From assembly GCF_003351345.1 (NCBI RefSeq), contig NZ_QQTO01000022.1, forward strand, positions 434,001 to 498,000: DNA of 64,000 bases, read 5' to 3'. Position numbers and translations under genes: made by a program. How positions within the stretch are numbered: position 1 is the first letter of the stretch; the number at the start of each line of letters is the position of its first letter. Below are positions 1 to 64,000 of the stretch, piece after piece. This stretch comes from Allobosea caraganae. Its GTDB lineage: Bacteria > Pseudomonadota > Alphaproteobacteria > Rhizobiales > Beijerinckiaceae. The notes below the pieces were generated by a model. That model worked only from the letters and a program-made list of their open reading frames with translations. It made no database searches and was not told the origin of the DNA.

Positions 1-31
1 ATCGAACTCTCTCCTGTAGCTCCGCGGCCTG

Positions 32-556
32 TCAGCGGCGTTTGGCGGGCTTGTCTGGCGCGGGGGCGAACTCGCGCAGCTCCGGCAGTCGCGCGTGGAT
101 GCGGCGCAGCAGCGCGAGGAGCCGGTCCACCTCTTCCTGGGTGAAATCGGCGAGAACGAGGCGCTCGCGCTCGATCGCCAGTGCGATCAGGCGATCGTGC
201 AGGGCGTAGCCGTCCGGCGTCAGTTCCAGAACCTGGCGGCGGGCGTCGCGGCCATCGGCGCTCTCGCCAACATGGCCGGCCGCGACGAGCGCGGCGACGC
301 CACGGCTGACCGCGCCCTTGTCGAGGCCGATGATCTCGCAGATGCGCTGCGCGCCGATCCGCGGCTCGATCGCGAGTTGCGAGATGATGCGCCATTCCGT
401 GACGCCGACGCCGAAGCGTTCGAGATAGAGCCGCGAGGAGCTGCGCGACCAGGTGTTGGAGATCGCCGTCAGGAAATAGGGGACATAGCCGGTGAGATCG
501 AGCACCTCGCGGTCCCCGTCCACCCCGTTGGCCTTGCGGCGCTTGGTCGAAGCCAT
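32..556 (-). CDS. MarR-family transcriptional regulator
   Basis: A 174-residue winged-helix protein. The recognition helix region (about residues 66-92, with GLDKGAVSRGVAAL) is followed by a wing carrying DGRDARR and ELTPDG, the usual MarR pattern, and a long C-terminal dimerisation helix. I chose the ATG at 556, which begins MASTKRRK. The frame stays open to 658, but that extra part runs through a REP-type repeat and reads as low-complexity. It is a single gene beside a TetR gene on the same strand, with a repeat between them. The ligand and targets cannot be read from the sequence. Confidence 0.85.
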   Translation of the reverse strand: MASTKRRKANGVDGDREVLDLTGYVPYFLTAISNTWSRSSSRLYLERFGVGVTEWRIISQLAIEPRIGAQRICEIIGLDKGAVSRGVAALVAAGHVGESADGRDARRQVLELTPDGYALHDRLIALAIERERLVLADFTQEEVDRLLALLRRIHARLPELREFAPAPDKPAKRR

Positions 557-626
557 GGATTGCCCGTCAGCGTGCCCTGCTGATATCTGGCATGGCGCGG
601 AACGAGAGGGCAAGCCGGCCCCCTCC

Positions 627-721
627 CCGTCATGGTCGGGCTTGTCCCGACCATCCACGTCTTCGCTTCTCCTTGGTGACGTTCAAGACGTGGATGCTCG
701 CCACAAGGGCGAGCATGACGG
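627..721. repeat. REP-type paired inverted repeat
   Basis: Two imperfect hairpins face each other. The left one has GTCGGG-CTTG-CCCGAC followed by CATCCACGTCTT. The right one has AGACGTGGATG followed by CTCGCC-ACAA-GGGCGAG and CATGACGG. This mirrored arrangement is typical of intergenic REP elements in Hyphomicrobiales. It sits between the marR start and the tetR stop, so it may end transcription or stabilise mRNA. Confidence 0.75.
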
Positions 722-752
722 CATGAGGCAGAGCGCTACGATGAGCCGGTGC

Positions 753-1388
753 TCAGCACTCCCCGCCCAAGCGGCCGAAGGCGGCGAGCTCGGACCAGAT
801 CGCGGCGAAGATATCGCGCGCGAAGCCCTCGACGTCCTCGGGCACGCCGTCCTCGTGCCAGCACTCGCCGCCGACGCGCATGCCGCCGACGACGATCATG
901 GCGAGCAGGCGGGTGCGCAGGCGGTTCGCCTCGTCAGGCGTGCGCGCGGCCAGCGCCTCGGCCAGCTTCTGCTCGAGCTTGACGTATTTGAGCTGCTCGC
1001 GGCCGCGCAGCGCCGGAGTCTCGCGAATGAGCTTTCCCAGCGCCAGCGCCTGCGGATCGGCCGCCGAGACGAGAACCGAGCCGATCAGCGCCTCCTCGAC
1101 CACCTTGATCAGGGATTCACCCGGCGGGCGGGCGAGGACGGCCTCGGCCATCACCTCGCCGAACCTGTCCTGCCAGGCGGAGATGACGTCTTCCTTGCTC
1201 GGGAAATAATCGAAGAAGGTGCGCTTCGAGACATCGGCCGCGGCCGCGATCTCCTCGATCGTGGTCGCATCGAAGCCGCGCTCCAGGAACAGCGTCTTGG
1301 CGGCGTCGGCGATGCGCTCGCGCGTCTGCCGGCGCTTGCGCTCGCGCAGGCCCTCGTTCGCCTTGATCGTGTCTTCCGGAACGCGCAT
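753..1388 (-). CDS. TetR/AcrR-family transcriptional regulator
   Basis: A 211-residue protein with a classic N-terminal TetR helix-turn-helix at about residues 25-68 (TTIEEIAAAADVSKRTFFDY, then FPSKEDVI). The helical C-terminal ligand domain resembles the MftR/AcrR C-terminal type. It lies 72 bp downstream of the phospholipid methyltransferase gene on the same strand, so the two probably form one unit, and this regulator may control it through the palindrome at 2156-2167. The ligand is unknown. Confidence 0.88.
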   Translation of the reverse strand: MRVPEDTIKANEGLRERKRRQTRERIADAAKTLFLERGFDATTIEEIAAAADVSKRTFFDYFPSKEDVISAWQDRFGEVMAEAVLARPPGESLIKVVEEALIGSVLVSAADPQALALGKLIRETPALRGREQLKYVKLEQKLAEALAARTPDEANRLRTRLLAMIVVGGMRVGGECWHEDGVPEDVEGFARDIFAAIWSELAAFGRLGGEC

Positions 1389-1460
1389 CGAATTCGTCAG
1401 CCTGGTATTCCCCCTCGACAGGCCTATCCCCCTGGGCCTGCCGAGGCAATGTTGCGCCGG

Positions 1461-2090
1461 TTACGCCGGCATCGGCTCGAAGCGCCGGCGGCCCGAGCCG
1501 AGCGGCTGGCGCCGGGTGATCTTGTAGACCGCCGCCGGCGGGATGTTGCGCAGGGCGCGGCCGACGCGGGTGGCCTTGAGGCCGAGCCGATCGAGGATCG
1601 GCCGCGGGACCGGGCAGCGCGGGCCATAGGTGAACTGATAGAAGGCGCCGCCCGGCCGCATGTAGGTGAAGGCGCCCGAAAGGATCGCGATGGTCTTGCG
1701 CGGCGACATCGAGAGCAGCGGCAGACCGCTGACCACGGCGCCGACCGGCGCCCCAGTGAAGAGCTCGAAGCGGGTGAGCTGCGAGGCATCCATCCAGAGC
1801 ACGCGGGCCTCCGGGAAGCGGAATTCCAGCATGCGGGCGAAATCCGAGCCGTATTCGACCAGGGTCAGGTCGGTCTCGCTGACGCCGCGCGCCAGCAGCG
1901 CCCGGGTGAAGACGCCGGTGCCGGGGCCAAGCTCGAGCACCGGGCCATCCTCCGGCCCGATTTCCTGCGTCATCACTTTGGCGAGCGCCTCGCCCGAGGG
2001 AGCGACGGCGGCGACCTGCAAGGGATTGGCGGCCCAAAGGCGGAAGAACTGAACGAAATCGGAGCAGGTGGTGGCTGCGGCTGAGGTCAT
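1461..2090 (-). CDS. PmtA-like SAM-dependent phospholipid N-methyltransferase
   Basis: A 209-residue class I methyltransferase. The SAM-binding motif I, VLELGPGTGVF, is at residues 51-61, with an acidic strand end (LVEYG) about 25 residues on and the motif QFTYGPRCP later, as in rhizobial PmtA proteins that methylate phosphatidylethanolamine to phosphatidylcholine. The N-terminal FFRLWAANPLQVAAVAPS is also typical of that family. Related rRNA-dimethylase-like proteins share motif I, so the exact substrate is inferred. It is the first gene of a likely operon with the downstream tetR and is divergent from an SDR gene. Confidence 0.75.
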   Translation of the reverse strand: MTSAAATTCSDFVQFFRLWAANPLQVAAVAPSGEALAKVMTQEIGPEDGPVLELGPGTGVFTRALLARGVSETDLTLVEYGSDFARMLEFRFPEARVLWMDASQLTRFELFTGAPVGAVVSGLPLLSMSPRKTIAILSGAFTYMRPGGAFYQFTYGPRCPVPRPILDRLGLKATRVGRALRNIPPAAVYKITRRQPLGSGRRRFEPMPA

Positions 2091-2155
2091 GGGGTCCGTC
2101 TGTCGATGAAAATGAGTGATGGGCGGCGTCGCACAGATTGCAATTTCTTATCTAT

Positions 2156-2167
2156 TGCAAATTTGCA
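2156..2167. promoter_or_regulatory. Palindromic operator candidate between pmtA-like and SDR genes
   Basis: TGCAAATTTGCA is a perfect 12-bp palindrome in the A+T-rich 182-bp divergent spacer (2091-2272). A second TTGCAA lies at about 2138-2143. The TetR protein encoded two genes downstream of pmtA is the obvious candidate binder, but this is inference from position. Confidence 0.4.
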
Positions 2168-2272
2168 CTTGATGCAGATATAGGTTGCAGCAGACGCCAA
2201 GGCAATGGCCTTGTGCGTCGGCCGGGCGGCGTGGTTGCGCTGCTTCGTCCCCCCAAACGGAGAGCGCCGATC

Positions 2273-3217
2273 ATGTCAGGCTGGAGCGTCGAACAGATTC
2301 CGGCCCAGGCCGGACGAACCGCCGTCGTCACCGGGGCGACGAGCGGCATCGGCTTTGAGGCGGCGCTGGCCCTCGCCGGGGCAGGAGCGCGGGTCGTGCT
2401 GGCCTCGCGCAACGAAGCCAAGGGAGCCGAGATGCTGGCCCGCATCCGGGCGGCCCATCCCGGCGCCGAGGTCAGCTTCGAGCCGCTCGACCTCGCCAGC
2501 CTCGCCTCCGTGGAAGCCTGCGCCGAGCGGATCGCGCAGACGACGCCGCGGCTCGACCTGCTCGTCAACAATGCCGGCGTGATGGCGATCCCGACCCGGC
2601 ACGAGACGGTGGATGGCTTCGAGATGCAGCTGGGGGCCAATTATCTCGGGCATTTTGCGCTGACGCTGAGGCTGCTGCCGCGACTGCTGGCCGGCACCGC
2701 GCCGCGCGTGGTGACGCTGAGCAGCCTCGCCCATCGCTCCGGGCGGATCAACTTCGACGATCTGCAATCCAGGCAGCGCTATGGCTACTGGGCGGCCTAT
2801 TGCCAGTCCAAGCTGGCGACGCTGATGTTCAGCCTGGAGCTGGAGCGCCGGGCCCGCGCCGCGCGCTGGCCGCTCATGAGCAACGCGGCCCATCCCGGCT
2901 ATGCCCTGACCGGGCTGCAGAGCGCCGGCCCGCGGATGGGCCGGAGCAGGCCCAGCCTGATGGAGCTTTTCAGCAAGCTGATCGCGCCCTTCGCCTCGCA
3001 ATCGGCCGCAGCCGGCGCGCTGCCGACGCTCTATGCGGCGACGTCGCCGGAGGCCGAGGGCGGCATGCTCTACGGTCCCGACGGGTTCTACGAGCTGAAG
3101 GGCTCGCCCAGGCGGGCGAAGATCGTCGAGGCGGCGCTCGACCGCGAGATCTGGCTGCGGCTCTGGGAGGCCTCGGAGCGGCTGACAGGTGTGACGCTCG
3201 CTCAGACGGCGGCGTGA
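2273..3217 (+). CDS. Short-chain dehydrogenase/reductase (SDR), retinol-dehydrogenase-like
   Basis: A 314-residue NAD(P)-dependent oxidoreductase of the classical SDR type. The cofactor motif TGATSGIG is at residues 20-27, NNAG at about 101-104, the catalytic serine in VTLSSLAHRSG, and the active-site pair Y176-x3-K180 in YCQSK. The sequence after YxxxK (HPGYALTGL) fits the retinol-dehydrogenase/WWOX-like group. I chose the ATG at 2273, beginning MSGWSVEQ. The frame is open from 2138, but that segment has no SDR similarity and covers the divergent promoter. The substrate is unknown. Confidence 0.9.
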   Translation: MSGWSVEQIPAQAGRTAVVTGATSGIGFEAALALAGAGARVVLASRNEAKGAEMLARIRAAHPGAEVSFEPLDLASLASVEACAERIAQTTPRLDLLVNNAGVMAIPTRHETVDGFEMQLGANYLGHFALTLRLLPRLLAGTAPRVVTLSSLAHRSGRINFDDLQSRQRYGYWAAYCQSKLATLMFSLELERRARAARWPLMSNAAHPGYALTGLQSAGPRMGRSRPSLMELFSKLIAPFASQSAAAGALPTLYAATSPEAEGGMLYGPDGFYELKGSPRRAKIVEAALDREIWLRLWEASERLTGVTLAQTAA

Positions 3218-3262
3218 GCGAGGGCGACAGGCGTTCGCTGTCCCCTCGTTGGAAAAGCGCGG

Positions 3263-3370
3263 CGTCATCCCGGCCGGAGCGCAGCGTAGCGCCGGGATCC
3301 ATCATGGGACTCAGCGCTCTACGATGGATCCCGGAGCTGCGCGGCTGAAGCCGCTTGTCCGGGATGACGT
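3263..3370. repeat. REP-type repeat, GTCATCCCGG family
   Basis: The element begins with GCGTCATCCCGGCCGGAGCG and ends with GCTTGTCCGGGATGACG. In the centre is an inverted pair, GGGATCCATC and GATGGATCCC. The same family recurs at 17466-17513 (half element) and 18999-19107. It sits between converging SDR and dehydratase genes and could serve as a bidirectional terminator. Confidence 0.8.
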
Positions 3371-3392
3371 CGCGGGTGTGGCTGAAGGCTGA

Positions 3393-4556
3393 TCAATCCA
3401 GCCGGCCGAAGCCGTCGATGATGTTGCCGCGCAGGAAGTCCATGTCCATGGCGATGCCGAGGCCGGGCTTCGTCGTCAGCTTCAGGCTGCCGCCGGTATT
3501 GTCGAGCGGGGTCTCGATGAAGCGGTTGTAGCAGGAGAGGTCGTGCATCGAGGTCTCGATGCGGTAGAAGTTCGGCACGGTGATCATGACATGGCCGCCG
3601 GCGACGACGTTGATCGGGCCCGAGGCGTCATGCGGCGAGACCGGGATGTAATAGGCCTCGGCCATGGTCGAGATCTTCTTCAGCTCGCTGATGCCGCCGG
3701 TCCAGGTGACGTCGGGCATGATGTAGTCGGCGAGGCGGTTCTCCAGGATCGGCACGAACTCCCAGCGCGTGTGCAGGCGCTCGCCGACCGAGATCGGCAC
3801 GTTGATCTTCTCCCGCACCTGCTTCAGCGCGTGATAGCTCTCCGGCGGCACCGGCTCCTCGAACCAGTCGATCTTGCCGGCATCCTCCAGCGTGTTGCAC
3901 AGGCGGATCGCGGTCGGCACGTTGAAGCGGCCATGGGCGTCGATGAGCAGTTCGATGTCGGGGCCGGTGGTCTCGCGGATCAGCGCGGTGAGCTCGGCCG
4001 CGATGCGCTCGGCCTTGCGGGAGAGCTCGCCGTCGAGATAGCCGTTGCGGCGGATCTGCAGGCCGTTGAGATGCGGGAAGGGATCGAACTTCAGCGCGGT
4101 ATGGCCGGAGTTGACGATGCCCATGATCTCCTCGACCACGCCCTCCTTGGTGGTGAACTTGCCCTGGTCGGGATGGGTGTAGAGCAGCACGTCCTCGCGG
4201 ACCTTGCCGCCGAGCAGCTCGTAGATCGGCTGGCCCAGCACCTTGCCCTTGATGTCCCAGAGCGCGATGTCGACGCCGCTGAGGCAGAGCGCGGCGGCGC
4301 CGCGGCTGCCCATATAGGTGAAGTTGCGATAGGTGCGGTTCCAGATGCTCTCGATGTCGAGCGGGTTGGCGCCGACGAGCAGGTCGTTCAGGTGCCTGAG
4401 CGCGGAGGCGACGGTGCGGTTGGCGAGGCGGGTCGAGGTGGTGATCTCGCCCCAGCCGGTGACGCCCTCGTCGGTCTGGACCTCGACGAAGAGGAACTCG
4501 CCGAAGAAGGTGCCTTCGGCTTTGACGATCCAGGGGGTGATCGACGAGATCTTCAT
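3393..4556 (-). CDS. Enolase-superfamily acid-sugar dehydratase (mandelate racemase/muconate lactonizing type)
   Basis: A 387-residue protein with the MR/MLE N-terminal capping domain and a C-terminal barrel. Metal ligands appear as D206 (IDAHGRF), E233/E234 (WFEEPVPPE) and E259 (SVGERLHTR). H208, two residues after the first Asp, and H309 (SPHDASGP) form the acid/base set known from galactonate and related sugar-acid dehydratases. The likely reaction is dehydration of an aldonate to a 2-keto-3-deoxy acid; the stereochemistry cannot be read. The start is the ATG at 4556 (MKISSITP); 14 upstream codons are discarded. It is the last gene of the solute-binding protein/permease operon, after a hairpin. 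Confidence 0.88.
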   Translation of the reverse strand: MKISSITPWIVKAEGTFFGEFLFVEVQTDEGVTGWGEITTSTRLANRTVASALRHLNDLLVGANPLDIESIWNRTYRNFTYMGSRGAAALCLSGVDIALWDIKGKVLGQPIYELLGGKVREDVLLYTHPDQGKFTTKEGVVEEIMGIVNSGHTALKFDPFPHLNGLQIRRNGYLDGELSRKAERIAAELTALIRETTGPDIELLIDAHGRFNVPTAIRLCNTLEDAGKIDWFEEPVPPESYHALKQVREKINVPISVGERLHTRWEFVPILENRLADYIMPDVTWTGGISELKKISTMAEAYYIPVSPHDASGPINVVAGGHVMITVPNFYRIETSMHDLSCYNRFIETPLDNTGGSLKLTTKPGLGIAMDMDFLRGNIIDGFGRLD

Positions 4557-4621
4557 GTGACGCTGCTCCGAACGGCCATCCGCTTGGCGGCGGCCCATAG
4601 TCCTTGAGTGGTAAGGTGGGA

Positions 4622-4644
4622 GCGGGGCGCGGCAAGCGCCCCGC
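4622..4644 (-). terminator. Strong GC hairpin between permease and dehydratase genes
   Basis: GCGGGGCGC and GCGCCCCGC form a perfect 9-bp stem with a 5-nt loop, starting 7 nt after the permease stop codon. No T tract follows on the minus strand. It may be a weak terminator, an attenuator or an mRNA-stabilising stem inside the operon. Confidence 0.5.
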
Positions 4645-4650
4645 GAGAGA

Positions 4651-5478
4651 TCAACCCTTCATCGCGCCCGACATCATGCCGCCGACGAAGACCTTCTGCA
4701 GGCCGAGGAAGATCGCCGCGATCGGCAGGCTCATGATCACCGAGGCGGCCATGATCGCGCCCCAGTCCGTGTCGTACTCGGTCGAGAATTCGGCCAGCCC
4801 GATCGGCAGGGTCTTCACCGTCGAGTCGTTCGCGAAGGAGAGCGCGAAGATGAACTCGTTCCAGGTCGCGACGAAGGAATAGAGGAAGATCACGACGATG
4901 CCGGGCAGCGAGAGCGGCAGCATGATGCGGAACAGCACGCCCCAGCGCGAGGCGCCGTCGATGATCGCGGCCTCCTCGAGCTCGACCGGGATGCTCTTGA
5001 AGTAGCCGGTGAGCATCCAGATGCTGAGCGGCAGGGTCAGCACGAGATAGACCAGGATCAGCCCGACCAGCGTGTTCAGCAGGTTGAGGTAGCCGAGGAA
5101 GATGTAGAGCGGCACGATCAGCGCCGCCGAGGGCAGCAGGTGCGACATCAGGATCAGCGTCTGCCAGACGCCGCGGCCCTTGAACTCGAAGCGCGAGAAG
5201 CCGTAGGCGGCCGGCGTCGCGAAGATCAGCGCGATGATGGTCGAGCCGAGCGAGACGACCGTGCTGTTCCAGAAATAGCGCGGGATGTTCGAGTCGAAGA
5301 GCACCTTCTTGTAGTTCGCCCAGGTAGTGACCTTGGGCAGCCAGGTGATCGGCATGCTGTAGAGCTCGGCCAGGCTCTTGAAGGACGAGACGATCATCCA
5401 GAAGAACGGCACGACCGTGATCGCGAGCAGGATCAGGACGGGCAGGTAGACCCAGGGGCTGCGGGCACCAGTCTTCAT
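4651..5478 (-). CDS. Carbohydrate ABC transporter permease (MalG-like, CUT1)
   Basis: A 275-residue inner-membrane protein with about six hydrophobic segments. The permease loop EEAAIIDGASRWGVLFRIMLPLS matches the EAA motif that docks onto the ATPase. The C-terminus, MMSGAMKG, follows the usual CUT1 MalG pattern (GLxxGAVKG). It follows the partner permease at 1 bp. Together with that partner, the binding protein at 6661-7911 and the ATPase at 11104-12186, it should import a sugar or sugar acid. Confidence 0.93.
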   Translation of the reverse strand: MKTGARSPWVYLPVLILLAITVVPFFWMIVSSFKSLAELYSMPITWLPKVTTWANYKKVLFDSNIPRYFWNSTVVSLGSTIIALIFATPAAYGFSRFEFKGRGVWQTLILMSHLLPSAALIVPLYIFLGYLNLLNTLVGLILVYLVLTLPLSIWMLTGYFKSIPVELEEAAIIDGASRWGVLFRIMLPLSLPGIVVIFLYSFVATWNEFIFALSFANDSTVKTLPIGLAEFSTEYDTDWGAIMAASVIMSLPIAAIFLGLQKVFVGGMMSGAMKG

Positions 5479-5479
5479 G

Positions 5480-6439
5480 TCACTGCCCCTTCCGGCGGCC
5501 GTCGAGCCAGATATGCGCGACGATGAACACGGTCGAGACGATGAAGAACATCACCGAGAGCGCGCTGGCCTGGTTGAAATTGAAGTACTGGAACGCCTCG
5601 ACGAAGATCTGGATCGAGGTGATCAACGACCGGTCGGCCGGGCCGCCCTTGGTCATGGCGTAGATGATCGTGATCGAGTTCACGCCGGCGATGATCAAGA
5701 GCAGCGTGATCGAGGCCAGGATCGGCCTAAGCTGCGGCAAGGTGATGTGCAGCACCTCGTCGCGGAAGGTGGCGCCGTCGACGCGGGCGGCCTCGTAGAG
5801 CGAGACCGGGATCGACTGCAGGCCGGCCAGCACCATGATCGAGACGAAGGGGAACATCTTCCAGACGTTCACCGCCGTCAGCGCCGGCAGCACGATGCTC
5901 GGGTTGGTGAGCCAGCGCACCGGGTCCTCGACCAAGCCATTCGACATCAGGATGTAGTTGATGACGCCGTAATCGGTATGGAACATCCAGGCCCAGGTCA
6001 TGGCGCCGACGATGCCAGGGATGACCCAGGGGATCAGCGTCAAGGCGCGGACGATCGCCTGGCCGCGGAACTGCTCGTTCAGCACGATGCCGGCGGCGGT
6101 GCCGAGGATGAGCTGCAGGATGATCGAGGCCGTGACGAAGTAGATCGTGTTGACCGTGGCGCGCGCGGTGCGGTCGGATTCGATGATGTTGACGTAGTTG
6201 GCGGCGCCGACGAAGGCGCCGTTGGCGTCGGTGACGCTCATGATGAGCGTCGAGATGATCGGGTAGACGATGAAGGTCGCCAGCAGCGCGATCGCCGGCA
6301 GGATGAAGAAGGTCGGCCCATCCTTATGCGCGGCGATGTAGCGCCCGATGCGCCCGCGCGGCGCAGGCGCGCTGCGCTCCGGCTGGCGCGGCGGGGATTG
6401 GACAGGTGTCTGGGCCATGGATTGTGCTGCGTTCTGCAT
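5480..6439 (-). CDS. Carbohydrate ABC transporter permease (MalF-like, CUT1)
   Basis: A 319-residue membrane permease. A cytoplasmic N-terminus of about 35 residues precedes the first helix (FFILPAIALLATFIVYP). The EAA docking loop is YEAARVDGATFRDEVLHITLPQLRP. It forms the heterodimeric channel with the MalG-like permease just downstream. A second ATG at 6418 (MAQTPVQS) could also serve as start. A REP element separates it from the upstream solute-binding protein gene. Confidence 0.92.
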   Translation of the reverse strand: MQNAAQSMAQTPVQSPPRQPERSAPAPRGRIGRYIAAHKDGPTFFILPAIALLATFIVYPIISTLIMSVTDANGAFVGAANYVNIIESDRTARATVNTIYFVTASIILQLILGTAAGIVLNEQFRGQAIVRALTLIPWVIPGIVGAMTWAWMFHTDYGVINYILMSNGLVEDPVRWLTNPSIVLPALTAVNVWKMFPFVSIMVLAGLQSIPVSLYEAARVDGATFRDEVLHITLPQLRPILASITLLLIIAGVNSITIIYAMTKGGPADRSLITSIQIFVEAFQYFNFNQASALSVMFFIVSTVFIVAHIWLDGRRKGQ

Positions 6440-6485
6440 CGTTCTTCTCGCGGAAGCCGCGTGAGTTGAAAGCCGCCCGGAACCG

Positions 6486-6592
6486 CAGCCCTCATCCTGA
6501 GGAGCGCGAAGCGCGTCTCGAAGGATGATCCAGCACCCTCTGGAGCATCCTTCGAGACGCGGGCCGAAGCCCGCTCCTCAGGATGAGGGCTG
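6486..6592. repeat. REP-type repeat, CCCTCATCCTGAGGAGC family
   Basis: The arms CAGCCCTCATCCTGAGGAGC and GCTCCTCAGGATGAGGGCTG are exact inverted copies. Inside are a second inverted pair, GTCTCGAAGGATG and CATCCTTCGAGAC, and a short variable centre. The same element recurs at 10170-10283. It lies between the solute-binding protein and permease genes, where such stems often favour higher mRNA levels of the upstream gene. Confidence 0.9.
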
Positions 6593-6660
6593 TGGTTCCA
6601 GGCAGGTATCGAACCGCCCCCGCCCATGCGCTCAGGCACGGGCGGGGCGGATGACGGCGT

Positions 6661-7911
6661 TTACTTCTTGAGGATGGCGTCGATGGCCTTGTCGGCGGCG
6701 GCCATCGCGTCCTTCGGCGAGGCGCCGCCGATCAGGACTTCCTGGATGTTCTTGTAGTAGGCGCTGGAGATCTCAAGCCAGGAGCCGATCGGCGGCTGCG
6801 GCCGGGCATGGGTCATCATCACCTTGAACGCGTCCAGCTTCGGATCGGCGAAGCGCGGCAGGTTCATCGAAGTGGTCGTGGTCGGGAAGGTGCGGGTGTA
6901 GAGCGCGAGCCGCTCGGGCTTGGCCAGGAACTGCAGCAGCTTCAGCGCCTCGGCCTTGTTCTTGCCGGCCTTGGGCACGATGAAGCCCCAGCCGCCGAGC
7001 AGCGCGGAGGTCTCCTTGCCAGTCGGATGCGGCATGATCGCGACGCCGTAGTCGAGGTTCGGCGCATCCTGGGCGAAGCGCTCCAGCTCGGTCGGCGTGC
7101 CCTGGTACATGGCGATGGTGCCGGCCATGAACAGGCGGCGCAGCTCGAGGCCGCCATTCTCCAGCGTCGACGGCGGCGAGACCTTCAGCGAGGTCAGCAT
7201 GTCCGTGTAGAACTTCACGCCGGCAATGGCCTCGGGCGTGTTCAGCGTCGACTTCTTCATGTCGGCGGAGAGGATGTCGCCGCCATTCATCCAGATATAG
7301 GGCAGCGAGCGGTAGAGCGTGTTGCCCTGGCCCTCGGCGCCGCCGCCGGCGATGCCGTAGCCATAGCGGCGCTGGCCGTTCGGCGCGGTGTAGGTCAGCT
7401 TCTTCGAGACCTCGATCATCTCGTCCCAGGTCTGGGGCGGCTTCTCGGGATCGAGCTTGGCGTCGCGGAAGAGGTCCTTGCGATAGAGCATCGCCAGCGC
7501 CTCGGCCTGGAAGGGCAGGCCGTAGATCTTGCCGTCGACCGAGCAGGCGGCGAGCGTCGCCGGGACGAAGTCGGTGAGCGGCACGCTCTGGTTGATGGCG
7601 GCGCCGACATCCTCAAGCGCGTTGGTCGCCTGATAGGACGGGATCCAGGAGTTCTGGACCTCGATCAGATCCGGCGGGATGCCGGACTTGACCGCGATCA
7701 TCACCTTGCCCTCGAGGCCGCCATAGGGGTTGGCCTGGAGCTTGACGGTGATGCCGGGATTCTCCTTCTCGAACTCGGTGGCGAGCTGCTGGGCCTTGAC
7801 CTTGCCCGGCTCGGAGACCCACCAGCTGACCTCGCCCGCATGGGCGGAGGCGCTCAGCATGAGCGCTGCGGCAGCCGTCGCGAGACGGACCTTGAACGTC
7901 GATATCGTCAC
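6661..7911 (-). CDS. ABC transporter sugar-binding protein (family 1 extracellular solute-binding)
   Basis: A 416-residue periplasmic binding protein with a signal peptide (KVRLATAAAALMLSASAHAG, cleaved near residue 26). Its body has family hallmarks such as WWVSEPGKVKAQQLATEFEKENPG, SWIPSYQA, GLPFQAEALAMLYRKDLF and WGFIVPKAGKN. The start is a GTG at 7911 preceded by GGAGG; an ATG right after GGAGG runs into TGA after three codons. It is the first gene of the binding protein-permease-permease-dehydratase operon. An IclR-type inverted repeat lies about 150 bp upstream. The ligand is probably the sugar acid dehydrated by the last gene. Confidence 0.92.
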   Translation of the reverse strand: MTISTFKVRLATAAAALMLSASAHAGEVSWWVSEPGKVKAQQLATEFEKENPGITVKLQANPYGGLEGKVMIAVKSGIPPDLIEVQNSWIPSYQATNALEDVGAAINQSVPLTDFVPATLAACSVDGKIYGLPFQAEALAMLYRKDLFRDAKLDPEKPPQTWDEMIEVSKKLTYTAPNGQRRYGYGIAGGGAEGQGNTLYRSLPYIWMNGGDILSADMKKSTLNTPEAIAGVKFYTDMLTSLKVSPPSTLENGGLELRRLFMAGTIAMYQGTPTELERFAQDAPNLDYGVAIMPHPTGKETSALLGGWGFIVPKAGKNKAEALKLLQFLAKPERLALYTRTFPTTTTSMNLPRFADPKLDAFKVMMTHARPQPPIGSWLEISSAYYKNIQEVLIGGASPKDAMAAADKAIDAILKK

Positions 7912-8057
7912 TTACTCATCCTCCCTGTCTGATCATTTCTTATTTGCTGGTTGCGGGTCTCGCCCCGTTCGGGCCGGTTTGCTCCGGCCCGGATGGCCTG
8001 CGGCGCAGCGGCCGATCCGCGTCAATCCGCGCCCGCCCGCCAGTCTTGATTGTTCCC

Positions 8058-8076
8058 ATTTGAATAATACGTGTTC
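8058..8076. promoter_or_regulatory. IclR-type operator candidate upstream of the ABC importer operon
   Basis: ATTTGAATAATACGTGTTC carries an imperfect inverted repeat, GAATAA-N3-GTGTTC. It matches the site at 12831-12849 (ATTTGAACAACTCTTGTTC) at 14 of 19 positions. Both sites precede genes of the same catabolic locus. The remainder of the 268-bp spacer (7912-8179) shows no gene. Confidence 0.6.
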
Positions 8077-8179
8077 TGTCTTGATCGTGGCGAGTTGCAT
8101 CGGCTCTGTCAAGATTTTCGTTTCAAAAGCGACTGTCGGGAGCGCAAAAGCTTGTCATTTCGGGCTCCACGGCGGGTCG

Positions 8180-9133
8180 TCACGGCATTTCGAAGAAGAT
8201 GCGGGTGCGCTTGTCCTTGTAGGCCTTGAAGCCCTCGCCCGCTTCGAGCTTCGCGCGCAGGTCGGCGTCGAGAGCCGAGGCCCCGGCTTCGAGCGTCGCG
8301 GCGTTGGCACGGAGCTGCTCGGCGTTGTCGACGCCGAGGATGATGAGGTCGGCATCCTGCTGGCCGAGCCAGGCCAGGGCGGTGCGGGCGACGGCGCCGC
8401 GATCGCTCAGGCCGACCTCGTCGGCGATGGTGAAGAGCTCGCCCTTGAAGAAGACCTCGCGGGTGATGATGCCGAGGCCGAGCTCGCGGGCGCGCGGCAC
8501 GACCTGCTCCAGCCCGTCGAACTCGCCGAGGCTCAAGTCGAGATTGACCGCGTCGAAGCCGCCGGAGTTGAGCTCGGCGAGGTAGAGGCGCTGGCCGGCA
8601 TGGGAATCGGCGACGGCGAAGCGGATCAGGCCGTCCTGCTTGAGGCGGCCGAGATTGTCGGCGAGGCGGGCCATGTAGTCCGGCGTGCCGTCGATCGACC
8701 AGTTGATCAGGCCGATGTTGAGGAAGTCGACGGTCTCGCGCCGGATCAGCTTGAGGCCGCGCTCGATCTCGGCCTTGAGCAGGCCGTAGTCGAGCATCTT
8801 GCGGTTGCCCTCGTCGTAGCCGTAGCACATGCCCTCCGGCCGGGTCTGGACATAGACCGGATAGGGCGGCGGCAGCTCGGCGAAGTTGCGGCCGAGCGCC
8901 TCCTTCTCCGAGTCGATGGTGACGTCGAAGATGTTGATGCCGAGATCGTAGGCGGTTTTCAGGATATCCAGCCGCTTCGGCCCGCCGAAATCGGGCGCGA
9001 TGAAGCCGGGCGTCACCGCCTTGGCGAAATCCTCGTTGAAGCCGCGCGACAGGCCGCTCCTGAGGAACTCATGGCCGCCGAGCGCGATCTGCGAGAGTTC
9101 GAGGCCGGTCTTGCCGAAGGGGATGTAGCGCAT
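8180..9133 (-). CDS. Aldo/keto-reductase-fold protein lacking the usual catalytic tetrad
   Basis: A 317-residue protein that aligns along its whole length with aldo/keto reductases (RYIPFGKTGLELSQIALGG at the start, AWLGQQDADLIILGVDN near the end). Only Asp70 of the Asp-Tyr-Lys-His tetrad is visible. The Tyr segment is replaced by FDVTIDSEKEALG, Lys by Arg98 in VQTRP, and His by Asn144 in LINWS. It may use altered chemistry or be non-redox. The start is the ATG at 9133; a TTG lies three codons upstream. Its start is 16 nt from the stop of the upstream dehydrogenase gene, so the two are co-transcribed. Confidence 0.8.
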   Translation of the reverse strand: MRYIPFGKTGLELSQIALGGHEFLRSGLSRGFNEDFAKAVTPGFIAPDFGGPKRLDILKTAYDLGINIFDVTIDSEKEALGRNFAELPPPYPVYVQTRPEGMCYGYDEGNRKMLDYGLLKAEIERGLKLIRRETVDFLNIGLINWSIDGTPDYMARLADNLGRLKQDGLIRFAVADSHAGQRLYLAELNSGGFDAVNLDLSLGEFDGLEQVVPRARELGLGIITREVFFKGELFTIADEVGLSDRGAVARTALAWLGQQDADLIILGVDNAEQLRANAATLEAGASALDADLRAKLEAGEGFKAYKDKRTRIFFEMP

Positions 9134-9149
9134 GTGCTTCAAGCTCTCT

Positions 9150-10133
9150 TCAGTAGCCGCGCGCCAGATCGACTTCGTTCGGCAGGGGCCGCCCGGCGCG
9201 ATGCGCGTCGATATTGTCGAGGAAGATGTCGAGGCTGCGCGGGATGTAGGTCAGCGGATCGCCCGAGGACATGTGCGGGGTCAGGATCAGGTTGCGCGTC
9301 TTCCAGAGCCGATGGCCGGGCGGGACAGGCTCCGGCGTGGTGACGTCGAGCACCGCGCCGCCGAGCGCGCCGGAATCGAGGGCGTCCAGCAGCGCATCCT
9401 GCTCGACCAGCTCGCCGCGGCCGATATTGACGACACCGGCGCCCGCAGGCAGCAGGCCGATGCGATGGCGGTTGAGCATCTCGAAGGTCTGCGGCGTCAG
9501 CGGTGCGACCAGGACGAGGAACTCGGTCTCCGGCAGCGCCTTGTCGAGATCGCTGGTCGCGACGACGCGGTCGCAATGCGGGTGCGGCTCCGTGCTGGTC
9601 CTGACGCCGGTGACGTGCATGCCGAGGCCCTTGAGCAGCTGCGCGATGGCGCCGCCGATCGAACCGATGCCGATGATGGTGACGCGCCGGCCCGCGACCG
9701 AGGAGGCGAGCTTGCGCTGCCAGAGCTCCTGGCGCTGCTGGTCGCCGAAGAGGGGCAGGTGATTGGCCAGCATCAGCACGGCCATGAGCGCGAACTCGGC
9801 CGCCTTGGCGCCATGGGCGCCGCTATTGTTGAGCAGCGTCACGCCCGGCGGGATGAAGCTGCCCTTGGCCAGCGAGTCGACGCCGGCATGGGTCAGGAAG
9901 ACCAGCTTCAGGCTCGGCGCCGTCACCGCCGGCAGGAAGTTCTGCACCACGCGCGAGGAGGTGATCAGCGCATTCATGGCGCCGGCCGCAGCGGAAAACT
10001 CGTCTTCCGTGTGGCCGATACTGATCTCCAGCCCCCTGCCCTTGTCGCCGGCGCGCGCGACCGCCTCGTGCCACTGCTCGAGGGTGGCGCGCGGATTGCC
10101 GTCGTTAGGATGGTTCTGGATGTGAATGCGCAT
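9150..10133 (-). CDS. D-isomer-specific 2-hydroxyacid dehydrogenase
   Basis: A 327-residue NAD(P)-dependent oxidoreductase. The Rossmann motif GIGSIG is at residues 155-160 (VTIIGIGSIGGAIAQ). The active-site triad typical of the family is R239 (NIGRGELV), E268 (PEPVPP) and H287 (LTPHMSS). It would interconvert a 2-keto acid and a D-2-hydroxy acid. I chose the ATG at 10133 because GGAG lies 6 nt upstream; the frame extends nine codons further. It lies between the RraA-type aldolase and the aldo/keto-reductase-fold gene in a catabolic operon. Confidence 0.92.
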   Translation of the reverse strand: MRIHIQNHPNDGNPRATLEQWHEAVARAGDKGRGLEISIGHTEDEFSAAAGAMNALITSSRVVQNFLPAVTAPSLKLVFLTHAGVDSLAKGSFIPPGVTLLNNSGAHGAKAAEFALMAVLMLANHLPLFGDQQRQELWQRKLASSVAGRRVTIIGIGSIGGAIAQLLKGLGMHVTGVRTSTEPHPHCDRVVATSDLDKALPETEFLVLVAPLTPQTFEMLNRHRIGLLPAGAGVVNIGRGELVEQDALLDALDSGALGGAVLDVTTPEPVPPGHRLWKTRNLILTPHMSSGDPLTYIPRSLDIFLDNIDAHRAGRPLPNEVDLARGY

Positions 10134-10169
10134 GGTTTGCTCCGGCGGATCTGCGTTCACCTAGACCCT

Positions 10170-10283
10170 CAGCCCTCATCCTGAGGAGCGCAAAGCGCGT
10201 CTCGAAGGATGCTCCAGGAGGCTCCCGTGTCTGCTGGAGCATCCTTCGAGACGGCCCTTCGGGCCTCCTCAGGATGAGGGCTG
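10170..10283. repeat. REP-type repeat, CCCTCATCCTGAGGAGC family (second copy)
   Basis: The same nested inverted-repeat architecture as at 6486-6592: outer arms AGCCCTCATCCTGAGGAGC and CCTCAGGATGAGGGCT, inner arms GTCTCGAAGGATGCTCCAG and its complement. It sits between the aldolase and dehydrogenase genes of one operon. Confidence 0.9.
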
Positions 10284-10304
10284 TGGATTCCAGGCGACAT
10301 ATTG

Positions 10305-11021
10305 CTAGCCCTGCGCCGCCTTCCAGGCCTTGAACTTCGCGAGGTTGGCCTCGTTCGGCGGGTAGAGGCCGAGAATGTCGCCGCCCTCTGCGACACGCTC
10401 GCGAACCCAGCCGTCGAGCGCCTCCTTCTCGATGGCCTGCGTCGCCACCTCCGCCGCCAAATGGACCGGGATGACGGCGACGCCATCCTCGTCGGCGACG
10501 ATGATGTCGCCGGGATAGATCAGCACGCCGCCGCAGCCGATCGGCTCCTGGATCGCGATCGGGATCAGGGCCGAGGGGCTCGCCGGCGCGGCCGGGCCCT
10601 TGCAATAGGTCGGCATGCCCAGCGAGCGGATCTCGGCGACGTCGCGCATGCCGCCATCGGAGACGACGCCGACGACGCCGCGCACCAGCATGCGCGTGAC
10701 CAGCACGTCGCCGAGGCCGCCGACCGCGCCGTTACCGCACATGTCCATGACGAAGACGCTGCCTGCCGGGATCTGCTGAGTCGCCTGCAGCATGGCGTTG
10801 GCCGGGTTGCCGATGTCGACGGCGAGCGCGATGTCCTCGCGCATCGGCACGTAGCGCAGGGTGAAGGCCGGGCCGACGAAGCGGCACTTGGCCCCGTCGA
10901 TCGGCACGAGGCCGGGGATGGCGCGCATCCTGAGCCCGTACTTCTTGAGCAGGAGGCCGGTGATCGCCGCCGTCGGCACCTGCTTCAGCAACGCAATGGT
11001 TTCTGGGCTGCAAGCCGTCAT
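10305..11021 (-). CDS. RraA-like / 4-hydroxy-4-methyl-2-oxoglutarate aldolase family protein
   Basis: A 238-residue protein of the RraA-like fold. The family signature is visible as GAVGGLGDVL (98-107), SDGGMRDVAEI (with R126 and D127 expected at the active site) and PGDIIVADEDGVAVIP. In enzymes of this family (HMG/CHA aldolase) these residues bind a divalent metal and pyruvate enolate. In this catabolic setting a retro-aldol cleavage of a keto acid, or an oxaloacetate-type decarboxylation, is more likely than RNase E inhibition. It is preceded by a hairpin after the ATPase gene and followed by a REP element. Confidence 0.85.
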   Translation of the reverse strand: MTACSPETIALLKQVPTAAITGLLLKKYGLRMRAIPGLVPIDGAKCRFVGPAFTLRYVPMREDIALAVDIGNPANAMLQATQQIPAGSVFVMDMCGNGAVGGLGDVLVTRMLVRGVVGVVSDGGMRDVAEIRSLGMPTYCKGPAAPASPSALIPIAIQEPIGCGGVLIYPGDIIVADEDGVAVIPVHLAAEVATQAIEKEALDGWVRERVAEGGDILGLYPPNEANLAKFKAWKAAQG

Positions 11022-11072
11022 GGTCGTATCCTCGAAAATGGCCCGGCTTGGCGCCGGCCTCGTTGAACCCGC

Positions 11073-11090
11073 GGGCGGAAGGCTCCGCCC
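11073..11090 (-). terminator. Hairpin in the ATPase-aldolase spacer
   Basis: GGGCGGA and TCCGCCC make a 7-bp stem with loop AGGC, 13 nt after the ATPase stop codon. No T tract follows. It is a possible attenuator within the operon. Confidence 0.35.
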
Positions 11091-11103
11091 AGGCGGGGAG
11101 CGT

Positions 11104-12186
<1,083 letters not shown>

Positions 12187-12202
12187 AGTCGGTCTCCTCC
12201 GG

Positions 12203-12223
12203 AACGGCCGCCCGGCGGCCGTT
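12203..12223 (-). terminator. Near-perfect GC palindrome just upstream of the ATPase gene
   Basis: AACGGCCGCC and GGCGGCCGTT are exact inverted copies around a single C. In RNA this would fold as a stem of about eight pairs, 16 nt before the ATPase start codon, where it could limit translation or act with the hairpin at 12270-12294. Confidence 0.4.
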
Positions 12224-12269
12224 GCCTGGCCCGTTTCGGGCTTGTTCTTGTGATGAAGCGATGGGTGAT

Positions 12270-12294
12270 CCGGGCCGGCGCAATGCCGGCCCGG
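12270..12294 (-). terminator. Strong hairpin after gloA
   Basis: CCGGGCCGGC and GCCGGCCCGG make a 10-bp perfect stem with a 5-nt loop, starting 14 nt after the gloA stop codon. No T tract follows. It probably lowers read-through from gloA into the ATPase gene. Confidence 0.5.
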
Positions 12295-12308
12295 GATAAG
12301 CGGATGCC

Positions 12309-12731
12309 TCAGGCCTTGGCCTGGCCGTAATCGCCGGTATCGACGTCGATCAGCTCGATGCGGTAGCCGTCGGGATCGTCGATGAAGGCGATGTGGACGG
12401 TGCCGAACTTCAGCGGGCCGGGCTCGCGGACGATCTTGACGCCCGCAGTGCGGAGCTTCTCGCAGACGCCGTAGATGTCCTGCACGCCGATGGCGAGATG
12501 GCCGAAGCCGCTGCCGAGATCATAGCTCGGCACACCGTAGTTATAGGTGAGCTCGATCATCGGATCGTCGTTCTCGTTGCCGTAGCCGATGAAGACGTTG
12601 GTGTACTTGGCCTCGGGAACGTCGACCTTCTTCACGACGCTCATGCCGAAATGGCCGGAATAGAACGCAACCGAGCGATCCAGGTCTCCGACCCGGATCA
12701 TCGTGTGCATGAACCTGAACTTGCCCGACAT
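12309..12731 (-). CDS. gloA: Lactoylglutathione lyase (glyoxalase I)
   Basis: A 140-residue glyoxalase I with all four expected metal ligands in place: H9 (FMHTMIRVGD), E60 (MIELTYNYGV), H78 (FGHLAIGV) and E126 (DGYRIELID). It isomerises the methylglyoxal-glutathione adduct to S-lactoylglutathione in the cytoplasm. I chose the ATG at 12731; the frame is open to 13019, but that part is promoter DNA. It heads the transcription unit of the sugar-acid locus, divergent from the iclR gene. It may detoxify a 2-oxoaldehyde made by this pathway or act on a pathway intermediate. Confidence 0.9.
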   Translation of the reverse strand: MSGKFRFMHTMIRVGDLDRSVAFYSGHFGMSVVKKVDVPEAKYTNVFIGYGNENDDPMIELTYNYGVPSYDLGSGFGHLAIGVQDIYGVCEKLRTAGVKIVREPGPLKFGTVHIAFIDDPDGYRIELIDVDTGDYGQAKA

Positions 12732-12830
12732 CTCGTCTCCCTGGAGGACGATCGGCTTGCCGGTCCCGATTGCCGCGGCTCGCCCCTCGCGAGGTTCCGC
12801 TTGCAATCGGCATCGATCCGATCTATTCCT

Positions 12831-12849
12831 ATTTGAACAACTCTTGTTC
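12831..12849. promoter_or_regulatory. IclR-type operator candidate in the gloA-iclR divergent region
   Basis: ATTTGAACAACTCTTGTTC contains a perfect inverted repeat, GAACAA-CTC-TTGTTC (12835-12849). It shares ATTTGAA, AA, C and TGTTC with the site at 8058-8076 upstream of the importer operon. It lies in the 287-bp divergent spacer (12732-13018), which holds no gene. Confidence 0.65.
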
Positions 12850-13018
12850 CGACATAACTTCGGAGCATTTCGCCGCGCTGTCAATCCGGGAATTCGTGCC
12901 GAGGAAAAATTCTGCCCGGTCTGGTGCCGCGGCCTCGTCGGGCCAGCAATTGCGGGCTGGTCAGCGCAATATCGATGCGATACCGCGGGGAATTCCGGCG
13001 GAATTTGGACAGGTGCCA

Positions 13019-13819
13019 ATGACGATCGATTCAGACGAGGCGGTCTCGAAGCGCCGCGAGGGCAATCAGGTCCCGGTGATCGAGCGCATGCTCGACATGC
13101 TCGAGATCATCGAGCGCCGGCCGGCCGGGACCAGCATCCGCGAGCTCAGCGACTTCCTGAACATGGCGCGCTCGACGGTCTATCGCGTCCTCAACACGCT
13201 GGAGGCGCGCAACGTCGTCAAGCGCAGCCTGTCGGGCTCCTATGTGCTCGGGCCGCGGCTGCTGTCCTTTGCCGCCAACGTGGTCAACGCCCGCGATTCC
13301 GACCTGGTCGAGATCGCCAACAACCATCTCGAGCGCCTGTCGCAGACCACTGGCGAGGCGAGCAAGCTCTCGGTGCGCGACGGCGACGCGGTGCTGGTGA
13401 TCGCGGTGGCGCATAGCTCCGGCGAATACGGGCTGACGGTCCGGCCTGGCCGGCAGCTGCCGCTGCATGCCGGCGCAGCCAGCCGCGTGCTGCTCGCCTA
13501 CATGGATGGCGACGACATCGCCCGCATCCTGAACGGGCCGCTGCCGCGCTATACCGACAAGACGCTGTGCGACCCCGAGGAGATCGGCAAGAGCCTGGCC
13601 CAGATCCGGCGCCAGGGCTCGGCCGTCGACAATGGCGAATATTCGGCCGGCGTGATGGCGGTGGCGGCGCCGGTGCGGGACCGCAGCAGCGCGATCGTGG
13701 CGGCGGTGAGCATCCCCTTCCTCAACACCGAGGCCGAGGAGCGCATCGAGAGGCTCAGGGCCGCCGTGCTGGCCACGGCCAAGGCGATCTCCCACGAGCT
13801 GATGACGCGGGTGTCGTAG
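13019..13819 (+). CDS. IclR-family transcriptional regulator
   Basis: A 266-residue regulator with an N-terminal winged helix (about residues 18-75: VIERMLDMLEIIERRPAGTS, SIRELSDFLNMARSTVYRVL). The C-terminal effector domain has typical IclR elements such as LPLHAGAASRVLLAYM, YSAGVMAVAAPV and the terminal helix. I chose the ATG at 13019, just before MTIDSDEAV; the open frame to 12770 crosses the divergent promoter. It is divergent from gloA and very likely controls both arms of the adjacent sugar-acid locus through the paired inverted repeats. The inducer is presumably the imported acid or its keto-deoxy product. Confidence 0.92.
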   Translation: MTIDSDEAVSKRREGNQVPVIERMLDMLEIIERRPAGTSIRELSDFLNMARSTVYRVLNTLEARNVVKRSLSGSYVLGPRLLSFAANVVNARDSDLVEIANNHLERLSQTTGEASKLSVRDGDAVLVIAVAHSSGEYGLTVRPGRQLPLHAGAASRVLLAYMDGDDIARILNGPLPRYTDKTLCDPEEIGKSLAQIRRQGSAVDNGEYSAGVMAVAAPVRDRSSAIVAAVSIPFLNTEAEERIERLRAAVLATAKAISHELMTRVS

Positions 13820-13892
13820 GCGGCCGTTCGAAATCTTGACGCAATTCTGTCGGTTCATGGCCGCACCCGTTCAGCGAGCGAAGTGAGGGGCC

Positions 13893-14135
13893 ATGAAGAT
13901 CCAAACCGTTGCAGTGCTCGCCCTGGCGCTCGCCGGCAGCGGCTGCGTCACCGCCGAGCAGCAGCGCGCCGCCGATGAGGGTCGCTGCGGCGGCTACGGC
14001 TTCCGGCCCGGCACCGACGCCTATTCGCGCTGCCTGCTCGACGTCGACCTCGACCGCTCCGCCGCCCGGCGCTACCAGTTCGACACCGCCTTCGGGCCGC
14101 GCTGGTATGGCGGCTACGGGTACGGACGCTGGTAG
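13893..14135 (+). CDS. Small secreted or lipoprotein-like protein
   Basis: An 80-residue protein with a hydrophobic N-terminus (KIQTVAVLALALAGSGC) followed by Cys. The residues before the Cys (G-S-G) match a lipobox only loosely, so it could be a lipoprotein or simply exported. The rest has a paired CGGYGF and CLLDVDLDR segment and a Gly/Tyr/Arg-rich end (WYGGYGYGRW). Similar short proteins of unknown role are common in Hyphomicrobiales. AGTGAGGGGCC before the ATG gives a fair ribosome site. It converges on the Sel1-repeat gene with a 25-bp gap. Confidence 0.65.
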   Translation: MKIQTVAVLALALAGSGCVTAEQQRAADEGRCGGYGFRPGTDAYSRCLLDVDLDRSAARRYQFDTAFGPRWYGGYGYGRW

Positions 14136-14160
14136 GAGCGCTCAGCGCGGCGTCGGGGCC

Positions 14161-17100
14161 TTATGGCCGGGGACGCCGCCAAGGCGGTTCCGGCTTGTTC
14201 AGCTCCTCCGGATTCGCGGCGCGAATGCGCTCGTGCCAGGCATCGCGCAGGCGATAGCCCATCTTCCAGCCGATATTCTCCGGCCTCTCGGCGCCCTTGG
14301 CCTCCGCCTCCCGGCCGATCACCGGATCGCGCCAGCGGCTGACCATGGACTGGAAATAGCTCCGGTTGCCGTCCCGCATCGGCCGGCCGACCGCCAGTTG
14401 CAGCTTGTCGAGCAGGTCGAGCACCGGCTTGTCGAAGCGCGGCCCGCTCGATATCGGCTGGTCCGACAGTTTTGCCAGTTGCGCCTTGACGGCGAGCAGG
14501 ATCGGCCGCGGCAGCTTCGGCTCCGGCTTAAGCAGCAGGGCCTTCGCCTCGGGCGCGCCATTGGCGAGCGCGCAGAGGTAGCTCTCGGCCGCCGCGCGAA
14601 CCGGGTCCTCGCCGGAGGACGTTTCGACGGGGCCGATCTTGTCGGTGACCTTGGCCTTGGCCTTGTCGGCGAAATCCCGGGCGTAGAACTCGGCCAAGGG
14701 CAGGCAGGCGCGCATATCCGCCAGCTTGTCGGCGACGAAGCGAAGCTCGCCCAGAGCGGCCTGCGGATCGGGCTTGACGCCCTCACCCTTGCCCAGCATC
14801 GCCGCGGCCCTGAGCCGCGCCTCGGCATTGTCCTCTCCCGAGCGCAGCAAGGTCAGCGCCATCTCGGGATCGCGCTCGCCGCCCTCGCCGTTCAGCACCA
14901 TCTCGGCCAGCGGGACGCGGGCCGGCTCATAGCTGCCGAAGACCGCGAAGGTGAGCAGGGTCCGGGCCTGGGCGGGATCGGGCGACACGCCCTGGTCGCC
15001 CTTGCGCAGGATCCCGGCCAGCATGACGTTGGCCCGCTTGGCGCCCTCGTCGGAGAGGCGCTTGAGCAGCGCGACGGCCGCCGGCGCATCGCGCGGCCCG
15101 CCCTCGCCGGCCAGCAGCATGTCGACCGCCGCGAAGCCGGCATCGCGATCGTCCTCGGCGCGTTTGAGGTAGAGCTTGCGCGCCTCGGCCTGGTTCTGCT
15201 TCAGCCCATCGCCCGCGCGCAGGCGACGGGCGTAGGTGAGCGCGATCTCGGAATCGGGATCGGCGGCCATGGCGAGCTTGTAGAGCCGGTCGGCCTCCAC
15301 CGGGTCGGGCAGACCGCCCTCGCCTTCTGCCGTCATCTCCGCCAGCCGCTCGATGCCCTGCCTGTCGCCGGCCGCGACGGCCTTGCCGAGCCAGGCGCGC
15401 ACCACCTCCTCGCACTCGTCGGCGACGGTATCGTCATCGTCGGAGAGGCGCATGTCGGCCTCATGGCAGCCGTCATCGTCCAGCCGGTGGGCATAGGCGT
15501 AGAGTGCCTTGGGTTCGCCGGTCGCGGCGAGCTCGCGGTAGAGCTTGTTGGCGCGGGCGGCGTCGTCGGAATCGCTCGGGGAACGCGCCAGGAAGCGCGC
15601 CAGGTTGCGCTTGGCAGGCAGCGAGCCGCGCTCGATGGCCTGCTCGTAATAGCGCATGGCCAGCGCCTTGTCGGTGCGCTCGTAGAAATAGCCGAGGTTG
15701 TTCATCGCATTCAGCTCGAACTCGTCGGCGGCGCGGCGCAGGAGCGCGAGCGCCTTCGCCTGATCCTTGGCGACGCCGTCGCCCTCCAGGTACATCATGC
15801 CGAGATTGTTCATCGCCGTGGAATTGCCGGCCTTGACGGCGCGCTCGTAATAGTCGCGGGCCTTGGCGCGATCCCGGGCGAGGCCCATCAGGCCATTCTT
15901 GTAGGCATAGCCGAGATTGCTCAGCGCCGAGCCGTTGCCGAGGCTGGCGGAGCGCTCGTAAAAGCCCAGCGCCTTCTTGCTGTCGGCGGGCACGGCGCGG
16001 CCATATTGATAGGCGTAGCCGAGATTGCTAAGCGCGCTGGAGCAATTGACGGCGGCGCTCTTCTGGAACCAGCGCAGCGCCTCGGCCATGTCCAACTTCA
16101 CGCCGCGGCCGTGGTCATGCAGCATGCCGATGCTGTTGCCGGAGCAGGCATCGCCGCGCTCGAAGGCCTTCAGGTACCATTCCCGCGCCTTGGCATAGTC
16201 GATCGGCCGGCCGGCGCCGTTCTGGTACATGTAGCCGATATTGGACATCGAGGCGGTGTAGCCGCGCGCCGCGGCTTCCGAATAGCGGCGGAAGGCGCGG
16301 TCGTAATCCTGGATGCCCGCCTCGCCGTTCTCGGCGATCTGGCCGAGCCGGTTCATCGCCGCGGCATAGCCGAGATCGGCGGCGCGCGTGTAGAACAGCA
16401 TCGCCCGGGGCACGCTGCGGATTTCGGCCGGGCCGTCGCGATAGAGCTCGCCGGCGCGGTAGGCGCCATAGGCGCTGCCTTGGATATCGGCCGTCTCGTA
16501 GAGCTGCAGCGCCGTCTCCAGGCTCGTCTCGACGCCGGTGCCGAACTGATAGGCCACGCCAAGATCGACGATGGCAGGCAGCGCGCCCTGGCCGGCCGCC
16601 TCCTCCAGCAGCCGGATCGCGCGCGCCTCGTCCCGCAGCGGCTCCGGGGCGCGCTGCAACGCCAAAGCGAGGCCGCGCTTCAATTCGGGATGGCTGAAGA
16701 GGCCGATCGCCTCCTCGAACAGCGAGACGCCGTTCTTGGCCTCGTCGGGAGTGCCGCCCGCAGCCAGCGTGCCCGCCGTCTCGTCGAAGGCCCCGGGCGA
16801 GCCCAGCATCACCGCCATCAGGAGCGCCTCGCGCGCGCCTTCGCCGTCCTGCCCCGCCTTCAGCGCGAGGCCGAGGCGGAAGGCAAAGCGCGACTCGGAC
16901 GGGTACTCCGCCATCGCCGCGCGGCAGGCCGCGATGATCGGGTCGATCTCCGTGGCGCCGCCGCCCTGGTTGAACCGGAGGCCGGGCTCGTCGGGCGTGG
17001 CAATCACGCGCTCGGGCGGCACGTTCGACAGGCGATCGCACTCGGTCGCGGGAGCTGCCGCAGCGTTCGCCGTCACCGGCAGGCTATTCTGACGCGGCGC

Positions 17101-17172
17101 AGCGTCCTGCGCGGCCACCCCACCCGCCAGGGCCAAAGACGCGACGGAGATCAGCAAGACATATCGAAGCAT
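14161..17172 (-). CDS. Large periplasmic Sel1-repeat (SLR/TPR-like) protein
   Basis: A 1003-residue protein with a clear signal peptide (MLRYVLLISVASLALAGG, then VAAQDAAPRQ). From about residue 180 to 690 it carries consecutive Sel1-like repeats of about 36 residues (pattern A-x2-NLGYAYQYG-x5-D-x3-A-x2-Y-x-ERSA), for example SNLGYAYQYGRAVPADSKKA and NNLGMMYLEGDGVAKDQAKA. Degenerate repeats continue to about residue 850, and a different tail follows (RFDKPVLDLLDKLQLAV, GRPMRDGNRSYFQSM). Such proteins scaffold other proteins, often in envelope or signalling complexes. No enzyme domain is visible, and it has no obvious operon partner. Confidence 0.88.
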   Translation of the reverse strand: MLRYVLLISVASLALAGGVAAQDAAPRQNSLPVTANAAAAPATECDRLSNVPPERVIATPDEPGLRFNQGGGATEIDPIIAACRAAMAEYPSESRFAFRLGLALKAGQDGEGAREALLMAVMLGSPGAFDETAGTLAAGGTPDEAKNGVSLFEEAIGLFSHPELKRGLALALQRAPEPLRDEARAIRLLEEAAGQGALPAIVDLGVAYQFGTGVETSLETALQLYETADIQGSAYGAYRAGELYRDGPAEIRSVPRAMLFYTRAADLGYAAAMNRLGQIAENGEAGIQDYDRAFRRYSEAAARGYTASMSNIGYMYQNGAGRPIDYAKAREWYLKAFERGDACSGNSIGMLHDHGRGVKLDMAEALRWFQKSAAVNCSSALSNLGYAYQYGRAVPADSKKALGFYERSASLGNGSALSNLGYAYKNGLMGLARDRAKARDYYERAVKAGNSTAMNNLGMMYLEGDGVAKDQAKALALLRRAADEFELNAMNNLGYFYERTDKALAMRYYEQAIERGSLPAKRNLARFLARSPSDSDDAARANKLYRELAATGEPKALYAYAHRLDDDGCHEADMRLSDDDDTVADECEEVVRAWLGKAVAAGDRQGIERLAEMTAEGEGGLPDPVEADRLYKLAMAADPDSEIALTYARRLRAGDGLKQNQAEARKLYLKRAEDDRDAGFAAVDMLLAGEGGPRDAPAAVALLKRLSDEGAKRANVMLAGILRKGDQGVSPDPAQARTLLTFAVFGSYEPARVPLAEMVLNGEGGERDPEMALTLLRSGEDNAEARLRAAAMLGKGEGVKPDPQAALGELRFVADKLADMRACLPLAEFYARDFADKAKAKVTDKIGPVETSSGEDPVRAAAESYLCALANGAPEAKALLLKPEPKLPRPILLAVKAQLAKLSDQPISSGPRFDKPVLDLLDKLQLAVGRPMRDGNRSYFQSMVSRWRDPVIGREAEAKGAERPENIGWKMGYRLRDAWHERIRAANPEELNKPEPPWRRPRP

Positions 17173-17541
17173 GTGGCGGCCTATCGACTTGATCTTTCAT
17201 CCGGCGCGGGAAGAACAACTTTCATCCAGCTTAGGTCACAGCGCCATTCCGTAAAGTCAAAGCGCCGGCCTTGACCAAGCCGACGAAATACTTACGGCCG
17301 CCCGCGGACCTGCGACAGGCTATACCGCCATCGCATCCATTTTCAATTCCGGAAATGCTGGAATTCATCGGGAGGGTGGCGGCGGATCGTCCGCGGCGGC
17401 ACAGGCGGAGATGGGCTCGCGTCCGAGGACAGCCGAGCGTGTTGCGATGACGCGGCAACCTCTCCGCGTCATCCCGGACAAGCCGCGAGGCGGCACCGCT
17501 CCGGGATGACGGCGTTTAGCTCTGGCAGATCACAGCAAGTT
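17173..17541. other. Non-coding stretch between Sel1-repeat and amidohydrolase genes
   Basis: This 369-bp stretch contains upstream DNA of the Sel1-repeat gene and a half REP element at its far end. I see no credible gene, hairpin terminator or operator in the remainder. Confidence 0.6.
17466..17513. repeat. Half REP-type repeat, GTCATCCCGG family
   Basis: CGTCATCCCGGA and TCCGGGATGACG are inverted copies around AAGCCGCGAGGCGGCACCGC. This is a single hairpin, about half the length of the elements at 3263-3370 and 18999-19107, located just after the amidohydrolase stop. Confidence 0.75.
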
Positions 17542-18951
17542 CTAGCGCCATGCCGGCGCGAAGCGCGGCCCGTGCCCGGCCGCCTCGGCGATCTGCCTGG
17601 CGCGCTGCGTCGCCTCGCCCAGCACCTCGTCGAAGGACGGGCCGTTGGCGAAGGCGCTGTTGCGATAGACCACCGCGCCGTTGACGATCACTGCCTTGGC
17701 GTCCGTGCCCTTGCCAGCGCTGACGAAGGTCGAGAGCGGGCGGTTGAGCACGCCGATATGGGGCTTGCGCATGTCGAAGATCGCGATGTCGGCGCGCTTG
17801 CCGGGTTCGAGCGAGCCGATCTCGTGGTCGAGCCCGAGCGCCCTGGCGCCGTTGATCGTCGCCATCTCGATGGTGCGCTCGACCGGCATGCGGGTGGGGT
17901 CGAGATGGCGGACATGCTGCATCAGGGTGCAGATCTTCATCTGCTCGATCATGTCGACGGAGTAGTCGACCATCGGCCCGTCCGTGCCGAGCGCCGTGTT
18001 GACGCCGGCGGCCTGCGCCTTGGCGAAGGGCGCGATGCCGCCGCCGCGCATCGCCTCGCTGCTCGGCGTGTAGACGAAATGGCAGCCGACATGGGCCATC
18101 TGGGCGATGTCGGTATCGGTGACGTGGATGCCGTGGATCATCAGCCAGTGCTTGTCGAGCACGCCGAGCTCCATCAGGTACTGCACGTCGGTGCGGCCGG
18201 TGGCGCGCAGGTGCTTGAGAAACCCCTTGTCGAGCGAGAGCGTGCCGCCGGCGATATGACCGGATATCCGCAGGTCGCGGTCGCGGGCGAATTCGTAGCC
18301 CTTGCGCACCAATTCGTCGGTGCTCATGCCGGCGGCGATCCAGTGGGCGTTGGCCTCGATCACCATCGCCATGCGCACCAGCCCATCGGAGGCGCCCTGC
18401 CAGCGCTCGACCTCCTCGGCCATGGCCGCGAGCGATTCATCGAGGCTGAGCGGGTGGTTGGGATTGCCCGGCGTGCGGCAGCGCAGTTCCTTGGCAAAGA
18501 CCTGTCTGATGCCGAGCTCGGCCTGCGGTTCGATGATGGCGCGGACCATCGACGGTGTCGTCGTGGTGACGGAGTGGTTCAGCGAGCAGGTCGTGCCGGT
18601 CGCCAGCATCTCCATGCCGTCGAGATAGCTTGCGACCCGCATCGCGCCGTCGTCGAGGTGGCGCACCAGCGGGAAGACGAAGCCGGTGATCCAGTCCTCC
18701 AGCAGGTAGCCATCGGCGAGGCCCTTGAACAGCGTGTACCAATGGTGCTGGTGCAGGTTGATCAGGCCGGGCACGACCAGGCAGCCGGCGGCGTCGATGA
18801 CCTCGTCGGCCTGCGCATCGGCCGGCAATTCGGCCATCGCGCCGAGCGCCGCGATGCGGGTGTCCTCGATCAGGACGAAGCCGTCGGGATGGACGGCGCG
18901 ACCGCCATCGACCGTGACGACATAACCATTCTTGACCAGCAGGCGGGCCAT
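17542..18951 (-). CDS. Amidohydrolase of the TRZ/ATZ (SsnA/chlorohydrolase-like) deaminase group
   Basis: A 469-residue metal-dependent hydrolase with composite ends (MARLLVKNGYVVTVDGG; KRADIAIFDM) and a barrel core. Metal residues are visible as H-x-H in PGLINLHQHHW, the His in NAHWIAAG, the His in MIHGIHVTD and the Asp in LGTDGPMVDYS. Relatives deaminate or dechlorinate aromatic N-heterocycles and purines. I chose the ATG at 18951; the frame runs to 19005 into a REP element. It lies downstream of a Rid-family gene and a NitT-type importer, which suits uptake and deamination of a nitrogen compound followed by clearance of an enamine or imine product. Confidence 0.88.
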   Translation of the reverse strand: MARLLVKNGYVVTVDGGRAVHPDGFVLIEDTRIAALGAMAELPADAQADEVIDAAGCLVVPGLINLHQHHWYTLFKGLADGYLLEDWITGFVFPLVRHLDDGAMRVASYLDGMEMLATGTTCSLNHSVTTTTPSMVRAIIEPQAELGIRQVFAKELRCRTPGNPNHPLSLDESLAAMAEEVERWQGASDGLVRMAMVIEANAHWIAAGMSTDELVRKGYEFARDRDLRISGHIAGGTLSLDKGFLKHLRATGRTDVQYLMELGVLDKHWLMIHGIHVTDTDIAQMAHVGCHFVYTPSSEAMRGGGIAPFAKAQAAGVNTALGTDGPMVDYSVDMIEQMKICTLMQHVRHLDPTRMPVERTIEMATINGARALGLDHEIGSLEPGKRADIAIFDMRKPHIGVLNRPLSTFVSAGKGTDAKAVIVNGAVVYRNSAFANGPSFDEVLGEATQRARQIAEAAGHGPRFAPAWR

Positions 18952-18998
18952 CGCAGTTCTCGCAGTTGGGGCATTTGGAGTGAGGCGGAAACCTCTCC

Positions 18999-19107
18999 GC
19001 GTCATCCCGGACGGAGCGAAGCGGAGCTCCGGGATCCATCGTAAAACTCAGCGCCTTACGATGGATCCCGGAGCTGCGCGGCTTCGCCGCTTGTCCGGGA
19101 TGACGCG
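18999..19107. repeat. REP-type repeat, GTCATCCCGG family
   Basis: CGCGTCATCCCGGACGGAGCG and CTTGTCCGGGATGACGCG flank the inner inverted pair CGGGATCCATCGT and ACGATGGATCCCG. It is close in sequence to the 3263-3370 element. It separates the Rid gene from the amidohydrolase. Confidence 0.85.
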
Positions 19108-19141
19108 GGAGGGTTTCCGGCTTCGAGCAAAAGGGTACCGA

Positions 19142-19579
19142 TCAGCCCGCCGGCACCGCGACGATCATGTCGAGCTCGACGCGGGCGCCGGGCGAGGAGA
19201 GCTGGTTGATGCAGATCATCGTCGAGGCCGGGCGCCAGTCGCCGAAATAGGGCCGCATCACCGCATGCATGCCGTCGGCGTCGCGGATGTCGGTCAGGTA
19301 CTTGGTGATCTTGACCACGTCGCTCCAGGTCGCCCCGACCGTGTCGAGGATCGACTTGATCGATTCCATCGCGTTGCGGGTCTGCACGCCGATGTCGTTG
19401 GAGTGGTCGTGCTCGCTGTCGATATGGGGGTGGTTGTGGTAGAGCGGCGAGGCCGTCGCCCCGGAAATATACATCAGGTTGCAGGCGCCTACGATGTGGA
19501 CGGCCGGGGCATAGGGCATCATATGAGCCTTGTCGGGCTCGGGCTGGACGACCTGAAGCGTGGCGTTGGACAGCGACAT
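19142..19579 (-). CDS. Rid-family (YjgF/YER057c/UK114) protein with His-rich insertion
   Basis: A 145-residue Rid-superfamily protein. Its C-terminal core RPASTMICINQLSSPGARVEL is typical of the family. Canonical RidA enamine/imine deaminases carry an Arg that aligns near the PAST segment, and here it is not clearly conserved. Residues in ASPLYHNHPHIDSEHDH form a five-histidine loop that is unusual and might bind metal. It lies in the operon between the ABC permease (44 bp upstream) and the amidohydrolase, so it probably handles a hydrolysis product, but the activity may differ from RidA. Confidence 0.85.
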   Translation of the reverse strand: MSLSNATLQVVQPEPDKAHMMPYAPAVHIVGACNLMYISGATASPLYHNHPHIDSEHDHSNDIGVQTRNAMESIKSILDTVGATWSDVVKITKYLTDIRDADGMHAVMRPYFGDWRPASTMICINQLSSPGARVELDMIVAVPAG

Positions 19580-19623
19580 GGCAAGGCTCCTTCGGATGGC
19601 TGTTGGTGACGAGGCCGGGCGCC

Positions 19624-20475
19624 TCAGTTGGTGCGCCAGAGGCCGAGGCGATCGTCGATCAGGTCCTGGCCCTTGGTGATGAGGATGCCGAGCAGCGCCA
19701 GCACGAGCAGCACGGCGAAGACGAGCTCGGTGTCGAGCAATTGCCCGGCGACGAAGAGCTTGGCGCCGAGCCCGTCCTTGGCCACGACCATCTCCGCGGC
19801 GACGACGAGGATGATCGAGATGCCCAGGCCGATGCGGATGCCGGCGAAGATCGCGGGCACGGCACTCGGGATCAGCACGCGCAGCACGATCTGGCGCAGG
19901 TTGGCGCCGAGGTCGCGCGCCGCCAGGATCAGGCCGGGCTCGCATTGCTGCACGCCGACCACCGTGTTGATCACGATCGGGAAGAAGGCGCCCATGAAGC
20001 TGATCGTCAGCATGAACGGGCCGCCGGTGCCGAGCCAGATCACCAGGAGCGGGATCAGGGTCACCTTGGGGAGCGGGTAGAGCGCCGCGATCAGGATGTC
20101 GGCCATCGCCTTGACCGGCTTGGACACCGCCATCCAGACGCCGAGCAGCACGCCGGTGACGAGCGCGATCAGGAAGCCGGCGAAGATGCGGTAGAGCGTC
20201 AGGCCGAGATCGGTGGCGAGGTCGGCCTCCATGAGGTTTTGCCAGAGCACCGCGACCACGCGCGTCGGGCGCGGCAAATAGAGCGGCGAGATCTTGGCCT
20301 GGATGACGATGAACTCCCAGACGCAGAGCAGCGCGATCAGGAAGCTCCAGCCGATGAGGCGCTGGTCGTCGAGCACGGCCCTGAACCACGGCACCTGCGG
20401 CCTGGGCTTCGCCGGCTTGTCCCCAGCGTTCGGTTCAGCGGCGGCCTCGGTCGGCATGGTGGTCTCCCCCGCCAT
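19624..20475 (-). CDS. NitT/TauT-type ABC transporter permease
   Basis: A 283-residue inner-membrane permease with about six helices. The first is WSFLIALLCVWEFIVIQ, and the typical loop AARDLGANLRQIVLRVLIPSAVPAIFAGIRIGLG docks onto the ATPase. The start ATG at 20475 shares one base with the TGA of the ATPase gene (TGATG), so translation is coupled. A second ATG lies at 20457. With the ATPase and the binding protein upstream it forms an importer of the SsuABC/ThiXYZ kind, usually for small sulfonates, nitrogen heterocycles or pyrimidine precursors. Confidence 0.92.
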   Translation of the reverse strand: MAGETTMPTEAAAEPNAGDKPAKPRPQVPWFRAVLDDQRLIGWSFLIALLCVWEFIVIQAKISPLYLPRPTRVVAVLWQNLMEADLATDLGLTLYRIFAGFLIALVTGVLLGVWMAVSKPVKAMADILIAALYPLPKVTLIPLLVIWLGTGGPFMLTISFMGAFFPIVINTVVGVQQCEPGLILAARDLGANLRQIVLRVLIPSAVPAIFAGIRIGLGISIILVVAAEMVVAKDGLGAKLFVAGQLLDTELVFAVLLVLALLGILITKGQDLIDDRLGLWRTN

Positions 20476-21287
20476 CAATGCGCTCCGCTTTCGCCCGTCA
20501 TCGCCTTGACCACCTCGTCCTTGAGCAGGTCGTAGATCTCCTCGAACAGGGCGACGGCCTCCGGCCGCTTCAGGTCGGCGAGCAGGCGCGGCTTCGGCAG
20601 CGCGACCTCGATCTCGCGCGAGATGCGTCCGGGCCTTGCCGTCATCACGAAGATCGTGTCGCCGAGCAGGATCGCCTCCTCGATCGAATGGGTGATCAGG
20701 ATCACCGTCGCGCCGGTCTCCTGCACGATCTGCGCGACCTGCTCCTGCAGCACGAGCCGGGTCTGGGCATCGAGCGCGCCGAAGGGCTCGTCGAGCAGCA
20801 GGATCTCCGGCTTCATCACCAGGGCGCGGGCGATGCCGACGCGCTGGCGCATGCCGCCCGAGAGCTGGCGCGGATACTTGCTCTCGAAGCCACGCAGATC
20901 GACCTTGGCCAGCGCCTCCATCGCCCTGGCATGGCGCTCCGCCTTGGGAACGCCGGACATCTCCAGGCCGAAGGCGACGTTGTCGAGGATGGTCAGCCAG
21001 GGGAACAGGTTGAAGCTCTGCCACACCGTCGCCATCGGCGGACGCGGCGCCGACTGGCCGGAGCGGCGGTCGACGAAGCGGATCTCGCCCTCGCTCGGCT
21101 CGAGGAAACCGCGCGCCAATTGCAGCATCGTGCTCTTGCCGCAGCCGCTCGGGCCGATGATGGCCGTGACCTTCCCGGCCGGGATGGCGCAGCGCATCCG
21201 GTCGAGCGCCACGGTCGGCGGGCCCTTCCGGGTTTCCCAGGCGAGGCGCACATCCTCGAAGCGGATATCGATGACGGGAGAGGTCAC
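20475..21287 (-). CDS. NitT/TauT-type ABC transporter ATP-binding protein
   Basis: A 270-residue ATPase. Walker A GPSGCGKSTMLQLARGFL is at about residue 42, the Q-loop is VWQSFNLFPWLTI, the signature is LSGGMRQRVGIARALV, Walker B is LLLDEPFGALDAQTR, and the switch His is in LITHSIEEAILLGD. This matches the SsuB/TauB/NrtD group. It is the middle gene of the binding protein-ATPase-permease trio, 10 bp from the binding-protein gene and overlapping the permease gene. Confidence 0.94.
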   Translation of the reverse strand: MTSPVIDIRFEDVRLAWETRKGPPTVALDRMRCAIPAGKVTAIIGPSGCGKSTMLQLARGFLEPSEGEIRFVDRRSGQSAPRPPMATVWQSFNLFPWLTILDNVAFGLEMSGVPKAERHARAMEALAKVDLRGFESKYPRQLSGGMRQRVGIARALVMKPEILLLDEPFGALDAQTRLVLQEQVAQIVQETGATVILITHSIEEAILLGDTIFVMTARPGRISREIEVALPKPRLLADLKRPEAVALFEEIYDLLKDEVVKAMTGESGAH

Positions 21288-21297
21288 GGCGCCGGCC

Positions 21298-22344
21298 TCA
21301 GACGAAGGGGTTCTTCGACTTCAGCGCCGCCGCCGCCTCCTCGGCGATGCCGAGGTCGAACAGCGCGTCCTTCGGTACGGGACCTGAGATCAGCTTCATC
21401 GTGTCGACCCAGAAGGAGGCCTGGTCGAGCACCGACTGGGTGTTGGGCATGCCCTCATGGTCGTAGCCGGTCCAGCGCGGCGCGGCCTTCTCGATCAGCG
21501 CGCCGGGAACCTTGGTGGCGTCGGCGATGATCTTGACGATCTCCGGGTCCTTGGTCTTGGCGGCCTCGACGAAGAGGCGGGCGGCGTAGATATGCGCCAT
21601 GGCGAAGGCGACGGCGGCCTTGCGGTTGCCCTCCAGGAACTTGGTCGGCATCGTCCAGCAGCCGAGCTGGGCGTTCGGCACGATGTCGGCACCGGTGCCG
21701 ATGATCTTGCCGACATTGTTGCTCTCGGCCAGGAAGGCGAGCGGGACCGGGCACTGCGCAGCGTCGGTCACGCCCGTGCCCATGCTCTTGATGATGTCGG
21801 GATAGGTCAGGCCGCTCGCATAGGTCGCGCTGGTGCGCGGGTCGAGCCCCGCCTTGAGCAGGCCATTGGCGAGCAGGTAGTGGTCGATGCCGCCGGGAGC
21901 CTGCATCGAGAAGCGCGCGCCTTTCAGCAGGGCGAACTTGTCGATGCCGGTGACGCCGGCGTCGTACATCTTGTTGCTGACCAGGATCGTGGTCGAGCCG
22001 AAGCCCGGCTTCTCGCTGCCGCGGTCGAGCACCAGCTTGTAGTTGGCGCCCTTCGAGACGGCGTTGAACAGGCCGGCATTGAGCGTCGCCACCGTGGCGT
22101 CGAGCTCGCCGGCGACGAGGGCGGGAATGGCGAGCGCGCCATCGGCGAAGGTGCGCAGCTCGACCTCGATGCCGACCTTCTGGAAGTAGCCCTTGGCCAC
22201 GGCGATGAAGAGCGGGCCCGACGAGAGCAGCGGCACGACGCCGATCCGCATCTTGGTGACGGGCTGGGCGCGCAGGACGCTTGGCATGGCGAGCCCGGCG
22301 AACGTGGCCGTTCCGGCGGAAAGAACCTGTCTGCGGTTGATCAC
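21298..22344 (-). CDS. ABC substrate-binding protein (NitT/TauT, NMT1/SsuA-like)
   Basis: A 348-residue periplasmic protein. I chose the GTG at 22344 because AAAGGA lies 7 nt before it and because translation then begins directly with a twin-arginine-like export signal (INRRQVLSAGTATFAGLAM, cleavage after VLRAQ). The longer frame begins at a TTG and runs over the operator-like palindrome. The body has family features (KMRIGVVPLLSSGPLFIAVA, KGYFQKVGIEVEL, PALVAGELDATVATLNAG). It is the first gene of the importer operon. Confidence 0.88.
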   Translation of the reverse strand: MINRRQVLSAGTATFAGLAMPSVLRAQPVTKMRIGVVPLLSSGPLFIAVAKGYFQKVGIEVELRTFADGALAIPALVAGELDATVATLNAGLFNAVSKGANYKLVLDRGSEKPGFGSTTILVSNKMYDAGVTGIDKFALLKGARFSMQAPGGIDHYLLANGLLKAGLDPRTSATYASGLTYPDIIKSMGTGVTDAAQCPVPLAFLAESNNVGKIIGTGADIVPNAQLGCWTMPTKFLEGNRKAAVAFAMAHIYAARLFVEAAKTKDPEIVKIIADATKVPGALIEKAAPRWTGYDHEGMPNTQSVLDQASFWVDTMKLISGPVPKDALFDLGIAEEAAAALKSKNPFV

Positions 22345-22363
22345 GGCGAGTCCTTTCGAGTTC

Positions 22364-22377
22364 TGCAATCGATTGCT
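22364..22377. promoter_or_regulatory. LacI-type operator candidate before the NitT importer operon
   Basis: TGCAATCGATTGCT contains the perfect palindrome GCAATCGATTGC (22365-22376). It shares the core TGCAATCGA-TGC with the site at 24139-24154 in front of the lacI-type gene. It lies 20 nt upstream of the binding-protein start codon, where a bound repressor would block transcription. Confidence 0.6.
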
Positions 22378-22457
22378 CACGTCATTCAAGTTCCGTGCCA
22401 GCCGCTTTCGGCCGGCTTCGCAGCGGAAAGCGGGGCCATGCGCCGCCTCTGCTCAAT

Positions 22458-24068
22458 TCACTTGCTGGCGCTGCCGCCCGTTTGCGCAGCCCTGGGCGTT
22501 TCCTGCGCGATCGCGATCTCCGGCGCCTCGGCCAGCAGGCCGAGCAGTTCGGCCTCGGCTGCGACGTCCTCAGCCATGTGCCGCATGGCCGAGCGGCCGA
22601 GGCGCTCGCCGCTATCGTAGCCGATACGCTCGACCAGCAGCGTGCCGGTGCGCTGGCTCGACCAGTAGCGCGCGCCGGTGCGCAGCCGGGCCGCCTTCAG
22701 GTGCGAGAGCACGCGCTCGGCCGCTTGCTGCTCGCCGTCGCGCGGCGCGTAGGTGATCGTGACCATGATCGCGGCGTCGCGGTCGAGCACCGTCACCGCC
22801 GGCAGGATCGCGGAATGGGCGAGCTTCACCGGCGCGGCGATGGCGATGCGCAGGCGGGCGAAAGCCGCGAGCGTCGCCAGCAGCAGCCCCGCCGCCGAGA
22901 GCCAGAACGTGACGGAAATGCCGAGATGGTCGGCGAGCAGGCCGGAGGCGAAGCTGCCGACCGCCAGCGAGCCGAAGACCGAGATCAGGTAGACCGCCGT
23001 GCCGCGCGCCCGGATCCACGGCGTCAGCCGCAATTGCGCGGCGAGATGGATCGAGGAGAAGGAGAGCAGCCAGCAGAAGCCGAGCACGGCATGCAGGGCG
23101 GCGAGAGCGGCCGGAAGCGGCGCCAGCGGCACGCAGGCCATGGCGAGCGCGGCGAGCAGGCCGGCCCCCAGCATCAGCTGGTCGAGATCGAAGCGCCGGC
23201 GCAGGCTCTTCAGCGCGCGTGCGCCGATGATCGCGCCGAGCCCGACGCTGCCGACCATCAGCCCGAGCATCAGGCTGGTGCCGTGGAACCATTCGCGCAC
23301 CACGACCGGCACCAGCGCCCAGAAGGTCGCGGCGAAGATAAAGAAGGCGACGGCCCTGAGCGCCACGGCCTGGAGGCCGCGCTCGTGCCGGACATAGGCG
23401 AGCCCGCCGCGCACGGCCGAGAGCAGGCTCTCCTGCGCCGCCATCGGCGCGCTGCGCGGGGCGATCATGATGAAGGCCAGCGCCACCGCGGAATAGAGCA
23501 CGGCGTTGAACAGGAAGGCGGCGGCGGGCCCGGCGGCGAAGAGCAGCAGGCCCGAGGTCAGCGGCCCGATCGAGCGGGCGATGTTGACGCCGAGGCTGTT
23601 GAGCGCGAGTGCGCCCTGCAGCCGCTCGCCGCTGACCAGCTCCGGCGTCATCGCCTGCCAGGACGGCGTGAAGGCGGCGTTGCAGCAGCCATTGACGAAG
23701 GAGGCGAGCAGCAGCAGCGGCACCGTGATGGTGCCGCTGAGCGCCGCCAGCGCGACGACGAGCGACAGCCCGGCCAGCCCGAACGCCGCCGCCTGCACGA
23801 TCCGCCGCCGCTCGACCATATCCGCCAGCGCCCCGGCCGGCAGGGCGAACAGGAAGAAGGGCAGCGCGGAGGCGGTCTGCGCCAGCGCGACGAGGCTGCG
23901 GCTCTCGGTCTCGCGCGAGATGATCCAGGCCGCGCCGACATCGTGGATCAGGAGCCCGCTCTGCAGCGCGACCATCGCGACCCAGAGCGGCAGGAACACC
24001 GTGAGATAGCGCCGCGCCTCGAGGTCGCCCCCCGCCTGCCCCGCCGACGCGCTCGTCTCGCTGCTCAT
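22458..24068 (-). CDS. MFS transporter (EntS/MFS_3 type) with C-terminal cytoplasmic domain
   Basis: A 536-residue protein with about 12 membrane segments (first FLPLWVAMVALQSGLLIHDV; motif A-like region FALPAGALADMVERRRIV). A soluble extension of about 120 residues follows, beginning at VTITYAPRDGEQQAAERVL, as seen in the MFS_3/transmembrane secretion effector family related to the enterobactin exporter EntS. I chose the ATG at 24068 (MSSETSAS), preceded by GACGAGG. It is divergent from the lacI-type gene over a 136-bp spacer with an operator-like palindrome. Its substrate is unknown. Confidence 0.88.
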   Translation of the reverse strand: MSSETSASAGQAGGDLEARRYLTVFLPLWVAMVALQSGLLIHDVGAAWIISRETESRSLVALAQTASALPFFLFALPAGALADMVERRRIVQAAAFGLAGLSLVVALAALSGTITVPLLLLASFVNGCCNAAFTPSWQAMTPELVSGERLQGALALNSLGVNIARSIGPLTSGLLLFAAGPAAAFLFNAVLYSAVALAFIMIAPRSAPMAAQESLLSAVRGGLAYVRHERGLQAVALRAVAFFIFAATFWALVPVVVREWFHGTSLMLGLMVGSVGLGAIIGARALKSLRRRFDLDQLMLGAGLLAALAMACVPLAPLPAALAALHAVLGFCWLLSFSSIHLAAQLRLTPWIRARGTAVYLISVFGSLAVGSFASGLLADHLGISVTFWLSAAGLLLATLAAFARLRIAIAAPVKLAHSAILPAVTVLDRDAAIMVTITYAPRDGEQQAAERVLSHLKAARLRTGARYWSSQRTGTLLVERIGYDSGERLGRSAMRHMAEDVAAEAELLGLLAEAPEIAIAQETPRAAQTGGSASK

Positions 24069-24138
24069 ACCTCGTCCCCTTGCCACGTCCCCTTGCCGCA
24101 TCCCCGCGGTTCCCGTGGTTAGCCTGAATGCAAGGATC

Positions 24139-24154
24139 GTGCAATCGAATGCAC
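24139..24154. promoter_or_regulatory. LacI-type operator candidate in the MFS-lacI divergent region
   Basis: GTGCAATCGAATGCAC is a 16-bp palindrome with one mismatched pair. Central symmetric TCGA and outer GTGCA/TGCAC arms are typical of LacI-family sites. A related palindrome is at 22364-22377. It is placed to regulate both divergent genes. Confidence 0.65.
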
Positions 24155-24204
24155 TTGCTGTTTGCGGCGCTTGCGCTAGCTATGGTGGCTGTCAGGAGGA
24201 TTCG

Positions 24205-25227
24205 GTGAGCCGCGGACCCAAATTGAGCGATGTCGCGGCCGCCGCGAAGGTGCACCAGTCGACCGCCTCGCGCGCGCTCGACCCGAACCTGTCGCGCCGG
24301 CTCTCGCCGGAGGTGGTCGAGCGCGTCCGGCGCATCGCCGACGAACTGGGCTATAGCCGCAACGCCATCGCCGCCAGCCTGCGCATGCAGCGCAGCCGCA
24401 TGGTCGGCGTCATCGTGCCCGACCTGACCAACACGATGTTCCCGCCGATGTTTCGCGGCATCGAGGACCGGCTCAGCACCGAGGGCTACAGCGCCATCCT
24501 GGCCAATTCCGATTTCCGCCCGGCCAAGGAACGCTCTATCATCGACACCTATCTCGACCGGCGCCTCGACGGCATGATCCTGGCCTCGGCCCATCTCGAA
24601 GATGCCGAGCAGCTCGAGGCGCTCGCCCGCAAGGTGCCGGTGGTGCTGATGAACCGCGAGATCGCCGACGCCTCGGTCACCGCCGTGATCGGCGACGATG
24701 CCGGCGGCATCAGCGAGATGTTCGCGCATCTCGCCGGGCTCGGGCACGAGCGCATCGCCCATATCGCCGGCCCGCAGGACACCTCGACCGGCGTCGCCCG
24801 CCGCGACGCCTTCCTCGCCGCCGCGCGCAAGGCCGCCCGCGGCTTCGACGGGCGCCTGCTCGTCGCGGCCGAGACCTATTCCGAGCGCGAGGGCTATCGC
24901 TGCGCCCGCCACCTCCTGGAGGCCGGCGGCGGCCCGACCGCGATCCTCGCCGCCAATGACTGGCTCGCCATCGGCTGCCTGACCGCGATCGAGGAGGCCG
25001 GGCTCAATTGCCCGCAGGACATCTCGGTGACCGGCTTCAACGACATGCCCTTCGCCGACCGGATGCGCCCGCCGCTGACGACGATCCGCATCCCGCATTA
25101 CCGCATGGGCTTCGAGGCCGCCGACCATTTGCTGGCGCTGATCGCCGCGCCGGAGACGACGCCGACCCGCGTGGTCATGCCGCCAGCCCTGATCGTCCGC
25201 GGCTCGACGGCGCAGCGGGGCGGTTGA
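24205..25227 (+). CDS. LacI-family transcriptional regulator
   Basis: A 340-residue repressor. The N-terminal helix-turn-helix (KLSDVAAAAKVHQSTASRAL) and hinge helix (SRRLSPEVVERVRRIADELG, then YSRNAIAASLRMQRS) are standard. A periplasmic-binding-like effector domain follows (VGVIVPDLTNTMFPPMFRGI, HIAGPQDTSTG, ILAANDWLAIGCL). I chose the GTG at 24205, 5 nt after AGGAGG, because the longer frame from 24115 adds 30 residues that do not fit the family and covers the operator. It probably senses the compound handled by the NitT importer, amidohydrolase and MFS genes. Confidence 0.92.
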   Translation: MSRGPKLSDVAAAAKVHQSTASRALDPNLSRRLSPEVVERVRRIADELGYSRNAIAASLRMQRSRMVGVIVPDLTNTMFPPMFRGIEDRLSTEGYSAILANSDFRPAKERSIIDTYLDRRLDGMILASAHLEDAEQLEALARKVPVVLMNREIADASVTAVIGDDAGGISEMFAHLAGLGHERIAHIAGPQDTSTGVARRDAFLAAARKAARGFDGRLLVAAETYSEREGYRCARHLLEAGGGPTAILAANDWLAIGCLTAIEEAGLNCPQDISVTGFNDMPFADRMRPPLTTIRIPHYRMGFEAADHLLALIAAPETTPTRVVMPPALIVRGSTAQRGG

Positions 25228-25234
25228 AACAGCT

Positions 25235-25702
25235 CTAGCGGATGTCCTTCGCGGTCAGGTTCGGCCAGCCGGCCTCGGCCCGGGCGATGTATTTCCTGGT
25301 GGCGCCGAGCCAGGTCTTGCGCACGCCGGTATCGTAGTTGAGGTAGAGCCTGCCATCGACGATGGACCAGGCTTCCGGCTCGATCTTGACGAGATAGCCC
25401 CGCGAGGTGCCGTAGGCGCAGAAGCCGCCATAGGCCGGCAGGTAGCGCTCCGGAGCGGCCTCGAACAGCGCCTTGTGCTCGGCGCTGGCGAAGCGCCAGG
25501 TGGCGCCGCCATGCCGCACCGAGAATTCCGGCTTGCCGAGGCGCGGGCCGCCGTCGCGGAAATAGGCAACGGGGTCGTAGCCGCGGATCGCGACGCCGTC
25601 GGTCGAGCCGAGCGTGTTGACCGGGCGGCCGGCATCGGCCCGGGCGGCGGGCGCGGCAAAAGCCGCGCCGGCGAGCAGGATGAAACTGCGCCTGTCGAGC
25701 AT
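25235..25702 (-). CDS. Exported YHS-domain protein
   Basis: A 155-residue protein with an N-terminal export signal containing a twin-Arg (MLDRRSFILLAGAAFAAP, cleaved after ARA). The YHS-type core reads IRGYDPVAYFRDGGPRLGKP, then EFSVRHGGATWRFASAEHKA, with a single Cys in YGGFCAYGTS. YHS proteins are thought to bind metals, and this variant with GYDPVAYF is common as a periplasmic stand-alone protein. It ends 8 bp from the converging lacI gene stop. It may be co-transcribed with the membrane protein upstream (26 bp gap). Confidence 0.88.
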   Translation of the reverse strand: MLDRRSFILLAGAAFAAPAARADAGRPVNTLGSTDGVAIRGYDPVAYFRDGGPRLGKPEFSVRHGGATWRFASAEHKALFEAAPERYLPAYGGFCAYGTSRGYLVKIEPEAWSIVDGRLYLNYDTGVRKTWLGATRKYIARAEAGWPNLTAKDIR

Positions 25703-25728
25703 GGCGTTTCTCCCTTGTGGTGTGACGC

Positions 25729-26214
25729 TCAGGCCGGGCGCGCTTCGAGGATCTCGAAGACATAGGCCGCGAGGTAGCCGTAGATCGCGTGACCGATGAG
25801 GCTCATGAAGGAGAGGCGCGGCACGTCGTTGAGCAGGAAATGCTGGCCCGCCAGCGGCGCGAAGAAGCCGAGCGCGATGAAGTAGGTGATCACGCCCCAG
25901 ATCCAGCCATCGGCCGGCATGCCGAAGCTCTTCACCCGGCGGGTCAGGATCCAGTAGCCGAGCGGGTAGAGCAGGAAGCCCGTGGTGAAGTGCAGCAACT
26001 TGGCGGTGGGCGTCGAGATGGTCAGGCCGAGCTGGTTTGCGAAGAGCGACTTGACCAGCTCCGGCGGCTCCAGCGGGTATTCGGCGAACCAGGCGGTCGG
26101 CACGGCCGAGAACAGCTCCCAGAAGCCGAGCGCGGCGAAGCCGCCAAGCGCGAGGTTGAGCACGGTGCGGGACGAAGGCAAGGCGAAGCTGCGGGTCATG
26201 GTTGCGGTGGTCAT
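25729..26214 (-). CDS. Hypothetical four-helix membrane protein
   Basis: A 161-residue protein with four predicted membrane segments: LNLALGGFAALGFWELFSAV, LLHFTTGFLLYPLGYWILT, WGVITYFIALGFFAPLAG and SFMSLIGHAIYGYLAAYVF. His residues lie in or near helices 2, 3 and 4 (LLHFTTG, GQHFLL, IGHAIYG), which could be heme or metal ligands. I do not recognise a characterised family. It sits between the TTC38-like gene and the YHS-domain gene on the same strand, suggesting a small envelope operon. A second ATG lies at 26199. Confidence 0.75.
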   Translation of the reverse strand: MTTATMTRSFALPSSRTVLNLALGGFAALGFWELFSAVPTAWFAEYPLEPPELVKSLFANQLGLTISTPTAKLLHFTTGFLLYPLGYWILTRRVKSFGMPADGWIWGVITYFIALGFFAPLAGQHFLLNDVPRLSFMSLIGHAIYGYLAAYVFEILEARPA

Positions 26215-26238
26215 GGCGTGGGTTCCCGTCTCTGGGGT

Positions 26239-27624
26239 TCAGTGGGCGATGGCGAGGGGCGTCGCGGCAATGGCGAGCGCGGCGACGCGGCCGGCGGGAC
26301 GGCTGCGCAGCTGCGCCAGCCGGCGGGCGGCGAAGAGGTTGGAGCCGCCGCGGCGGGCGAGGCGCTCGCTCAGGATGCGGGCGGCCCGGTCATGGCTGCC
26401 GGAGCGGATCAGGCTCTCGACATAGGCCTGCTCGAACAGGTCGCGCTGGGCATGGCTGCCGCCGATCGCGACGAGGCCGTTGCGGGCGCCGCCGAGCAGG
26501 CGGGCGGCCTCGGCATAGTCGCCCTCGCGGAAGGCGATCAGCCCGAAGGCCGCGAGCGCGCCGTTGCGGGCGGCGGCGCGACGCTCGCCGCTCGGATGGG
26601 TATGGGCGTGCTCGACCAGGGAGCGGGCGATGGTCTCGGCCCCGTCATGATGGCCGGCGCCAAGCAGCGCGAGCGCATAGTGCAGGTCGGCGAAGACGAG
26701 GCGGCCGTCGTGGATGCGCGCTTCCGCCTTCTCCGCCAGTTCCTCCCAGCGGCCGCCGACATCGACGCCGGCATAGTCGAGCCGTGCCAACAGCGAGGCG
26801 CCGTTGGCGATGTCGCGGTAGTCGTCGGTCTGCTCGCCGCGAATGTCGTCGTCGTAGAGCCGCAGCACTTCGGCCGTCTCGCCGCGCTCCAGCCGGAACA
26901 GGGCGAGGTGCCAGACGATGTGGAAGCGCAGATTGTTGGCGTGGGCCCAGTTGCTGCCATCGCCGAGCCAGGCGACGCCCTCGTCGGCGCGGCCGGTCAT
27001 CTCCAGCACATGGGCGACGGCGTGGCGACCCCAGGCGTCGCGCGGGCTCAGATGCACGGCGCGACGGCCGGCGCGCTCGGCCTCGGCATAGAAGCCCTGC
27101 TCCTCCAGCGCGAAGGCGTAGCAGCCGTTGACATAGCCGGCGAGCGGGTGGCCCTCGCCAAAGCCGGGCGCGACGCGGCGCAGGCTCGCCAGCATCTCGG
27201 GCTGGTCGCCGAGCATGAAGCGCAGGCCGTGCGAGAGCTTCAGCGCGAGAACGTCGAACGGATGCGCTTCGAGGATCGTCTCCAGCCGCTGCGCCGCCTG
27301 GCGCGGGGCATCGGCCAGCCAGAGCGCCAGCGCCTCGGTGACCATGCGCTCGCGCCGCGTCACCGGGCGGAGCGCGATGGAGGCTTGCGCCTTGGCGAGG
27401 CAATCGCCGGCGGCGCCGAGCAGCTCGGGCCGCGCCAGCGAGAGCAGCATCAGGCCCTTGGCGGCATGGGCCAAGGCGAAATCCGGATCGGCCGCGAAGG
27501 TGCGGGCGAGATGCTCGGGCGTCGCTGCGGCATGGGCCAGCAGGGCCTCCAACGTGTCGTTCCAGGCAAGCCTTGCGGTGTCGTTCGCGACGGAGACGCA
27601 GTCGCCGGAGAGGTCGTGATACAT
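26239..27624 (-). CDS. TTC38-like tetratricopeptide protein
   Basis: A 461-residue, wholly helical protein that resembles the TTC38 family, which is shared by bacteria and animals. Typical stretches are FALAHAAKGLMLLSLARPEL, LKLSHGLRFMLGDQ, HPLAGYVNGCYAFALEEQGF, WGRHAVAHVLEMTG and NLRFHIVWHLALF, with the conserved HAVAHV and HxxWHLA motifs. No signal peptide or membrane segment is seen, so it is probably cytosolic. Its function is unknown. The gene is first in the strand-uniform set with the membrane protein and YHS-domain genes. Confidence 0.85.
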   Translation of the reverse strand: MYHDLSGDCVSVANDTARLAWNDTLEALLAHAAATPEHLARTFAADPDFALAHAAKGLMLLSLARPELLGAAGDCLAKAQASIALRPVTRRERMVTEALALWLADAPRQAAQRLETILEAHPFDVLALKLSHGLRFMLGDQPEMLASLRRVAPGFGEGHPLAGYVNGCYAFALEEQGFYAEAERAGRRAVHLSPRDAWGRHAVAHVLEMTGRADEGVAWLGDGSNWAHANNLRFHIVWHLALFRLERGETAEVLRLYDDDIRGEQTDDYRDIANGASLLARLDYAGVDVGGRWEELAEKAEARIHDGRLVFADLHYALALLGAGHHDGAETIARSLVEHAHTHPSGERRAAARNGALAAFGLIAFREGDYAEAARLLGGARNGLVAIGGSHAQRDLFEQAYVESLIRSGSHDRAARILSERLARRGGSNLFAARRLAQLRSRPAGRVAALAIAATPLAIAH

Positions 27625-27695
27625 GAGGCTGCTCCATTGCAGCGCCCGAACGAGGCGCTCATCAGGGAGTTCGCAGGCGGCCGATCAAGCGGAGA

Positions 27696-28904
27696 TCAAC
27701 TCGCTTCACGGACCCGTGTTGGCAGGGCCGCCGCCATGGCCGGCTCGTCCTGCCGCTGCGGCTCAGGCTTTTGCAGTTCTGTTTTGGTCGCCGGCCCGCT
27801 CCAGGGCGCACTCTTGAACCAGCCGACCGCGACGGCAACGCCGAGGATCAGCGCGAAGCCGGTGAGGTTGAGCAGCGCGACGACGAGCTCGCTGCGCCCG
27901 GCCATGTCGGCGGCGGTGCCGGCGAGCCGGGCCAGCACGACGCCGGCCAGGAAGGTCGCGAGCGATTGCCGGCCGATCAGGATGAGGAGATGACCGAAGC
28001 CGCTGTCGAGCCGCGCGCGGAACGGCTCGATCAGGCTCAGCACCAGATAGGCGAGCGCCAGGAAGTGCAGCACGCGCAGGATGTGCAGGTTGCTCTTCTC
28101 GGCCGCCGGGATGATCAGGTCGCGCAGGGCCTGCGCCGCCGGCCAATGCTCCAAAATGCCCCAGAAGGAGAGCGGCACGGAGAGCGCGAGGAAAGCGGTC
28201 GCGGCCAGCATCAGCCTGGTGTCGCCGAGCCGCGGCACCGGCAGCCATTTCATGGCGATGAAGAAGCCGATGAAGAAGACGAGTTGCCAGGCGAAGGGAT
28301 TGAGGAACCAGCCGGCGCCGTTCCAGGGATTGCCGGGCAGGTTGAGCCCTTCCGCCCAGACCAGCGCATAGAGCAGCCCGGCCAGCAGGAAGGGCAGTGC
28401 GGCGTGGAGGCGCCGCAGCGCCATCATCACCGGCACCAGCGCCAGGATGACGAGGTACATCGGCAGGATGTCGAGATAATCCGGCTGCCAGGTCAAGGTC
28501 GCCAGGCCGAGCAGCGCGCTCTCGGGGTCGCTCAGCAGCGGCGGGAACTGCTTTGCCAGCTCGGCGAGGCCGAAGGCGCGGTCGAGCAGGGTCGCGAGCG
28601 CGATCAGCGCCAGCACGAGGCCGAGCTGGGCCCAGTAGACCTGCCAGATGCGGTAGGCGATGCGCGCCGCGCCGAGCAGCAATCCACGCCTGACGAAGAC
28701 GCTGCCGAAGGCGAGCGCGCTGGCGACGCCGGAGCAGAAGACGAAGAGCTCGGCGCCGGAGGAGAAGCCGAAGCGGGCGGGGATGAAGGCGTTCCAGCTA
28801 TTCTCCGGCAGGTGCGCCACGAAGATGATCAGCATGGTCATGCCGCGGAAGACGTCGAGCCGCTCGTCGCGCGGCCGCTTCTCCTTCTGGTGGGATTGGC
28901 TCAT
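27696..28904 (-). CDS. opgC: OpgC-domain membrane acyltransferase
   Basis: A 402-residue protein with about ten membrane helices. The N-terminus ERLDVFRGMTMLIIFVAHLP is the hallmark of OpgC/acyltransferase-3-like proteins, with the following WxxFxPARFGFSSGAELFVF block and the PWNGAGWFLNPFAWQLVFF segment. In Escherichia and rhizobia OpgC adds succinyl groups to periplasmic glucans. The start ATG at 28904 shares its A with the TGA stop of the ThDP enzyme upstream (TGATG). The longer frame to 29336 is a shadow of that enzyme. The substrate here is inferred. Confidence 0.85.
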   Translation of the reverse strand: MSQSHQKEKRPRDERLDVFRGMTMLIIFVAHLPENSWNAFIPARFGFSSGAELFVFCSGVASALAFGSVFVRRGLLLGAARIAYRIWQVYWAQLGLVLALIALATLLDRAFGLAELAKQFPPLLSDPESALLGLATLTWQPDYLDILPMYLVILALVPVMMALRRLHAALPFLLAGLLYALVWAEGLNLPGNPWNGAGWFLNPFAWQLVFFIGFFIAMKWLPVPRLGDTRLMLAATAFLALSVPLSFWGILEHWPAAQALRDLIIPAAEKSNLHILRVLHFLALAYLVLSLIEPFRARLDSGFGHLLILIGRQSLATFLAGVVLARLAGTAADMAGRSELVVALLNLTGFALILGVAVAVGWFKSAPWSGPATKTELQKPEPQRQDEPAMAAALPTRVREAS

Positions 28905-30553
28905 CAGAAGGCTCCCTCGTAATCCCTGGCCTCGATCCGGCAGGCGAGCAGCGTGAAGCCGTCGCGCCGGAACGCCGCCTCCGCCTCGCGCTTCAGGCCG
29001 TCGCGGTCGGAGATCGCCACGCCGTGGCCGCCCATGGCCTGAGCCACCGCGGCGAAATCGGTCGCGCCGAAATCGACGCCGGTGCGCCTGAGGTTGAGCT
29101 GGCGCTGCTTCAGCGCGATCAGGCCGAGGCTCTCGTCGACGAGGACGGCAATGACGACGGGAAGCTTGAGGTCGCGCAAGGTCGCGAGCTCGCCGAGGAC
29201 CATCTCCAGCCCGGCATCGCCGGTGAAGCAAAGCACCGGCCGGCCCGAGCCTAGCGCCGCGCCGGTCGCGAGCGGCAGGGCGCAGCCCATGGTGCAGAGC
29301 CCGGTCGATTGCAGCAGACGGCGCGGCCCGTCGCACTCCCAGACCTGGCTCAGCAGGATGCGGTGCGCGCCGGAATCGGCTGTTGCGACCGTGCCGGCCG
29401 GGGCGGCCTGGCGCAGGGTCTCGAACACGGCATGCGGGCCCCAGGCGGAGGGCGCCGCAAAGGCCTGCCGAACGATCTTGCGGATGGCCGCCGGCTCGCG
29501 ATCCGGCCAGGCGCCCTCCGGCATCCTGCCATCGGCGAGCAGCGTCAGGATCGCGCCGACATCGCCCTCCAGAAGCAGGCTTGCGCCGTGCATGCCGTGC
29601 GGCATGTCCTCGGCAACGATGTCGATGACGCGCTTGCCGGCCGGCCAGGGGTTGCGCCAGCCCTGCCGCATCTCGATCGGGTCGTAGCCGGCGAGCACGA
29701 TGAGATCGGCCGCGTCGATCAGCGGGCGCACGATCGCGTCGGCTTTGGGCGAGAGGCCGACGCCGCCGACGACGCGCGGGTCATGCTCCGGCACCAGCCC
29801 CTTGGCCTTGTAGGTGGTCAACAACGGCGCGCCGGTATGCGTCAGGAATTGGTCGAGCGCGGCTGCGCCGCCCTGGTTGACGAGGTCGAGCCCAGCAATG
29901 ACCAGAGGCTTCCTGGCATTCGCAATCAGGTAGCGGGCGGTCGAGAGATCGGCCGGGATGGAGATCTGCTGTCTCGGCATGGCTGGTGGCGGGCGGCGCG
30001 CCGTGCGCGCCTCGGCGACCGAGATCGGCAGGTCGATATGGACCGGGCCGGGCCGGCCGCGGGTGGCGATGGCGAGCGCCTTCTCGATGACCAGGTCTTC
30101 CGTACCCGGCGCAACGCGAAAACTCGCCTTGACCAGCGGCCGCAGCACGGCCTGATGGTCGAAGACCTGATGCGTGTAGCTCTCGGCCAGGGCTTGATCG
30201 ACGCAGCCGGTGATGAAGACCAGCGGCACGCGGTCCTGCCGGGCGTTGGCGACGACGTTGACCGCGTTGGCGACGCCCGGCCCGAGCGTCGCGACGAGGA
30301 TCGGCAGGGCGCCGGTCGTGTGCCAGAGCCCCTCCGCCATGAAGCCGGCGGCGTTCTCGTGCTTGGCGAGCAGGAAGCGGATGCCGGCGCGCTCCAGCGC
30401 ATCGACCAGCGCCAGCACCTCGCCGCCGGGGATACCGAAGGCGTGGGTCGCGCCCGCCGCCGAGAGCCGCGCCGCGAGGAGATCGGCGCCTGTAACAAGA
30501 TCGGCCGGGGCTGCTCCCGAAATCCTCTCCGCTGAACTCGTATCGTGGCGCAT
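28904..30553 (-). CDS. Thiamine diphosphate-dependent enzyme (acetolactate synthase large-subunit-like)
   Basis: A 549-residue ThDP enzyme with PYR, central and PP domains in order. Catalytic Glu66 is in KHENAAGFMAEG. The metal/ThDP site reads TGDAGLEMVLGEL then LVDESLGLI, with an Asp where many relatives have Asn, as in catabolic acetolactate synthase. It lacks an acetolactate synthase small-subunit gene nearby, so branched-chain synthesis is unlikely. A 2-keto-acid decarboxylase (for example of the 5-guanidino-2-oxopentanoate type) is possible. Translation is coupled with opgC. A 20-bp inverted repeat lies in its upstream region. Confidence 0.85.
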   Translation of the reverse strand: MRHDTSSAERISGAAPADLVTGADLLAARLSAAGATHAFGIPGGEVLALVDALERAGIRFLLAKHENAAGFMAEGLWHTTGALPILVATLGPGVANAVNVVANARQDRVPLVFITGCVDQALAESYTHQVFDHQAVLRPLVKASFRVAPGTEDLVIEKALAIATRGRPGPVHIDLPISVAEARTARRPPPAMPRQQISIPADLSTARYLIANARKPLVIAGLDLVNQGGAAALDQFLTHTGAPLLTTYKAKGLVPEHDPRVVGGVGLSPKADAIVRPLIDAADLIVLAGYDPIEMRQGWRNPWPAGKRVIDIVAEDMPHGMHGASLLLEGDVGAILTLLADGRMPEGAWPDREPAAIRKIVRQAFAAPSAWGPHAVFETLRQAAPAGTVATADSGAHRILLSQVWECDGPRRLLQSTGLCTMGCALPLATGAALGSGRPVLCFTGDAGLEMVLGELATLRDLKLPVVIAVLVDESLGLIALKQRQLNLRRTGVDFGATDFAAVAQAMGGHGVAISDRDGLKREAEAAFRRDGFTLLACRIEARDYEGAF

Positions 30554-30584
30554 GGCTTCTCCCCGGCATTCCGCTCAAAGGCGG

Positions 30585-30635
30585 AGCATGGCTTGTGCGA
30601 AAAACGGGTTCCCACTTTTTCGCACAAGCCATGCT
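30585..30635. repeat. Perfect 20-bp inverted repeat upstream of the ThDP-enzyme gene
   Basis: AGCATGGCTTGTGCGAAAAA at 30585-30604 and its exact complement at 30616-30635 flank an 11-nt spacer (CGGGTTCCCAC). Elements with a CGGGTTCCCAC-like centre are scattered in Hyphomicrobiales genomes, so this is likely a dispersed palindromic repeat. It could also terminate transcription from the esterase gene: the minus-strand RNA ends the stem in a run after the A/T arms. Confidence 0.75.
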
Positions 30636-30685
30636 CTGGCGGCTCCGCGAGAGAGGTCGCGCCGGCAGGCGCTTCGGTTACACCC

Positions 30686-31570
30686 TCACGGAAAATTGAG
30701 CTTCGCGCCCGCGGTCGCGGCGGGCGCGCTGATCGGCATGGCGAGGCTCCAGGCGCGCTCGACCCAGGCGGGATCGGCCATGTGCCCGCCCGCATGCAGG
30801 CAGAGCTCGAGTCGGGCCGGGCCGCCGCAATCCGTGGCGAGCCGGCAGGTCAGCGTCTCAGGCGGCGCGGCGCGCTGGACCTCTGCCGCCCACGGCGCGG
30901 TGCAGCCACCGGGCGCCAGGATGGCGAGGCTCTTGAAGACGTCGCCCTGCCTGTAGCCGAAGCGCAGCGAGCGGCCGGCCAGCGGCACGGTGGTGTCGCT
31001 GGTGCCATGGACATGGATCAGGTTCGGGCGCGGCCCAGTGCAATCATGCGGCAGCGGCTCCCAGAAGGCCCCGGCGATCGGCGCGAAGGCAGCGAAGCGC
31101 TGGGGCATCCGGCAGGCCAGGTACCAGACCATCGAGCCGCCCTGCGAGAAGCCGCTCGCCATGATGCGGCCGGGATCGACGGGAAAGCGCCCGGAGACAT
31201 CGTCGAGCACATGGCCGACATAGGCGAACTCGTCGCGGTTATGCGCCGGCGAGCCGGGAAAGGACCAGCTATGGCCCATGCCGTCCATGGCGATCAGCGC
31301 GACGCCGAGACGCTGGGCGACCGCGACCAGCGCCTGATCCGCGACCGTCTCCTCGGCCGAGCCCTGATAGCCGTGGAAGTACATGATCGCGCCGCTGCGC
31401 TGCCCGGAGGCGGCCTGCTGCGGCAGGATGATGCGGTAATGGCCGCCCTCGACCTGGCAGCCGCCCTCAGTCGGGCAGGAATCGACGGGTTTCGGCTGTT
31501 GCGCCAGCGCAGGGCCGGACAGGGCGAGAACGGCCGCAAGCGCCACCGTGAAACGCAATCCCGCCGCCAT
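30686..31570 (-). CDS. Secreted alpha/beta-hydrolase, LpqC/PHB-depolymerase-like esterase
   Basis: A 294-residue protein with a signal peptide (GLRFTVALAAVLALSGPALA). The catalytic triad is visible: S142 in GFSQGG, D192 in HGTSDTTVP and H263 in HAGGHM. Oxyanion region FHGYQGS precedes it. Seven or more Cys (DSCPTEGGC, ACRM, HDCTG, GGCTAP, TCRLATDCGG) suggest disulfides in the periplasm or medium. Relatives include polyhydroxyalkanoate depolymerase-like and feruloyl-type esterases. I chose the ATG at 31570. The gene is divergent from the sigma factor gene. Confidence 0.88.
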   Translation of the reverse strand: MAAGLRFTVALAAVLALSGPALAQQPKPVDSCPTEGGCQVEGGHYRIILPQQAASGQRSGAIMYFHGYQGSAEETVADQALVAVAQRLGVALIAMDGMGHSWSFPGSPAHNRDEFAYVGHVLDDVSGRFPVDPGRIMASGFSQGGSMVWYLACRMPQRFAAFAPIAGAFWEPLPHDCTGPRPNLIHVHGTSDTTVPLAGRSLRFGYRQGDVFKSLAILAPGGCTAPWAAEVQRAAPPETLTCRLATDCGGPARLELCLHAGGHMADPAWVERAWSLAMPISAPAATAGAKLNFP

Positions 31571-31683
31571 GCCCAGGCTCCTCCCGCGTGCTCTGTCTTG
31601 GACAGCGCCTCGCATGCGCGAGCGTAGCCGGATGGCGGGGCGGCTTCATCGCCCGGTCACGGGCTTGTGAGCCCCATGCCGGC

Positions 31684-32307
31684 ATGCGACGGAATAAGCG
31701 ATTTCCGTCTCGCCATCCGGAAAAGCGCATCGCCTTGTCGCTCGCCAAACTCGAAACGCAGCTGCGCCCCGTCTTCCTCGCCGCGCTCGCCGGCGACGCC
31801 GCGGCCTACCGGCTTTTCCTCGACGCGATCAGCGCCCGCCTGCGCGGCTATCTCAGGCAGATGCTGGCGCGCGCCGGCCGCAGCGAGGCGAGCGAGGCCG
31901 AGGACGTGCTGCAGGAGACGCTGCTGGCGCTGCACCTCTCGCGCCACACCTACGATCCGGCGAGCCCTGTCACCGCCTGGGCCCATGCGATCGCGCGCTA
32001 CAAGCTGGTCGACCATTTGCGCCGCTCGGGCCGCCACGCCGGCAACCTGCCGATCGACGACGAGGCCTATCAGCTCGCCGCGCCCGAGAGCGGCGGCTCG
32101 GACGCAAGGCTCGACCTGGAGCGCGCCATGCAGGCCTTGCCGGAGCGCACGCGCCGGCTGATCGACCGGGTCAAGCTCCAGGGCGCCAGCGTAGCCGAGG
32201 CGGCGAATGCAGCGGGCATGACCGAGACGGCGGCCAAGGTCGCGATCCATCGCGGCCTGCAGGCCATGGCCAAGTTCCTGTCGAAGCGCGGCAAGAGGCC
32301 GGCTTGA
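31684..32307 (+). CDS. sigF: ECF RNA polymerase sigma factor (SigF/ECF16-like)
   Basis: A sigma-70 family protein of about 207 residues. Region 2 is visible in SEAEDVLQETLLALHLSRHT then DPASPVTAWAHAIARYKLVD, and region 4 in ALPERTRRLIDRVKLQG and SVAEAANAAGMTETAAKVAI. The ATG at 31684 is used here; a TTG at 31735 (LSLAKLETQLRP), with GGAAAA upstream, is a serious alternative and would fit the family length better. The next gene encodes an NrsF/DUF1109 anti-sigma, the pairing known from Caulobacter SigF-NrsF, which responds to heavy metals. Confidence 0.87.
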   Translation: MRRNKRFPSRHPEKRIALSLAKLETQLRPVFLAALAGDAAAYRLFLDAISARLRGYLRQMLARAGRSEASEAEDVLQETLLALHLSRHTYDPASPVTAWAHAIARYKLVDHLRRSGRHAGNLPIDDEAYQLAAPESGGSDARLDLERAMQALPERTRRLIDRVKLQGASVAEAANAAGMTETAAKVAIHRGLQAMAKFLSKRGKRPA

Positions 32308-32346
32308 GCCCATGCGATCCCGCCCCCACGTAACCTTCTGCCCGAC

Positions 32347-32372
32347 GTAACCTTTCGCCGGCTCGCCGCGAA
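32347..32372 (+). promoter_or_regulatory. SigF-type promoter candidate in front of nrsF
   Basis: GTAACC (32347-32352) and CGAA (32369-32372) are separated by exactly 16 nt. From memory this equals the Caulobacter SigF promoter consensus GTAACC-N16-CGAA. A second GTAACC at 32330-32335 lacks the -10 partner. The position, between sigF and nrsF, would give the anti-sigma its own SigF-dependent promoter. Confidence 0.6.
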
Positions 32373-32408
32373 TTCCCGTTCAACCAGAGCGCATTTTCAA
32401 GATCAGAC

Positions 32409-33050
32409 ATGCAGACCGACGACCTGATCTCCCTCATGACCGCGAGCCACCAGAAGGTGGACACCGGCGGCTTGCGCCGCGCGACCTGGCTGGCGGCGCT
32501 CGCCGCGCTCGCGGTCACGGCCGGGCTCGTGCTCGTCACGCTCGGCGCGCGGCACGACTTCGCCAGCGCCTGGATGACGCTGCCGGTCCTGGCCAAGGCT
32601 GCGCTCGGGGCGAGCGTGGCGGTGGTTGCGCTCGGCGTGTTCCAGAGCAGCCTGCGGCCTGGGCTGAAGCGCGGCCACCTGCTCTGGCTGGCGGCCGTTC
32701 CGCTCGCGCTGGTAGTGGGCTGGGCGCTCGCCACGCTGGCGCAGGCGCCGGCCGGGCAGTGGAGCGCGCTGGTCTTCGGCCGCTACTGGCTGGCATGCCT
32801 CATCGCCGTGCCACTCTACGCGATCTGCCCTTTCGTGGCGCTGCTGGTGCTGGCCCGCCGCGGCGCGCCGGTCGATGGCCGCCTGACCGGGTTCAGCGCC
32901 GGCATCGCCTCCGCCGGCCTGGCGACCGTCGCCTACAGCCTGCATTGCCCGGACGACGCAGTGCCATTCCTGGCCAGTTGGTATCCGCTCGCCATGGCGG
33001 CGGTGGCCGGCTTCGGAGCGCTGGTCTTCCCGCGCTTCGTGCGCTGGTGA
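32409..33050 (+). CDS. nrsF: NrsF-type (DUF1109) membrane anti-sigma factor
   Basis: A 213-residue inner-membrane protein with an N-terminal cytoplasmic stretch (MQTDDLISLMTASHQKV) and six predicted helices. Cys130 (WLACLIAVP) and Cys180 (SLHCPDDA) match, in spacing and context, the two conserved cysteines known in Caulobacter NrsF, where they take part in sensing metal stress; Cys140 (AICPF) is extra. It should hold the upstream sigma factor at the membrane until stress. A SigF-like promoter precedes it, suggesting a feedback loop. Confidence 0.88.
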   Translation: MQTDDLISLMTASHQKVDTGGLRRATWLAALAALAVTAGLVLVTLGARHDFASAWMTLPVLAKAALGASVAVVALGVFQSSLRPGLKRGHLLWLAAVPLALVVGWALATLAQAPAGQWSALVFGRYWLACLIAVPLYAICPFVALLVLARRGAPVDGRLTGFSAGIASAGLATVAYSLHCPDDAVPFLASWYPLAMAAVAGFGALVFPRFVRW

Positions 33051-33069
33051 GCCGCTTGGGCATAATGCT

Positions 33070-34221
33070 CTAGGATAGGAAACCTTGCGCCGCCAAAGCC
33101 GACCGCAGGCTGGCGACGACATAGTCCTGGTCCTCGGCGCCGAGGTCCGGGAAGGATGGCAGCGAAATGCCGCGCCGCGAGATGCTGTCGGCGATCGGCA
33201 GCGGGCGAACCGCCAGGTGCTGGTACATCGGCATCAGATGCGCGCAGTAGAAGACAGGCCGCGTCTCCACGCCATCGGCCATCATGTCGGCCATCAGGCG
33301 CTCGCGGTCGCATGCGTCGGGCAGCAGGATCGAGACCAGCCATTCGCTGCTTTCGACGCCCTGGTCGGGAATCTGGAATTCGACGGGGAAGGCCGCGAGC
33401 GCTGCGCGATACCGGGCCGCGAGCGCCCGCTTCCGGGCCAGGATATCGCCAAGGCGCTCGCTCTGGGCGAGGCCGATCGCAGCGGCGATATTGGTCATGC
33501 GGTAGTTGAAGCCGAGCTCCTCATGCCAGTAGCGGCGGGTCAGGCTCTGGCCCTGCCCCTTGACCTTGCGCATGCGGGCGGCAAGGACCGGATCGCGCGC
33601 CACCACCGCGCCGCCCTCGCCGGTCGTGATCGTCTTGTTCCCGAAGAAGGAGAATGTCCCGACATCGCCGAAGGCGCCGGGGTGGACGCCGTTCAGGGAC
33701 GCCCCGAGGCACTCCGCGCAATCCTCGATGACCTTCAAGCCATGGCGCTCCGCGATCGCCATGATCGCCGGCATGTCGCAGATCGCGCCATAGAGGTGCA
33801 CGGGCATGATCGCGCGGGTGCGCGCCGTGATCAGCGGCTCGATCGCCGCGGGATCCAACAGCCAGTCGCGCGCCCGGCTCTCCGCGAAGACCGGGATGGC
33901 CCCGGTCTGGGCGATGGCGTTGACCGACGCGATATAGGTGAAGCTCGGGACGATGACCTCATCGCCCGGCCCGATATCGAGGCAATGGATCGCCAAATGA
34001 AGGGCTACGGTGCCGTTGCACAAGCTGATCGCGCGCGGAACCCGCGTGATGTCGGCAAGGGAGGCCTCGAAGCGTTCGATGTAAGAGCCGATCGAGGATA
34101 TCCAGGTGCTATCCAGGCAATCGACGACGTATTCCTTTTCGCGTCCGGACAGGTCAGGCCTGTAGACCGGGATGCGGCGACGCGGTTCTGCTTTACTTTG
34201 CATGGGACGAAGCGCGGGCAT
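33070..34221 (-). CDS. DegT/DnrJ/EryC1-family sugar aminotransferase
   Basis: A 383-residue PLP enzyme, perosamine-synthetase-like. PLP-binding features are NGTVALHLAI (69-78), PSFTYIASVNAI (92-103), VIEDCAECLGA (D167) and the Schiff-base Lys196 in FSFFGNKTITTGEGG. It transfers an amino group to a nucleotide keto-sugar for surface glycan. I chose the ATG at 34221 because AGGA lies 4 nt upstream; it overlaps the end of the glycosyltransferase gene by 29 bp. An ATG at 34203 is the alternative. It is the last gene of the glycan operon. Confidence 0.9.
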   Translation of the reverse strand: MPALRPMQSKAEPRRRIPVYRPDLSGREKEYVVDCLDSTWISSIGSYIERFEASLADITRVPRAISLCNGTVALHLAIHCLDIGPGDEVIVPSFTYIASVNAIAQTGAIPVFAESRARDWLLDPAAIEPLITARTRAIMPVHLYGAICDMPAIMAIAERHGLKVIEDCAECLGASLNGVHPGAFGDVGTFSFFGNKTITTGEGGAVVARDPVLAARMRKVKGQGQSLTRRYWHEELGFNYRMTNIAAAIGLAQSERLGDILARKRALAARYRAALAAFPVEFQIPDQGVESSEWLVSILLPDACDRERLMADMMADGVETRPVFYCAHLMPMYQHLAVRPLPIADSISRRGISLPSFPDLGAEDQDYVVASLRSALAAQGFLS

Positions 34222-35518
34222 TTTCCTGCCTCTCTGTCTGAAACATATCCGATAGGGCAGCCATGAGCCGCTGGCCTTGCGGGGAGTCCGGCGACATGCC
34301 GAGCTCTCCGAACTGACGCCCGAGGCGCCGCGCCAGGCCGATCGCGGGGGCGGCGGCGTTTGCCGCGGCCAAGGCGGGCAGGAGCCCGTCGACATAGCGC
34401 TCCGCCGAGTTCGTCTCCCGGACATAGGCCCTGGCGCGCCGCCCCATCGCGGCGGCGGCGGCGCGATCGGCCAGGATCGCGGTCAGGTGGCGGGCCACGT
34501 CCGCCGCCTCTCGCCCAGGCTCGCAGCGCAGGACGAGATCGGCCGGGACATCGGCGTAGACGCCGTGGTTGGACACCAGCACCGGACGAGCGGAACGCAT
34601 GCCCGTGATCAGCGAGGCCGAACCCGCTTCGATGATGGGGTTGCGCAGGCAGCAGACGACATCGACCGATCTCATCTCGTTTTTCAGCGCGTCGTCGTCG
34701 ATCCAGCCGGTGAAGCGCGGCGGCGCGATCCCGAGCTCGGCCGCGAGCCCCTCGAGCCACGTCCGCTGATTGGCCCCGACTTCTCCGATCAGGCGGTACT
34801 GGCAATGCGCCTTCAGGTCCGGCCGGCTCGCTATCGCGCGGAGGACCTGGTCGGCCTGCTTATTGGGGTTCACGTCGCCGATCGTTGCGACGACGAGCGT
34901 CGGCCCGGGCTGCGGCGGCTCGGGCATGCCGTCGTCGGGCATGGTCAAAGGCTGGACCGTCACAGCGCCCGAACAGGCCGCGCGCAGCCGGCCGGCCCAG
35001 CCATGCGAGTGAACCACCGCTCCCGAGACCATCGGAGCGAGCCATTCGAGCATGGGCCGCTCAGTGACCATCTGCTCCAGCGGCAGCCAGAACTCCGCGG
35101 CCCCGCCGTTGCCGGCGCCGTAGACGGCCTCGGCAAGCCGCCGCGGCGATTGCGAGGCCGGCAGCCAATCCTCCGCCCAGACGTCAGCCAGGTGCGCCAG
35201 GAAGCCGTCGTGAAAGATCCCCAGCACCGGCAGGCGGTCCATCAGGTCGGGAAGCGCGCCGTGATAGGAAAAATTATTGCCGATATTGGCGATGACGCCG
35301 TCGAAATCCGCCCGCAGCTGTTGCGGAGACGTAGCGCCCAGCATCCGCACCGGAGCGGAATCGCACCGGCTCGGAATTTCGGCCGCGGCGCCGACCTCCG
35401 TGCGGAAGACGGAGACCTCATGCCCGCGCCGCCGCAACTCCGCGACCAGGGGCGCGCCGAAGGTCGCGATCGCCGATTTCGTATTCCAGGGACTGAGCCA
35501 AGCGATTCTCAGCATCAT
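34193..35518 (-). CDS. GT4-type glycosyltransferase
   Basis: A 441-residue GT-B glycosyltransferase. The N-terminal LRIAWLSPWNTKSAIATFGAPL begins the acceptor domain. The C-terminal donor domain shows VVATIGDVNPNKQADQVLRA, YRLIGEVGANQ and IIEAGSASLITGMRSARPVLV. It would add a sugar in the cytoplasm to a lipid- or protein-linked glycan. The start overlaps the stop of the upstream glycosyltransferase gene (ATGATGA). The C-terminal 60 residues, rich in Ala/Arg, extend past the usual fold. Confidence 0.88.
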   Translation of the reverse strand: MMLRIAWLSPWNTKSAIATFGAPLVAELRRRGHEVSVFRTEVGAAAEIPSRCDSAPVRMLGATSPQQLRADFDGVIANIGNNFSYHGALPDLMDRLPVLGIFHDGFLAHLADVWAEDWLPASQSPRRLAEAVYGAGNGGAAEFWLPLEQMVTERPMLEWLAPMVSGAVVHSHGWAGRLRAACSGAVTVQPLTMPDDGMPEPPQPGPTLVVATIGDVNPNKQADQVLRAIASRPDLKAHCQYRLIGEVGANQRTWLEGLAAELGIAPPRFTGWIDDDALKNEMRSVDVVCCLRNPIIEAGSASLITGMRSARPVLVSNHGVYADVPADLVLRCEPGREAADVARHLTAILADRAAAAAMGRRARAYVRETNSAERYVDGLLPALAAANAAAPAIGLARRLGRQFGELGMSPDSPQGQRLMAALSDMFQTERQENARASSHAK

Positions 35519-36546
35519 GCCAACAACTTCTTCAGCGTTGTTTCCCAGGTGAAATTGCAGGCATCGAGGATGTCCCGCCCCGCCTCGCCGAATTCTTGCG
35601 CCTGCCTTCGATTCGAGACGAGCGCAGTCATCGCCGCGCCCAAGGCCTCAGCCGTCGGCTCTACAACCAATCCGCTCCGCCCGTTCTTGACGATATCAAG
35701 AACCCCGCCTGAATCCGTCGTGGTGATGACGGGCTTCGCGGCACGGAAAGCTTCCATCGTTACATAGCCTACACTGTCCTCATCGAACGGAATATAGGCC
35801 GACGCGCGGCACCTGTTGACCAGGGAGGCGATATCCTCCTTCGGCAGATAGCGGAGATCGAGCGTCACGCGATCTTCCACGCCATGACGGCGCGCGAGCT
35901 GAACCAGATCGGCCGATATCGCCGGATCGTCAGGCGGGCCTGCGATCACCAGCCTGACGCCAGGAGCATGGCGAAGCGCCTCGATCAAAAGCGATTGGCG
36001 CTTGGCCGCGTTCACCCGACCGCCGGCGAAGACGAAATCCTCGCTCGGGCCGCCCGCGAACAGCTCGGGGTCGTTGAGCGGAGCAGACAGGACCTCGGCT
36101 TCGATCCCGTGGTAGCGGGACAGGCGCTTGGCCGCCTCCGATATCGCGAACAGGCGCCGCGCCGAGCGGAAGGCCTCCTCATCCGCCAGCCGGATCGCGC
36201 CGCGGATCGCCTCTCCCGACGCGTCGTCGGGAATGTTCGACATGCCGGCGTCAAAGAGGTCGTAGGCCTGCCGGTATTGATGGAGCAGCCAGACGACCCT
36301 GTTGGGATGCGGAACCAGGTAGACGGGGAATTTCAGCGCGATCACGCGGTCGACATTCTCGATCCGCAGGTTGCGGGCGATCAGCATCTCGTCGACGAGC
36401 CGCTCGGCCGGGTTCCATGAGAACGGAATCCGCATCTCCTCGGCCTCGTGCCCGGCCATGCGAAGCTGGAGGACGAGCTCGCGCGACAGGGCCTCGGCGC
36501 CTCCGCGCACGAACGGCACCCGGCTGTTGAGGACGAGCACCTTCAT
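35515..36546 (-). CDS. GT4-type glycosyltransferase
   Basis: A 343-residue GT-B glycosyltransferase beginning MKVLVLNSRVPFVRGGAEAL, where the Gly-Gly motif is the usual acceptor-domain loop. The donor domain has FVFAGGRVNAAKRQSLLIEA, VRLVIAGPPDD and the E-x7-E pair in DEDSVGYVTMEAFRAAKPVI. The start overlaps the stop of the one-domain gene upstream (ATGA). Its N-terminal half is paralogous to that gene: both have a YDL segment and ARRLFA-S-AA, pointing to a local duplication. Confidence 0.9.
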   Translation of the reverse strand: MKVLVLNSRVPFVRGGAEALSRELVLQLRMAGHEAEEMRIPFSWNPAERLVDEMLIARNLRIENVDRVIALKFPVYLVPHPNRVVWLLHQYRQAYDLFDAGMSNIPDDASGEAIRGAIRLADEEAFRSARRLFAISEAAKRLSRYHGIEAEVLSAPLNDPELFAGGPSEDFVFAGGRVNAAKRQSLLIEALRHAPGVRLVIAGPPDDPAISADLVQLARRHGVEDRVTLDLRYLPKEDIASLVNRCRASAYIPFDEDSVGYVTMEAFRAAKPVITTTDSGGVLDIVKNGRSGLVVEPTAEALGAAMTALVSNRRQAQEFGEAGRDILDACNFTWETTLKKLLA

Positions 36547-37112
36547 GCCAGCAGCCGCCCGATCACGGCATCCCAGCCGATGCCCGACTCGGCGATACGC
36601 CGCTCCGGCTCCGGGGCGGCCACGGGAGGGTAGAGAACCTCGCTGTCCAGACCATTGAACGTCTTCAGCCCATCCGCGGCGGCCTGGCTATTCGCAAACA
36701 GGCGCCGGGCGCCGGCAAGGGCGGCCGTGTCCGCCGCGCGCACCGCGTCGCGCAAGCCCCTGTACTGGGCGTTGTCCGGCAGCGAGCTGTGCTGCGGGTC
36801 TCCCCACAGATCGTAGAACATGCGCTGGTGGTGGATGAACCAGCAGATCTTCCGGCTGTGCCGCACCATGTGGGACGGGGCGCGGAACGTGACGACGAGA
36901 TCGAAATGGCTTTCAAGCTCGATCATCTGAAAGGCGAGCATCTGATCCAGGACCGTCTCCGGGTCATCCGAACTCGGGACATAGATGGTCTCGACGAGGT
37001 GGCCGCGCGCCCGAAGCTCCTCCTCCAGCCCTTCGACGACGAAGCGGTACCCGCCCTCGACGGGAGGCACTGCGGACGAAATCAACGCGATGCGTTGAGG
37101 CGAGGCGGTCAT
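36543..37112 (-). CDS. One-domain glycosyltransferase-like protein (N-terminal GT-B half only)
   Basis: A 189-residue protein that resembles only the acceptor half of a GT4 enzyme: RIALISSAVPPVEGGYRFVV, KICWFIHHQRMFYDLWGDPQ, ARRLFANSQAAADGLKTFNG, SEVLYPPV. The donor half, with the E-x7-E motif, is absent; the protein ends at IGRLLA and the next glycosyltransferase starts in the overlapping ATGA. It may be a remnant of duplication, or a subunit working with the complete enzyme. I chose the ATG at 37112, which overlaps the acyltransferase stop. Confidence 0.8.
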   Translation of the reverse strand: MTASPQRIALISSAVPPVEGGYRFVVEGLEEELRARGHLVETIYVPSSDDPETVLDQMLAFQMIELESHFDLVVTFRAPSHMVRHSRKICWFIHHQRMFYDLWGDPQHSSLPDNAQYRGLRDAVRAADTAALAGARRLFANSQAAADGLKTFNGLDSEVLYPPVAAPEPERRIAESGIGWDAVIGRLLA

Positions 37113-37741
37113 GACGGCTTCCGCAGCAGCTTCGCCGGGGCGCCCCCGACCCAAACGCCATCGGGCAGGTCGGAGACCACGGCAGATCCGGCGCCAATGA
37201 CGACGTCCGCCCCGATCGTGATTCCGGGCCTGACGGACGAGCCCACGCCGACCAGCGTCCTGGCGCCGACCGTGACCTGCCCCGCCAGGGCGCAGCCCGG
37301 GGCGACGTGGCATGCGTCTGCCAGCATGCCGTCATGGTCGACGATCGCACCCGTGTTGAGGATGGCATGCTCGCCCAGCGCCGCATCCGTGCCCAGCACG
37401 GCCCGGGCCATCACGAGCGCGCCGTCCCCGAGCCTCGCGCTTGGCGCGACGAAGGCTGAGGGATGAACGAGGCAGGGCTGGCCAAAATTCAACGCCCGGA
37501 CCTTCGCCCCGACCTGCTGCCGCAGCCGGTTCTGCCCCAGGGCGACAAAGGCGTGGCGGACGCCCTGCGACCAGAGTTGCGGCAGGAGATCGTCGCCACC
37601 CAAAATCGGCGAGCGATGCAGAGACGACTGCTGCACGCCGATATCGAGGAACCCGACGATCGAGAAGCCGCCGAGGGCGGAGACAAGCTCATGCACGACA
37701 CGGCCATGCCCGCCCGCTCCAAGGATGACGAGCGGCGTCAT
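37109..37741 (-). CDS. NeuD/PglD-type sugar O/N-acyltransferase (left-handed beta-helix)
   Basis: A 210-residue enzyme. The N-terminal nucleotide-sugar domain reads LVILGAGGHGRVVHEL; the C-terminal hexapeptide repeats run from VHPSAFVAPSARLGDGALVM through NTGAIVDHDGMLADACHVAP to AGSAVVSDLPDGVWVGGAPA. The His in VDHD is the expected catalytic base. With the DegT aminotransferase it suggests an N-acylated amino-sugar, as in PglE-PglD. The ATG at 37741 overlaps the FkbM stop (ATGA). Confidence 0.9.
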   Translation of the reverse strand: MTPLVILGAGGHGRVVHELVSALGGFSIVGFLDIGVQQSSLHRSPILGGDDLLPQLWSQGVRHAFVALGQNRLRQQVGAKVRALNFGQPCLVHPSAFVAPSARLGDGALVMARAVLGTDAALGEHAILNTGAIVDHDGMLADACHVAPGCALAGQVTVGARTLVGVGSSVRPGITIGADVVIGAGSAVVSDLPDGVWVGGAPAKLLRKPS

Positions 37742-39072
37742 GTGCGCACGACCAGCTTGGGCCAATCGGATGGCGGGCGGCGCAGCATCAGGAGATTGAC
37801 CGAGAAGACGCCGTCGAGATCCGAGGGGACGATCGCCCGAATGCTGCCGTCGCCCTCGCTGATCTCCCAGGGGCGAAAGCCATGCTCGGCAAAGGCGCCA
37901 AGCCAGCCGGCGGGGTCCATGCCGAGCCGCTCGAGATGAGAGGCACCGAACTCGACGATCATCGCAAGGCCCGGCGTCGATTCCAGCAGGCGCGGCATCC
38001 CGCGCAGGACCTCCAGCTCCATCCCTTCGACATCGACCTTGACGAGCTTGGGATGCATGCCGTCCGGCAGGGCGGAATCGAGCGTCCTGACCGGGACCTC
38101 GATGCCGCCCTCCCCATCCGCGAGCGGCAGGAGGCTGTTATGGGACGAGGTCAAGCCCAGGTGGAGCTTGGCCGTCGCCTCGGCGGATCCGATGGCGCAT
38201 TGGACGATCGTCACGGCGCCCTCGGCGCCCTTGAGGGCGATGGTCCGGCGCAGCAGGTCGGCGCAACGCGGGGTCGGCTCGAACGCCACGACCTTGCCGC
38301 CCGTGCCCACGGACGCCGCCATCACGAGGGTCAGCGAGCCGATATTGGCGCCGACGTCCACGGCCTGATCACCGGGCCCAAGCATCCGCTGCAGAACGAG
38401 GGAGGTGCCGGGCTCGAACGCATCCCCGACTTCGACCATGGTCGATACGAGGCGCAGATCCTCCGCCGGCACCAGGAGCCAGCCGAAGGACGTCCTGCAC
38501 AGAACTTCGGTGCCCAGGGGCACCGCACGCGACCGGAGCAACTGGCCGGCATAGTTCTCGACCCTGGCCAGGCCGGCGGCGGTGGCGCCTGCGGTCGCTT
38601 CGACCCTGGCCAGGCCGGCGGCGGTCGCGCCCGCGGTCGTTTCGACCCTGGCGAGGCCGGTAGCGGCACCACTCGCGCTCGCCTCGACCTGGGCCAACCT
38701 TTGCGTCAGGACTCGCAGAGCCTCGTTAGTCTCCCGGGAATACTGGCCAACGACATCCAGCATCTCCTGTTTTCCCGCCAGCAGCGTCGCGATTGCCAGG
38801 GTTTGCTGCTGGGCGAATTGCGACGCTTCGACGCCCGCCGTCACGCGCCCCTGCAGGCGCGTCAGCAGCGGCAGGACAACAGGACGGAGCCACCTGAGGC
38901 CACGGCGGCCGATGCGCCGATAGAGGGAGAGCCCTGAAGGAGCAACGCTCCCCGCGCCCGCGCCGCTCGCGCGCAACGAATGGGCCGGCTCGCCTCCGGC
39001 GAGAGGGAGCTGAGCCCCTCTCTCAAAGAGAGCGCGCGATACCCCGGCCCTGAAGGAAACATTCAGACGCAT
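37738..39072 (-). CDS. FkbM-family methyltransferase with N-terminal coiled-coil repeats
   Basis: A 444-residue protein. The C-terminal half is an FkbM SAM-dependent O-methyltransferase: VDVGANIGSLTLVMAASVG (motif I), VVAFEPTPRCADLLRRTI, VKVDVEGMELEVLRGM. The N-terminal half is helical with three and a half 14-residue repeats (GLARVEATAGATAA) encoded by 42-bp direct repeats, probably a coiled coil for oligomerisation. It is the first gene of the glycan operon and would methylate a sugar, perhaps capping the chain. An A+T-rich upstream region holds the promoter. Confidence 0.88.
   Translation of the reverse strand: MRLNVSFRAGVSRALFERGAQLPLAGGEPAHSLRASGAGAGSVAPSGLSLYRRIGRRGLRWLRPVVLPLLTRLQGRVTAGVEASQFAQQQTLAIATLLAGKQEMLDVVGQYSRETNEALRVLTQRLAQVEASASGAATGLARVETTAGATAAGLARVEATAGATAAGLARVENYAGQLLRSRAVPLGTEVLCRTSFGWLLVPAEDLRLVSTMVEVGDAFEPGTSLVLQRMLGPGDQAVDVGANIGSLTLVMAASVGTGGKVVAFEPTPRCADLLRRTIALKGAEGAVTIVQCAIGSAEATAKLHLGLTSSHNSLLPLADGEGGIEVPVRTLDSALPDGMHPKLVKVDVEGMELEVLRGMPRLLESTPGLAMIVEFGASHLERLGMDPAGWLGAFAEHGFRPWEISEGDGSIRAIVPSDLDGVFSVNLLMLRRPPSDWPKLVVRT
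38558..38725. repeat. 42-bp in-frame tandem repeats inside the FkbM gene
   Basis: Four units begin at 38558, 38600, 38642 and 38684, each starting TCGACC(C)TGG. The first three are nearly identical, and the fourth is degenerate. Each encodes 14 residues, a multiple of two heptads, in keeping with a coiled coil that can grow or shrink. Confidence 0.85.
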
Positions 39073-39428
39073 AGAATTGCGCTTCTCAAAGCATTTTTTA
39101 ACAGAACAGCCGCCGAGATAGCAGAAAAGGTCTATTTTGTCCAGATTTTATATACTTTATACTACATACATAACCTTACGTCATCAAATAGATGTTTATC
39201 ACCTCAAATACTTATAATCTAAAATCTGATCATCTACGCCCGAAAAGACCGGATACTGGTGATTCTACCGCGAGCTGCGCGGTGGTCGGCACATGCGATG
39301 CGGCGGTGGCGCAGCTCATGCTGCGCCACCGGGTCGCCCGTTCACGAGGCCAGGCACATCATCCGAACGCGACGCCATCGGACCACGCCGGCGGCGGCGT
39401 CATAACCAAGCACGTCAGGATAAGCGCT
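39073..39428. other. A+T-rich spacer between the glycan operon and the RTX genes
   Basis: A 356-bp spacer with no credible gene. The first 170 bp are strikingly A+T-rich (TATACTTTATACTACATACA) and hold the likely promoter of the FkbM-led operon on the minus strand. A strong hairpin at 39305-39330 lies in the second half. Confidence 0.6.
39305..39330 (-). terminator. Strong hairpin downstream of the first RTX gene
   Basis: GGTGGCGCAGC and GCTGCGCCACC are exact inverted copies with loop TCAT (11-bp stem). It lies about 100 nt after the RTX stop codon. No T tract follows, so it is a terminator only by position and stability. Confidence 0.5.
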
Positions 39429-40499
39429 TTAAAACGTAAAGCCAAAATCGTTCGCATGCAGGGAGGTGCGCAGCACGTTCTGCAGCACGACGGTGTTGCC
39501 CTTGCCATCTCCGATCCAGGTATCGGCGCCGACCTGGGCCGAGTTCGCGTAAACCTGGGCGAAGCTCAAAAACACGGAGTAGGAGAAGACCACGGCATCC
39601 GGCGAGCCCGCACCGGCGACGAAGTCGGTGATCACATCCACGCCGAAGCCGGGCCTGACCAGGAACAGATCCGAGCCAGCGCCGCCGGTCAGCGTGTCAT
39701 AGCCGGCGCCGCCCTGGATGACGTTGTTCTGGGCGTTGCCGATGATGATGTTGTCGGTCGCATTGCCGGTGCCGTAGACGGCGTTGCCGCCCATGATCAG
39801 GTTGTCGACGGCATCGGGAAGCGCGAAGTTGACATAGGCGAAGACCTTGTCGGCGACGCCGCCACCCGCGAATTCGAAGGCGATGTCCGAGATGTCGTCG
39901 ACTTCGTAGGTGTCGTTTCCGCTGCCGCCGAGCATCACGTCGGCTCCGGTTCCGCCGAGCAGGACGTCGTCGCCGACGCCGCCATCGAGCCAATCCGAAT
40001 CAGCGCCGCCGTCGAGCTTGTCGTTGCCGATACCGCCCTCAAGATAGTCTATGCCCGCTCCGCCGTAGAGTCCGGAAGCGACGACGCCGCCGAGGGCAAC
40101 GACGATATCCGTGCCGCCGTCATCACCATCGCCCCCATAGATATGATCGCTGCCGGCGCCGCCATACAGGGCGTCCCGACCTTGACCGCCCTCCAGGTAG
40201 TCGCCCGAATCGGCCGCGGCGGGCCCACCCACTAGGAAATCGTCGCCGAGACCTCCGTAGAGGTAGTCGATCTCTGCCCCACCTTGCAGCCAATCATCTC
40301 CATTGCCACCGTAAGCATCAATGTCTAATCCGGCAGCCGCCGGGTCTACAGAAATATAATCGTCACCCCACCCGCCTTCAAAATAGTTATACGACCCATA
40401 AGCAGCGAAAACGACATCGTCTCCGTTACCCATATAATACCAATCATAGTCTAAGTGATCCGATATTTCATTAGCGTCACCGCCATAAAGCGTAGGCAT
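39429..40499 (-). CDS. RTX calcium-binding protein, type I secretion substrate (copy A)
   Basis: A 356-residue protein made largely of glycine/aspartate-rich nonapeptides of the RTX kind (for example YGGLGDDFLVGG, EGGIGNDKLDGG, LGGTGADVMLGG). These fold into a Ca-binding beta roll outside the cell. The last 125 residues (NLIMGGNAVYGTG to LHANDFGFTF) lack repeats at the end and contain the uncleaved C-terminal secretion signal. No signal peptide or enzyme domain is seen. I chose the ATG at 40499, 7 nt after GGAG; a GTG lies at 40517. It is paralogous to the next gene, and its exporter lies upstream. Confidence 0.9.
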   Translation of the reverse strand: MPTLYGGDANEISDHLDYDWYYMGNGDDVVFAAYGSYNYFEGGWGDDYISVDPAAAGLDIDAYGGNGDDWLQGGAEIDYLYGGLGDDFLVGGPAAADSGDYLEGGQGRDALYGGAGSDHIYGGDGDDGGTDIVVALGGVVASGLYGGAGIDYLEGGIGNDKLDGGADSDWLDGGVGDDVLLGGTGADVMLGGSGNDTYEVDDISDIAFEFAGGGVADKVFAYVNFALPDAVDNLIMGGNAVYGTGNATDNIIIGNAQNNVIQGGAGYDTLTGGAGSDLFLVRPGFGVDVITDFVAGAGSPDAVVFSYSVFLSFAQVYANSAQVGADTWIGDGKGNTVVLQNVLRTSLHANDFGFTF

Positions 40500-40662
40500 A
40501 ATACCGCTCCGTATCACAAAGTGAGATTTGATCTTGGCCTCAGTGATACAGGGTTTTCTTTTGCTGTCACGCTCAATCTCTAGTTGCGCCGATGCAACCC
40601 TCCCATCGAGGGAACAGACAAGCGCGGCACATTGGCCGGCTAACCGCGAGCGCGATCAAGAC

Positions 40663-40681
40663 CGGGCGGACGAAACGCCCG
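40663..40681 (-). terminator. Short hairpin after the second RTX gene
   Basis: CGGGCG and CGCCCG pair around a 7-nt loop (GACGAAA), 24 nt after the stop codon of RTX copy B. No T tract follows. The stem is short. Confidence 0.35.
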
Positions 40682-40705
40682 CCCGGGGAGCCGTCCAGAC
40701 GCGCG

Positions 40706-41665
40706 TCAGACGAAGCCGAAATCGTTTGCGTGGAGCGCGGCGCGGTTGACGTTCTGGAGCACGACGGTGTTGCCGTAGCCGTCGCCGATCCAGGTGTCGG
40801 CGCCGACCTGGGCCGAGTTGGCGTAGACTTGGGCGAAGCTCTGGAACAGCGCGGTGGAGAAGACGACCGCATCCGGCGTGCCGGCGCCGGCGACGAAGTC
40901 GGTGATCACGTCGACGCCGAAGCCGGGCCTGACCACGAACAGGTCGGAGCCAGCCCCGCCCGTGAGCGTGTCGTAGCCGGCGCCGCCCTGGAGGACGTTG
41001 TTCTGCGCATTGCCGATGATGATGTTGTCGGTGCTGCTGCCAGTGCCGTAGACGGCGTTGCCGCCCATGATCAGGTTGTCAACGGCGTCGGGAAGCGCGA
41101 AGTCGACATAGGCGAAGACCTTGTCGGCGATGCCCTGGCCGGCGAACTCGAACACCCGGTCGCCGACATTGTCGACCTCGTAGGTGTCCTCGCCCTCGCC
41201 GCCGATCATCAGGTCGGCCCCGGTCCCACCGAGCAGAGTATCGTTGCCGCGGCCGCCATAGAGCGAGTCCGCATCGGCGCCGCCATCAAGGGTATCACCG
41301 CCGTCTCCGCCATAGAGGTAGTCTATGCCGGCGCCGGCATATAGCAGGTCGTTACCCTGGCCTCCGTCGAGGCGATCGGCACCGGCATAGGCATATATGA
41401 CGTCGTTCCCTTCGTCGCCATACATGTCGTCAGTGCCGGCGAAGCTCGATTCATCGGCATCCAAGTTGTCATCGCCGCTGCCGCCATACATGTCGCCGTA
41501 GGAGTTCGTTCCGTCTTGAAAATTCAAGCGGTCGGTGCCCTCACCGCCATACAATGTGTGTGAGCCGGCGGTGGCACTGAGGTTGTCATTGCCATCCAAC
41601 CCGTACATGACGGCATCAGTGCCGGTGTAGATGTCGCTACCAAGCGTTCCGACGTAAGTGACCAT
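40706..41665 (-). CDS. RTX calcium-binding protein, type I secretion substrate (copy B)
   Basis: A 319-residue protein with RTX nonapeptides from near the N-terminus (MYGLDGNDNL, GGSGDDNLD, GGQGNDLLYAG, GGRGNDTLLGGTGADLM). The C-terminal 130 residues are nearly identical to copy A (VDNLIMGGNAVYGTG, IIIGNAQNN, TDFVAGAG, LHANDFGFV), while the N-terminal repeat blocks differ. It should be exported with copy A by the type I system encoded next to it. The role may be adhesion, biofilm matrix or surface layer; no catalytic domain is visible. Confidence 0.9.
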   Translation of the reverse strand: MVTYVGTLGSDIYTGTDAVMYGLDGNDNLSATAGSHTLYGGEGTDRLNFQDGTNSYGDMYGGSGDDNLDADESSFAGTDDMYGDEGNDVIYAYAGADRLDGGQGNDLLYAGAGIDYLYGGDGGDTLDGGADADSLYGGRGNDTLLGGTGADLMIGGEGEDTYEVDNVGDRVFEFAGQGIADKVFAYVDFALPDAVDNLIMGGNAVYGTGSSTDNIIIGNAQNNVLQGGAGYDTLTGGAGSDLFVVRPGFGVDVITDFVAGAGTPDAVVFSTALFQSFAQVYANSAQVGADTWIGDGYGNTVVLQNVNRAALHANDFGFV

Positions 41666-42136
41666 CGCCTTCTCCCTGGATGCTATCGCGGTTAGTCATT
41701 CGAGGCTGCGCGCCGTCGGCGTGCAGCTCTGCCCATGCGAAAATTCGGCGATGCTGTTTTGGCGCCCATCAGCAACCCAAACCCCAGCGTGATGATGGCA
41801 CTGAATTTTAACCGGTCCATCCTTTATTCGGATGACGATCGGCCTATGCCGTCAAATAACTCCGCCACTTTCTGGATCATTATTTTCCTTACGTAACCTT
41901 ATATTGATATAATATCTTCCGACTATCAGTATTACACTTAAATCTACGTTGCCGTTCTTGTCATCCAAAATTCTTTGATCGAAATAAATAAATTCAGATA
42001 CTTTTAAATTACCGAAAGCTCATCGGCATATCGAATTGGAATCATGACTGCCAATCCCCCTGCACGGGCCACGCAGACATTACGTCAACCTCATCTCGTC
42101 CAGCTCACCCGCAACCGCACAGCTCCGGAAGCGTCC
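41666..42136. other. A+T-rich spacer between RTX copy B and the type I secretion genes
   Basis: A 471-bp spacer. About 41840-42010 is very A+T-rich (CTTATATTGATATAATATC). No open frame, tRNA or terminator with a T tract is convincing. It must hold the promoter of RTX copy B on the minus strand and the end of the secretion operon. Confidence 0.6.
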
Positions 42137-43456
42137 CTACCGCTCCCTGAACGCCTTCGCGATCTGATCGGCGAGGGGTTTGACGATGTACTGGAGCGGG
42201 GTGCGGTCGTCGGTCTTGACGAAGATGTCGGCCTTCATGCCGGCGCTGACCCGGTTCGGTGCGATGCGGGCGAATTCCGCCGGCGATATCGAGACGCGGA
42301 TCGTGTAGAAATCCGCGCCGGCCTGCTGGTCCCGGCTGGTATCGGCCGAGATGCGCGCGACCGTGCCAGAGAGCTCGGGCGTGCTGCGCTGGTTGAAGGC
42401 GTGGATCTTGACCTGGGCCGGCCGGCCAAGCGCGATCTGGTCGATATCGGGAGGATTGACGCGGGCTTCGACCTCGAGCGCATCCCCGGCCGGGACGATC
42501 AGCATGGCGGGCTCGGCCGGCGTGATCACGCCGCCGACCGTGTGGACTGCGAGCTGGTGGACGAAGCCGGCGCTCGGCGCGCGGATGTCGATCCGCTTCA
42601 ACTGGTCCTCGGCCGCGATCCGGCGCTCGACCAGCTCGGCGCTCCGCCCTTGAATCTCGCGCAGCTCCTTCATCACCTCCTCGCGCAGGCTGTCATCGAC
42701 CTGGATGACCTGGAGCTGCGTTTCCGCGATCTTGCCTTCGGACTGCGCCACGGAGGCGATGAGCTGGCCCTTCTGTCCCTCGAGCCTGGCGGCCTCGCGC
42801 TCCAGCGCGGTCTTGCGATTCAACGCGACCAGGCTCTTGGCGTAGAGATCGCGGACGCCGAGCAGCTCCTCCTCGATCAGGGCCGCCCGGCTGTCGCGGG
42901 CCGATTGCTGGGCGCGCAGGCCGCGAACCTCGTCGGCAAGCTGGTCGACGCGCTTGGCGAGCTGCGCCTTCTGGCCGTCGCGGGAGGCGCGGCGCGCCTC
43001 GAACAGGCTCTGCTCGGCCGCGACGAGTTCGGTGATGGCCGGCTCGGCGAGGCGGCCGGCCAGCTCAGGCGCGACGATGATGGCGGCGCGGCCGTCGCGC
43101 TCGGCCTGCAGCCGCGCCTGCCGGGCGGCAAACTGGCCGAGCTGCTTGAGCACGACCTGGAGGTTGGAGCGGGTCACGGTGTCGTCGAGCCGGATGACCA
43201 CCGCATCCCGCTCGACGCGGTCGCCCTCGCGCACGAAAATCTCGCCGACCACCCCGCCGGTCGGGTGCTGGACCTTCTTGACGCTGCTGTCTACCACGAA
43301 CTGGCCGGAGGCGACCACGGCGCCCGACAGGGTCGTCGTCACCGCCCAGACGCCGACCGTGCCGGCGAACAACGCGATGCCGGCGCCGCCGGACAAGGCG
43401 AGGCTCCTGAGCGAGCTCTTGAACTGCGAGCGCTCGCCGCCCCCTTCCGCCATCAT
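42137..43456 (-). CDS. Type I secretion membrane-fusion protein (HlyD/PrtE family)
   Basis: A 439-residue adaptor with a short cytoplasmic N-terminus, one membrane helix (GAGIALFAGTVGVWAVTTTL), a lipoyl-like half (VKKVQHPTGGVVGEIFVREG), a long coiled-coil hairpin (about residues 95-290) and a second lipoyl/beta-barrel part (LKRIDIRAPSAGFVHQLAVH; RVSAGMKADIFVKTDDR). It links the ABC exporter to an outer-membrane TolC, which is not in this window. The start overlaps the ATPase stop (ATGA). Confidence 0.93.
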   Translation of the reverse strand: MMAEGGGERSQFKSSLRSLALSGGAGIALFAGTVGVWAVTTTLSGAVVASGQFVVDSSVKKVQHPTGGVVGEIFVREGDRVERDAVVIRLDDTVTRSNLQVVLKQLGQFAARQARLQAERDGRAAIIVAPELAGRLAEPAITELVAAEQSLFEARRASRDGQKAQLAKRVDQLADEVRGLRAQQSARDSRAALIEEELLGVRDLYAKSLVALNRKTALEREAARLEGQKGQLIASVAQSEGKIAETQLQVIQVDDSLREEVMKELREIQGRSAELVERRIAAEDQLKRIDIRAPSAGFVHQLAVHTVGGVITPAEPAMLIVPAGDALEVEARVNPPDIDQIALGRPAQVKIHAFNQRSTPELSGTVARISADTSRDQQAGADFYTIRVSISPAEFARIAPNRVSAGMKADIFVKTDDRTPLQYIVKPLADQIAKAFRER

Positions 43457-45252
43457 GATACCGCCCCCTGGCGCTTCGCGCCCGGCAGGCCGCCCTGCCG
43501 CAGCACCCGTTGCAGAACCTCCTCCTTCGGGCCGAACGCCTGGATGCGGCCCTCCGCCATCATCGCAAGCTGGTCGACGCCGGCGATCGCCGTCTGGCGG
43601 TGGGTGACGACGATGACGAGGCCGCCGCGCGCCCGCACGCCCCTGACCGCGACGGTCAAGGCCTCGTCGCCGTCGCGGTCGAGGTTGGAGTTGGGCTCGT
43701 CGAGCACCACCAGGAAGGGCTCGCCAAAGAGCGCCCGCGCCAGGCCGATGCGCTGGCGCTGGCCGCCCGAGAGAGCCGCGCCGCCCTCGCCGATGCGCGT
43801 GTCATAGCCGCTCTCCAGCTTGAGGATCAGCTCATGCGCGCCGGCCGCCCGCGCCGCCGCGACGATCGCCTCATCCGTGGCCTCGGCCTGGAAGCGGGCG
43901 ATGTTCTCGGCCACACTGCCGTCGAACAGCTCGATGTCCTGCGGCAGATAGCCGACATGGCGGCCGAACTCGGCCGAGCCCCATTGCTCGAGCGCGGCTC
44001 CGTCGAGCCGGACCTCGCCCTTGAGCGGCTGCCAGACGCCGACCAGGGCGCGCACCAGGGTCGACTTGCCGGATGCGCTCGGGCCGATGATCCCCAGGCC
44101 CTGCCCGGCGGTGAGCCGCAGCGAGACGCCCTGCAAGATCGGCGCCTGGCGCCCGGGAGCGGCGACGAACAAATTGTCGACCGAAAGCTCGTGGCGCGGC
44201 GGCGGCAGGCCCGTGCGCTCGCGCTCGCTCATGCCGGGCGCATCGAGCACCTGCTGCAGGCGCGTGATGCCCTGGCGGGCCGCGACGAAGCCCTTCCAAT
44301 GCGCCACCGCGATCTCGATCGGCGCCAGGGCCCGCGAGGTCATGATCGAGGCGGCGATCATGGAGCCGCCCGAGATATCGCCGTGCATGGCAAGGTAGGC
44401 ACCCAGGCCGAGCACCGCCGACTGGAGCGCCAGGCGGAAGATCTTGGCGAAGGAGCCGAGCCCGCTCGTCGCGTCGGAGCCGGCGAGCCAATCGCGAACG
44501 TGCCGCAGATTGGCCTCGCGCCATTTGCGCTGGAAGGCCGGCGCCATGCCCATCGCGGTCAAGGCCTCGGCATTGCGGCGGCTGGCCTCGGCAATGGCAT
44601 AGCGGTTGGCGCCGCTGGCCATCTGGGCCTTGTTCGCCTCGTGGGTGCCCAGTTCGGTCAGGTAGGTGAGAAGCAGGATCGCGCAGCCGCCGGAAACCGC
44701 AAGCCAGCCGAGCCAGGGATGCAGCAGGAAACAGCCGAGAAAGAACAGCGGCATCCACGGCATGTCGAACAGGGCGGTCGGCCCCAGCGAGGCGAGGAAG
44801 CCCCGGACCTGATCGAGGTCGCGGATCAATTGCATCGACTGCTCGGAGCGCGCGCCGAGCAGGGACAGCCTTTGCACGGCGGCGAAGGCGGCCGGCGAGA
44901 CCTGCTCGTCGAAATGCGCCCCGATCCGGGCCAGCATGCGCAGCCGGACCGCATCGAGGAAGCCCTGCAGCGCGAAAGCCGCAAGCAGCAGCAGCGAAAT
45001 GCCGATCAGGGTCGGAACGCTGCGCGAGCTCAGCACGCGGTCATAGACCTGCAGCATGTAGAGCGAGCCCGACAGCATCAGGACATTGATGACGCCCGAG
45101 AAGGCGCCAACCGCAATGAACGCGCCGCGGCAGGACGACAGGGCAGCGGCGACGGTCGACGTTCGCGAGGATGCTGAGCGACGGATCAAGGCAAGCCTCG
45201 CAAGCCCGGCCTTTTTGCCGACGACGGTCGGCACAGCAGGCAGGCAAAACAT
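43453..45252 (-). CDS. Type I secretion ABC permease/ATPase (PrtD/AprD family)
   Basis: A 599-residue fused exporter. The membrane domain begins at CRGAFIAVGAFSGVINVLML and contains the family motif YMLQVYDRVLSSRSVPTL. The ATPase domain has Walker A GPSASGKST (about 389-397), signature LSGGQRQRIGLARAL (about 490) and Walker B FLVVLDEPNSNLD (about 512). There is no N-terminal peptidase domain, as expected for exporters of RTX proteins with C-terminal signals. It should export the two RTX proteins downstream. The first 25 or so residues look weakly conserved, so the start may be further in. Confidence 0.93.
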   Translation of the reverse strand: MFCLPAVPTVVGKKAGLARLALIRRSASSRTSTVAAALSSCRGAFIAVGAFSGVINVLMLSGSLYMLQVYDRVLSSRSVPTLIGISLLLLAAFALQGFLDAVRLRMLARIGAHFDEQVSPAAFAAVQRLSLLGARSEQSMQLIRDLDQVRGFLASLGPTALFDMPWMPLFFLGCFLLHPWLGWLAVSGGCAILLLTYLTELGTHEANKAQMASGANRYAIAEASRRNAEALTAMGMAPAFQRKWREANLRHVRDWLAGSDATSGLGSFAKIFRLALQSAVLGLGAYLAMHGDISGGSMIAASIMTSRALAPIEIAVAHWKGFVAARQGITRLQQVLDAPGMSERERTGLPPPRHELSVDNLFVAAPGRQAPILQGVSLRLTAGQGLGIIGPSASGKSTLVRALVGVWQPLKGEVRLDGAALEQWGSAEFGRHVGYLPQDIELFDGSVAENIARFQAEATDEAIVAAARAAGAHELILKLESGYDTRIGEGGAALSGGQRQRIGLARALFGEPFLVVLDEPNSNLDRDGDEALTVAVRGVRARGGLVIVVTHRQTAIAGVDQLAMMAEGRIQAFGPKEEVLQRVLRQGGLPGAKRQGAVS

Positions 45253-45553
45253 TCGCCTTAAACCTACAGCTTAAATCCCTGTCTTTCAAATTTAAGCGGA
45301 CACAATCCGCACAAATATCCCCCATCCCATCAACTTAAACCATTTAATATAATGTATCTATAGTTTTAGAATCCGAAATACGTCTTTATTGAATGTCATA
45401 CTTCTGCTTACGCAATTGACACGATAGCAAATCATCGATCTAACCCAACGTAATATTTCTATACTGAGTCATTGGCGTGGCGTTGATACCCATCGAAATT
45501 ATCTCCACGACGCCCGTATGATCATCAGGCACCAACCTCGACCGGCCATTGCC
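45253..45553. other. A+T-rich spacer upstream of the type I secretion operon
   Basis: A 301-bp spacer with low GC (for example CATTTAATATAATGTATCTA). It holds the promoter for the secretion operon and the end of the second sugar ABC operon. I see no gene or clear terminator. Confidence 0.6.
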
Positions 45554-46651
45554 TTAGTGCAGGCGCTTCTCCGTCGCGGCGTCGAAGATGCGGATGTTCT
45601 CCTCTCTGGCGCCGAAGCGGAGCTTGTCGCCCGGCCGATAGACCGTCTCGGACGGGGCGCGGGCGACGATGGCGCCGTTCTGCAGGTCCATCAGCACGAA
45701 GGTCTCGGAGCCGTGCGGCTCGGCCACCCGGACCGTGCCCTCGATCAGGAGCGCGTGGCGCTCATCGTCCGGGCCGGCGAGGGTCAGCTCCTGCGGCCGC
45801 AGGCCGACGACGACGGGGCGTCCGTCTTCCGCGCCGCTGAGCCCTTCCGGCCAGACCGGCCCGAAGCTGCGCAGGGCCGCGGCGTTGGCGCCGAAGTCGA
45901 GGGCGCCGCCGCGGACGGTCGCATCGACCATGTTCATCTCGGGGCTGCCGATGAAGCGGGCCGTGAAGATGTCGGCCGGCCGGTTGTAGAGCTCCATCGG
46001 CGCGCCGACCTGGAGGATGCGGCCGTCGCGCATCACCACGATCCTGTCGGCCAGCGACATCGCCTCGACCTGGTCATGGGTGACGAAGACGATGGTGGTG
46101 CCGAGGCGCTGGTGGAGCTGCTTGATCTCCAGGCGCATCTGCCCGCGCAGCTGCGCATCGAGGTTGGAGAGCGGCTCGTCGAACAGGAAGGCCTGCGGGC
46201 TGCGGACCATGGCGCGGCCGATGGCGACGCGCTGGCGCTGCCCGCCCGAGAGCGCAGCCGGCCGGCGGTCGAGATAAGGCTCGAGCCCGAGCAGGTGGGC
46301 CGTCTCCAGGATGCGCTTGTCTTTGTCGGCTTTCGGCAGCTTTGAGGTGTAGAGCCCGAAGCCGATGTTCTGGCGCACGGTCAGGTGCGGGTAGATCGCG
46401 TAGTTCTGGAAGACCATCGCGATGTTGCGATGCTTCGGCTCGCGGTGGTTGACGACGTCGCCGCCGATGCGCAGCGTCCCGCCCGAGATGTCCTCAAGGC
46501 CTGCGATCATGCGCAAGGTGGTCGACTTGCCGCAGCCGGAGGGGCCGACGAAGACGACGAACTCGCCGTCCGCGATCGTCAGGTCGATGCCGTGGACGAC
46601 GGTCGCCGCGCCGTATTTCTTGACGATCTTCTGCAGCTCGATGCTGGCCAT
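45554..46651 (-). CDS. ABC transporter ATP-binding protein (UgpC/MalK type), second locus
   Basis: A 365-residue CUT1 ATPase. Walker A GPSGCGKSTTLRMIAGLED, Q-loop MVFQNYAIYPHLTV, signature LSGGQRQRVAIGRAMV, Walker B FLFDEPLSNLDAQ, switch VTHDQVEAMS, and the C-terminal regulatory part (VVGLRPQELTL). It is the last gene of the binding protein-permease-permease-lyase-ATPase operon. The start ATG shares a base with the stop of the lyase gene (TGATG), which ties a metabolic enzyme to the transporter. Confidence 0.93.
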   Translation of the reverse strand: MASIELQKIVKKYGAATVVHGIDLTIADGEFVVFVGPSGCGKSTTLRMIAGLEDISGGTLRIGGDVVNHREPKHRNIAMVFQNYAIYPHLTVRQNIGFGLYTSKLPKADKDKRILETAHLLGLEPYLDRRPAALSGGQRQRVAIGRAMVRSPQAFLFDEPLSNLDAQLRGQMRLEIKQLHQRLGTTIVFVTHDQVEAMSLADRIVVMRDGRILQVGAPMELYNRPADIFTARFIGSPEMNMVDATVRGGALDFGANAAALRSFGPVWPEGLSGAEDGRPVVVGLRPQELTLAGPDDERHALLIEGTVRVAEPHGSETFVLMDLQNGAIVARAPSETVYRPGDKLRFGAREENIRIFDAATEKRLH

Positions 46652-48159
46652 CAGGCCCCTCCCACCAGTTCGGCAAAGCGCGCGGCGAGCTCCGCCGCGG
46701 CATTGCTCTCGCGCCGAGCCCTGTCCTCGGCCCGCTGTTCGAAATCCTTGAGCGCCGTGCGATAGCCGCGGATCGCGGCGTCGAGCGCGGCCGGGCCCGG
46801 CCCGCCGAAGCGCTCGCGCACCGCGACGAAATGCTCGGGCGAGACGATGCGCGCGAACTCGTCGGGACCGATCGAGGAGTCACGCCCGGCGCGCTCCTTG
46901 AAGGCCAAGGCGAAGGGCGCATAGCCATCGCTCGGCAGGTCGCCGGAGAGTGCGACCACGGTGCGGGCGACCTGCGCCGCGATGCCGTGCGCGAGCCTGA
47001 AGGACAGTCCCTCGACCCTGACCAGCGTGTCGGCCAGCTCGGTGATCGTCGCGCAGGAGCGCCGCAGGTTGACCGCGACACGGGCCGAATCGATCGCGCC
47101 GGCCGGCACGGTCACGGCGAGCAGGTCGAGGACGCGCCCGGCGACCTCGAAGACCTGGTAGCCCATCTCCTGGGTGTCGCCCTCGCTGTCGACCATGTCG
47201 GTGAAGGGGGTGTTGTGCATGACGTTGACGACCGCCCGGGCCCGGCCGACCGTCTGGGCCGAGAGATGGCGGAGATGCTCGATCGGCACCGGGTTGCGCT
47301 TCTGCGGCATGATCGAGGAGATCTGCACGAAGGCGTTGGGCATGTAGAGCTGCCCGACCTCGAAGCTCGACCAGACCTGGAAATCCTGGATCGGGCGGCC
47401 GAGATGCAGGAACAAAAGCTCGATCGCGCTGAAGATCGAGGTGATGTAGTCGACCGAGGCGATGCAGCTATAGGAGTTCGGCATCGCCCCGGCGAAGCCG
47501 AGCAGATGCGCGACGCGGGCCCGGTCGATCGGGAAGCCCGAGGTGGTGATCGCCGCCGCGCCCATCGGCGAGAGGTCGATGATGGCGCGGGCCGCCTCGA
47601 GCCGCTCGATGTCGCGCACGAGCACCTCGATGACCGCCCCGAGGTAGTGGCCATAGGTCGTCGGCTGGGCCGGCTGGCCATGGGTATAGGCCACCACCAG
47701 CACGGCCTTGTCGCGCTCGGCGGTGTCGACGAGCGCGCCGAGCAGGGTCCGGCACTTCAGCAGGAGACGGTCGACATGCTGCTTCAGCACGAGCTTGAAC
47801 AGGGTGTGGTCGATGTCGTTGCGCGAACGCGCCGTGTGCAGCCGGCCGCCGATATCGGCACCGACGCGCTGCTTCAGCTCGCCTTCCATCAGGAAGAAGT
47901 AATCCTCGACCGCGCCGGTATAGGACAGGGTCAGGGGATCGACCTCGGCGGCGATGGCCTCCAGCGCCCCAGCGATGGTCGCGCCCTGCTCGCGCGAGAC
48001 GATGCCGGTCTCGACCAGCATGACCAGATGCGCCCGGTCGACGGCCTTGAGGGCTGAGGCGAGATGGCGCTTGGCGCCGTCGAAGAGCGGCTTCAGCACG
48101 GTCTCGCGATAGACCGGATCGGGAAAGACGCTCCGGTCGCTGGCCTGCAATGCCTTCAT
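46651..48159 (-). CDS. Argininosuccinate-lyase-family lyase with altered signature
   Basis: A 502-residue member of the fumarase/aspartase superfamily, closest to argininosuccinate lyase (GGRLHTARSRND at 105-115; YTHGQPAQP with T159-H160; SSIMPQKRNPVPIE at 281-294 with the catalytic serine). The signature differs from true ArgH: the common RSRNDQ is RSRNDI, and QKKNPD is QKRNPV, which should change substrate binding. It sits between sugar-type permease and ATPase genes under a LacI regulator, so it probably cleaves an imported fumarate-releasing adduct. EDDS-lyase-type chemistry is one precedent. Confidence 0.87.
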   Translation of the reverse strand: MKALQASDRSVFPDPVYRETVLKPLFDGAKRHLASALKAVDRAHLVMLVETGIVSREQGATIAGALEAIAAEVDPLTLSYTGAVEDYFFLMEGELKQRVGADIGGRLHTARSRNDIDHTLFKLVLKQHVDRLLLKCRTLLGALVDTAERDKAVLVVAYTHGQPAQPTTYGHYLGAVIEVLVRDIERLEAARAIIDLSPMGAAAITTSGFPIDRARVAHLLGFAGAMPNSYSCIASVDYITSIFSAIELLFLHLGRPIQDFQVWSSFEVGQLYMPNAFVQISSIMPQKRNPVPIEHLRHLSAQTVGRARAVVNVMHNTPFTDMVDSEGDTQEMGYQVFEVAGRVLDLLAVTVPAGAIDSARVAVNLRRSCATITELADTLVRVEGLSFRLAHGIAAQVARTVVALSGDLPSDGYAPFALAFKERAGRDSSIGPDEFARIVSPEHFVAVRERFGGPGPAALDAAIRGYRTALKDFEQRAEDRARRESNAAAELAARFAELVGGA

Positions 48160-48169
48160 ATGCCGAAAC

Positions 48170-49015
48170 CTATCCCTTGACGCCGGCGAGCATGACGCCG
48201 CGGACGATGTAGCGCTGGAAGAAGAGGAAGATCAGCAGGGTCGGGATCGTAGCGAGCGAGGCGCCCGTCATGATCAGCTCCCACTGGATCGACTGCTCGA
48301 CGGCGAAGCTGGAGAGGCCGACCGGCAGCGTGTAGAGGTCGTGGTCGGTCGTGACGATCAGCGGCCAGAAGAACGCCGTCCAGTTGCCGAGGAAGGTGAA
48401 GATCGCCAGCGCCGACAAGGCTGGCGTGACCAGCGGCAGCGCGATCTTCCACCAGATCTGGAACTCGTTCAGGCCGTCGACGCGGGCGGCTTCGAGGAAG
48501 TCGTTCGGCACGGTCTCGAAGAACTGCTTCATCAGGAAGACGCCGAAGGCCGTCATCAGGCCGGGGAACATGATGCCCCAATAGGTGTCGATCCAGCCGA
48601 GCTTGCTCGCCATCAGGTACCAGGGGATCACCAGCATCTCGGTCGGGATCATCAGGGTCGAAAGGATGGCGATGAAGACGAATTGCCGGCCGCGGAACTG
48701 GAACTTAGCCAGCGCGTAGGCGACGAGGCTGTCGAAGAACAGGCAGGACAGCGTCACGATGGTCGAGATCAGCAGCGAGTTGAAGAACCAGCGCCCGAGG
48801 CGCCCGTCCGACAGCACCTTGACGTAGTTGTCGAAGGTCGGTGCCGCCGGCACCAGGCGCAGGTCGTAGACCTGGCCGGCGGTTTTCAGCGAGGTCGAGA
48901 ACATGAAGAGCAGCGGCGTGACCATGACGAGGCCGCCAAGCAGGAGCAGCGTCCAGGCGATGATCCGGCCGGGGCGGAGCGGCTTTGCGGCCGCGCTTTG
49001 AGGTGCGGAACTCAT
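48170..49015 (-). CDS. Carbohydrate ABC transporter permease (MalG-like), second locus
   Basis: A 281-residue membrane protein with six predicted helices. The EAA docking loop is LEAARVDGLNEFQIWWKIAL, and the end is RYIVRGVMLAGVKG, the common MalG C-terminus. It pairs with the MalF-like permease just upstream (1-bp gap). The lyase gene follows 10 bp downstream. Confidence 0.93.
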   Translation of the reverse strand: MSSAPQSAAAKPLRPGRIIAWTLLLLGGLVMVTPLLFMFSTSLKTAGQVYDLRLVPAAPTFDNYVKVLSDGRLGRWFFNSLLISTIVTLSCLFFDSLVAYALAKFQFRGRQFVFIAILSTLMIPTEMLVIPWYLMASKLGWIDTYWGIMFPGLMTAFGVFLMKQFFETVPNDFLEAARVDGLNEFQIWWKIALPLVTPALSALAIFTFLGNWTAFFWPLIVTTDHDLYTLPVGLSSFAVEQSIQWELIMTGASLATIPTLLIFLFFQRYIVRGVMLAGVKG

Positions 49016-49016
49016 C

Positions 49017-49952
49017 TCAGCGGCTCCTCAGGATCCAGAGCTGCGCCATCGAGATCGTCAGCAGGATCGTGAACAGGACCACGGTCTGCGCTGCCGCATA
49101 GCCCATCTGGTAGGACGAGAACGCGGTCTGGTAGATCATCAACACCAGCGGCTTGGTCGAGTTCAGCGGCCCGCCGGGGTCGTTGCTGGTCATGTTGTAG
49201 ACCTGGTCGAAGATCCTGAGAAAACCGATCGACGAGAACACGACGAGGAAGACGGTCGTCGGCTTGAGCAGCGGCAAGGTGATGCGCCCGAGCACGGCGA
49301 GCTCGCCCAGCCCGTCGACGCGCGCGGCCTCGTAGTAGCTCGTCGGGATCGCGCGCAGGCCGGCGAGGAAGATGATGATCTGGAAGCCGAGATGGGCCCA
49401 GATCCCCGTCGCCATGATGGCGTAGAGCCCCTGGTCGACCGAGCGCAGGAAGGGCTGCGTCGGCAGGCCGAGGAAGATGAGCAGGTCGTTGATCACGCCG
49501 ATCGGCGGCGGCTGGTAGAACCAGCGCCAGACCCAGGCCATCGCCGCCGCCGTCGTCAGGTAGGGCAGGAAGTAGAGCGCGCGGATGAAGCCGTGCAGGA
49601 TGACGACGCGGTCGAGGTAGTAGGCGATGGCGAAGGAGATGACGATGCTGAGCGGCGTGCCGACCAGCAAGTAGGCGAAGGTGTTGCGGAAGACCTGCCA
49701 GAACAGCGGGTCGGCGAACATCGTCCGGTAGTTCTCGAGCCCGACGAAATTCGCCTCGCGCAGCAGGTCCCAATCGGTGACCGAGAGGTAGAAGGCCTGC
49801 GCGGTCGGATAGAACCTGACGACGGTAAAGAACAGGATCGGGACGGCGAGGAAGCCCCAGGCCCAGATCACCTGCTTGGTCGAGATCCGCAGCCGGTCCC
49901 AGAGGCGGGCCGGCACCTCGTCGCGGCCGGCCGCCGCGCTCGTCACCGACAT
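49017..49952 (-). CDS. Carbohydrate ABC transporter permease (MalF-like), second locus
   Basis: A 311-residue membrane protein. A short cytoplasmic N-terminus is followed by WGFLAVPILFFTVVRFYP and further helices. The EAA loop is YEAARVDGLGELAVLGRITLPLLKP. It is the second gene of the operon, 1 bp after the binding-protein stop codon, and forms the channel with the MalG-like permease. Confidence 0.93.
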   Translation of the reverse strand: MSVTSAAAGRDEVPARLWDRLRISTKQVIWAWGFLAVPILFFTVVRFYPTAQAFYLSVTDWDLLREANFVGLENYRTMFADPLFWQVFRNTFAYLLVGTPLSIVISFAIAYYLDRVVILHGFIRALYFLPYLTTAAAMAWVWRWFYQPPPIGVINDLLIFLGLPTQPFLRSVDQGLYAIMATGIWAHLGFQIIIFLAGLRAIPTSYYEAARVDGLGELAVLGRITLPLLKPTTVFLVVFSSIGFLRIFDQVYNMTSNDPGGPLNSTKPLVLMIYQTAFSSYQMGYAAAQTVVLFTILLTISMAQLWILRSR

Positions 49953-49953
49953 C

Positions 49954-51243
49954 TCACTTGACCTTGCGGGCGTCGATGATGCGCTGCTCCTTCGGCACGG
50001 CGGCCGCGAGCGCCTCGGCGGCGGGCTGGTTCTTCAGCAGGACGCCGTTGATCATGTCGATCGCGACCTGGCGCTGCGCCGCCTCGTCGACGAAGAGCGT
50101 CGTGTGCGAGTAGTCGAGGCCGCGGATGAAGGGGCCGTAGACCGGGTCGGCCAGGTTCTTCTCGGTCATCGCCACGGTGCGGCGCGCCGGCAGTTCGCCG
50201 ACCTTGTCGAGCCAGACGTTCATCGCCTTCTCGGAGGTGATGAAGGCGAGGAACTTCTCGGCCGCCGCAAGCTTCTCCCCGGTCGCGCTGGCGCCGATCG
50301 CGTTGGCGAAGTAGCTGCCGAAATTCGAGCGGATGCCGTCATCGGAGGCCGGAAGCTCGGCGACGCCCCATTTGAAGGTTGTGATCGTCTTGAACGATGC
50401 GATGCGGAAGGTGCCGTCGATCACCATGCCGGCGAGACCGGCGCGGAAGGCGGCCTGGCCCTCGTCCATGAAGCCTTCCTGACTGACCTTCTGCTGGGTC
50501 TGCAGGCCGGTGTAGAACTCCAGCGCCTTGCGGCCGCCCTCGCTGTTATAGGTGACCTTGGAGCCATCGGCCGAATAGGGCTCGCCGCCGAACTGGCGGA
50601 CCAGCATCTCGCGCCACCAGTTGTGGTCCTGGCGGGAGATGTCCATGGCGACGCCGACCGTCTGGTAGTTGCCGGCTGCGTCGCGCTTGGCGATGGCCTT
50701 GGCGGCGGCGGTGAACTCGCTCAGCGTCTTCGGCGGCTTCTCCGGGTCGAGCCCGGCCTGCTGGAACAGGTCCTTGTTGTAGAACATCGCCATGGTGCGC
50801 ACGGCGGTCGGCAGGCCGTAATACTCGTCGCGGTACTTCATCGCCGAGACGATCGGGAAGAAGTCCTTCTCGACCTGCGCAGCCGGGAAGCGCTCCTTCG
50901 AGAGCGGCTGGATCAGGCGGCCGGCAATGAAGTTGTCGAGCCAACCGTAGAAGAGCTGGACGACGTCGGGGCCCCTGCCGCCGGCCTTCGCGGCGACGAT
51001 GCGCGTCTGATAATCGGCATAGGGGAAGGTCACCTGCTTGACGGTGATGCCGGGATTCTCGGCCTCGAACTCCTTGATCAGCAGGGTCATCGCCTGGACG
51101 CGCGAGTCGAAGAGATATTGCCAGTACTGAATTTCGACTGCCTGCGCCGGCGAGACGGCGGCAATGGCGAGGCAGGCGGCCCCGGCCGCAAGCGCGCATA
51201 GATTGGAGACAGCCCGGCGCAATCCCAGCAGGGACTTCCTCAT
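49954..51243 (-). CDS. ABC transporter solute-binding protein (family 1), second locus
   Basis: A 429-residue periplasmic binding protein with a long signal peptide (AVSNLCALAAGAACLAIAAV, cleaved after AQA). Family features are VEIQYWQYLFDSRVQAMTLL, IKEFEAENPGITVKQVTFPY, GLPTAVRTMAMFYNKDLFQQ and YFANAIGASATGEK. It is the first gene of the operon, and a 20-bp perfect palindrome lies 46 bp upstream of the start codon. The ligand is unknown; the lyase in the operon suggests something other than a plain sugar. Confidence 0.93.
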   Translation of the reverse strand: MRKSLLGLRRAVSNLCALAAGAACLAIAAVSPAQAVEIQYWQYLFDSRVQAMTLLIKEFEAENPGITVKQVTFPYADYQTRIVAAKAGGRGPDVVQLFYGWLDNFIAGRLIQPLSKERFPAAQVEKDFFPIVSAMKYRDEYYGLPTAVRTMAMFYNKDLFQQAGLDPEKPPKTLSEFTAAAKAIAKRDAAGNYQTVGVAMDISRQDHNWWREMLVRQFGGEPYSADGSKVTYNSEGGRKALEFYTGLQTQQKVSQEGFMDEGQAAFRAGLAGMVIDGTFRIASFKTITTFKWGVAELPASDDGIRSNFGSYFANAIGASATGEKLAAAEKFLAFITSEKAMNVWLDKVGELPARRTVAMTEKNLADPVYGPFIRGLDYSHTTLFVDEAAQRQVAIDMINGVLLKNQPAAEALAAAVPKEQRIIDARKVK

Positions 51244-51288
51244 CGTCGATCCTCCCGAGGATACTATGAGCCTGTTTCGGCTCTTTGT

Positions 51289-51308
51289 TTATGCAAGCGC
51301 TTGCATAA
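51289..51308. promoter_or_regulatory. Perfect 20-bp LacI-type operator
   Basis: TTATGCAAGCGCTTGCATAA reads the same on both strands. The centre CAAGCGCTTG has the CG middle step favoured by LacI/GalR proteins. It lies between the divergent binding-protein and lacI-type genes (spacer 51244-51456) and should control both. Confidence 0.8.
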
Positions 51309-51456
51309 TATGACGTTGGCCATACCGAGTCAACATCGCGGCAGAGAACCTCCGTTCCGTGCATTTAAAGCATTGAATATCAACGCTAATTGATATGGCG
51401 CCGAATATGCGCTAAAGGCCCTCGATCGTCGCGAGCTGCGCGGCCGCGAGTGAGTG

Positions 51457-52533
51457 ATGACGAAAAATAGCCAGCGCTTGCCCTCAATGCCCGCCGGCCT
51501 CAAGGCCCTGGCGGAGCAGCTCGGCCTGTCGCAATCGACAGTCAGCCGGGCGCTGCGCGAGCATCCCGGCATCCCCGACAAGACGCGCCGCCGCGTGATG
51601 GCGGCAGCCGAGAAGGTCGGCTACCAGCCGAACGCAAGGGCGCGCGGGCTGGCGATCGGCCGTACCGAGGCGATCGGCCTCGTCTTCCCGATCGAGCGGC
51701 TGCAGCTGGAGGAGACGAATTTCGTCGACGTGCTCGCCGGCATCAGCGATGTCGTCACCAGGCGCAACCACAGCCTGCTGATGTCGCCCTTCACCGGCGA
51801 CGAGGGCACGGTCCTGCGCAAGCTCGCCTCCTCGAAGGCGGTCGACGGCGTCATCATCACCAGGCCGCTGGTCCAGGACCCGCGCATCGCGCTGCTCACC
51901 GATCTCGGCCTGCCCTTCGTGGTGCATGGCCGCAGCGAGGTCGCGATCCCCTATTCCTTCGTCGACATCGACAACGAGGCGATCTTCGAGCGGCTGACCG
52001 GGCTGCTGCTCGACTACGGCCATCGCCGGATCGTCGCGCTGAACTCGTTCCTGCAGTTCCGCTACGCCGCGGCTCGCGCCGAGGGCTTCTACAAGGCCTG
52101 GGCCGCGCGTGGCCTCGACCCGGCCCCAGCGCAGATGCTGGAGACGCCGATGACCGAGCGCGCCGGCTATGACTGCGCCACGCGCGCGCTGGCAGGGCCC
52201 GACGCGCCCACCGCCTTCGTCTGCGGCTCGATCTTCCTGGCGCGCGGGGTCTACCGGGCGGTGGCGGAGCGTGGGCTCAAGGTCGGCCGCGACGTCTCCG
52301 TCGCCTGTCACGACGACGGCCTGCGCGGCATCAGGGCGTCGGAGTTCAATCCGCCGCTGACGGCGACCTACAGCCCGGTGCGCGAGCATGGCGAGCACCT
52401 GGCCGCCCTGCTGATCGACCTGACCGAGGCCAAGGCGGGCGCGCCGCACCGCATCCTCCCCGCGGACCTGATCCTGCGGGAATCGGTCGGGCTGGCTCCG
52501 TCTGCGGCGGCTCATACCGGCTTGAACGAATAG
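51457..52533 (+). CDS. LacI-family transcriptional regulator, second locus
   Basis: A 358-residue repressor. Helix-turn-helix GLKALAEQLGLSQSTVSRAL and hinge KTRRRVMAAAEKVGYQPNA are followed by an effector domain (AIGLVFPIERLQLEETNFVD, VDGVIITRPLVQDP, YGHRRIVALN, AFVCGSIFLARGV, VSVACHDDGLRG). I use the ATG at 51457; a GTG immediately precedes it. It is divergent from the sugar-type ABC/lyase operon over a perfect palindrome, so it very likely represses that operon until the imported compound is present. Confidence 0.93.
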   Translation: MTKNSQRLPSMPAGLKALAEQLGLSQSTVSRALREHPGIPDKTRRRVMAAAEKVGYQPNARARGLAIGRTEAIGLVFPIERLQLEETNFVDVLAGISDVVTRRNHSLLMSPFTGDEGTVLRKLASSKAVDGVIITRPLVQDPRIALLTDLGLPFVVHGRSEVAIPYSFVDIDNEAIFERLTGLLLDYGHRRIVALNSFLQFRYAAARAEGFYKAWAARGLDPAPAQMLETPMTERAGYDCATRALAGPDAPTAFVCGSIFLARGVYRAVAERGLKVGRDVSVACHDDGLRGIRASEFNPPLTATYSPVREHGEHLAALLIDLTEAKAGAPHRILPADLILRESVGLAPSAAAHTGLNE

Positions 52534-52558
52534 GGCCGCGTTCCTATAGACGGCCGGG

Positions 52559-54061
52559 ATGAGCGCCCCAGACAAGCAGCGGACGGCTATGCGGTCGGGG
52601 CACTCCGACCAGCACTACGACGTTATCGTCGTCGGCGCTGGGATGGCCGGGCTTTCCGCCGCGGCCTTGCTGGCGCGGCACAACTACAAGGTCCTGGTCG
52701 CTGAGGGTCACGACCGCCCCGGCGGCTGCATGACGTCCTGGGTCCGCAAGCCGCGCGACAGGAACCGCGTCGCCCGGCGCTTCGTCTTCGATGCGGGCGT
52801 GCAGGACATCAGCGGGTTGAGCCCGCAGGCGCCGGTGCGGCATCTTCTCAGCCAGATCGGCGAGCAGGACTCGCTGGACTGGCTGCCGGTTCAGCATCGC
52901 TATGTCGTCAATGGCACGACGCTCGATCTCCCACGCAACTGGGACGGGCTCGAACGCGTCCTCTGCGCGGCTTTCGCTGAGGACGCTGCTGGCATCAGCG
53001 CGCTCCTGCGCGAGATCAGGCTGGTCTACGATGAGCTCTATGCCGGAATGGCGGCGGCGGATTACCGCCCCGTGACGGCGTCCGCGCAGATGCAATCGGG
53101 GCAGCGCTTCGAACACGCCGCGCGAGCCGCAGGGCAATCCTATGTCGCGCTTCTGGAGCGCCATATCGGCAATCCGACCCTGATCAGCATCTTCAAGATC
53201 CTGTCCGAATACGTCACCGACGATCCGGCCTGTCTGAGCCTCACCGATATGGTGCCGCTGTTCGGCTATTATATCGGCGGCGGCTTCTACCCAGCCGGCG
53301 GCGCACAAAAACTGCCCGACCTGCTCTGCCGCTCGATCCAGCGGCATCATGGCGAGATCCGCCTCAAGAGCCGCGTCAACGCGTTCATTCTTCGCGACGG
53401 ACGGATCGCGGGCATCGAACTGGCGTCGGGCCAAGCGGCCTACGCGCCCGCCGTCATCAGCAATGCCGACATCGGCGCCAGCCATGGCGCGCTGCTCGGC
53501 CCCTACGACCTCCCCCCGCGCTACCGGCAGAGGCTCAAGCAATTGAAGCGCGGCCCCTCGGCGATCCTGATCAATTTCGGCCTGGACGCGATACCGGACC
53601 TGCCGGCGCGCGTCTTCGTCGAGCAGGACGGGCTGATCTTCGGACTCGGCAATCCCAGCGCCATCGATTCCACCCTGGCACCGGCCGGCCATGCCGCCCT
53701 GAGCCTGCTGCATCTGCTGCCTGAAGCCGAGGCGCACTCCTGGTTCGCGCTCAGCCCGGCCCAGGACGAGGACGCCAGAAAGCTCTACGCGCAAAAGCTG
53801 ATCGCCGCCGCAGGCCGGGTGATCCCCGGCCTGGAAGACCATATCGTGCATTATGAAGTCGCGGCGCCGCCGACATTCCGGCACTACATCCAGTCCGAGA
53901 ACGGCAGCATCTATGGCGCGGCGCGGGGTCAATGGTGCCCTCCCGTCGCCTCGCCCGTGCCCGGCCTGTTCCTGGCCGGGGCTGGCACCGCGACCGGCCC
54001 CGGCGTCGAGGCCGCCGTGCTGTCGGGCCTCCACGCCGCGCATGCGGTGATGGACCGGTAA
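52559..54061 (+). CDS. CrtI-like FAD-dependent oxidoreductase (phytoene-desaturase family)
   Basis: A 500-residue FAD enzyme. The dinucleotide motif VVGAGMAGLSAAALLARH (about 24-41) and the GHDRPGGCM extension are typical of the phytoene desaturase/carotene isomerase group. The C-terminal FAD motif is PGLFLAGAGTATGPGVEAAV. In between is YYIGGGFYPAGGAQKLPDLL. No carotenoid genes are nearby; the next genes belong to an aryl-polyene-type cluster, so it may act on the polyene chain or be an accessory gene. It converges on the phosphopantetheinyl transferase gene with a 2-bp gap. Confidence 0.88.
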   Translation: MSAPDKQRTAMRSGHSDQHYDVIVVGAGMAGLSAAALLARHNYKVLVAEGHDRPGGCMTSWVRKPRDRNRVARRFVFDAGVQDISGLSPQAPVRHLLSQIGEQDSLDWLPVQHRYVVNGTTLDLPRNWDGLERVLCAAFAEDAAGISALLREIRLVYDELYAGMAAADYRPVTASAQMQSGQRFEHAARAAGQSYVALLERHIGNPTLISIFKILSEYVTDDPACLSLTDMVPLFGYYIGGGFYPAGGAQKLPDLLCRSIQRHHGEIRLKSRVNAFILRDGRIAGIELASGQAAYAPAVISNADIGASHGALLGPYDLPPRYRQRLKQLKRGPSAILINFGLDAIPDLPARVFVEQDGLIFGLGNPSAIDSTLAPAGHAALSLLHLLPEAEAHSWFALSPAQDEDARKLYAQKLIAAAGRVIPGLEDHIVHYEVAAPPTFRHYIQSENGSIYGAARGQWCPPVASPVPGLFLAGAGTATGPGVEAAVLSGLHAAHAVMDR

Positions 54062-54063
54062 CG

Positions 54064-54723
54064 TCAGTCCCGCCAGGCGATGGACAGGAACATCTGATCC
54101 GACGGCTTGGCGTGCGCGACGGACCAGGCCGTCTCATCGACATGCGCACGCATCACGCCGCCCGAGACGGGACCGGCCAAATAATCGCAGCGATCGGTGA
54201 GCTGTGCGAAGGCGCGGCCGGTCGCCTTGGCCAGAGCCTCGCGCCCCGTCCAGATCCGGTAGAACGCTTTGGGCCCATCCTGCGCGACCTGTCGTCTTTC
54301 GGCCGGGCCAAACGCCAGTTCAGCGATGCCCGCGATATCGCGCTCCTTGGCGCTGCATTCGAGGTCGAGCCCCAGGCCGGGGACGAAGCCATAGGCGGCG
54401 GCAACGAAACCGTTCGCATGCGAGATCGAGATGACCGGCGTAACCTCCCGCGCGCCGGCCTCCAGAACGGGCCGGCCGGTCGGGTCGCGCAGGATGGAGC
54501 GCTGGCGAGACGCGTCAACCTCTCCTCTCAGCATGTAGCGCAGGAGCGCCCGGGCGGCTTGGGAGGACGGCGAATAGGCCTTGTCCGCCGGGTGCGACCA
54601 GCCACCGAGACGTTCCCGCGCAAAAGCCCCCTCCTCGCCCATCAAAGCAAGGGTGATCCGGCCCTGCGGCCTGGCGCGCTCCGGAAGGGATATCGGCAGG
54701 GAAAAGGCCGGAATATCGAACAT
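54064..54723 (-). CDS. 4'-phosphopantetheinyl transferase (Sfp/Gsp type)
   Basis: A 219-residue enzyme that attaches phosphopantetheine to carrier proteins. Motifs are SISHANGF (99-106), GLDLEC with D120 and E122 as Mg ligands, and WTGREALAKATG (158-169), where Arg replaces the usual Lys of WxxKEAxxK while Glu162 and Lys166 remain. It should activate the two acyl carrier proteins of this cluster. I chose the ATG at 54723. It is divergent from the chain-length factor gene over about 75 bp, which must hold the promoters of both. Confidence 0.88.
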   Translation of the reverse strand: MFDIPAFSLPISLPERARPQGRITLALMGEEGAFARERLGGWSHPADKAYSPSSQAARALLRYMLRGEVDASRQRSILRDPTGRPVLEAGAREVTPVISISHANGFVAAAYGFVPGLGLDLECSAKERDIAGIAELAFGPAERRQVAQDGPKAFYRIWTGREALAKATGRAFAQLTDRCDYLAGPVSGGVMRAHVDETAWSVAHAKPSDQMFLSIAWRD

Positions 54724-54797
54724 TACACGCGAAACTGGATGGCCGACGCAAGGCAGCCAAGCTATGAGAACCGTCTCCGATGCCAAGCGAAATTTTC

Positions 54798-55514
54798 ATG
54801 AGATTTGCGGTTCGAAACTGGTTCGCATGGACGTCCGAGCGGATTTCGAGCGCGCAATGGCGGGATTGGGCCGGTCCCTGCCGCGAGGACGACTTCGTCC
54901 CCCCCGTCGCCTTGCCCTTGTCCCTGCGCCGGCGCGCGACCCCGATGGGGCAGACCCTGCTTGCCGGCGCCCTGGGCTTCACCGAGATCGTGCAGGAGGC
55001 GCGCTATGTCCAGGCCTCCCGCCATGGCGAGTTCAGCCGGGCGCGCCAGACCCTGCTGGCGCTGGCGCAGGAGGAGGAGTTGTCGCCGGCCGAATTCAGC
55101 ATGTCCGTCCATCACGGCCTTGCCGGGCTGCTGTCGATCCACGCGCAAAACCGGCAGGGGCACATCGCCCTGGCGGCGGGCACCGAGTCCTTCGCCTGCG
55201 GCCTGCTCGAGGCCGCCGCATGCATCGCCGAACGCCCGCAGACGCCCATCCTGCTGCTCTACGCCGATGAGAAGCTGCCGCATGAATTCGCCGGGCTCGC
55301 CGGCCCTGAAAGCGCCTTGCCCTGCGTCATGGTGCTCGGCCTGACGGCGCCGCGCATGGACGGCGACGACATCATCCTGACGCAGGAGCCCGCCAGCCGC
55401 CCCGGAGACCCGTCGCCTTCGGCCGCCTTGGATTTTCTGCGCTTCCTTCTTTCGGGCGAGGCGCAGGCGGTTTCGCATGGCGAACACTGGGACTGGACCT
55501 GGCGGCATGCTTGA
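54798..55514 (+). CDS. Ketosynthase chain-length factor of aryl-polyene type
   Basis: A 238-residue protein of the Ketoacyl-synt_2 family. It begins MRFAVRNWFAWTSERISSAQ, as such factors usually do, and contains FSMSVHHGLAGLLSIHAQN and ALAAGTESFACGLLEAAACI. It is about half the length of a full ketosynthase and lacks a TACSSS-type active site. In the Escherichia aryl polyene pathway the equivalent (ApeC) pairs with a ketosynthase (ApeO); the partner here is the gene starting at 63125. A start at 54780 is possible. It is the first gene of the long operon. Confidence 0.87.
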   Translation: MRFAVRNWFAWTSERISSAQWRDWAGPCREDDFVPPVALPLSLRRRATPMGQTLLAGALGFTEIVQEARYVQASRHGEFSRARQTLLALAQEEELSPAEFSMSVHHGLAGLLSIHAQNRQGHIALAAGTESFACGLLEAAACIAERPQTPILLLYADEKLPHEFAGLAGPESALPCVMVLGLTAPRMDGDDIILTQEPASRPGDPSPSAALDFLRFLLSGEAQAVSHGEHWDWTWRHA

Positions 55515-56280
55515 CCGGCTCGGCCGCATCTACCGCATCCTCGGGACCGGCTTCTTCTTCGCCATCCTGTTCGGCGGCGGCGCGGCCATCGCGGCCATCG
55601 CCTTTCCGATCGTCGGCCTGACGACGCGCGACCCGCGGCTGCGGCGGGAGCGCAACCAGTACATCATCCACCTGCTCTTCAGGTCGTATATCGGCTCGAT
55701 GCGCCTGATGCGGCTGGCCTTCTTCGACTACAGGGGCCTGGACAAACTGCGCGACGCGCCGGGCCGGATGGTGATCGCCAATCACCCGTCCCTGCTCGAC
55801 GTCGTCATGCTGATGGCGCTGATGCCGCGCGCCCAATGCATCGTGAAGCAGTCGCTCTGGGAGAGCCCCTATCTCGGCCGCCTGGTGCGGGGCGCCGGCT
55901 ATATCAGCAACGCCCTGCCGACGGAGCAATTGATCGAGGCCTGCCGCCAGAGCATCGACGACAAGACCTGCCTCATCGTCTTCCCGGAAGGCACCCGGAC
56001 CACGCCCGGCGAGCCGATGCGGCTGCAGCGCGGCTTCGCCAACGTCGCCCTCATGCTGGGGCTCGACATCCAGCTCGTCACCATCACCTGCACGCCGCCG
56101 ACCCTCTTGAAGGGGCAGAAATGGTATGCGATTCCTCCGCGCCGGCCGGTATTTCGCGTCGATGTAGGAGAAATGTTATCGGTAAAGCATATGCTGAACG
56201 ACCATGGACGACCTCTGGCCGCCCGAAAGCTGGTCAGGATGGTCTCAGCCTACTACGAGGACAAGCTGGCGAATGGATGA
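55507..56280 (+). CDS. PlsC-like lysophospholipid acyltransferase
   Basis: A 257-residue membrane-bound acyltransferase. The catalytic H-x4-D motif is at residues 93-98 (ANHPSLLDVV), and the glycerolipid-binding block is VFPEGTRTTPGEPMRL. A hydrophobic N-terminal segment (GTGFFFAILFGGGAAIAAIA) anchors it. In aryl polyene clusters such an enzyme probably moves the finished acyl chain to a lipid. I chose the ATG at 55507, overlapping the upstream stop by 8 bp. Confidence 0.9.
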   Translation: MLDRLGRIYRILGTGFFFAILFGGGAAIAAIAFPIVGLTTRDPRLRRERNQYIIHLLFRSYIGSMRLMRLAFFDYRGLDKLRDAPGRMVIANHPSLLDVVMLMALMPRAQCIVKQSLWESPYLGRLVRGAGYISNALPTEQLIEACRQSIDDKTCLIVFPEGTRTTPGEPMRLQRGFANVALMLGLDIQLVTITCTPPTLLKGQKWYAIPPRRPVFRVDVGEMLSVKHMLNDHGRPLAARKLVRMVSAYYEDKLANG

Positions 56281-56551
56281 ACTGGAAACACGCATCAAGC
56301 GGCTGATCATCGATAGCCTCAAGCTCGAAGACCTCAAGCCGGAGGATATCGCCAGCGACGAGCCTCTCTTCGTCGAAGGACTGGGCCTGGATTCCATCGA
56401 TGCGCTCGAGCTCGGCGTCGCCCTGCGCAAGACGTTCGGCCTGACCATCGAAACCGTAACGGACGACGTCAAACTTCATTTTCGGACGGTTGGCAGCTTA
56501 GCTCGGTTTGTCCGCTCGCAACAGAAAGACCCTCAACACCATGTCGCGTGA
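56273..56551 (+). CDS. Acyl carrier protein 1 (aryl-polyene-type cluster)
   Basis: A 92-residue carrier protein. Ser41 in GLGLDSIDALELG is the attachment site for phosphopantetheine. Helix I is TRIKRLIIDSLKLEDL. It overlaps the acyltransferase gene by 8 bp and the second carrier protein gene by 11 bp. It corresponds to one of the two carrier proteins (ApeE/ApeF) used for chain elongation in known aryl polyene pathways. Confidence 0.93.
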   Translation: MDELETRIKRLIIDSLKLEDLKPEDIASDEPLFVEGLGLDSIDALELGVALRKTFGLTIETVTDDVKLHFRTVGSLARFVRSQQKDPQHHVA

Positions 56552-56792
56552 CGAGCTCTACCAGCAGATCAAGTCGTATCTCGTCGACGTCTTCGAAGTC
56601 CCGGCCGACAAGGTCACGCCGGACGCGCGGCTCTATGAAGACCTCGACCTCGATTCCATCGACGCCGTCGACCTGATCGTGAAGCTGCAGGACCTCACCG
56701 ACCAGAAGTTCAAGCCGGACGACTTCAAGTCGGCCCGCACCGTCGCCGATGTCGCCGACCGGGTCGACGCGATGATGAAGGCGCAAGCCTGA
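56541..56792 (+). CDS. Acyl carrier protein 2 (aryl-polyene-type cluster)
   Basis: An 83-residue carrier protein with the modified serine at position 39 in DLDLDSIDAVDL. The sequence is only distantly related to the first carrier protein. It starts inside the end of that gene. Two different carrier proteins in tandem are a hallmark of aryl polyene clusters. Confidence 0.93.
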   Translation: MSRDELYQQIKSYLVDVFEVPADKVTPDARLYEDLDLDSIDAVDLIVKLQDLTDQKFKPDDFKSARTVADVADRVDAMMKAQA

Positions 56793-56821
56793 ACCGAGGC
56801 TCGACCTCCGTGGGCCCGGCC

Positions 56822-57361
56822 ATGCGCGCGCTGCTGATCGTGCTGGGCCTGGCCTATCCCGTGCTGGCCTACTGGGGCCATGGCACCGTCTCGCCTGCAG
56901 TCTTCGTTCTGGTGGCCTTGGCGCTGCTGGCCGCCCGCTACCTGCTGGCTCCCGTGGGACCGCTCAACCTCAACCACCCGACCGTCCTGATCATCGGCGC
57001 AGCGCTCATCGTCATGGGCCTCGTCGACCAGTCCCTGGCCAGCCTCGCCTATCCCAGCCTGATCAGCTGGGCTTTCGCCTCGGCTTTCGGCCTGTCGCTG
57101 CTGCATCCGCCGAGCCTGATCGAACGCTTCGCCCGCGCCCGGCATCCGGATCTGCCGGATGAGGCGAGAGCCTATTGCGCGCGCATCACCTTGCTATGGA
57201 CTCTCTGGCTGCTGGCCAACGGCCTGATCGCAGCCGCCCTCGCCTTCGGCGGGAAGCTGGAACTCTGGCTGCTCTGGACCAGCCTGATCAACTACCTCAT
57301 CAGCGGCAGCCTGTTCGGCGGCGAGTGGCTGTTCCGCCGGCTCAGGCGCATGCCGTCATGA
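56822..57361 (+). CDS. COG4648-type membrane protein of aryl-polyene cluster
   Basis: A 179-residue protein with about five hydrophobic segments (ALLIVLGLAYPVLAYWGHGT; VFVLVALALLAARYLLAP; VLIIGAALIVMGLVDQSLA; LIAAALAFGGKLELWLLWTS). SLIERFARARHPDLP is a conserved loop. It is a regular member of aryl polyene operons with no assigned activity. The ATG at 56822 is chosen; a GTG at 56810 is the alternative. The stop overlaps the next start codon (ATGA). Confidence 0.85.
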   Translation: MRALLIVLGLAYPVLAYWGHGTVSPAVFVLVALALLAARYLLAPVGPLNLNHPTVLIIGAALIVMGLVDQSLASLAYPSLISWAFASAFGLSLLHPPSLIERFARARHPDLPDEARAYCARITLLWTLWLLANGLIAAALAFGGKLELWLLWTSLINYLISGSLFGGEWLFRRLRRMPS

Positions 57362-58713
57362 CGGCCGGCGGCCTCATGCCCATTCCGATGGGTTGGCGTG
57401 ATGAACTGGACCGGCCCATTGCCTGTCGCAGCGATGGCGAACTGGTCTCGCGGCGGCAGTTCATTGCCGACCTCAACCACAACATCGGGCTGTTGGGGCA
57501 GAGGCCCGACGAGGCCGCAATCCTGTCCACGGCCAATCTCTATTGGTTTGCCGTCGGGCTGTTCGCGCTGGCCGCCTGCCGCAAGCGCACCATCCTTGCC
57601 GCCAACGACCTGCCTGCGACCCTGGCGGGGCTGACCGACCATGCCGGGCTGCTCGTCGGCGATCGAGAGCATGCTTTCTCCGGCGTGCAGCACCGGCTCC
57701 AGCGAAGCGACGACGCCCGAGGCACGGCATGGCCCGAGATCGCCCTGACCGCGCCGATCTGCTTCTTCACCTCCGGCTCGACCGGCGGGCCGAAGCGGAT
57801 CGACAAGGAGCTGCGCCATCTCGTCACCGAGGCGGAGGCGATCTCCGACTTGTTCGCCGCGCAGCGAGCAGGGTTCCGCTCGGTCTGCGGGACGGTGCCG
57901 CATCACCATGCCTATGGCCTGGCCTTCCGGTTGGTCTGGCCGCTGATCTCGGGCATTCCCTTCGCAGAGGAGACGCCGGAATTCCTGGAACAGGCTTTGG
58001 CCGAGCTCGATATCGGCGCTGTCTTCGTCACCAGCCCGGCCCATCTGCACCGGCTCGACGGCTTCGCGCCGCTGCCATCGGCAAGGCGGCCGGCCTGCGT
58101 CCTCAGCGCCGGCGCGCCGCTCGATGGGGAGGCAGCGCAGCGGGCGCAGGAGCTCTTCGGCTGCGCGGTGACGGAGATCTACGGCTCGACGGAGACCGGC
58201 GCGCTCGCCAGCCGCCTGCATGATCGCTCCGGGGAGCCGTGGCGGCCCCTGCCCGGCGTGCAACTGTCGCAGGACCCGTCGGGCCATGCCAGCGCGACCG
58301 CCCCGCATATCCCGGGTGGGCAGGCGGTGCTCGCCGACCATGTCCGTAGGCGCGACGATGCAGGCTTCGACCTGCTCGGGCGGCGCGACCGCGTCGTCAA
58401 GATCGAGGCCAAGCGGGTGAGCCTCGACGAGGTCGAGGCGCGGCTGCGCGAACTGGCCGATGTCGAGGACGCCATCGTCATCGTGCGCGGCCATCCGGCG
58501 CGCCTTGCCGCCTGCGTCGTGCCGAGCGGGGCGGGGGCGGGGTTTCTTGCCAATGAAGGCGCTTTCCGGTTTAACCGCAGGATACGCGCCGCTCTGGCAA
58601 TTCATCTCGAAGCTGCCAGCTTGCCTCGGCATTGGCGCTTCGTTGAGCAATTGCCACGCGGCGCCCTAGGCAAGATCAGCCAGCGCGACGTCGAAACATT
58701 GTTTGATGAGTAA
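57358..58713 (+). CDS. AMP-dependent acyl-ACP ligase (aryl-polyene starter activation, ApeH-like)
   Basis: A 451-residue adenylate-forming enzyme. The P-loop-like motif is FFTSGSTGGPKRID, followed by TVPHHHAYGLAFRLVWPLIS, EIYGSTETGALASR and, near the end, LLGRRDRVVKIEAKRVSLDEVE. The likely final Lys is in GALGKISQRDVE. It would activate an aryl acid starter, such as 4-hydroxycinnamate or 4-hydroxybenzoate types, and load a carrier protein. It overlaps the upstream gene by ATGA and the dehydratase gene by 8 bp. Confidence 0.9.
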   Translation: MTAGGLMPIPMGWRDELDRPIACRSDGELVSRRQFIADLNHNIGLLGQRPDEAAILSTANLYWFAVGLFALAACRKRTILAANDLPATLAGLTDHAGLLVGDREHAFSGVQHRLQRSDDARGTAWPEIALTAPICFFTSGSTGGPKRIDKELRHLVTEAEAISDLFAAQRAGFRSVCGTVPHHHAYGLAFRLVWPLISGIPFAEETPEFLEQALAELDIGAVFVTSPAHLHRLDGFAPLPSARRPACVLSAGAPLDGEAAQRAQELFGCAVTEIYGSTETGALASRLHDRSGEPWRPLPGVQLSQDPSGHASATAPHIPGGQAVLADHVRRRDDAGFDLLGRRDRVVKIEAKRVSLDEVEARLRELADVEDAIVIVRGHPARLAACVVPSGAGAGFLANEGAFRFNRRIRAALAIHLEAASLPRHWRFVEQLPRGALGKISQRDVETLFDE

Positions 58714-59086
58714 TGCCCCTACGACGCAGTTGTCCGGCAGAACCGAGCCCGACATATCGATGGTGCGCCCGACCGCAGACGGCGTGCAGATCGATCTCTC
58801 CGCGCCCCCCGACCTTGCCTATCTCGCCGGCCATTTTCCCGAGGCGCCGATCGTGCCCGGCGTCGTGCAGATCAATTGGGCGATCGAACTGGCCGCCCGC
58901 CATTTGCAGCTCGTGCTGGAGGCGGGAACCCAGTTCCAGGTGAAGTATCGCCGGGTCTTCCTGCCCGGCAGACCCGTCACTTTGACGCTGACCAACAAGA
59001 ATGGCGCCTTACGCTTCGACTATGCCGATCAGGGCGACGTGCTGTCATCCGGCTCGATCAGGCTGAAGCACGGGGAGAGCCGCTGA
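58706..59086 (+). CDS. Hotdog-fold 3-hydroxyacyl-ACP dehydratase (ApeI-like)
   Basis: A 126-residue FabA/FabZ-like protein. His43 in AGHFPEAPIVPGVVQINWAI is the expected catalytic His, and FQVKYRRVFLPGRPVTLTL continues the family pattern. It removes water in each polyene elongation cycle. It is followed at 1 bp by the thioesterase gene. The start ATG at 58706 overlaps the end of the ligase gene. Confidence 0.9.
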   Translation: MSNAPTTQLSGRTEPDISMVRPTADGVQIDLSAPPDLAYLAGHFPEAPIVPGVVQINWAIELAARHLQLVLEAGTQFQVKYRRVFLPGRPVTLTLTNKNGALRFDYADQGDVLSSGSIRLKHGESR

Positions 59087-59087
59087 G

Positions 59088-59507
59088 ATGGGTATTTTTG
59101 CCGAGGCCAAAGCCGAGGTCCAGTTCTACGATCTCGATCCGATGCAGATCGTCTGGCACGGCAATTATCCGCGCTTCCTGGAACTGGCCCGCGGCGCGCT
59201 GCTCGACCGGCTCGACTATAATTATCCGCAGATGGCGGCCTCAGGCTATGTCTGGCCGATCGTCGACATGCAGATCAAATACGTCAAGCCGGCGCGCCTG
59301 GCCCAGAAGCTCACGATCCGCGCGACGCTGCTCGAATACGAGAACCGCATCAAGATCGCCTACCGCATCAACGACGATCCAAGCGGCGAGTTGCTGACGA
59401 AGGCGCAGACGATCCAGCTTTGCGTCGATGCTGGGACCGGCGAGCTGCGGCTCGATTGCCCGCCGGAGTTCATCAGGAAAGTGGAGGCGCTTCGTGATGG
59501 GGCATAG
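59088..59507 (+). CDS. Acyl-CoA/acyl-ACP thioesterase (4HBT family, ApeK-like)
   Basis: A 139-residue hotdog thioesterase. Asp17 in FYDLDPMQIVWHGNYPRFLE lies where 4-hydroxybenzoyl-CoA thioesterases have their catalytic Asp, and WHGNY is conserved in this group. YVWPIVDMQIKYVKPARL follows. In aryl polyene pathways this enzyme may release chains or clear stalled carriers. The end overlaps the LolA-like gene by 11 bp. Confidence 0.9.
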   Translation: MGIFAEAKAEVQFYDLDPMQIVWHGNYPRFLELARGALLDRLDYNYPQMAASGYVWPIVDMQIKYVKPARLAQKLTIRATLLEYENRIKIAYRINDDPSGELLTKAQTIQLCVDAGTGELRLDCPPEFIRKVEALRDGA

Positions 59508-60171
59508 CTCGACCGGGCCTCGGGCTTCGGGCCTGCAGTTCTGCGGTGACGCGCTGAGGCCGATCGCCTGCGCACTCACCCTGTCCTTCCTCGCGCTGCT
59601 GCTCCAGGCCCTGCCGTCGCAGGCGCAGAGCACGACCTTGCAGGAGGGCCAGATCCTGCGCGGGCAGTTCGAGCAGAAGCGCTATCTCAGCGGCCTCGAC
59701 AATCCCGTCAGAAGCTCCGGCGTGTTCACGCTGGTCGCGGGCAAGGGCTTGATCTGGACCACGAAAAGGCCGTTCGCGACGGTGACGGTGATGACCGAGG
59801 CCGGCCTGGTCCAGGACGTGAAGGGCAAGGAGACGCTGCGCCTCAGCGCCAGCAAGCTCCCGGTCATGGCGAAGCTCTATACGATGTTCGGCGCGGCGCT
59901 GACCGGAAATTGGGACGCCATGCAAGGCGCCTTCACCTTGACCCGCCAACAGAATGGCCAGGCCTGGACCATTCACCTCGAGAGCCTCAGGGCGGATGAT
60001 CCCAACCTGCCGATCAAGGCGATCAAGGCGCGTGGCCAAAAACTTCTCGACGAGGTCGAGGTGGTGAAGACCAATGACGACCGCGACGTGCTGACCTTCT
60101 CCAACCAGAAGCTGGAAGCCGGCCGGCTGACGCCGGAGGAAGAGGAATTCCTGGTGAGGGCGCAGCGCTGA
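59497..60171 (+). CDS. LolA-like outer-membrane lipoprotein carrier of the aryl-polyene cluster
   Basis: A 224-residue exported protein with signal peptide ACALTLSFLALLLQALPSQA. The LolA-like body reads GQILRGQFEQKRYLSGLDNP, VRSSGVFTLVAGKGLIWTT and WTIHLESLRADDP. In these clusters a dedicated LolA paralogue probably carries the lipid-linked polyene across the periplasm. GGAGG lies 9 nt before the ATG at 59497, and 6 nt before a GTG at 59494, which may be the true start. The last base-triplet, TGA, overlaps the proposed CTG start of the exporter gene. Confidence 0.88.
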   Translation: MGHSSTGPRASGLQFCGDALRPIACALTLSFLALLLQALPSQAQSTTLQEGQILRGQFEQKRYLSGLDNPVRSSGVFTLVAGKGLIWTTKRPFATVTVMTEAGLVQDVKGKETLRLSASKLPVMAKLYTMFGAALTGNWDAMQGAFTLTRQQNGQAWTIHLESLRADDPNLPIKAIKARGQKLLDEVEVVKTNDDRDVLTFSNQKLEAGRLTPEEEEFLVRAQR

Positions 60172-62480
60172 CGCGCTCCCAAGCCAGCCTGCTTTGGCTG
60201 CTCGCGGTGGTCGCCGCGGGCATTTTTCTTGTTTTCAGCTTCCGCCAAGCGAATCCGCTGCGCACGGACCTCACCGCCTTGCTGCCCCTGGAGCAGCAGG
60301 ACCCGGCGCGGCAGAAGGCCAATGACCTGATCTCCCGGTCATTGGCGAAGCGATTTATCGTCCTGATCAGCCATAAGGACCGCGCGCAGGCGCGGGCCCG
60401 CGCCGCCGAACTGGCAAAGGCGCTCGAAGAGACGAAGCTCGTCAGGCCGATCGGCGATGATTTCAGCCCCGACCAGTTCAGGAAGCTCGGCACGCTCTAT
60501 TTCGCCCATCGCGCCGGCCTGCTCTCGCCGGGCGACCGCGACGCACTGCTGGCCGATCAGGGCCAGGACCTCGCGGAGCGGGCGATGGCGCAGATCGTCG
60601 GCCCCGGCGCGATCGCCGATGCGCGCCTGCTGAAGGCCGATCCGTTCCTGCTCCTGCCCTCGTTCCTGCTCAACCTGCCCTTTCCGGCCACGAAGCTGGC
60701 GCTGGACGAGGGCATGCTCGCGCTGCGGGACGAGAATGGCACGCATATTCTTTTGTCGGCTAATTTACTTGCCGACCCGTTCGACCTCACGGTCCAGCAG
60801 ACCATCGTTTCGACCTTCAATCGCTACGAGGCCGCGCTGGACAGGCTGGACCCTCCCTCTATCCGCCGCCTCGGCGCGGTGTTCTTCGCGGAGGCCGGCG
60901 CGCATAAGGCCATCGACGAATCCTCCTGGCTAGCGGGCTTTTCGCTCGCCGGGACCATCCTGCTCATCCTCGTCGCGTTTCGCGGGTTGCGGCCCCTGTT
61001 CCTGAACCTGCTGGTGATCGCCGCCGGCGTGGTCTGCGGCCTGAGCGCCTGCCTTTTGGTTTTTGCGCAGGTCCATGTCGCCGTGCTGCTGTTCGGCATC
61101 AGCCTCATCGGCGTCGCTGCCGATTACGGCTTCTATTATACGGCGACGATCTTTGCGGCCGAGGACAAGACGCCTGAGCAACGGCTAAAGGAGATCCTGC
61201 CCGGCCTGTCCATGGCGCTGCTGATCGCCGTTCTCGGCTATGGCGCGCTGGCGATCGCGCCCTTCCCGGGCCTGCGCCAGATCGCCATCTTCTCCGCCGT
61301 CGGGCTGGTCAGCGCCTATATCACGACCGTGCTGTGGCTGCCTTTGGCCGACAGGCGCAAGCGGCCGGCCCATGCGGCGCAAACCCTGCGCTTCATCACC
61401 GGGCTTTCACGGCTCTGGACCGACAGGCGGTGGCGCGTGCTGCGGCTCGGCTTCTGCGGCGTCCTCGTCGTGATCGTGGCAGCCGGCCTCGGGCGCATCA
61501 GCTTCGATGACGACCTCAGGAAACTGCAGCCGCTCGACGCGTCGCTCATAGCCGATCAAAGCGCCATTACTGCCGTCACCGGCCTGAATCTGACCACACA
61601 GTATCTGCTGGTCGAAGCGGCCAGCGACGAGCGGGCGTTGCAACTCGAAGAGCAGATCGCGCCGATGCTCGGGCAATGGCAAAAATCCGGCCTGATCAAG
61701 ACAGCGCAGTCGCCGGCTGCCTATGTGCCATCGCTGGCGCGGCAGGCGGAGAACCAGCGGCTCCAGCGCGAAAAACTCATTGAACCATTCCGCGCGGAGC
61801 TGCTGGAGGCGATCGGCCTGCAAGCCGGCGACCTCAACCCGGCGCCGGACGAAAAGCTCGCGCTCGCCACGGCGCTGGAGAGCCGCGCCATCCCCTTCCT
61901 CAACGAGCTCGTGCTCGAACCCGGCCTGCATGTCGTCACGCTCCAAGGCGTTACCAGCCCCGAGCGCATCAGGCAGGAGATCGCCGGCATGGCCGGGATC
62001 AAGTTCGTCGATCCGACCGCCGATCTCAGCGCCCTGCTCGGCCTCTACCGCTTTCGCGCGCTGGTGCTCCTCGCCTGCTCGCTCGGGGTGATCTCGCTGC
62101 TCGCGGCGTGGCGCTACGGCTCAAGCGGCGCCGCGCGGGCGCTGGCGCCGTCCTTCGTCGCGCTGCTGGTCGTGCCCTGCGCGCTGGGATTGCTCGGCTA
62201 TGCCTTCACCTTCTTCAACGCCATGGCCATGGTGCTGCTGCTCTCCTTCACCATGGATTATTCGGTCTTCTGCGCCGAGGGCAAAGCGGAGAGCCGGCCG
62301 ATCACGCTGCTGGCCGTGTGGCTGGCGGCGCTGGCGACGATCCTGTCCTTCGGCGTCCTCGGCTTCTCCAGCACGCCCGTCGTGGCGAGCTTCGGCCTCA
62401 CCGTCCTGCTGGGCGTCGCCCTCGCCGGCCTGCTGGCCCCGATAGCTGCCCCGGCCCTCAAAGAGCCCGGCGGCTCCTAG
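60168..62480 (+). CDS. MMPL/RND-family exporter of the aryl-polyene cluster, apparently CTG-started
   Basis: A 770-residue membrane protein with two six-helix bundles: SLAGTILLILVAFRGLRPLF, GISLIGVAADYGFYYTATIF, then LVLLACSLGVISLLAAWRYG and MAMVLLLSFTMDYSVFCAEG. Large periplasmic loops lie between the first helix and the bundles. It likely moves the polyene lipid out of the inner membrane. No ATG lies near the needed start: a GTG at 60207 would cut the first helix (SLLWLLAVVAAGIFLVF). The CTG at 60168, 7 nt after AGGG and overlapping the upstream stop as CTGA, fits best. Confidence 0.85.
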   Translation: MTRSQASLLWLLAVVAAGIFLVFSFRQANPLRTDLTALLPLEQQDPARQKANDLISRSLAKRFIVLISHKDRAQARARAAELAKALEETKLVRPIGDDFSPDQFRKLGTLYFAHRAGLLSPGDRDALLADQGQDLAERAMAQIVGPGAIADARLLKADPFLLLPSFLLNLPFPATKLALDEGMLALRDENGTHILLSANLLADPFDLTVQQTIVSTFNRYEAALDRLDPPSIRRLGAVFFAEAGAHKAIDESSWLAGFSLAGTILLILVAFRGLRPLFLNLLVIAAGVVCGLSACLLVFAQVHVAVLLFGISLIGVAADYGFYYTATIFAAEDKTPEQRLKEILPGLSMALLIAVLGYGALAIAPFPGLRQIAIFSAVGLVSAYITTVLWLPLADRRKRPAHAAQTLRFITGLSRLWTDRRWRVLRLGFCGVLVVIVAAGLGRISFDDDLRKLQPLDASLIADQSAITAVTGLNLTTQYLLVEAASDERALQLEEQIAPMLGQWQKSGLIKTAQSPAAYVPSLARQAENQRLQREKLIEPFRAELLEAIGLQAGDLNPAPDEKLALATALESRAIPFLNELVLEPGLHVVTLQGVTSPERIRQEIAGMAGIKFVDPTADLSALLGLYRFRALVLLACSLGVISLLAAWRYGSSGAARALAPSFVALLVVPCALGLLGYAFTFFNAMAMVLLLSFTMDYSVFCAEGKAESRPITLLAVWLAALATILSFGVLGFSSTPVVASFGLTVLLGVALAGLLAPIAAPALKEPGGS

Positions 62481-62531
62481 AAGCCTGCGATCCTTGTGCT
62501 ATAAGCGCCCGTAACAAGAAAAGGGCCCTTG

Positions 62532-63128
62532 ATGCGACCGTGGCGCGATTGGCTGATAGGCGGCTTGTTCTTTGCTTTGGCCGGCTGCGCATCCGATACA
62601 AATTCAGCAGGAACGGGCGAGGCCACGATGCTGATCGGCCCGCAATTGCCGATCCGCGCCATCTCCCCCGCCGAATTCGCGTTCAAGGGCCAGGTCACGC
62701 AGGTGCTGACCATGCGCTTCGGCGAGCAGTCCATCAATCTCGAAGCGCAGCTCGTCATGAGCAAGAGCGAGGTCCGCGCGATCCTGCTCGATTCGCTCGG
62801 GCGCCGCGCCGTGACCCTGGCCTGGCGCGAGGGCAAGCTCGAGTCCCAGCTCGCATCCTGGCTGCCGCCGGGCATCCGCGCCGACGCGATCTTCGCCGAC
62901 ATGATGATCCTCTACGGCCAGCCTGCCGCGTTGCAAGCCGCCCTCAAGGATTCCGGCTGCGCGCTGGAGCTGGGCAGGGCCTCGCGCCTGCTGCGCTGCC
63001 GCGACAAGGAGGTCCTGCGCGCCGAGTACGAGCTGAAATCGCCGAAGACGCTGAACGGCTCGCTGCATTACGCCAACCTCGCCTGGGGCTATGACGTCGA
63101 TGTCCAGTCCGCGGAAGTCCTGCGGTGA
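62532..63128 (+). CDS. DUF3261 lipoprotein of the aryl-polyene cluster
   Basis: A 198-residue lipoprotein: signal DWLIGGLFFALAGC with a good lipobox (LAGC). The DUF3261 body has FKGQVTQVLTMRFGEQSINL, EVRAILLDSLGRRAVTLAW and MILYGQPAALQAAL. Such lipoproteins are regular members of aryl polyene clusters (ApeN-like) and probably sit in the outer membrane with the LolA-like carrier. AAGGG precedes the ATG at 62532. The stop overlaps the next start as GTGA. Confidence 0.88.
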   Translation: MRPWRDWLIGGLFFALAGCASDTNSAGTGEATMLIGPQLPIRAISPAEFAFKGQVTQVLTMRFGEQSINLEAQLVMSKSEVRAILLDSLGRRAVTLAWREGKLESQLASWLPPGIRADAIFADMMILYGQPAALQAALKDSGCALELGRASRLLRCRDKEVLRAEYELKSPKTLNGSLHYANLAWGYDVDVQSAEVLR

Positions 63129-64000
63129 CGGAGCATCTCAGCCTGTCCGCCATGGGGCTGGTGACACCCATCGGGACTGGCAAGGCCGAGACCGCCGAGA
63201 ACCTGTTCAAGGGCTCCCAGGCCGGCTTTCGGACGCGCGGCGATCTCATCCCTGGGCGACAGGCTCTGGTCGGGGAGGTCATGGGGGACACCCCTGCCCT
63301 GCCAGCCGGGCTGGCGAAGTGGGACTGCCGCAACAACAGGATGATGGCTGTGGCGCTGGAGCAGATCCGCCCCGATCTCGATCGCGCGATTGGGCGCTAC
63401 GGAGCAAATCGCATCGCCGTCATCCTCGGCACCAGTACCTCGGGCATCGCCGAAGGCGAGGCGGCTTTCGCGGAGCGCGTGAAGGCGGGGCGATGGCCCC
63501 CGCATTTCGACTATGCGCAGCAGGAAACCGGCGGCCTCAGCGAATTCGTCAAGGCATTCCTCGGCCTCACCGGCCCGGCCTACACGATCGCCACCGCCTG
63601 CTCGTCGAGCGCGAAAGTCTTCGCCACGGCGCGGCGGCTGATCCGCCTGGGGCTCGTCGACGCGGCCATCGTCGGCGGCGCGGATTCGCTGTGCCGGATG
63701 ACGCCGAGCGGCTTCACCGCGCTCGCCTCGGTTTCCGCCAGACCGGCCAATCCGTTCAGCCGGAACCGCGACGGGATCACGATCGGCGAGGCAGCGGCCG
63801 TGTTCCTGCTCGAAAAGGAGCCCGGCGAGATCGTCTTCATGGGCATCGGCGAGACCTCCGACGCCCACCACATCAGCGCACCCGACCCGCAGGGAGCGGG
63901 AGCAGAAAACGCCATGCGCGCGGCGCTCGACGATGCCGGCTGCGAGGCCGGCGACATCGCCTATGTCAACCTGCACGGCACCGCGACGCCGCTGAACGAC
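63125..64000 (+). CDS. Beta-ketoacyl-ACP synthase of aryl-polyene type (ApeO-like), cut by the window end
   Basis: The first 292 residues of a KAS I/II-type enzyme, running off the window. It starts with GTG in an overlap with the lipoprotein stop (GTGA). The nucleophile Cys159 is in TIATACSSSAK, and the first catalytic His284 is in YVNLHGTATPLND. GVTPIG-like start (SAMGLVTPIGTGKAETAENL) and GADSLCRMTPSGFTAL are standard. It should pair with the chain-length factor at 54798-55514. The remaining C-terminal third lies beyond 64000. Confidence 0.92.
   Translation, partial: MTEHLSLSAMGLVTPIGTGKAETAENLFKGSQAGFRTRGDLIPGRQALVGEVMGDTPALPAGLAKWDCRNNRMMAVALEQIRPDLDRAIGRYGANRIAVILGTSTSGIAEGEAAFAERVKAGRWPPHFDYAQQETGGLSEFVKAFLGLTGPAYTIATACSSSAKVFATARRLIRLGLVDAAIVGGADSLCRMTPSGFTALASVSARPANPFSRNRDGITIGEAAAVFLLEKEPGEIVFMGIGETSDAHHISAPDPQGAGAENAMRAALDDAGCEAGDIAYVNLHGTATPLND

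Follow-up and report, generated by a model that had tools for sequence, protein, structure and literature searches.

A CrtI-like FAD oxidoreductase is a constant member of the aryl polyene (APE) island in the genus Bosea, although few Bosea possess such an island. Judged by sequence comparison, its gene is best read as a genus-specific addition to an otherwise known APE pathway, and the enzyme probably serves to modify the pigment. Few bacterial pigments are as widespread as aryl polyenes, and the constant addition of a polyene-type flavoenzyme in one clade points to a route for diversifying the APE chain or lipid.

The left part of a complete APE cluster was located at positions 52559-64000 of the window (the whole stretch of 64,000 nucleotides that was analysed). 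Every gene named in the preliminary description is present, in the order given there; a minus-strand 4'-phosphopantetheinyl transferase (PPTase) gene, absent from that description, lies between the CrtI-like gene and the chain-length factor gene. The genes of the island are, from left to right:

52559-54061, plus strand: CrtI-like FAD oxidoreductase, the island's first gene (500 aa; PF01593, 101.1 bits)
54064-54786, minus strand: PPTase (PF01648, E 2.8e-10)
54780-55514, plus strand: ApeC-like chain-length factor (PF13723, E 1.9e-41)
55477-56280, plus strand: ApeD-like PlsC acyltransferase (PF01553, E 8.4e-16)
56273-56551, plus strand, start within a few codons (query from 56279): acyl carrier protein 1 (NF006617, above cut-off)
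56541-56792, plus strand, start within a few codons (query from 56529): acyl carrier protein 2 (NF003757, above cut-off)
56810-57361, plus strand: ApeG-like membrane protein of the COG4648 type (no Pfam match)
57355-58713, plus strand: ApeH-like AMP-forming ligase (PF00501; TIGR02372, 130.1 bits, below the cut-off of 334.7)
58703-59086, plus strand: ApeI-like dehydratase (PF22818, 40.8 bits, cut-off 28.5)
59088-59507, plus strand: ApeK-like thioesterase, YbgC-type (TIGR00051, above cut-off)
59497-60171, plus strand, start uncertain: LolA-like carrier, ApeL (PF19574; NF053544, 38.9 bits, below the cut-off of 125)
60207-62480, plus strand: MMPL/RND-like transporter, ApeM (closest NCBIfam models: HpnN and HAE3, neither of them reaching its cut-off)
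62529-63128, plus strand: DUF3261 LolB-like protein, ApeN (PF11659, E 6.4e-18)
63125-64000, plus strand, truncated by the window end: ApeO ketosynthase (NF006618, 515.7 bits, cut-off 407), the gene ending at window-equivalent 64318
after ApeO: ApeP-like dehydratase (PF22817, above the Pfam cut-off)
after ApeP: ApeQ reductase (TIGR01831, above cut-off)
after ApeQ: ApeR ketosynthase (NF006587, 655.5 bits, cut-off 470)
after ApeR: small protein (no Pfam match)
right end, up to window-equivalent 69009: GT2-LpxL fusion (glycosyltransferase-acyltransferase)

The island spans about 16.4 kb and contains the ketosynthase/chain-length factor pair ApeO-ApeC (NF006618 and PF13723), a second ketosynthase (ApeR; NF006587), two carrier proteins that both match PF00550, the ApeH ligase, the ApeI and ApeP dehydratases, the ApeQ reductase and an envelope module made up of PlsC, the glycosyltransferase/acyltransferase, the thioesterase, LolA, MMPL, DUF3261 and ApeG. 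With this complete core and envelope gene set, the earlier assignment to the APE type was correct. Among the elongation and tailoring genes that had been sought beyond position 64000, ApeP, ApeQ, ApeR and a glycosyltransferase were present, while no ammonia lyase was found in the island. The MMPL-like transporter gave no Pfam match at E 0.001, and ApeM homologs occupy the equivalent place in other APE clusters; it and ApeG were assigned to the envelope module solely through their homologs in other APE clusters, and the COG4648 label of ApeG follows the preliminary description and PMC8253772. No Rfam family or tRNA was detected in the window, and no odd base composition was seen (G+C 0.62-0.70 per kb).

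The CrtI-like protein belongs to the CrtI/amine-oxidase FAD superfamily: it exceeded the PF01593 gathering score of 19.8 bits, with a match over nearly its whole length, and aligned full-length with the phytoene dehydrogenase 4DGK. This membership would be in line with a function in carotenoid or hopanoid metabolism and an accidental adjacency to the APE cluster, a reading that we consider very improbable. Among the matches listed (25 of 68 families), no carotenoid model was passed, the scores staying below the cut-offs of TIGR02734 (139.4 of 238.1), TIGR02730 (135.2 of 586.9) and TIGR02733 (99.9 of 549.7). The carotenoid CrtI proteins of Pantoea and Paracoccus share 24-27% identity with it and branch apart in the tree, so that the model cut-offs and the tree both disfavour a carotenoid desaturase. 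A scan of 20 proteins from the island and its borders detected no phytoene synthase, and within the genus the CrtI-like gene is present only alongside APE genes. Its nearest relatives, with 33-38% identity over the flavoenzyme part, are mostly proteins of about 700 residues with an N-terminal membrane domain; distant relatives also occur together with ketosynthase-type genes.

Within the genus, the CrtI ortholog and ApeO were found in the identical 4 of 67 genomes, Bosea sp. BK604 among them, and the CrtI-like gene always lies at the ApeC end of the island. The expectation that this gene would be conserved beside the cluster in relatives held for all four island-carrying Bosea genomes, and the gene was not found in the APE clusters of other genera that were compared. 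In three comparisons, DNA similarity with the other islands started inside the CrtI-like gene and stopped inside the GT2-LpxL gene. As proposed earlier, the left border at the LacI gene was clean in the comparisons made (2.5 kb of the own left flank against the other islands, 8.6 kb against Bosea sp. BK604): the DNA upstream of the CrtI-like gene was common to no other island. In the G840 island, no PPTase gene was detected. The dN/dS values of the CrtI-like gene (NG86, three pairs) were 0.18, 0.22 and 0.22 at dS values of 0.83-1.19, which are near saturation, and those of seven other island genes ranged from 0.12 to 0.35; together with four copies free of stop codons, these values disfavour a decaying passenger gene.

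Outside the genus, no CrtI-like gene was found in the APE clusters of 80 genomes with ApeO (at most 19 candidates were scored per genome, so that very distant relatives could escape), of seven further loci, or of 40 loci drawn from the 80 genomes and searched with six CrtI-type queries. A general role as an APE gene is therefore unsupported, and the absence from the APE clusters of other genera indicates that the enzyme is dispensable for APE formation. CrtI-type matches at 1e-6 occurred in 12 of the 80 genomes and shared a contig with ApeO only in G664 (about 34 kb apart), G766 (about 40 kb) and G757 (about 250 kb). Passages of PMC8253772, PMC10469690, PMC8358021, PMC10213415, PMC11837247, PMC6510318, PMC9321520 and PMC9381841 describe no APE cluster with a CrtI-like gene, in a survey that covered few subscription papers.

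Many APE clusters contain a tryptophan-halogenase-like FAD enzyme, encoded between the MMPL and DUF3261 genes. The CrtI-like enzyme might replace it and modify the aromatic head instead of the chain, since the halogenase-like enzyme was present in 25 of 40 and 9 of 13 comparison loci and in none of the four Bosea islands, all of which have the CrtI-like gene (the count of 13 omits L070, a cluster that is not canonical and likewise lacks CrtI). We regard such a replacement as unlikely. The two enzymes belong to different families and occupy different cluster positions, and the nearest cluster, G440, as well as loci of the G790 set such as L069, lack both, which shows that there is no strict exchange between them.

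Alternatively, the CrtI-like enzyme could help to form the aryl ring from the polyene by cyclisation and then dehydrogenation, in the manner proposed for cinnamoyl lipids, making an aromatic starter unneeded. Skyllamycin-type clusters contain a phytoene-dehydrogenase-like gene, and a distant relative of the Bosea protein (26% identity) adjoins a ketosynthase-like gene in a Streptomyces NRPS cluster. The absence of an ammonia lyase from the island and of UbiC from the own genome would fit this idea, as would the precedent of the cinnamoyl peptides, for which PMC6510318 proposes a desaturation following 6-pi electrocyclisation. Ring formation of this kind nevertheless appears improbable: the island retains the ApeH ligase and ApeR, the proteins that deal with an aromatic starter in known APE pathways, no gene for an isomerase was seen, the genome has three PF00221 lyase genes outside the island, and G440 is likewise without an ammonia lyase, yet has no CrtI.

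The explanation that we favour, with reasonable, not high, confidence, is an ordinary APE pathway with an extra CrtI-like FAD enzyme, which would work at the inner membrane on the polyene chain or its lipid. By analogy with the E. coli and Xenorhabdus systems, ApeH would charge a carrier protein with an aromatic acid (4-hydroxybenzoate in E. coli, and presumably also in Bosea), ApeR and ApeO/ApeC would extend the chain, and ApeQ, ApeI and ApeP would build the conjugated double bonds. ApeK would release the polyene, ApeD and the GT2-LpxL fusion would join it to a lipid, and ApeM, ApeL and ApeN would transport the product to the outer membrane. This product would be a yellow aryl polyene lipid, and protection against oxidation, as suggested in the preliminary description, is a candidate function for it. 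The most likely target of the CrtI-like protein is the conjugated chain or else the completed lipid, with the inner membrane as the predicted site, and the enzyme would introduce double bonds, saturate them or catalyse a redox-neutral cis-trans isomerisation. It may work near ApeG; elsewhere, domains probably related to ApeG form part of CrtI-like fusion proteins.

We judge it likely that ApeG is a remote relative, within one superfamily, of the membrane domain that the fused CrtI-like proteins carry. A profile comparison of 50 ApeG rows (36 new ones collected with the ApeG profile alone) with 20 domain rows gave 2.2e-5, the controls of the same run being at least 0.053. Against the fused domains alone, the value was 0.0047 with the 50 ApeG rows and 0.11 with the first 14. 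All seven sub-family matches at E < 1 among 7383 ORFs were ApeG rows, representing six genes. In the earlier rounds, the initial profile comparison failed to reach significance (E 0.11, Prob 0.5), and the first domain profile retrieved an ApeG as the top non-member among 4473 ORFs (0.0086), followed at 1.3 by a protein that is not ApeG; the reverse search with the ApeG profile returned the G491 membrane gene at 0.67. A value of 1.1e-6 was discarded as biased, because it included the ApeG of L150, chosen by the other profile, and the spurious fragment L143_8109; without these two, which were left out of the ApeG counts, it was 1.4e-4. Controls with reversed rows gave 0.17, 0.078-0.4 and 0.053-0.33 in three rounds, and those with MMPL windows 0.027-0.75 (six windows) and 0.053-0.73 (13 windows). 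Seventeen matches weaker than the G484 ApeG (E 0.004-0.09) were not at ApeG places, as far as determinable. ApeG was not found in four of the 40 loci, it also occurs in clusters without CrtI, and none of the 14-20 kb stretches retrieved around seven long CrtI-like proteins of the host's family contained an APE gene.

ApeG is encoded in most APE clusters, and the guess so far has been that it is a pyrophosphatase driving export. Tentatively, it may instead be a membrane module of the CrtI-fusion type, and the Bosea island may encode a split, chain-changing membrane enzyme; if so, the product would be an aryl polyene lipid that is so far undescribed.

Consistent with the preliminary description, the CrtI-like gene lies outside the Escherichia ape set in the gene table of PMC8253772. 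Compared with that table, the Bosea island shares ApeC-I and ApeK-R with the APE clusters of E. coli CFT073 (apeA-R) and of Xenorhabdus doucetiae. Their ApeJ has its counterpart in the glycosyltransferase/acyltransferase at the right end, on the minus strand, while the ApeA lipoprotein and the ApeB methyltransferase were not recognised in the Bosea island, and the PPTase and the CrtI-like gene are extra. The closest APE clusters outside the genus among those compared are those of the alphaproteobacteria G440 and G576 (ApeR 71% and 69%, ApeO 58% each), the latter interrupted by a contig end ahead of ApeC. G440 resembles Bosea in having no ammonia lyase, no halogenase-like gene and a PPTase gene next to ApeC, but differs in having no CrtI within the DNA compared and in the position of GT2-LpxL between ApeI and ApeK. 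CrtI, CrtD and CrtISO share the FAD superfamily with the Bosea protein, yet the curated cut-offs of the models listed were missed. The CrtI-like proteins of about 700 residues from the host's family, G894 and a Thauera plasmid are its nearest relatives and carry the N-terminal membrane domain in addition. On a Persicobacter plasmid (Bacteroidota), the gene of a CrtI-like protein with 22% identity to the Bosea one, whose place in the tree depends on a long branch, is clustered with genes for a chain-length factor, LolA, an acyltransferase and an AMP-binding protein.

The window covers 434001–498000 of contig C33. Its region at 52559–64000 encodes, in order, a CrtI-like FAD oxidoreductase (hereafter CrtI; 52559–54061, plus strand), a 4'-phosphopantetheinyl transferase (PPTase, minus strand), the chain-length factor ApeC, ApeD, two carrier proteins, the COG4648-type membrane protein ApeG, ApeH, ApeI, ApeK, ApeL, ApeM, ApeN and the start of the ketosynthase ApeO. 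The preliminary description had assigned it to aryl polyene (APE) biosynthesis, and the elongation genes sought past 64000 (the ApeO remainder, ApeP, ApeQ and ApeR) are present within the following 5 kb, together with two further genes (window numbering continued along the contig):

63125–64318, ApeO, crossing the window end
64320–64796, ApeP
64793–65518, ApeQ
about 65515–66738, ApeR
66749–67195 (L006:3749–4195), small protein with a signal-like start, without a Pfam match
67261–69009, minus strand, GT2-LpxL (glycosyltransferase-acyltransferase) fusion of 582 residues

Judged against the E. coli APE gene table in PMC8253772, the island comprises a complete APE core and an envelope module. The small protein has relatives in all four Bosea islands, and of 13 further APE loci compared, 3 contain one. 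No ammonia lyase or methyltransferase was detected among 20 island and border proteins scanned; the 6.17-Mb genome carries three PF00221 lyases outside the island and no match to UbiC. A TetR-family regulator lies directly right of the island (69324–70034; L006:6324–7034), its nearest model being PsrA (110.3 bits, below the cut-off of 300).

Within the genus, CrtI belongs to every island found and is under selection. Orthologs were found in 4 of 67 Bosea genomes (the gene itself, then 79, 71 and 67% identity), including Bosea sp. BK604, and ApeO exceeded the cut-off in the same four; by independent spread, identical sets would arise by chance once in 766,480, but a block moving whole yields the same pattern. 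CrtI stands at the ApeC end of the island in every carrier; in one of them (G840), where no PPTase was found in the island, it precedes ApeC by about 150 bp in the same orientation. Its dN/dS values were 0.18, 0.22 and 0.22, those of seven other island genes 0.12–0.35. The island has sharp borders: similarity to the three other islands at the DNA level begins inside CrtI and ends inside the GT2-LpxL gene, and the flanks (8.2 kb compared on the right) had a single 104-base match in common, about 6.4 kb rightward in BK604. Since the shared DNA starts inside CrtI and the flanks are nearly unshared, the island starts with CrtI and the LacI gene lies outside, in line with the clean upstream border proposed in the preliminary description: over 2.5 kb (all three comparisons) or 8.6 kb (BK604 only), none of this island's left flank was shared. 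Left of LacI, outside the shared island, 46651–51243 (minus strand) holds a sugar-ABC-transporter-like set and an argininosuccinate-lyase-like gene, as judged by eye.

Of 149 family genomes, this one alone yielded ApeC; of 297 order genomes, three, including this one, had an ApeP above the cut-off; and ApeO occurred in 88 of 398 phylum genomes. CrtI was searched for in 80 of the 87 other ApeO genomes and, for the remaining seven, in separate loci. Twelve of the 80 had a CrtI-type match of some kind, none had one within 34 kb of ApeO, and all seven separate loci lacked it. Six CrtI-type queries likewise found nothing in 40 cluster loci drawn from the same 80 genomes; 23 of the 40 loci contained an ammonia lyase and 25 a tryptophan-halogenase-like FAD enzyme; among 13 other non-Bosea loci the corresponding numbers were 0, 9 and 9. 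The closest clusters compared outside the genus, G440 and G576, had no CrtI in the stretches compared, that of G576 being cut off before ApeC. Conservation of CrtI beside the cluster in relatives was seen in the four Bosea carriers; in the clusters searched from other genera the gene was not found.

The CrtI-like protein is a PF01593 member and can be aligned with phytoene dehydrogenase 4DGK along almost its entire length, but it scores under the cut-off of each carotenoid model among the matches listed. We infer that the polyene is its substrate and the membrane its site of action. A tree of 22 rows grouped the four Bosea proteins in a single clade (100/100) and placed Pantoea and Paracoccus CrtI on a separate long branch. 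The nearest neighbours were proteins of about 700 residues from related alphaproteobacteria and a Thauera plasmid, the closest (G894) joining with moderate support (86/88). At 1e-40, only the protein itself, G894 (40%) and G491 (32%) were retrieved among 385 class genomes, and no APE genes lay within the 14–20 kb around seven long CrtI-like proteins of this family.

The long proteins carry an N-terminal membrane domain of about 190 residues, which in G491 is a gene of its own in the same cluster as the CrtI-like gene. Free-standing relatives occur in other genomes and twice in this one (G000:C19:9365–9781, L140; G000:C21:995–1456, L141); by eye, a gene neighbouring L140 resembles a carotenoid-cleavage oxygenase. 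Fused and free-standing forms matched at 1.9e-17. Profile comparison points to this domain family as a probable remote relative of ApeG (2.2e-5 over 172 columns, 50 ApeG and 20 domain rows; controls in the same comparison 0.053 or more; but fused domains alone, 0.0047). Over 7383 ORFs, all seven domain-profile matches at E 1e-8 to 1 were ApeG rows (six genes, including the window's own); across 398 genomes, the ApeG of G484 ranked first below the clear family members (E 5.6e-4), and 17 weaker matches (0.004–0.09) were, as far as discernible, not at ApeG places. When two proteins are fused elsewhere and encoded as separate genes of one island, this usually signals that they work together. For CrtI and ApeG the pattern is a lead rather than proof, because ApeG is also present in clusters without CrtI. 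PMC8253772 suggests that ApeG is a pyrophosphatase. Pfam scans of four ApeG proteins lent this no support; two of the four matched the IspA membrane family weakly, below cut-off.

More distant CrtI-like relatives also stand beside KS-type genes. In the alphaproteobacterium G491, such a gene adjoins others that resemble KS, KR, ligase and dehydratase genes, as identified by eye and with tblastn; by the same means, N-acetyltransferase-like and ATP-grasp-like genes and one separate ApeG-like membrane gene were seen in this cluster (L095:1–10636). Others are found on plasmids of Streptomyces (26% identity, in an NRPS cluster with a KS-type gene; L101), Pseudalkalibacillus (28%, in a KS/KR/FabZ/PPTase cluster; L103) and Persicobacter (22%, in a chain-length-factor/LolA cluster; L108). 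As distant relatives accompany KS-type genes in several clusters, the recruitment of CrtI-like enzymes to polyene-type synthases may have happened on more than one occasion.
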